Shown piece by piece: positions 1 to 15,077 of a stretch of 15,077 nt of DNA. The position numbers and the translations under genes were made by a program. The first letter of the stretch is position 1, and every line of letters starts with the position of its first letter. The notes under the pieces are model-generated. The model was not told where the DNA came from and made no database searches. It saw only the letters and a list, made by a program, of their open reading frames with translations. The DNA comes from Candidatus Gastranaerophilales bacterium (lineage in GTDB: Bacteria > Cyanobacteriota > Vampirovibrionia > Gastranaerophilales > Gastranaerophilaceae), in assembly GCA_021202305.1 (NCBI GenBank), contig JAJQDG010000070.1, positions 1 to 15,077 of the forward strand, given 5' to 3'.

Positions 1-11
1 AATTTTAACAG

Positions 12-17
12 TATACT
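12..17 (+). promoter_or_regulatory. Candidate -10 box for rfbC
   Basis: TATACT ends 7 nt before the rfbC ATG at 25. If it is a real -10 box, transcription starts at or within a base or two of the start codon, giving a leaderless or nearly leaderless mRNA; no Shine-Dalgarno sequence is visible between box and ATG. The matching -35 box would lie before the window, so the call rests on one hexamer. Confidence 0.4.
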
Positions 18-24
18 TTATTGT

Positions 25-582
25 ATGCCGTTTGAATTTGAAAATACAAAAATAAAAGATGTTGTTCTTGTTAAGCCGCAAGTTTTTAACGACGACAGGG
101 GGTTTTTTCTTGAAATGTATAAAAAAGAAGATTTCTCCGCTTTCGGCATAAAAGATGATTTTAATCAGGATAACCGTTCTAAATCTTCTTTTGGTGTTCT
201 TCGCGGCTTGCATTATCAAAAAAATCCAAACGCTCAGGCAAAACTTGTAAGCTGTGTAAAAGGAAAGATTTTGGATGTTGCCGTTGATATAAGAAAAAAC
301 TCCCCAACCTTTTTAAAATGGGTAAAATATGAGCTGAATGAAGAAAACAAATACATGCTCTACCTGCCTCAAGGTTTTGCCCATGGCTTTATTGCATTAA
401 GCGATTGGGCAGAAGTTATATACAAAGTTTCGGGACGTTATTCTCCAAAAGATGAAATGACAATTGCATGGAATGATAAAGATATAAAAATAGACTGGGA
501 ATTAAATTTTGAACCGATTTTAAGCAATAAAGATAAGAAAGCGCTTCAAATATCTGAAACAAGTGAGGAGGATTTGCTTTGA
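25..582 (+). CDS. rfbC: dTDP-4-dehydrorhamnose 3,5-epimerase (RmlC/RfbC)
   Basis: Cytosolic cupin enzyme that epimerises C3 and C5 of dTDP-4-keto-6-deoxyglucose, the third step of dTDP-L-rhamnose synthesis for surface polysaccharide. The 185-aa length is normal for the family. The residues known as important in RmlC are at the expected numbers: His63 in GLHYQ, Lys73, Tyr133 in VIYKVSGRYSP and Asp170. The N-terminal DDRGFFLE block (residues 23-30) and LPQGFAHGF (114-122) are also typical. The ATG at 25 gives the standard N-terminus. The stop overlaps the start of rfbD, so the two are translationally coupled. rfbA and rfbB are not in the window; they may lie upstream or elsewhere. Family assignment is firm; the final glycan is unknown. 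Confidence 0.95.
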   Translation: MPFEFENTKIKDVVLVKPQVFNDDRGFFLEMYKKEDFSAFGIKDDFNQDNRSKSSFGVLRGLHYQKNPNAQAKLVSCVKGKILDVAVDIRKNSPTFLKWVKYELNEENKYMLYLPQGFAHGFIALSDWAEVIYKVSGRYSPKDEMTIAWNDKDIKIDWELNFEPILSNKDKKALQISETSEEDLL

Positions 583-1397
583 AAATATTAATAACAGGCG
601 CTTGCGGCATGTTAGGACAGGATTTATGCCCGACTCTTGAAGATTTGGGGCATGATTTAATTGAAACAGATAAAGAAACGCTTGATATTACGGATAAAAA
701 TAAAGTTTTTAATTTTTTCAAAAATTCAAAACCTGATATGATTATTCATCTTGCAGCATATACAAATGTTGAAAAGGCAGAATATGAAAAAGATTTAGCC
801 TTTCTTGTTAATGCAGAAGGAACCGAAAATATTGCAAAAGCTGCTTTTGAATTTTGTATTCCCTTAATTTATATTTCAACGGATTACGTATTTGACGGTG
901 CAAAATGCGCCCCGTATTTTCCTTTAGATAAGCCGAATCCGCTTAATGTATACGGGAAAACAAAACTTTCAGGCGAAAAAGCGGTTTTAAAATATTGCAA
1001 AAAATTCTACATAGCAAGAACAAGCTGGCTGTACGGAACGCACGGAAAAAATTTTGTAGACAGCATACTTTCCATGAAAAATAATCCCGTAATAAAAGTT
1101 GTAAATGATCAAATAGGAACGCCCACCTGGACAATGGATTTAGCAGCGGCACTTATAAAATTAACAGATAAACCATACGGCATATATCATCTTTCAGGGG
1201 GCGGAAAACCGGTCAGCCGGTATGAATTTGCAAAAACTATTTTTAAGTATGCAAATTTAAGCGTTAATCTTGTTCCCTGTACATCGGCGGAGTTTCCGCA
1301 AAAAGCTCTCCGCCCGAAATATTCCGTCTTGGATAACGGAAAAATGCTGAGAAACTGGAAACTTGCATTAAAAAATTACCTTGAACTCAGTTTATAG
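579..1397 (+). CDS. rfbD: dTDP-4-dehydrorhamnose reductase (RmlD/RfbD)
   Basis: NAD(P)H-dependent reductase that makes dTDP-L-rhamnose from the product of RfbC. It is an extended short-chain dehydrogenase of 272 aa: Rossmann nucleotide-binding GACGMLG at residues 7-13, the STDYVFDG strand at 100-107 and the catalytic YGKTK (Tyr125, Lys129). SWLYG and GTPTWT further on are also typical of the family. The start is TTG at 579, overlapping the rfbC stop by 4 nt; a strong GAGGAGG ribosome-binding sequence about 7-8 nt upstream, inside rfbC, decides this start. With rfbC it forms the last two steps of one pathway, so co-transcription and coupled translation are likely. It converges on clpX across an 80-nt gap. 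Confidence 0.94.
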   Translation: MKILITGACGMLGQDLCPTLEDLGHDLIETDKETLDITDKNKVFNFFKNSKPDMIIHLAAYTNVEKAEYEKDLAFLVNAEGTENIAKAAFEFCIPLIYISTDYVFDGAKCAPYFPLDKPNPLNVYGKTKLSGEKAVLKYCKKFYIARTSWLYGTHGKNFVDSILSMKNNPVIKVVNDQIGTPTWTMDLAAALIKLTDKPYGIYHLSGGGKPVSRYEFAKTIFKYANLSVNLVPCTSAEFPQKALRPKYSVLDNGKMLRNWKLALKNYLELSL

Positions 1398-1419
1398 CGC
1401 AAATTTACCCGCCGGCGCG

Positions 1420-1462
1420 GCATTAAAATTATTCCTGAACGGAATACGGGCAATATTAATGC
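1420..1462. other. Hairpin between convergent rfbD and clpX
   Basis: The arms GCATTAA (1420-1426) and TTAATGC (1456-1462) enclose a second hairpin, TATTCC/GGAATA with a 5-nt loop (1430-1446). It sits between two convergent stop codons, where a bidirectional terminator is expected, but neither strand has a T-run straight after the stem (the + side is followed by A6). Function uncertain. Confidence 0.35.
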
Positions 1463-1477
1463 AAAAAAGCACCAAAA

Positions 1478-2782
1478 TTATGCTATATCTTCAGCGGTTT
1501 CTTCATGTTTAATCGGAAGCTGAATTATTTCTGCAACATTGCACTTTTTTCTGACTAAATCTGCCGTAACCGTGAATGTTTTTATTTCTGAATTAGACGG
1601 AACATCATACATAATATCTATCATTAATTCTTCAACAATAGACCTTAACGCTCTTGCGCCTGTTTTGCGCTTTAGGGCTTCTTTTGCAATAAGCTCAATA
1701 GCCTCATCGTCAAATTTTAAATCAACATCATCCATTTTCATCAAGCACTGATATTGCTTAACTATTGCATTTTTAGGGCCTGTTAAAATCATTTTCAGGG
1801 CATTTTCATCAAGCGGGTCTAAAACCGTATAAACCGGAATTCTGCCGATAAACTCCGGAATAAGCCCGAATTTTAATAAATCATCAGGCTGCAATTTCTT
1901 TAACATTTTTTGCATCTGGAGTTCTTTTTCTTTTTGGCTTACAGGCGTTGAACCAAAACCAATTGCCATGCCTTCGCCGCAGCGATGTTCGACAATTTTT
2001 TCCAAACCGACAAATGCGCCGCCTACAATAAATAAAATATTTGAAGTATCTATTTGAATAAATTCTTGATGAGGGTGTTTTCTTCCGCCCTGCGGGGGAA
2101 CGTTTGCCAGAGTGCCTTCAATCATTTTTAAAAGCGCCTGCTGCACACCTTCGCCTGATACATCCCTTGTAATTGAAGGGTTTTCGGATTTACGGGCAAT
2201 TTTATCTATTTCATCAATATAGATAATTCCACGTTCGGCTTTTTTGGCGTCATAATCAGCCGCTTGATAAAGCCTTAAAAGTATATTTTCAACGTCATCC
2301 CCGACATAACCGGCTTCTGTTAAGGTGGTTGCATCAGCAACCGCAAAAGGCACGTTGAGCATTTTTGCAAGGGTCTGCGCCAAAAGAGTTTTTCCGGAAC
2401 CCGTAGGACCTACAAGCAAAATATTTGATTTTTGAATTTCAACATCGTTATCTGTTTTTTCTGATGTATTATGAGCAATTCTTTTATAATGATTATATAC
2501 GGCAACCGCAAGCACTTTTTTGGCATCATCCTGCCCTACGATATGTTCATCTAAGAATGCTTTTATTTCTTGAGGTTTTGGTACGGAATCAGCCGCATGC
2601 TCAATATCTGAAACTCTTTCATCTTGTTTTATATTAAAGAGTTCTTCATCTAAAATTTCATTGCATAGCTCAATGCACTCATCGCAAATGCACACATCAG
2701 GTCCTGCAATCAATTTTTTAACCTGATCCTGAGTTTTACCGCAAAATGAACACTTTAAATTCGGATCATCCGCTTTTGACAT
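1478..2782 (-). CDS. clpX: ATP-dependent Clp protease ATP-binding subunit ClpX
   Basis: AAA+ unfoldase that recognises tagged proteins, unfolds them and feeds them to ClpP. All parts are present in 434 aa: N-terminal zinc-binding domain with Cys11, Cys14, Cys33 and Cys36; Walker A GPTGSGKT at 125-132; pore loop GYVG at 158-161; Walker B IIYIDEID at 186-193; the GGRKHPHQ (RKH) pore loop at about 233-240; and an IGFGS loop, the tripeptide-type loop that docks on ClpP. Length and motifs are ordinary, with no sign of decay. The start 20 nt after the clpP stop, preceded by AAAAGGAG, shows it is the last gene of a tig-clpP-clpX unit. Confidence 0.98.
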
Positions 2783-2802
2783 TGCAATACTCCTTTTGAC
2801 CT

Positions 2803-3390
2803 TTATTGGGCATCCATTGTTACTATACGGTCTATCATGCCGTATTCAAGGGCTTCTTCCGGCGTCATGATATAATCTCTGTCCGTATCCTTTTCGATTT
2901 TTTTCAAGGATTGTCCCGTATTTTGAGAAAGAATTTCATTTAAGGATTTTTTAATTCTGATAATTTCGGCTGCCTGAATTTCAATATCCGTTGCCTGCCC
3001 TTGAGCGCCGCCTAAGGGCTGGTGAATAAGGACTCTTGAATGCGGAAGTGCAAGACGTTTGCCCTTTGTACCTGATGAAAGCAAAAACGCCCCCATTGAA
3101 GCCGCCTGCCCCAGGCAAATTGTCGAAACATCAGATCTTATATGCTGCATTGTATCATATATCGCAAATCCTGCAGTAACAGAGCCGCCCGGGGAGTTTA
3201 TGTATAACATAATATCCTTTTCAGGGTTTTCAGAGTCCAAAAGCAGAAGCTGCGCAACTACAAGATTTGCAATCATATCATCAATGGGAGTACCCAAAAA
3301 AATGATGCGCTCTCTTAAAAGGCGGGAAAATATATCAAAAGACCTTTCGCCGCGCGAAGATTGTTCAATTACTACAGGTACAAAACTCAT
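2803..3390 (-). CDS. clpP: ATP-dependent Clp protease proteolytic subunit ClpP
   Basis: Self-compartmentalised serine protease; two heptamer rings form the degradation chamber capped by ClpX. The 195-aa protein carries the complete triad: Ser98 in [14 protein letters not shown], His123 in HQPLGG and Asp172 in DTDRDYIM. The [11 protein letters not shown] oxyanion block is at 64-74. Only a short N-terminal tail precedes the mature-type start, as in many ClpPs where a few residues are removed. It lies 32 nt after tig and 20 nt before clpX on the same strand, and ClpX keeps its ClpP-docking loop, so the two are almost certainly partners. Confidence 0.98.
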
Positions 3391-3422
3391 TTAATTAAGG
3401 TTCCTTTCTAAGTACATTATAC

Positions 3423-4718
3423 TTATTTTGCAATAAATTTGTTATTCTGCAAGAGAATATCATTCACTTTTTTAATTGCTGCCTGCTGGGTAATTGCAGT
3501 GAAAAAGTGGTTATTTCTTGCAACTTCTTTCAAAATTTCCTGCGGAGAAGTTTTGTAAGCATTTGCAATAGCTGATACCTGTTCAACTATATCAGCCTGC
3601 TCAATTTTTATCCCTTCAGATTTTGCAATTTTTTCAATAATAAGAGAATTTTTAATTCTGCGCACAGCTTCATCTCTTGCCTGCTGTTGAATGACGGGCA
3701 TGCCTTGTGCGGCAACGATTTTATCCCAATCTTGCCCTTGCTGTTCTGCCGCTTGTTTAGTTTCCGCAAAGACAGCTTCAATTTCCCTTGCTATCATTGT
3801 TTCCTGGATGTTTACTTTTGCCTCTCCGATTACTTTATTAAAAATTGTTTCCATTTTGCGTTTTTCATTTTCATTTTTAGTGGAATTTTCTATATAAACG
3901 GCAATATCTTTTTTAAGTGCATCAACGCTTTCAAAATTGCCGACTTTTTTTGCAAATTCATCATTCAATTCAGGCAGTATCCTCTGACGGATTTTTATTA
4001 AATTGATTTTAAACTGTGCTTTTGCACCTTTTAGTTTTTCTTCGCCGTAATCTTCGGGGAAAGTTACATCAATTGTAAATTCTTCGCCTTTTTTGTGTCC
4101 TAAAATTCCTTCCGCAAACCCGGGGATAAAGTTTGAATGTCCCAAATCAAGCGCATAGGCTTTTCCCTGACCTCTTTCAATCGGCTCATTATTCACAAAA
4201 CCTTCAAAGTCAATAACCGCAATATCTTTATCGGTTGCTTCCCTGTCCTCTTTGATTGTTTCAAGTGTGGAAAAACGTGTTCTGACAGCCTCAATTTCAA
4301 GATCAAGCGCATTATCAGGGGCTTTATACTCTTGATATTCTATATCCAAGTTTTTATACTGTCCGAGTTCAACAGGCGGTTTCAATTCTGCCCTTGCAAC
4401 TATTGTTAAATCTTTGCCGACTTCAAAACTAAAAGATTCGATTGCAGGCTGAATTGCAAGCTCCAGCTTATTTTCCGATATCGCTTTACGTATTTCCGGA
4501 GGAAATAAATCTTCCACAACCTGTACTTTAATTCTTTCTTTTCCTACATACTTTTCAACAACGTTTGAAGGCGCCTTGCCTTTTCTGAAGCCGGGGATTG
4601 AAGCATTTTTTCCAAACTTTGAAACAGCAGATTTATAAGCCTTTTCTGCGTCCTGAGCATCAATAGTAATATCAAATTTAATTGCGTTATTCTCTAAGTT
4701 TTCAATTTTAACAGCCAT
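3423..4718 (-). CDS. tig: Trigger factor (ribosome-associated chaperone / peptidyl-prolyl isomerase)
   Basis: Binds ribosomal protein L23 at the exit tunnel and shields nascent chains. The 431-aa protein has the three usual domains: an N-terminal ribosome-binding domain with the signature GFRKGKAP at residues 43-50; an FKBP-like isomerase domain at about 160-245, with IDFEGFVN and FIPGFAEGILG; and a long helical C-terminal substrate-binding domain. It is first in the tig-clpP-clpX unit, coupling folding to proteolysis as in many bacteria. The start is ATG at 4718; the ribosome-binding sequence is weak (an AAGGG-like run 13-17 nt upstream). Confidence 0.97.
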   Translation of the reverse strand: MAVKIENLENNAIKFDITIDAQDAEKAYKSAVSKFGKNASIPGFRKGKAPSNVVEKYVGKERIKVQVVEDLFPPEIRKAISENKLELAIQPAIESFSFEVGKDLTIVARAELKPPVELGQYKNLDIEYQEYKAPDNALDLEIEAVRTRFSTLETIKEDREATDKDIAVIDFEGFVNNEPIERGQGKAYALDLGHSNFIPGFAEGILGHKKGEEFTIDVTFPEDYGEEKLKGAKAQFKINLIKIRQRILPELNDEFAKKVGNFESVDALKKDIAVYIENSTKNENEKRKMETIFNKVIGEAKVNIQETMIAREIEAVFAETKQAAEQQGQDWDKIVAAQGMPVIQQQARDEAVRRIKNSLIIEKIAKSEGIKIEQADIVEQVSAIANAYKTSPQEILKEVARNNHFFTAITQQAAIKKVNDILLQNNKFIAK

Positions 4719-4752
4719 TTTATAATACCCTTATTTTCACTTTTTTTATTCT

Positions 4753-4783
4753 AGTATAACTTAAAAATAAAAATCATGGTCAA
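4753..4783 (-). promoter_or_regulatory. Candidate promoter of tig-clpP-clpX
   Basis: Reading the minus strand, TTGACC (4783-4778) is followed after 19 nt by TATACT (4758-4753); shifting the -10 by one base gives 18 nt. Transcription would start near 4746, about 28 nt before the tig ATG. The -35 box lies only 7 bp from the nanE -10 box on the other strand, so the two divergent promoters occupy overlapping polymerase footprints. Confidence 0.5.
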
Positions 4784-4790
4784 TTTGATG

Positions 4791-4796
4791 TATAAT
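4791..4796 (+). promoter_or_regulatory. Candidate -10 box of nanE (near-leaderless start)
   Basis: A consensus TATAAT ends 9 nt before the ATG at 4806, so a normal start site about 7 nt downstream would fall near 4803. That leaves almost no 5' leader, and no Shine-Dalgarno sequence is present. No good -35 hexamer is seen 16-18 nt upstream. Confidence 0.45.
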
Positions 4797-4805
4797 TTTT
4801 ACGTT

Positions 4806-5486
4806 ATGGAAGTTTTGGAAAAAATCAAGAACAAATTAATAATTTCGGTTCAAAGTGCAAAAAATGAACCATTGCATGACAAAAAAGCTATGCAGGCTTT
4901 AATTGACACGGTTGTTTCTCTGGGCAAAATTGATACTTTGCGCCTTGCAGGCGACAGAGATATTAAATATGTGCGCAAAAAATATAAAGAAATTGTAATA
5001 ATCGGGATAACAAAACCAAATATAATTCCGAAAAACTATAAAGAACTGGTTTATATAACGCCCTCGCCTGAAGATGCAAAAATAGTTGCAAAATCAGGCG
5101 CCGATATTGTTGCATTTGATGCGACATTAAGAAATACTAAAATAAAAGAAATTATATCTGAAATACATGCTCAAAAAAAGCTCGCAATGGGGGATATTGC
5201 AGCTTTTGAAGATGCCAAAAATGCTTATAATTCAGGTGTTGATATTATTTCAACAACATTAAGCGGCTACACTAAAGATACTGAAAATATGCCCGATTGC
5301 CCTGATTTTGAACTTTTGCAAAAATGCGTTAAAAACTTAAATTGCCCCTGCATTCTGGAAGGAAAAATCTGGTCAAAAAATGACGTAATTCGTGCTTTTG
5401 AATTAGGTGCACATGCAGTTGTAATAGGTTCTGCCGTTACAAGACCGCACAAAATTATAGAAAAATTCAAAGAAGGTTTGATATGA
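4806..5486 (+). CDS. nanE: Putative N-acetylmannosamine-6-phosphate 2-epimerase (NanE)
   Basis: TIM-barrel enzyme that converts N-acetylmannosamine-6-P to N-acetylglucosamine-6-P in sialic acid and ManNAc breakdown. With the start at 4806 the protein has 226 aa, the normal size. Family landmarks are the early VQSAKNEPLHD (residues 15-25), GITK with Lys70 matching the catalytic lysine of characterised NanE, GADIVAFDATLR (98-109), ISTTLSGYT (148-156), EGKI with Glu185 as the second catalytic residue, and VVIGSAVTRP (205-214). An in-frame ATG at 4776 would add 10 residues, but it lies upstream of the probable -10 box and lacks a ribosome-binding site. The gene overlaps the ROK kinase downstream. 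No NanA lyase or sialic acid transporter is in the window. Confidence 0.9.
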   Translation: MEVLEKIKNKLIISVQSAKNEPLHDKKAMQALIDTVVSLGKIDTLRLAGDRDIKYVRKKYKEIVIIGITKPNIIPKNYKELVYITPSPEDAKIVAKSGADIVAFDATLRNTKIKEIISEIHAQKKLAMGDIAAFEDAKNAYNSGVDIISTTLSGYTKDTENMPDCPDFELLQKCVKNLNCPCILEGKIWSKNDVIRAFELGAHAVVIGSAVTRPHKIIEKFKEGLI

Positions 5487-6382
5487 AGAAAAATGTACTT
5501 GGCATAGATATAGGCGGAACAAAAATTTTTCACGCGGCTGTCAATGAAAACGGAGAAATTGAAGGCGGTGTAAAAAAAGAAAATACTCCAAAAACTTCAA
5601 AAGAAATAGAAGATAAATTAATTCAAATTATAAATCAATATGATGTTGATACAATAGGCATTGCAACAGCGGGAGCCGTAAATCTTGAAAACAATAAAAT
5701 TTTAAGTTCAACCGCAAATTTACCTTCAGGGTACGCAGATATTAATTTTAAAGAACTTTCCAAAAAAGATATTTTTATTGAAAATGACGCAAATTGTGCA
5801 GCATGGGCTGAATATAAAATGGGTGCAGGCAAGGGAAAAAACAATTGTATCGTTTTAACCCTTGGTACCGGCGTCGGTTCCGGGATTATAATCAACGGAA
5901 CTCTTTTAAAAGGAAAAAACGGTGCAGCGGGCGAAATGCACTTTAAAATGTCAACCGATAAAAAGCGCAAATGCACATGCGGCGCCTGGGATTGTTTTGA
6001 AATTTATGCAAGCGGAAACGGTTTAAAACTAACGTATAAAGATTTGACGGGGGATGGCATTTCAACTTATGAAATAATTGAAAATGCGAAAAACGGTGAT
6101 AAAAATTCACAAAATGCCGTAAAAATCTGGAACGAATATATTGCACAGGGCATTTTAGGGCTTAATAATATTTTTGATACGGAAATTATAGCGCTTTCAG
6201 GTTCTATGGTGCAGTTTGCAGATGTTGAATTTATTGAAAATTATGTAAACAGCTATACTGTAACGACAAAAACCTCTGTCAAATTGTGTGCGCTGAAAAA
6301 TTATGCAGGGCTAATCGGCGCGGCTCTTATTGCATTTGATTTAAGAAAACTTTCTATTAAAAGTTTACGGGAAAAATTTTAA
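5483..6382 (+). CDS. nanK: ROK-family sugar kinase, probable N-acetylmannosamine kinase (NanK-like)
   Basis: ROK kinases phosphorylate hexoses or N-acetylhexosamines with ATP. This 299-aa protein has the phosphate loop DIGGTK at 9-14, the catalytic-base block ENDANCAAWAEY at 100-111 (Asp102), GTGVGSG at 128-134 and the zinc motif CTCGAWDC at 164-171 with His153 upstream. The usual GExGH is GEMH (150-153), one residue shorter. There is no DNA-binding domain at the N-terminus, so it is a kinase and not a ROK repressor. ManNAc is inferred as substrate only from the ATGA overlap with nanE, which would make ManNAc to ManNAc-6-P to GlcNAc-6-P one module. Glucose or GlcNAc kinase activity remains possible. 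Confidence 0.75.
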   Translation: MKKNVLGIDIGGTKIFHAAVNENGEIEGGVKKENTPKTSKEIEDKLIQIINQYDVDTIGIATAGAVNLENNKILSSTANLPSGYADINFKELSKKDIFIENDANCAAWAEYKMGAGKGKNNCIVLTLGTGVGSGIIINGTLLKGKNGAAGEMHFKMSTDKKRKCTCGAWDCFEIYASGNGLKLTYKDLTGDGISTYEIIENAKNGDKNSQNAVKIWNEYIAQGILGLNNIFDTEIIALSGSMVQFADVEFIENYVNSYTVTTKTSVKLCALKNYAGLIGAALIAFDLRKLSIKSLREKF

Positions 6383-6444
6383 TTTCTTTACAGACTCAAC
6401 AGCTTAACCTTCAGACAGGAAAAGTTTTCCGTTTTGCAGATTTT

Positions 6445-6464
6445 ATGGCGGATAATACCGCTAT
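6445..6464. terminator. Weak hairpin between convergent nanK and metK
   Basis: ATGGCGG (6445-6451) and CCGCTAT (6458-6464) pair over 7 bp, with one G-T wobble, around a 6-nt loop. On the + strand a T5 run follows only after a 6-nt gap (from 6471); on the minus strand there is no T-run. The position between two convergent genes suggests transcription ends here, but the signal is weak. Confidence 0.3.
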
Positions 6465-6473
6465 TCAAACTTT

Positions 6474-7745
6474 TTAAGCAAGAGAAAATTTTTCCTCTGC
6501 CAGAATTTTTAGTTTTTCTGCCATTTGAGTTTCTTCCCAGGGGACAAAGAAATCTGTTCTGCCCATATGCCCGTATGCAGCAAGCTTTTGATAAAATTTA
6601 CCGCCGTTTTTAGAAGGTAATTCCCTAAGCTCGAATTGACGTATTATTGCTCTCGGGCGCAGGTCAAAATTTTCGCTTACAATTTGAGAAAGAATTTCAT
6701 CCTCAATTTTTCCTGTGCCGAATGTATCAACAAGAACAGAAACGGGTTCAGCCTTGCCTATTGCATAGGCAAGCTCTATTTCGCACTTTTCTGCTAAACC
6801 GGCAGCTACAATATTTTTTGCAACCCACCTTGCAGCATACGCCGCCGAACGGTCAACTTTCGTCGGGTCTTTGCCTGAAAACGCCCCGCCGCCGTGGCGC
6901 GCATATCCGCCGTAAGTATCAACTATAATTTTTCTTCCCGTGAGTCCCGCATCTCCTAAAGGACCGCCTATTACAAACCTGCCTGAAGGGTTAATGTAAT
7001 ATTTTGTACTTGAATCAGGCTTAATTTTTTCACTTTTAAAAACCTCATTAATTACAAGCTCTGTCATATCGTTTTTTATAATTGACTGAATTTGTTTATT
7101 ATCGGATATTCCGTTAATTTCAGGGTCATGCTGGGTAGAAATAACGATAGTATCTATTCTTAACGGTTTTCCGTTTTTATATTCAACCGTAACCTGAGTT
7201 TTGCCATCCGGTCTTAAATAGTTGACAAGGTGTTCTTTTCTGACCTGTGCAAGTCTAAAAGCAAGTTTGTGCGCCAGAGAAATAGGCAAAGGCATATATT
7301 CGGGCGTTTCGTTGCAGGCAAAACCAAACATAATTCCCTGATCGCCGGCGCCAAGATCATCTGTTTCTTTATTTGAGGTTGCACCGGTTTCATTTCTGTT
7401 TTCAAGAGCTTTATTTACACCGCCCGCAATATCCGCAGATTGCTCATCAATACTTGTTAAAACGGCACAGGTTTTATAATCAAACCCGCCGCCTTCTTCA
7501 CCTTTATAGCCTATTCTTTTGATAGTATCTCTGACTACGGCAGGAATATCAACATAACAGGAGGAGGATATTTCCCCCGCAACAAGAACCATACCCGTTG
7601 TTGCGCTTGTTTCCGCAGCAACGCGCGAAGAAGAGTCCTGTGTTAAAAATTCATCTAAGATAGCGTCCGATATTTGGTCGCAAACTTTATCCGGATGTCC
7701 TTCCGTAACAGATTCCGAGGTGAATAAAAAATTTTTTAATGCCAT
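6474..7745 (-). CDS. metK: S-adenosylmethionine synthetase (methionine adenosyltransferase)
   Basis: Makes S-adenosylmethionine from methionine and ATP in the cytosol, the methyl donor for the cell. At 423 aa it is slightly longer than E. coli MetK (384), with small insertions but no new domain. Diagnostic motifs are [12 protein letters not shown] (9-20), the adenosine-binding hexapeptide GAGDQG (132-137) and the phosphate-loop signature GGGAFSGKD (285-293). The ATG at 7745 gives the normal N-terminus; an AAGGAG ribosome-binding site lies 12 nt upstream, rather far. It is divergent from aspS with 114 nt between starts. The leader is too short for a SAM riboswitch and no conserved fold was seen. 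Confidence 0.98.
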
Positions 7746-7779
7746 TTCGTGTTAATACTCCTTGTTTACCAGTCAAAAT

Positions 7780-7806
7780 GGTATATTAAAAAAAAAGTTT
7801 GGTCAA
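7780..7806 (-). promoter_or_regulatory. Possible metK promoter
   Basis: On the minus strand TTGACC (7806-7801) is followed after 15 nt by TATACC (7785-7780). The spacing is short for a sigma70-type promoter, so this is tentative. The -35 hexamer is the same TTGACC as at the tig promoter. Confidence 0.3.
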
Positions 7807-7825
7807 ATTGTTTTTTTATTATAAA
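7799..7825 (+). promoter_or_regulatory. Possible aspS promoter
   Basis: TTGGTC (7799-7804), a 15-nt T-rich spacer, then TATAAA (7820-7825). It overlaps the possible metK -35 box on the other strand. The spacer is short and the -35 match partial. A start near 7832 would give a leader of about 28 nt containing the AAAAGGAAG ribosome-binding sequence. Confidence 0.35.
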
Positions 7826-7859
7826 ATTATGCAGTATTTCGTTATTAAAAGGAAGCAAA

Positions 7860-9638
7860 ATGGAATTAGCATATAAAAAACAAAATTGCACGGAAGTTAA
7901 TGAAAACTCGATAGGCAATGAAGCTGTCTTAGCGGGCTGGACTTCTACAATAAGAGATTTAGGCGGCATTATTTTTGTTGAATTGCGCGACAGATCCGGA
8001 CTTTTTCAAATTGTGGCAGACCCTAAGATAAACCCTGAAGTCTATGAAACTTTTCAAAAGTTAAAAACAGAGTATGTAGTTCAGGTAAAAGGCAAAATTT
8101 CAAAACGTCCTGATGATACATTAAATGAAAAACTTAAAACAGGTACAATTGAAATGTATCCGTCCGAAATCAAAATTTTATCCGCTTCAAAAACGCTTCC
8201 TTTTGTTTTAGACGATGAAACCGTGTCTGAAGATATTCGTCTTAAATACAGATATCTTGATTTGCGTACCGAAAAAATGCTGAATAATCTGATTTTGAGG
8301 CATAAAATTGTAAGCGCGATAAGAAATTACATGAACTCCCTTGATTTTCTTGAAATAGAAACGCCGATTTTGATTAAAACCACTCCTGAAGGTGCCAGAG
8401 ATTATCTGGTTCCAAGCAGAATTCATGACGGTAAATTTTATGCGCTTCCGCAGTCTCCGCAAGTTTTTAAGCAGCTTTTAATGGTCGGAGGAATTGAGAA
8501 ATATTACCAAATTGCAAAATGCTTTCGTGATGAAGATTTGCGTGCCGACAGACAGCCTGAATTTACTCAGGTGGATATTGAAATGAGCTTTGTTGAGCAG
8601 GATGATGTCATTAAAATGACAGAGGGTCTTATTAAAGAGGCATTTAAAGCCGCAGGTGTTGAAGTTAATCCGCCTTTTAAGCGCCTTAGCTGGAAAGAAG
8701 CCATGGATAGATTCGGCTCTGATAAACCGGATACGCGTTTTGGTCTGGAGTTGTTTGATGTTACCGATATTATGGAAGCTTCAACCTTTGAAGCTTTTAA
8801 AGCGGTTATTTCAAACGGCGGCACCGTTCGTGCAATAAAAATTCCGAATATTGCCCATTATTCAAGAAAAGAAATGGATGACGTCAGAAATCTTGCAATA
8901 AAATTCGGCGCAAAAGGGCTTGCATGGGTTACATATATGCAAGATGGCAGCGTAAAATCGCCCGTGTTTAAATTTTTAAACGAAGAACAAATACAGGAAA
9001 TTCAAAACCGCGCGCAGGCTCAAAAGGGAGATATCGTCTTTTTTGTTGCGGATGTTCCAAAAATTGTATTTGACGTTCTCGGACGTTTCAGGCTTTATTT
9101 TGGCGAAAAATTAGGTTTAATAGATAAATCAAAACATGATCTTCTCTGGGTTGTTGATTTTCCGCTTTTTGAGTATTCAATGGAAGATAACCGCTTTGTT
9201 TCGGTTCATCATCCTTTTACAATGCCTGCGGTTGAAGATTTGGATAAACTGGAAAATGATAAAGGTCATGTTAAATCCATTGCGTATGATATTATTTATA
9301 ACGGCTGCGAATTAGGCGGCGGTTCAATCAGAATACATGACAGCGAAGTTCAAAAGCGCGTATTTAGGGCTTTGGGGCTTACAGATGAAGATATTAAGGA
9401 AAAATTTGATTTTCTTGTACAGGCTTTTCAATACGGCACACCTCCCCATGGCGGTTTGGCTATTGGTTTAGACAGGCTTGTTGCACTTTTAACGCGCAGC
9501 ACTTCAATAAGGGATGTGATTGCATTTCCAAAAAACAGCCAGGCAAAAGATCTTATGTCAAATGCGCCCGAAAGTGCAAGCGAAGAACAGCTTAGGGAAC
9601 TTCATCTGCGCCTTAGAAATCCGCAAAAAAGCATGTAA
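7860..9638 (+). CDS. aspS: Aspartyl-tRNA synthetase
   Basis: Class II synthetase that charges tRNA-Asp (in some bacteria also tRNA-Asn). With the start at 7860 it has 592 aa, matching the bacterial-type enzyme (about 590). An N-terminal OB-fold anticodon-binding domain (about 20-105) leads to the catalytic core with motif 2 [14 protein letters not shown] (222-235), the bacterial GAD insertion (about 290-420) and motif 3 GLDRLVALL (536-544). The frame is open 37 codons further upstream, but that stretch is AT-rich, lies over the promoter region and has no ribosome-binding site, while AAAAGGAAG sits 4 nt before the ATG at 7860. Whether it is discriminating cannot be judged by eye. Repeat element A starts 18 nt after the stop. 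Confidence 0.97.
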
Positions 9639-9656
9639 TTTCTTTAATTTTTAAAA

Positions 9657-9908
9657 AGTTTGCGGAAAAATTAAAATCTTTTGCGAAGCCGGTGTGGAGG
9701 TCGGGTGGATGACACCCGGCCGTAACACTACGGCGGAGCTGCAAAGCCGGTATACTCACGGAGTATCCAGCCAGTAGCAAAATCAGAGATTTTGACCGGC
9801 AGATTACCGGTGCGGGCAGGTGGATACACCCGCACGTGAAGCACTACGGCAGGCGGGAGCGGAAGCGCATGCCCTGACAGGGCAAAAGCTCATTCCTGTA
9901 TTTTTTGG
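9657..9908. repeat. GC-rich hairpin repeat, copy A (inverted relative to B)
   Basis: A 252-nt element between convergent aspS and gtrA, far richer in GC than its neighbours. On the minus strand it matches copy B. The arm 9828-9908 is identical over 81 nt to 12915-12995, and 9683-9734 matches 13036-13087 with 2 differences; the AT-rich edge 9657-9682 also matches. Between the arms A has its own insert. Successive hairpins on the + strand: GGTCGGGTG/CACCCGGCC with loop GATGA (9699-9721); GGTATACTC/GAGTATCC (9749-9768); CAAAATC/GATTTTG (9778-9794); GTGCGGG/CCCGCAC (9810-9835); TGCCCT/AGGGCA (9870-9884). No coding frame is credible. It resembles a BIME/REP-type or MITE-type element, but I do not recognise the family. 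Confidence 0.9.
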
Positions 9909-9934
9909 ATTTTTAGGCATCCTCAAAACGCATT

Positions 9935-10426
9935 TTATTTTGAAGTTTTGCTAAAAACAAAATATTTCAAAATCAGAAAAGAAATCATTGCAATAGGAAA
10001 AACCAAAATTGCTTGAGAGAGGTATTTATCAACTCCTATGGTATTTACGAGCGTATCAAGCGCATAACGGTTAATAAAAAACGTAATCAGATACGATAAA
10101 AAGAATTTTAAAATAAGCTTATTATTTTTGTTTTTAAAAACAATTCTGCCTGTGGTTTGAAAATTAAAAAGAATACCTATTATGTAAGATATCCCGAGTG
10201 AAAACGTTGCATGTCCCGTTATTGTAACAAAAAATGCGTATACAATATAGGAAAAAACGGTGTTCATGAAGCCGACAAACAAATATTTAACAAATTTCCT
10301 TTCAAAATGGCTCAAAATTCCGAAACAAAATTTAGTATAAAACCATTCAAAGATGTTAAAAAGTACGGAGCAAAGTTTTTTATACTCCGTACTTTCCTTT
10401 ATTGAATTTTCAACCTTTTCAAACAA
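9935..10426 (-). CDS. GtrA-like small polytopic membrane protein
   Basis: GtrA-family proteins have four membrane helices and are thought to move undecaprenyl-phosphate-linked sugars across the membrane, or otherwise assist cell-surface glycosylation. Here four hydrophobic segments lie at about 47-68, 74-92, 104-122 and 136-156, with FVKYLFVGFMNTVFSY and FNFQTTGRIVFK typical of the family. The longest reading starts at TTG 10426, directly after the rplA stop, but its first 35 or so residues span a terminator hairpin (10358-10395) and are not typical of GtrA. A TTG at 10315 would give 126 aa, closer to the usual size, with only a weak ribosome-binding sequence. The substrate is unknown; a link to rhamnose genes 9 kb away is speculative. 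Confidence 0.72.
   Translation of the reverse strand: MFEKVENSIKESTEYKKLCSVLFNIFEWFYTKFCFGILSHFERKFVKYLFVGFMNTVFSYIVYAFFVTITGHATFSLGISYIIGILFNFQTTGRIVFKNKNNKLILKFFLSYLITFFINRYALDTLVNTIGVDKYLSQAILVFPIAMISFLILKYFVFSKTSK
10358..10395 (-). terminator. Intrinsic terminator after rplA
   Basis: On the minus strand AAGTACGGAG (10394-10385), a 14-nt loop and CTCCGTACTT (10370-10361) form a perfect 10-bp stem whose 3' side runs into a T5 stretch. It lies 32-69 nt after the rplA stop and fits the end of the rpmG-rplA unit. It also falls inside the longest open reading of gtrA, so either the gtrA start is further downstream or gtrA is expressed only by read-through. Confidence 0.75.
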
Positions 10427-11152
10427 TTATTCAATATATTCCTTGATTTCAAGAGCAATATTTTTCGTGTCCAGCTTAATCCCCGGCCCCATCGTTGTTG
10501 AAAGGTAAGCGGATTTTATATAGGTACCCTTTGCACTTGCGGGTTTTGCCTTAATAACCGCATCAGCAAGCGTAGAATAGTTTTTCATTAAATCTTCTTT
10601 TGAAAATTTAATTTTGCCCAAAGGCACGTGTATCATCCCCTGTTTATCGGCTCTAAATTCAACCTTGCCCGCTTTTGCATCTTTAACAGCTTTTGCAACA
10701 TCCGGTGTAACCGTTCCTGTTTTAGGGTTTGGCATTAAGCCTTTAGGCCCCAAGATACGCCCCAATTTTCCTAAAGGCGCCATCATATCAGGAGTTGCAA
10801 TTAATGTATCAAATTCAAACCAGCCGTTTTGAATTTTTTCAATAATATCTTCAGCGCCCGCCTCATCCGCACCTGCTTCTTTTGCTATTTGAGCTTTATC
10901 TGCTTTTGCAATTACGCATACGCGAACGGTTTTACCTAAGCCTGCAGGCAAAACGGTTGTGCTTCTAACCTGCTGATCTGCATGCTTAACTTCAATGCCC
11001 AATCTCATGTGGCATTCTACCGTTTCATCAAATTTAGCAGTTTCACCTGCAACTTTTTGAAGCATTTCTATTGCACAAGAAGCGCTGGTGGGTTGCGTGA
11101 AGCCTTCCATAAGTTCTTGTATTTTTTTCTGTTTTTTTGTTAGTTTTGACAT
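10427..11152 (-). CDS. rplA: 50S ribosomal protein L1
   Basis: Binds 23S rRNA at the mobile L1 stalk, which assists release of the E-site tRNA; in several bacteria it also represses its own mRNA. The 241-aa protein is close to the usual 230-235, with a short charged N-terminal extension. The family signature region is visible as [20 protein letters not shown] at about residues 119-138, followed by [11 protein letters not shown]. The ATG at 11152 has AAAGGAG just upstream. It follows rplK by 49 nt. In most bacteria rplJ and rplL follow; here the operon ends at a terminator and a gtrA-like gene comes next. Confidence 0.98.
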
Positions 11153-11201
11153 TTTATCTCCTTTTTGCGGTATTTAACGGCAAAAAATTGCCTCCCGACG
11201 A

Positions 11202-11636
11202 TTAATCAACAACGGTAACACCCATTGAACGCGCCGAGCCTGCAATCATTTTAACTGCGGCATCCAGGCTTGTTGCATTAAGGTCTTGCATTTTTGTTTT
11301 TGCAATTTCTTCAAGCTGGGCATGTGTTATCTGCCCGACTTTTGTTTTATTCGGTTCGGCCGAACCTTTATTTAAGCTTATTGCTTTTTTAATTAAAACA
11401 GCTGCCGGAGGTGATTTTGTAACGAATGTAAAACTTCTATCCTCGTAAACATCAATAACGACAGGAATGATATACCCTGCCATAGAAGACGTTCTTTCGT
11501 TGAACTGTTTGCAAAAATCCATTATGTTGACGCCCTTTTGCCCTAATGCAGGACCCACGGGCGGCGACGGATTTGCTTTTCCGGCTTCAATTTGAAGTTT
11601 AATTTTTCCGGTAACTTTTTTGTTTGTTGGTGCCAT
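11202..11636 (-). CDS. rplK: 50S ribosomal protein L11
   Basis: Binds the GTPase-associated region of 23S rRNA with the L10/L12 stalk and is needed for stringent-response signalling through RelA-type enzymes. At 144 aa it has normal length. The proline-rich start [20 protein letters not shown] (about 23-42) and the C-terminal [11 protein letters not shown] (about 132-142) are diagnostic. It starts 47 nt after nusG, in the conserved order secE-nusG-rplK-rplA. A GGAAAGGAAG run precedes the ATG. Confidence 0.98.
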
Positions 11637-11683
11637 TATTTTCTTCCTTTCCGTGGTATTAGCAGACTTTTAATGTCCTTCCA

Positions 11684-12283
11684 CTATACTTTTTGTATTT
11701 GTTTGTATTCAAGCTCAACAGGCGTTTCACGTCCAAAAATTGAAACCATTGCTCTGAGTTTTGATTTATCGGGATAAACTTCTGATATATCACCGATAAA
11801 TTCTGCAAAAGGTCCTGATACAATGCGGACTTTATCGCCAACTTTAACATCAAGCTCGATTTTTTGAACACTTGAAGCGCCTCTGTGAATAATTTTCTTA
11901 ATCTCGGAATCTTTAGCCGGAATCGGTTTTTTAGAGGAGCCGACAAATTTTGTAACCCCCGCCGTGTGGCGCACAACATACCATGAATCGTCGTCCATAA
12001 TCATTTCAACCAGAACATATCCGGGAAAGATTTTTTCTTCTCTTTCGGTTTTTTTGCCGCCTTTAACCTGAGTTATTGTTTTTTGAGGAACTTCCACCCT
12101 AAAAATCTTCTCGCCCATATTCATATATTCAATACGTTTTTCAAGATTTACTTTCACCTTGTTTTCGTGTCCCGAATATGTATGAACAACGTACCAGCGC
12201 TTTTTGGGAGAAGCATCTTTTACTTTAGATTCCTCATCGGCATTTTGAGGTTCATTTGTAATATTTTCTTCGTTATCAGACAT
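11684..12283 (-). CDS. nusG: Transcription termination/antitermination factor NusG
   Basis: Elongation factor that binds RNA polymerase and links it to Rho or to the ribosome through S10. The 199-aa protein has an acidic, disordered N-terminal extension of about 28 residues, then the NGN domain from RWYVVHTYSGHE (29-40) through FPGYVLVEM (86-94), and a C-terminal KOW domain at about 145-180 (VKVGDKVRIVSGPFAEFIGDI). The extension makes it longer than E. coli NusG (181). It starts 6 nt after the secE stop; the ribosome-binding sequence overlaps that TAG, so translation is probably coupled. Confidence 0.98.
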   Translation of the reverse strand: MSDNEENITNEPQNADEESKVKDASPKKRWYVVHTYSGHENKVKVNLEKRIEYMNMGEKIFRVEVPQKTITQVKGGKKTEREEKIFPGYVLVEMIMDDDSWYVVRHTAGVTKFVGSSKKPIPAKDSEIKKIIHRGASSVQKIELDVKVGDKVRIVSGPFAEFIGDISEVYPDKSKLRAMVSIFGRETPVELEYKQIQKV

Positions 12284-12289
12284 TTTTTC

Positions 12290-12505
12290 CTACCTTGCGA
12301 TTAATCCCAACAGATATCCAAAAATTTTATCCAAAAGGAAAACTATAACCGTAAACAGAAAAACAACAATCGCAACCAGACCCGTTTCAAAGATGATTTG
12401 ATTTTTTTCAGGCCAGGTTACTTTTCCCCACTCGGAACGAACACCTTTAAAATAAGATATAAGCCCGTCTTTGAAGCTATTTTTGTTATTTTGCGTGTTT
12501 GCCAT
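12290..12505 (-). CDS. secE: Preprotein translocase subunit SecE
   Basis: Essential clamp of the SecYEG channel in the inner membrane. This is the short single-helix form: 71 aa, a cytoplasmic amphipathic segment with the conserved EWGKVTWP (25-32), then one membrane helix at about 40-58. The frame is open further upstream into the tRNA gene, but the ATG at 12505 is chosen because GGGAAG lies just before it and upstream starts would read through tRNA-Trp. It follows tRNA-Trp by 21 nt and precedes nusG by 6 nt, the usual arrangement. Confidence 0.96.
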   Translation of the reverse strand: MANTQNNKNSFKDGLISYFKGVRSEWGKVTWPEKNQIIFETGLVAIVVFLFTVIVFLLDKIFGYLLGLIAR

Positions 12506-12526
12506 TTTCTTCCCTTTTTCAAAAAC

Positions 12527-12599
12527 CGCGCCCTGAAGGACTCGAACCCTCGACATCCGGTTTTGGAGACCGACGTTCTACCAACTGAACTAAGGACGC
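12527..12599 (-). tRNA. trnW: tRNA-Trp (anticodon CCA)
   Basis: A 73-nt cloverleaf on the minus strand: acceptor stem GCGTCCT/AGGGCGC with one G-T pair, D arm with TAGTTCAGTTGGTAGA, anticodon stem TCGGT/ACCGG around loop CTCCAAA (anticodon CCA), 5-nt variable loop, and T arm GAGGG-TTCGAGT-CCTTC. The discriminator base is G, as in bacterial tRNA-Trp. The 3' CCA is not encoded and must be added. It lies between rpmG and secE, so it is probably cut from the operon transcript, as in many bacteria. Confidence 0.97.
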
Positions 12600-12615
12600 A
12601 GGGCACATCCTAAAG

Positions 12616-12783
12616 TTATTTTGTTTCTTTGTGTACAGTGTGTTTATTACATCTTGAGCAGAATTTTTTGAGTTCCATTCTTTCTTTTAAAGTTTTTTTG
12701 TTTTTCGTAGTCGTGTAATTTCTTTCTTTACAATCTTCGCAAGCAAGAACAACCATTCTGTCGTTTTTACCTTTAATACCCAT
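12616..12783 (-). CDS. rpmG: 50S ribosomal protein L33
   Basis: Small large-subunit protein of 55 aa. Two CxxC pairs (Cys15/Cys18 and Cys42/Cys45) make it the zinc-binding C+ form. The sequence [20 protein letters not shown] and the later [11 protein letters not shown] are typical of the family. The ATG at 12783 has AAGGAG at good spacing. It is the first gene of the unit continuing into tRNA-Trp, secE, nusG, rplK and rplA. C+ copies are often paired with zinc-free paralogs elsewhere in a genome; that cannot be judged from this window. Confidence 0.95.
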
Positions 12784-12813
12784 TGAAGCTCTCCTTCATG
12801 TTTTTAGCCAATT

Positions 12814-12840
12814 AAAAATGCCCTTCCGGCGACAAGGACA
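12814..12840 (-). terminator. Terminator-like hairpin in the rpmG upstream region
   Basis: On the minus strand TGTCCTT (12840-12834), an 8-nt loop and AAGGGCA (12825-12819) pair over 7 bp with one wobble, followed by T5 (12818-12814). It lies just after the predicted transcription start of the rpmG unit and 31 nt before the ATG. It could insulate the unit from pilT read-through or act as an attenuator in the ribosomal-protein leader. The stem is modest, so the call is tentative. Confidence 0.4.
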
Positions 12841-12851
12841 TTTATAAACTA

Positions 12852-12879
12852 ATTCTAACAGGAACAAATTTTTTGTAAA
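12852..12879 (-). promoter_or_regulatory. Candidate promoter of the rpmG-trnW-secE-nusG-rplKA unit
   Basis: Minus strand TTTACA (12879-12874), a 16-nt spacer and TAGAAT (12857-12852) match a sigma70-type promoter with one mismatch per box. The predicted start near 12845 leaves a leader of about 60 nt that begins with the hairpin at 12814-12840. Confidence 0.5.
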
Positions 12880-12914
12880 GCTAAAAAGATTAAGTATTGT
12901 GGATGCAGAAAAAC

Positions 12915-13126
12915 CCAAAAAATACAGGAATGAGCTTTTGCCCTGTCAGGGCATGCGCTTCCGCTCCCGCCTGCCGTAGTGCTTCACGTGCGGGTCTCAT
13001 CGACACCGCCCGTATCGGCACCGGCTTCGCTGCTCGCCGTAGTGTTACGGTCGTGTGTCATCCACCCGACCTCCACACCGGCTTCGCGCACCGGCTTCGC
13101 AAAAGATTTTAATTTTTCCGCAAACT
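12915..13126. repeat. GC-rich hairpin repeat, copy B
   Basis: A 212-nt element just downstream of pilT (14 nt after its stop), in the + orientation used here as reference. 12915-12995 is identical to the minus strand of copy A; 12973-13087 matches copy C (14638-14749) except for one substitution and a 4-versus-1-nt segment. Compared with A it carries a 13-nt tandem duplication (GCACCGGCTTCGC, 13088-13100), so that motif ends both 13087 and 13100. The palindrome GCCCTGTCAGGGC and an imperfect GGTCGTGTG/CACCCGACC hairpin are kept. Together with the rpmG promoter it accounts for the 357-nt gap between rpmG and pilT. Open frames across it reflect high GC, not a gene. Confidence 0.9.
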
Positions 13127-13140
13127 CTGTTTATAAAACT

Positions 13141-14214
13141 TTAACCCATACCAAGCATGCGTTTGAGGTCATCGGGATGCTGCGATTTTGAAAGCGCATC
13201 CGATAATTCCACTTTTTTGGCGGCAACAAGCGCTTGAAGCGACATATCTAATGTCTGCATGCCCATTGAAGCACCGGTTTGGAGCGATGAATATATTTGA
13301 GAGGTTTTTTGCTCGCGGATAAGGTTTGCAATTGCGCTTGTAACAAGCATAATTTCCTGCGCCATGGCGCGTCCTTTTTTTGTAAAGCCGTCAGGCGCCA
13401 ATTTTGGAAGCAGCGTTTGCGAAAATACTGCTATCAAGCTGTTTGAAAGCTGCAAACGAATTTGCTGCTGCTGACCTTCCGGAAAAACGTCCACGATACG
13501 GTCAATTGTCTGTGCGGCAGATGAAGTGTGCAGTGTACCCATAACAAGGTGTCCCGTTTCAGCAGCGGTCAGGGCAAGCGAAATTGTTTCCAAATCTCTC
13601 ATTTCACCAACCAGAATAACATCAGGATCTTCGCGCAGCGCACTTCTTAATGCGTTCGTCATACTTCTTGTATCCTGCCCCAATTCCCTCTGGTGAACAA
13701 TGCTTTTTTTAGAAGTATGCACAAATTCAATAGGATCCTCTATTGTAATAATATGTTCCGCACGCATAGAATTTATATAGTCAATCATAGCAGCAAGCGT
13801 TGTTGATTTACCCGAACCTGTAGGACCTGTTACCAGAATAAGCCCTCTCGGTTTATCGGCAGTAGTTTTTACAACAGGCGGCAGCCCCAAACTTTCAAAT
13901 GTAGGCGGGGTGGAATTTACCGTTCTGAATGCCGCAGCATAGTTGCTTTTGTCGCGGTATATATTAACCCTGAAACGTCCAAGCCCGTGAAGCCCGTAGC
14001 CAAAGTCTAATTCCCAGGTTTGTTCCAATGTTCTTCTTTGTTCATTTGTTAAAATCGGAAAAAGGAGAGTTTCGACATCTTCAGGAGATAAAACCGGCAG
14101 ATTTGTTCTGACCAGTTCGCCGTCTATTCTTATAACAGGGGGAAGATAAGAGCTTATATGTATATCGGACGCTTTCTTTTGAACTGCAAGTTCCAAAATT
14201 TCTTCTATAATCAT
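13141..14214 (-). CDS. pilT: Type IV pilus retraction ATPase PilT
   Basis: Cytoplasmic hexameric secretion ATPase that drives pilus retraction and twitching motility. All PilT landmarks are present in 357 aa: N-terminal SDIHISSYLPPVIRIDGEL (16-34), Walker A GPTGSGKST (130-138), Asp box IITIEDPIEF (155-164), Walker B DVILVGEMRD (198-207), His box TGHLVMGTLHTSS (220-232) and the retraction motif AIANLIREQK (294-303), AIRNLIRE in most PilTs. The last supports PilT over the extension ATPase PilB, which also has a long N-domain that is absent here. Other pilus genes are not in the window. It has its own promoter and stands alone; repeat B follows its stop. Confidence 0.96.
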   Translation of the reverse strand: MIIEEILELAVQKKASDIHISSYLPPVIRIDGELVRTNLPVLSPEDVETLLFPILTNEQRRTLEQTWELDFGYGLHGLGRFRVNIYRDKSNYAAAFRTVNSTPPTFESLGLPPVVKTTADKPRGLILVTGPTGSGKSTTLAAMIDYINSMRAEHIITIEDPIEFVHTSKKSIVHQRELGQDTRSMTNALRSALREDPDVILVGEMRDLETISLALTAAETGHLVMGTLHTSSAAQTIDRIVDVFPEGQQQQIRLQLSNSLIAVFSQTLLPKLAPDGFTKKGRAMAQEIMLVTSAIANLIREQKTSQIYSSLQTGASMGMQTLDMSLQALVAAKKVELSDALSKSQHPDDLKRMLGMG

Positions 14215-14243
14215 GGTTAAATTCTTTCAATTACTATGATTTG

Positions 14244-14273
14244 ATTTTAGTATATGAAATTGCTCCTTGTCAA
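14244..14273 (-). promoter_or_regulatory. Promoter of pilT
   Basis: Minus strand TTGACA (14273-14268), an 18-nt spacer and TAAAAT (14249-14244): a full consensus -35 and a five-of-six -10. Transcription would begin near 14237, leaving about 22 nt before the ATG. This is the clearest sigma70-type promoter in the window; the ribosome-binding sequence after it is weak (GAAAGAA). Confidence 0.65.
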
Positions 14274-14329
14274 TATAATTTCAGGCGGGCTTATTATGCA
14301 GTTTTGTGAAGCAGATGAGTTTGCGGCTT

Positions 14330-14378
14330 GCCGCAGTGCTTCATCAGCACCGGCTCCGCATGCCGCAATTGTTACGGG
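14330..14378. repeat. Degenerate fragment of the GC-rich repeat
   Basis: This stretch reads as copy C lacking an internal 28 nt: GCCGCAGTGCTTC joins directly to ATCAGCACCGGCTCCGC, then a divergent GCCGCAATTGTTACGGG. Copy C has the same blocks (GCCGTAGTGCTTC, ATCAGCACCGGCTTCGC, GCCGTAGTGTTACGG) in the same order and orientation. It shows base changes and a 1-nt indel, so it looks like an older, decaying copy. Confidence 0.65.
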
Positions 14379-14447
14379 TCTAGTTCAATATACAGCGCTA
14401 CCAATTGCCGGCGTTACGTTACGTATCGGGGCTGCTTGTTCCTCGCC

Positions 14448-14493
14448 GCGGGAGCTGGAGCGTTCGGTGCAGCCGATAAGCTCATTCCCGCGT
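14448..14493. repeat. Possible inverted fragment of the repeat's outer arm
   Basis: GCGGGAGC, then a G/A-rich block and AAGCTCATTCC, occurs in the same order and orientation as in copy A (9854-9897: GCGGGAGC ... AAGCTCATTCC). The middle is diverged. If homologous, it is the outer arm in the opposite orientation to copy C, making 14280-14749 a mosaic of fragments. The match is short and could be partly chance. Confidence 0.4.
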
Positions 14494-14506
14494 TAAACGG
14501 CATTAC

Positions 14507-14533
14507 GTGTCGAAGGCTCAACGCCTTCGACAC
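14507..14533. other. Perfect 11-bp hairpin within the repeat mosaic
   Basis: GTGTCGAAGGC (14507-14517) and GCCTTCGACAC (14523-14533) are exact inverse complements around the 5-nt loop TCAAC. No T-run follows on either strand, so it is not a standard terminator. It is not shared with copies A or B. It could be a protein-binding palindrome or a structural part of another repeat module. Confidence 0.7.
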
Positions 14534-14592
14534 TCCAGCCTCTTACTTCTCGCAAAAACTTGCCACCGGCAACTTTCCCGCGGGCGACCCTA

Positions 14593-14749
14593 CGCCGGCT
14601 TCGCGCACCGGCTGGATACTCCGTGAGTGCTTCGCACGCCGTAGTGCTTCACGTGCGGGTCTCATCGACACCGCCCGTATCAGCACCGGCTTCGCACGCC
14701 GTAGTGTTACGGTCGTGTGTCATCCACCCGACCTCCACACCGGCTTCGC
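14593..14749. repeat. GC-rich hairpin repeat, copy C
   Basis: Same orientation as copy B. 14638-14749 matches 12973-13087 almost exactly. Upstream it carries GGCTGGATACTCCGTGAGT (14610-14628), which is in copy A (minus strand of 9755-9773) but not in B, so C holds pieces of both. It lacks the 81-nt outer arm and the conserved AT-rich edge of A and B; after 14749 the sequence turns to an unrelated T-rich run. It lies about 380 nt upstream of the pilT start, not after a visible stop codon, unlike A and B. The 14328-14837 frame across it is open only because of its composition. Confidence 0.85.
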
Positions 14750-14810
14750 GGAGAAAAATTTTATTTTTTTCATACATCTTTCTTTTTTGGTAATTTTTTT
14801 GCAAGTTGTT

Positions 14811-14880
14811 TTAATGCCGCGACAGTTTTTGTTTTAAAGCGGAACATTGTTTGCCGCTGCTTTAAAAAATTTGGCATTAA
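14811..14880. other. Nested inverted repeat in a gene-free AT-rich region
   Basis: The outer arms TTAATGCC (14811-14818) and GGCATTAA (14873-14880) enclose inner arms TTTTAAAGC (14832-14840) and GCTTTAAAA (14859-14867). The result is a two-stage stem with asymmetric internal loops and an 18-nt apical part. No T-run follows on either strand. The surrounding 14770-15050 has no credible coding frame. It may be part of a small RNA ending at 15077, a leader of a gene beyond the window, or a regulatory palindrome. Confidence 0.5.
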
Positions 14881-15050
14881 GCGATTATTAAGTTTTGTAA
14901 CAATATATACTCAGTATTGCAATTTTATATACTAAGAATACTTTATATAAATGTAAGCGATGAGCATTCAAAACAAACGAGATATTTAAGAAACTTAATC
15001 AAACCAACACATAACCTAACTTCCTAACCTTCCCTTCCTATTATAGATTT

Positions 15051-15077
15051 ACTCCCTTATTAAAAGGGAGTTTTTTT
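15051..15077 (+). terminator. Intrinsic terminator at the window edge
   Basis: ACTCCCTT (15051-15058), a 5-nt loop and AAGGGAGT (15064-15071) form an 8-bp stem, and T7 (15071-15077) begins with the last paired base and runs to the window end. It ends a + strand transcript, yet no + strand gene lies within about 5.4 kb upstream (aspS ends at 9638). The transcript is therefore probably noncoding, starting between about 14770 and 15000, or it is a leader attenuator for a gene to the right. Confidence 0.8.

Follow-up and report, generated by a model that had tools for sequence, protein, structure and literature searches.

BOX elements of pneumococcus are modular and carry a middle module that can be repeated. 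REP and BIME sequences, as described in PMC3733652 and PMC12306157, are short palindromic repeats, many of which lie near gene 3' ends and some in ORFs, and which form mosaic clusters and nest in palindromes. In the account of PMC3733652, the presence of RAYT is not required of the CGTC class of REPs, a published example of repeats spreading without a known enzyme. Rickettsia palindromic elements (RPE) of ~105–146 bp have been reported as in-frame insertions in protein genes and as insertions in RNA genes, and the MITE-like NEMIS/Correia, ERIC and RUP elements are shorter than 200 bp and structured as RNA, with target duplication reported for all three (PMC2229807). The literature searches made here listed no paper recognisable as a report of a Gastranaerophilales or Melainabacteria repeat.

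The window in this study is a stretch of 15,077 nt from a Candidatus Gastranaerophilales bacterium (GCA_021202305.1, contig JAJQDG010000070.1, positions 1 to 15,077). It contains three blocks, A (9657–9908), B (12915–13126) and C (14593–14749), of which A is inverted relative to the other two. An earlier note, made from the sequence alone, had described them as GC-rich repeats in AT-rich surroundings, and the GC contents (54.8% in A, 58.0% in B and 65.6% in C against 38.6% in the whole window) bear this out. The sharing between blocks was reproduced as well in the sequence comparison: A and B have an exact block of 81 nt in common (at 12915–12995), and B and C are near-identical over ~112–115 nt (12973–13087 and 14638–14749, respectively), where stretches of 44, 13 and 53 nt match exactly. 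The three blocks are real, but their limits had to be revised (Table 1); C is larger than given earlier, being GC-rich from ~14316 to 14765 as judged by eye, and A and B run slightly further, to a common TTTTT(A/C)(G/T)GCATCC end. Nor do the blocks lie in 5 kb of intergenic DNA, as the note had it, since the interval carries eight genes (a GtrA-like gene, rplA, rplK, nusG, secE, tRNA-Trp, rpmG and a gene for a pilT-like ATPase). The z-scores of RNA folding against dinucleotide shuffles were -3.9 for A, -2.0 for B and -2.3 for C; as 0, 8 and 4 of 200 shuffles, respectively, folded equally well, only A is far beyond chance by folding alone.

Table 1. Composite elements in the window and their parts (R1, covariance model of the hairpin module).
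Feature	Position	Strand	Basis and remarks
Composite element A	9657..9925	+	18 nt past aspS stop; repeat and own-genome search; far end by eye against copies in L005, L010
AT-rich host palindrome, left half, in A	9657..9681	+	pattern AGTTTGCGGAAAAATTAAAATTTTT, 1 mismatch
Hairpin module A1	9683..9734	+	R1, 68.3 bits
Hairpin module A2, degenerate	9807..9849	+	R1, 26.5 bits
Terminal hairpin of A, common to B	9853..9899	+	alike in L005, L010; sequence comparison, limits by eye
Composite element B	12900..13126	-	begins 14 nt past stop of pilT-like gene
Terminal hairpin of B	12924..12970	-	within 81 nt exact match to A; limits by eye
Hairpin module B1	12973..13030	-	R1, 74.4 bits
Hairpin module B2	13036..13087	-	R1, 67.2 bits
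AT-rich host palindrome, half, in B	13102..13126	-	palindrome pattern, 1 mismatch
Composite element C	14316..14765	-	upstream of pilT-like gene; limits by eye
Module C1, degenerate	14330..14359	-	R1, 30.5 bits
Module C2	14638..14695	-	R1, 74.9 bits
Module C3	14698..14749	-	R1, 67.2 bits

The repeat is dispersed in its own genome far beyond chance. The covariance model R1, which was built only from copies of this genome, detected 30 modules on 14 contigs (genome size, 1.42 Mb), with identical modules beside decayed ones, and B as the query matched 36 places at E ≤ 1e-3, nine of which match only the AT-rich end of B. The genome thus has many copies besides those in the window, contrary to one of the results that would have refuted the earlier note. 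The module is a hairpin of 51–61 nt (15 sequences of alignment A1) with a TA bulge, an inner stem that varies yet pairs, and a loop that is usually G(A/T)TGA. Modules occur in strings, and those of A and B are nested within a second, AT-rich palindromic repeat, the pattern of which has 33 matches in the genome and none in a reversed-pattern control. The composites of this genome end in TGCGGAAAAA...TTTTTCCGCA (by eye), and both ends are part of the host palindrome. By the own-genome search and the covariance model, each of A, B and C is a compound copy of a repeat made up of modules; the family stands as dispersed and structured, but its GC-rich form holds only at the species level, and A and B are nested in an AT-rich palindrome.

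The form in the window is related to a two-hairpin element of ~90–130 nt that occurs across the order. A second model, R2, was built without sequences of this genome, although its loci (best matches only) had been selected with R1. Of the 192 genomes searched in the order, 77 have matches to R2, this one included, and so do 37 of the 194 sampled from the phylum, all 37 within the family of the window (E-values are rough, and some named records are possibly the same genome as unnamed ones). The six places that R2 finds in the genome under study are each an R1 module, and an unbiased search with R1 finds a copy in the rRNA spacer of a congener (G008; E 2e-5). Among 61 R2 matches, 59 (61–131 nt in length) were analyzed for strand folding and stop codons, with the omission of L152 1501–1596, the same place as L068 1455–1550, and of the weak L140 1595–1656. 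After the second hairpin, the 3' end is CAGGAGC or a close variant with no U run (ten sequences of alignment A3), and an intrinsic terminator was rejected on this account. Inspection of the order-wide element by eye showed no terminal inverted repeats. Judged from the sequences, the module of the window appears to be a shortened form of an order-wide parent element, which is also the better conserved of the two, and we infer that, in the species studied here, the second hairpin is absent and the first has been amplified. R1 detected the short module in only one of 57 relatives, which counts against the explanation preferred below.

The stems of the conserved hairpin covary. In the covariance analysis that the earlier note had proposed, the cells with two-sided changes numbered 48 in the modules of this genome against 18 in shuffles, and 269 against 87 for the order-wide element, both alignments (A2 and A4) being fitted to their models; two of the five measures, namely pairs with two-sided change and further pair types, did not exceed the shuffles in either alignment. 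One strand folds better in 52 of 53 copies of the order-wide element, and G–U exceeds A–C by 116 to 23 (35 to 23 without two near-invariant G–U positions).

Patterns were also searched for outside the genome. An exact 28-mer had no match in viral contigs, and the module pattern hit two stretches there, of which L090 is a real copy and L091 has no R1 match at E ≤ 1. An 18-letter pattern returned three viral stretches, L090 again together with L226 and L227, neither of which has an R2 match at E ≤ 0.1. A loose pattern of the 3' half hit 103 stretches, 80 of which were made into loci. As the best E-value of R2 over the 82 sources L226–L307 was 0.037, we treated them as chance and used them as a specificity control. 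Among the 31 genome-contig stretches picked by pattern, eight had R1 scores above 27 bits, although these are biased upward because the pattern preselects conserved letters; six are Candidatus Gastranaerophilales records (L093, L095, L101, L108, L118 and L122) and the remaining two are L116 (UBA947, 'Cyanobacteria') and L092 (RGIG5263, 'Bacterium'). All 23 stretches below that score (best L111, 25.9 bits) were treated as chance. Three weak DNA matches in relatives were set aside, namely L033 and two that look by eye like coding matches, L031 and L032.

As to position relative to gene ends, which the earlier note had suggested mapping, 21 of 59 copies of the order-wide element have their start at most 6 nt from a stop codon of the same strand, against none of the 59 in the mirror case, the 6 nt limit being chosen post hoc with the data already seen. 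In eight copies, ORFs of the opposite strand reach into the element and end there after 8 or 19 nt; the ORFs were called mechanically, and some that overlap copies are short and doubtful. The 3' end is a Shine-Dalgarno-like CAGGAG at four sites (by eye). The neighbours are unrelated to one another and include phage tail and terminase genes, the groES-groEL gap (by eye), tRNA, an rRNA spacer and a Gp49/HTH pair. Two insertions of this genome keep the frame of phage ORFs (Mu-type portal and tape measure), and other copies are at gene junctions (terminase, tail and Gp49/HTH). One site is common to six genomes of five genera, which could mean a conserved function; for 27 orthologous loci, 20 were listed in one comparison and 24 gave an entry in another.

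B is absent in all three congeners in which pilT is still adjacent to rpmG, and C is absent from its place in all seven that retain the upstream block; both are lineage-specific insertions. Of 56 loci, 11 carry flanking duplications of 13–44 bp that abut the 5' end of the element, and the linkers are of 0–32 nt; no such duplication was found among 588 controls, which exclude pairs whose downstream flanks begin alike, and the mirrored test gave four of 56 loci (three of the 59 matches, with a flank shorter than 60 nt, were dropped). Several of the 11 loci are relatives of one another, and some (L066) could be due to tandem duplication. The control of a looser test had its 95% and 99% points at 10 and 14 and a maximum of 58, high values that arise because related loci were paired. 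The copies in the window show no clear target duplication by eye.

We consider it fairly probable that A, B and C are compound copies of a mobile repeat that is non-autonomous and acts at the RNA level. Machinery supplied in trans would copy the element to new sites and duplicate the target; no Y1/RAYT enzyme was detected where copies are most numerous. The element may travel between lineages partly on phages and toxin-antitoxin-like modules, and would persist because its RNA from one strand would be tolerable in a stop-to-start gap, where the hairpin lies behind the stop and the putative Shine-Dalgarno-like 3' end of some copies would let the next gene be translated. In the species studied here, tandem duplication would have multiplied the first hairpin, as would, in several copies, its insertion into the AT-rich palindromic repeat, giving rise to the GC-rich blocks. 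The covariation, the conserved bulge and pentaloop, the sense orientation past stop codons, the Shine-Dalgarno-like end and the site shared by five genera would suit a cis-regulatory RNA, such as a riboswitch or an intercistronic regulator, under selection and not mobile; we regard this as unlikely, as the neighbour genes are unrelated, and the tandem copies, in-frame ORF copies, empty congener sites and flanking duplications favour mobility. We are similarly doubtful of a sequence-driven expansion in which hairpins, through replication slippage and template switching, give rise to tandem, nested and inverted copies without a dedicated enzyme. A contig end with identical modules in tandem (L006), inverted repeats spanning the flanks of some solo palindromes (L027, L028 and L030; by eye) and the failure to find Y1 transposase in this and ten g22 genomes point that way, but such expansion alone fails to explain the many unlinked loci, the copies in phage genes or the duplications abutting the 5' end.

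Mobilisation as GTAG-class REP/BIME sequences by RAYT, a Y1 tyrosine transposase, is improbable as well. The GTAG/CGTC REP traits given in PMC3733652, namely hairpins near gene 3' ends, copies in ORFs, nesting in palindromes and mosaics, match, CGTC REPs are seemingly without a dedicated transposase there, and the opposite strand of the module has GTAG at the foot of the inner hairpin, the long element also having CGTC. This GTAG, however, is within the stem region (bulge and paired G) and does not appear to be an unpaired tag. Y1 transposase was detected neither in the genome under study (82% complete) nor in ten genomes of the genus g22 that hold 86 copies. Among 192 genomes of the order, 77 have the element and 60 Y1_Tnp, and both co-occur in 21 against ~24 expected (the counts are from two draws of 192 genomes, taken as the same set). 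We also give little probability to a reading in which the order-wide element is a structured RNA that is transcribed and then spread, possibly via RNA, by a mechanism not yet recognised, as a bacterial counterpart of SINEs. This reading draws on the precise 5' end, the variable AT-rich 3' linker, the target duplications, the folding of one strand, an apparent bias towards promoter/tRNA starts and towards stop-to-start gaps, and a putative built-in ribosome-binding site that would spare the downstream gene. Small mobile repeats have a part in shaping the operons of bacteria. The present family is numerous in some genomes, with a fold conserved across a gut-bacterial order and long duplications at some loci. 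If the mobile reading that we prefer is true, the family offers a testable case of how structured RNA repeats can settle in stop-to-start gaps and leave the next gene active, and of their passage between lineages on phages.

The earlier note had named as refuting a finding that the blocks are pieces of one known rRNA, IS or phage sequence. Among 4227 Rfam models, only tRNA reached the gathering score in the window, and no family did so on an element in the loci of eight relatives (E ≤ 5), where a sub-threshold Phe_leader match (L122 156–253) overlaps an element end by 5 nt; the sole IS-type search, for Y1 transposases, gave none in the genome under study. A piece of rRNA was rejected, the spacer copy in G008 being one among many places, and an integron attC site was rejected informally, as its core motifs were not seen. 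The likeness to REP/BIME that the earlier note had drawn by form holds for the nearness to gene 3' ends and fails for size, the unit being 51–131 nt and not 20–40; the element further differs in its second hairpin, its conserved blocks and the flanking duplications at some loci. NEMIS/Correia, ERIC and RUP are comparable in size and RNA structure and may be so in target duplication, but the order-wide element shows no clear terminal inverted repeats, and its duplications are of 13–44 bp. With BOX elements, it shares modularity and a repeatable module, a likeness by description. RPE are likewise similar by description, in size and in-frame insertion, the portal and tape-measure ORFs staying open across the element; they belong to another organism, and it is a conserved two-hairpin fold that sets the present element apart.

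The GC-rich repeat of the window is a species-amplified form of a structured repeat found across the order, and the latter is probably mobile. Comparison of the sequence within the window confirmed the three GC-rich blocks pointed out in the earlier note (A, B and C; see the table), as well as the exact match of 81 nt between A and B. The GC content of the blocks is 55-66%, against 38.6% in the window. B and C have the same orientation and A the opposite one; B and C have identical stretches of 44, 13 and 53 nt in common. The genes around the blocks are aspS, a GtrA-like gene, rplA, rplK, nusG, secE, tRNA-Trp, rpmG and a gene for a pilT-like ATPase; RNA folding gave z-scores of -3.9, -2.0 and -2.3 for A, B and C, respectively. 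The proposal of a dispersed family with many copies was borne out in the own assembly (1.42 Mb, 240 contigs, 82% complete), in which R1, a covariance model built from 15 own-genome sequences of the hairpin unit of the blocks (51-61 nt; module), detected 30 modules on 14 contigs. The search with B found 36 places at E<=1e-3, nine of which matched only its AT-rich end. Since contigs end in or near modules (C239, C106, C103 and C18), C239 in a run of identical modules at 60 nt spacing, the true number of modules probably exceeds 30. One module is common to C103 and C106, which may be a single locus.

The module comprises an outer stem of GCCG/CGGC and a second stem segment, GTG(T or C)/(A or G)CAC, whose 3' side carries a TA bulge. 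Beyond an internal loop follows an inner stem that varies freely and is capped in most copies by the loop G(A/T)TGA. In the own-module alignment, which was fitted to the model and thus biases the covariation result towards structure, 93% of the cells pair and 48 cells are changed on both sides (18 shuffled; at most 8 in slid controls); the pairs with two-sided change (5 vs 3.9 shuffled) and the further pair types (15 vs 13.3) are not clearly above the shuffled values. Of 21 own modules, 18 fold more stably on the modelled strand than on the other one (-26.1 vs -23.9 kcal/mol).

R1 had a single match among 57 relatives, located between the 16S and 23S rRNA genes of a congener (G008). When named genomes were scanned with a pattern and the matches rescored with R1, records of Candidatus Gastranaerophilales ranked first. 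Shared elements and kinship indicate that the window genome, too, probably belongs to Gastranaerophilales. The longer element of these records (~90-130 nt) starts with the same first hairpin as the module, bearing the bulge TACGA, and continues with GGCGACGT, a second hairpin and CAGGAGC. Its covariance model, R2, was built from ten sequences of relatives and none of the own genome; these were located through R1, and the two models are therefore not independent. R2 was positive in 77 of the 192 genomes of the order including the own one, with up to 18 matches per genome, and in 37 genomes of a 194-genome phylum sample (its share outside the order is not given), all of the window's family. The six R2 places in the own genome are all R1 modules. 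In 54 distinct aligned rows, 92% of the cells pair, and two-sided changes amount to 269 (87 shuffled; at most 50 in slid controls), with no excess in the pairs showing such change (14 vs 13.0) or in further pair types (50 vs 48.5). In 52 of 53 distinct copies, the more stable fold is that of the modelled strand (mean -35.3 vs -28.9 kcal/mol for the complement). G-U pairs outnumber A-C mismatches by 116 to 23, 81 of the former being at two positions, without which the ratio is 35:23.

The pilT-rpmG gap carries no GC-rich block in any of the three congeners keeping that adjacency (L156, L158 and L161; L numbers denote sequence loci examined), and thus B is an insertion; the neighbourhood differs in the other five. 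By eye, a non-coding block lying upstream of pilT is conserved in seven of eight congeners, none of which has a GC-rich block between it and the gene; the window retains this non-coding block on the far side of C.

At their left ends, A and B consist of half an AT-rich palindrome, AGTTTGCGGAAAAATTAAAATTTTT, and many solo palindromes consist of AGTTTGCGGAAAAATTAAAATTTTT followed by CCGCAAACT, CCGCATCCTCA or variants. This pattern, with up to three mismatches, had 33 own-genome matches (none for the reversed-pattern control) at 31 places, two palindromes matching on both strands, and most have no GC-rich module. At A, B and a few other loci, the GC-rich cassette is therefore nested inside a second repeat. 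The 31 places, among L026-L030 and L201-L225, are mostly solo, and 13 of the 31 rows printed have the palindrome within 20 nt past the end of a reading frame (frames of at least 70 codons). In L027, L028 and L030, its inverted repeat reaches into the flanks. L005, L027 and L028 contain a further dispersed repeat, which has a TCTCACACACC-like block and an inner hairpin rich in GC (L028: GCATGCTGTGTG...CACACAGCATGC).

The element starts within 6 nt of a same-strand stop codon in 21 of 59 order-wide copies (~15 distinct sites; the limit was chosen after the table of copies had been seen). None of the 59 copies shows the mirror arrangement, in which a stop codon on the opposite strand would lie within 6 nt of the 3' end; in eight, however, ORFs on the opposite strand terminate 8 or 19 nt inside the element. 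At four sites, the CAGGAG end directly precedes a start codon. Two own-genome insertions lie within phage ORFs and leave the frames unbroken: one in a tape-measure gene, the other, 36 codons long, close to the beginning of a Mu-type portal gene. The portal protein has 76 residues before the shared LPNPD; a viral homologue, whose start is assumed, has 46.

Table. Repeat blocks, neighbouring sequences and sites of the element
Feature	Position or locus	Strand	Remarks
Block A	9657-9925 (far end by eye)	+	
Block B	12900-13126	-	
Block C	14316-14765 (limits by eye)	-	
Non-coding block upstream of pilT-like gene	14800-15077		AGGAAGGGAAGGTTAGGAAGTTAGG and surroundings, other strand; kept in 7/8 congeners (by eye)
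GC-rich hairpin strings between genes	L012:1500-2340		Prophage-like region; no R1 match
CAGGAG before start codon	L133, L135, L136		Between phage tail genes; by eye
CAGGAG before start codon	L090		5' of terminase large subunit; by eye
CAGGAG before start codon	L142		By eye
CAGGAG before start codon	L145		By eye
Element in groES-groEL gap	L092		Genes named by eye
Element between convergent HTH and Gp49-like genes	L134		Gene pair tested by Pfam
Sites of the Gp49/HTH type	L134, L138, L141, L143, L146, L147		Six genomes of five genera; all except L134 from similar flanks, by eye
Element at tRNA starts	L125, L130, L131, L139		By eye
Element in rRNA spacer	L059		

Direct repeats of 13-44 bp (score of at least 12, upstream copy ending within 5 nt of the element) flank 11 of 56 loci; none of 588 mismatched pairs reached this score (maximum 11), and the mirrored constraint gave 4 of 56. 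Several of these loci are related: L130 and L066 each appear twice, L095 goes with L118, and L148 with L149. The downstream copy starts 0-32 nt past the element. At a tRNA-Leu locus of g22, a genus rich in copies, 24 loci gave a row: the first seven bases of the tRNA are repeated upstream of the intact tRNA in 10, no such repeat is present in nine, and five show no intact tRNA. Three of the 10 repeat-bearing loci carry the R2 element (L165, L167 and L174), and five others, in a view by eye that left out L187 and L188, carry different hairpin elements (L168, L170, L172, L177 and L182), each preceded by the copy of the tRNA 5' end. Some hairpin elements at this locus contain inverted copies of tRNA segments.

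How the repeat spreads, as well as its role as RNA, is what we infer. Y1_Tnp, the sole enzyme class sought, was not detected in the own genome (82% complete assembly) or in ten g22 genomes with 86 copies of the element; across the 192 genomes of the order, 60 have Y1_Tnp and 77 the element, and both occur in 21 (~24 expected). It is unlikely that the repeat represents REP/BIME sequences of the GTAG class mobilized by RAYT, as its size disagrees with REP membership. The missing Y1 transposase counts against the GTAG class only, because CGTC REPs likewise seem to lack a dedicated transposase (PMC3733652), and on this ground we rated the REP reading slightly higher than before. We retain the reading as an order-wide structured repeat, which resembles REP elements (PMC3733652, PMC12306157) and RPE elements (PMC2229807) in its behavior.
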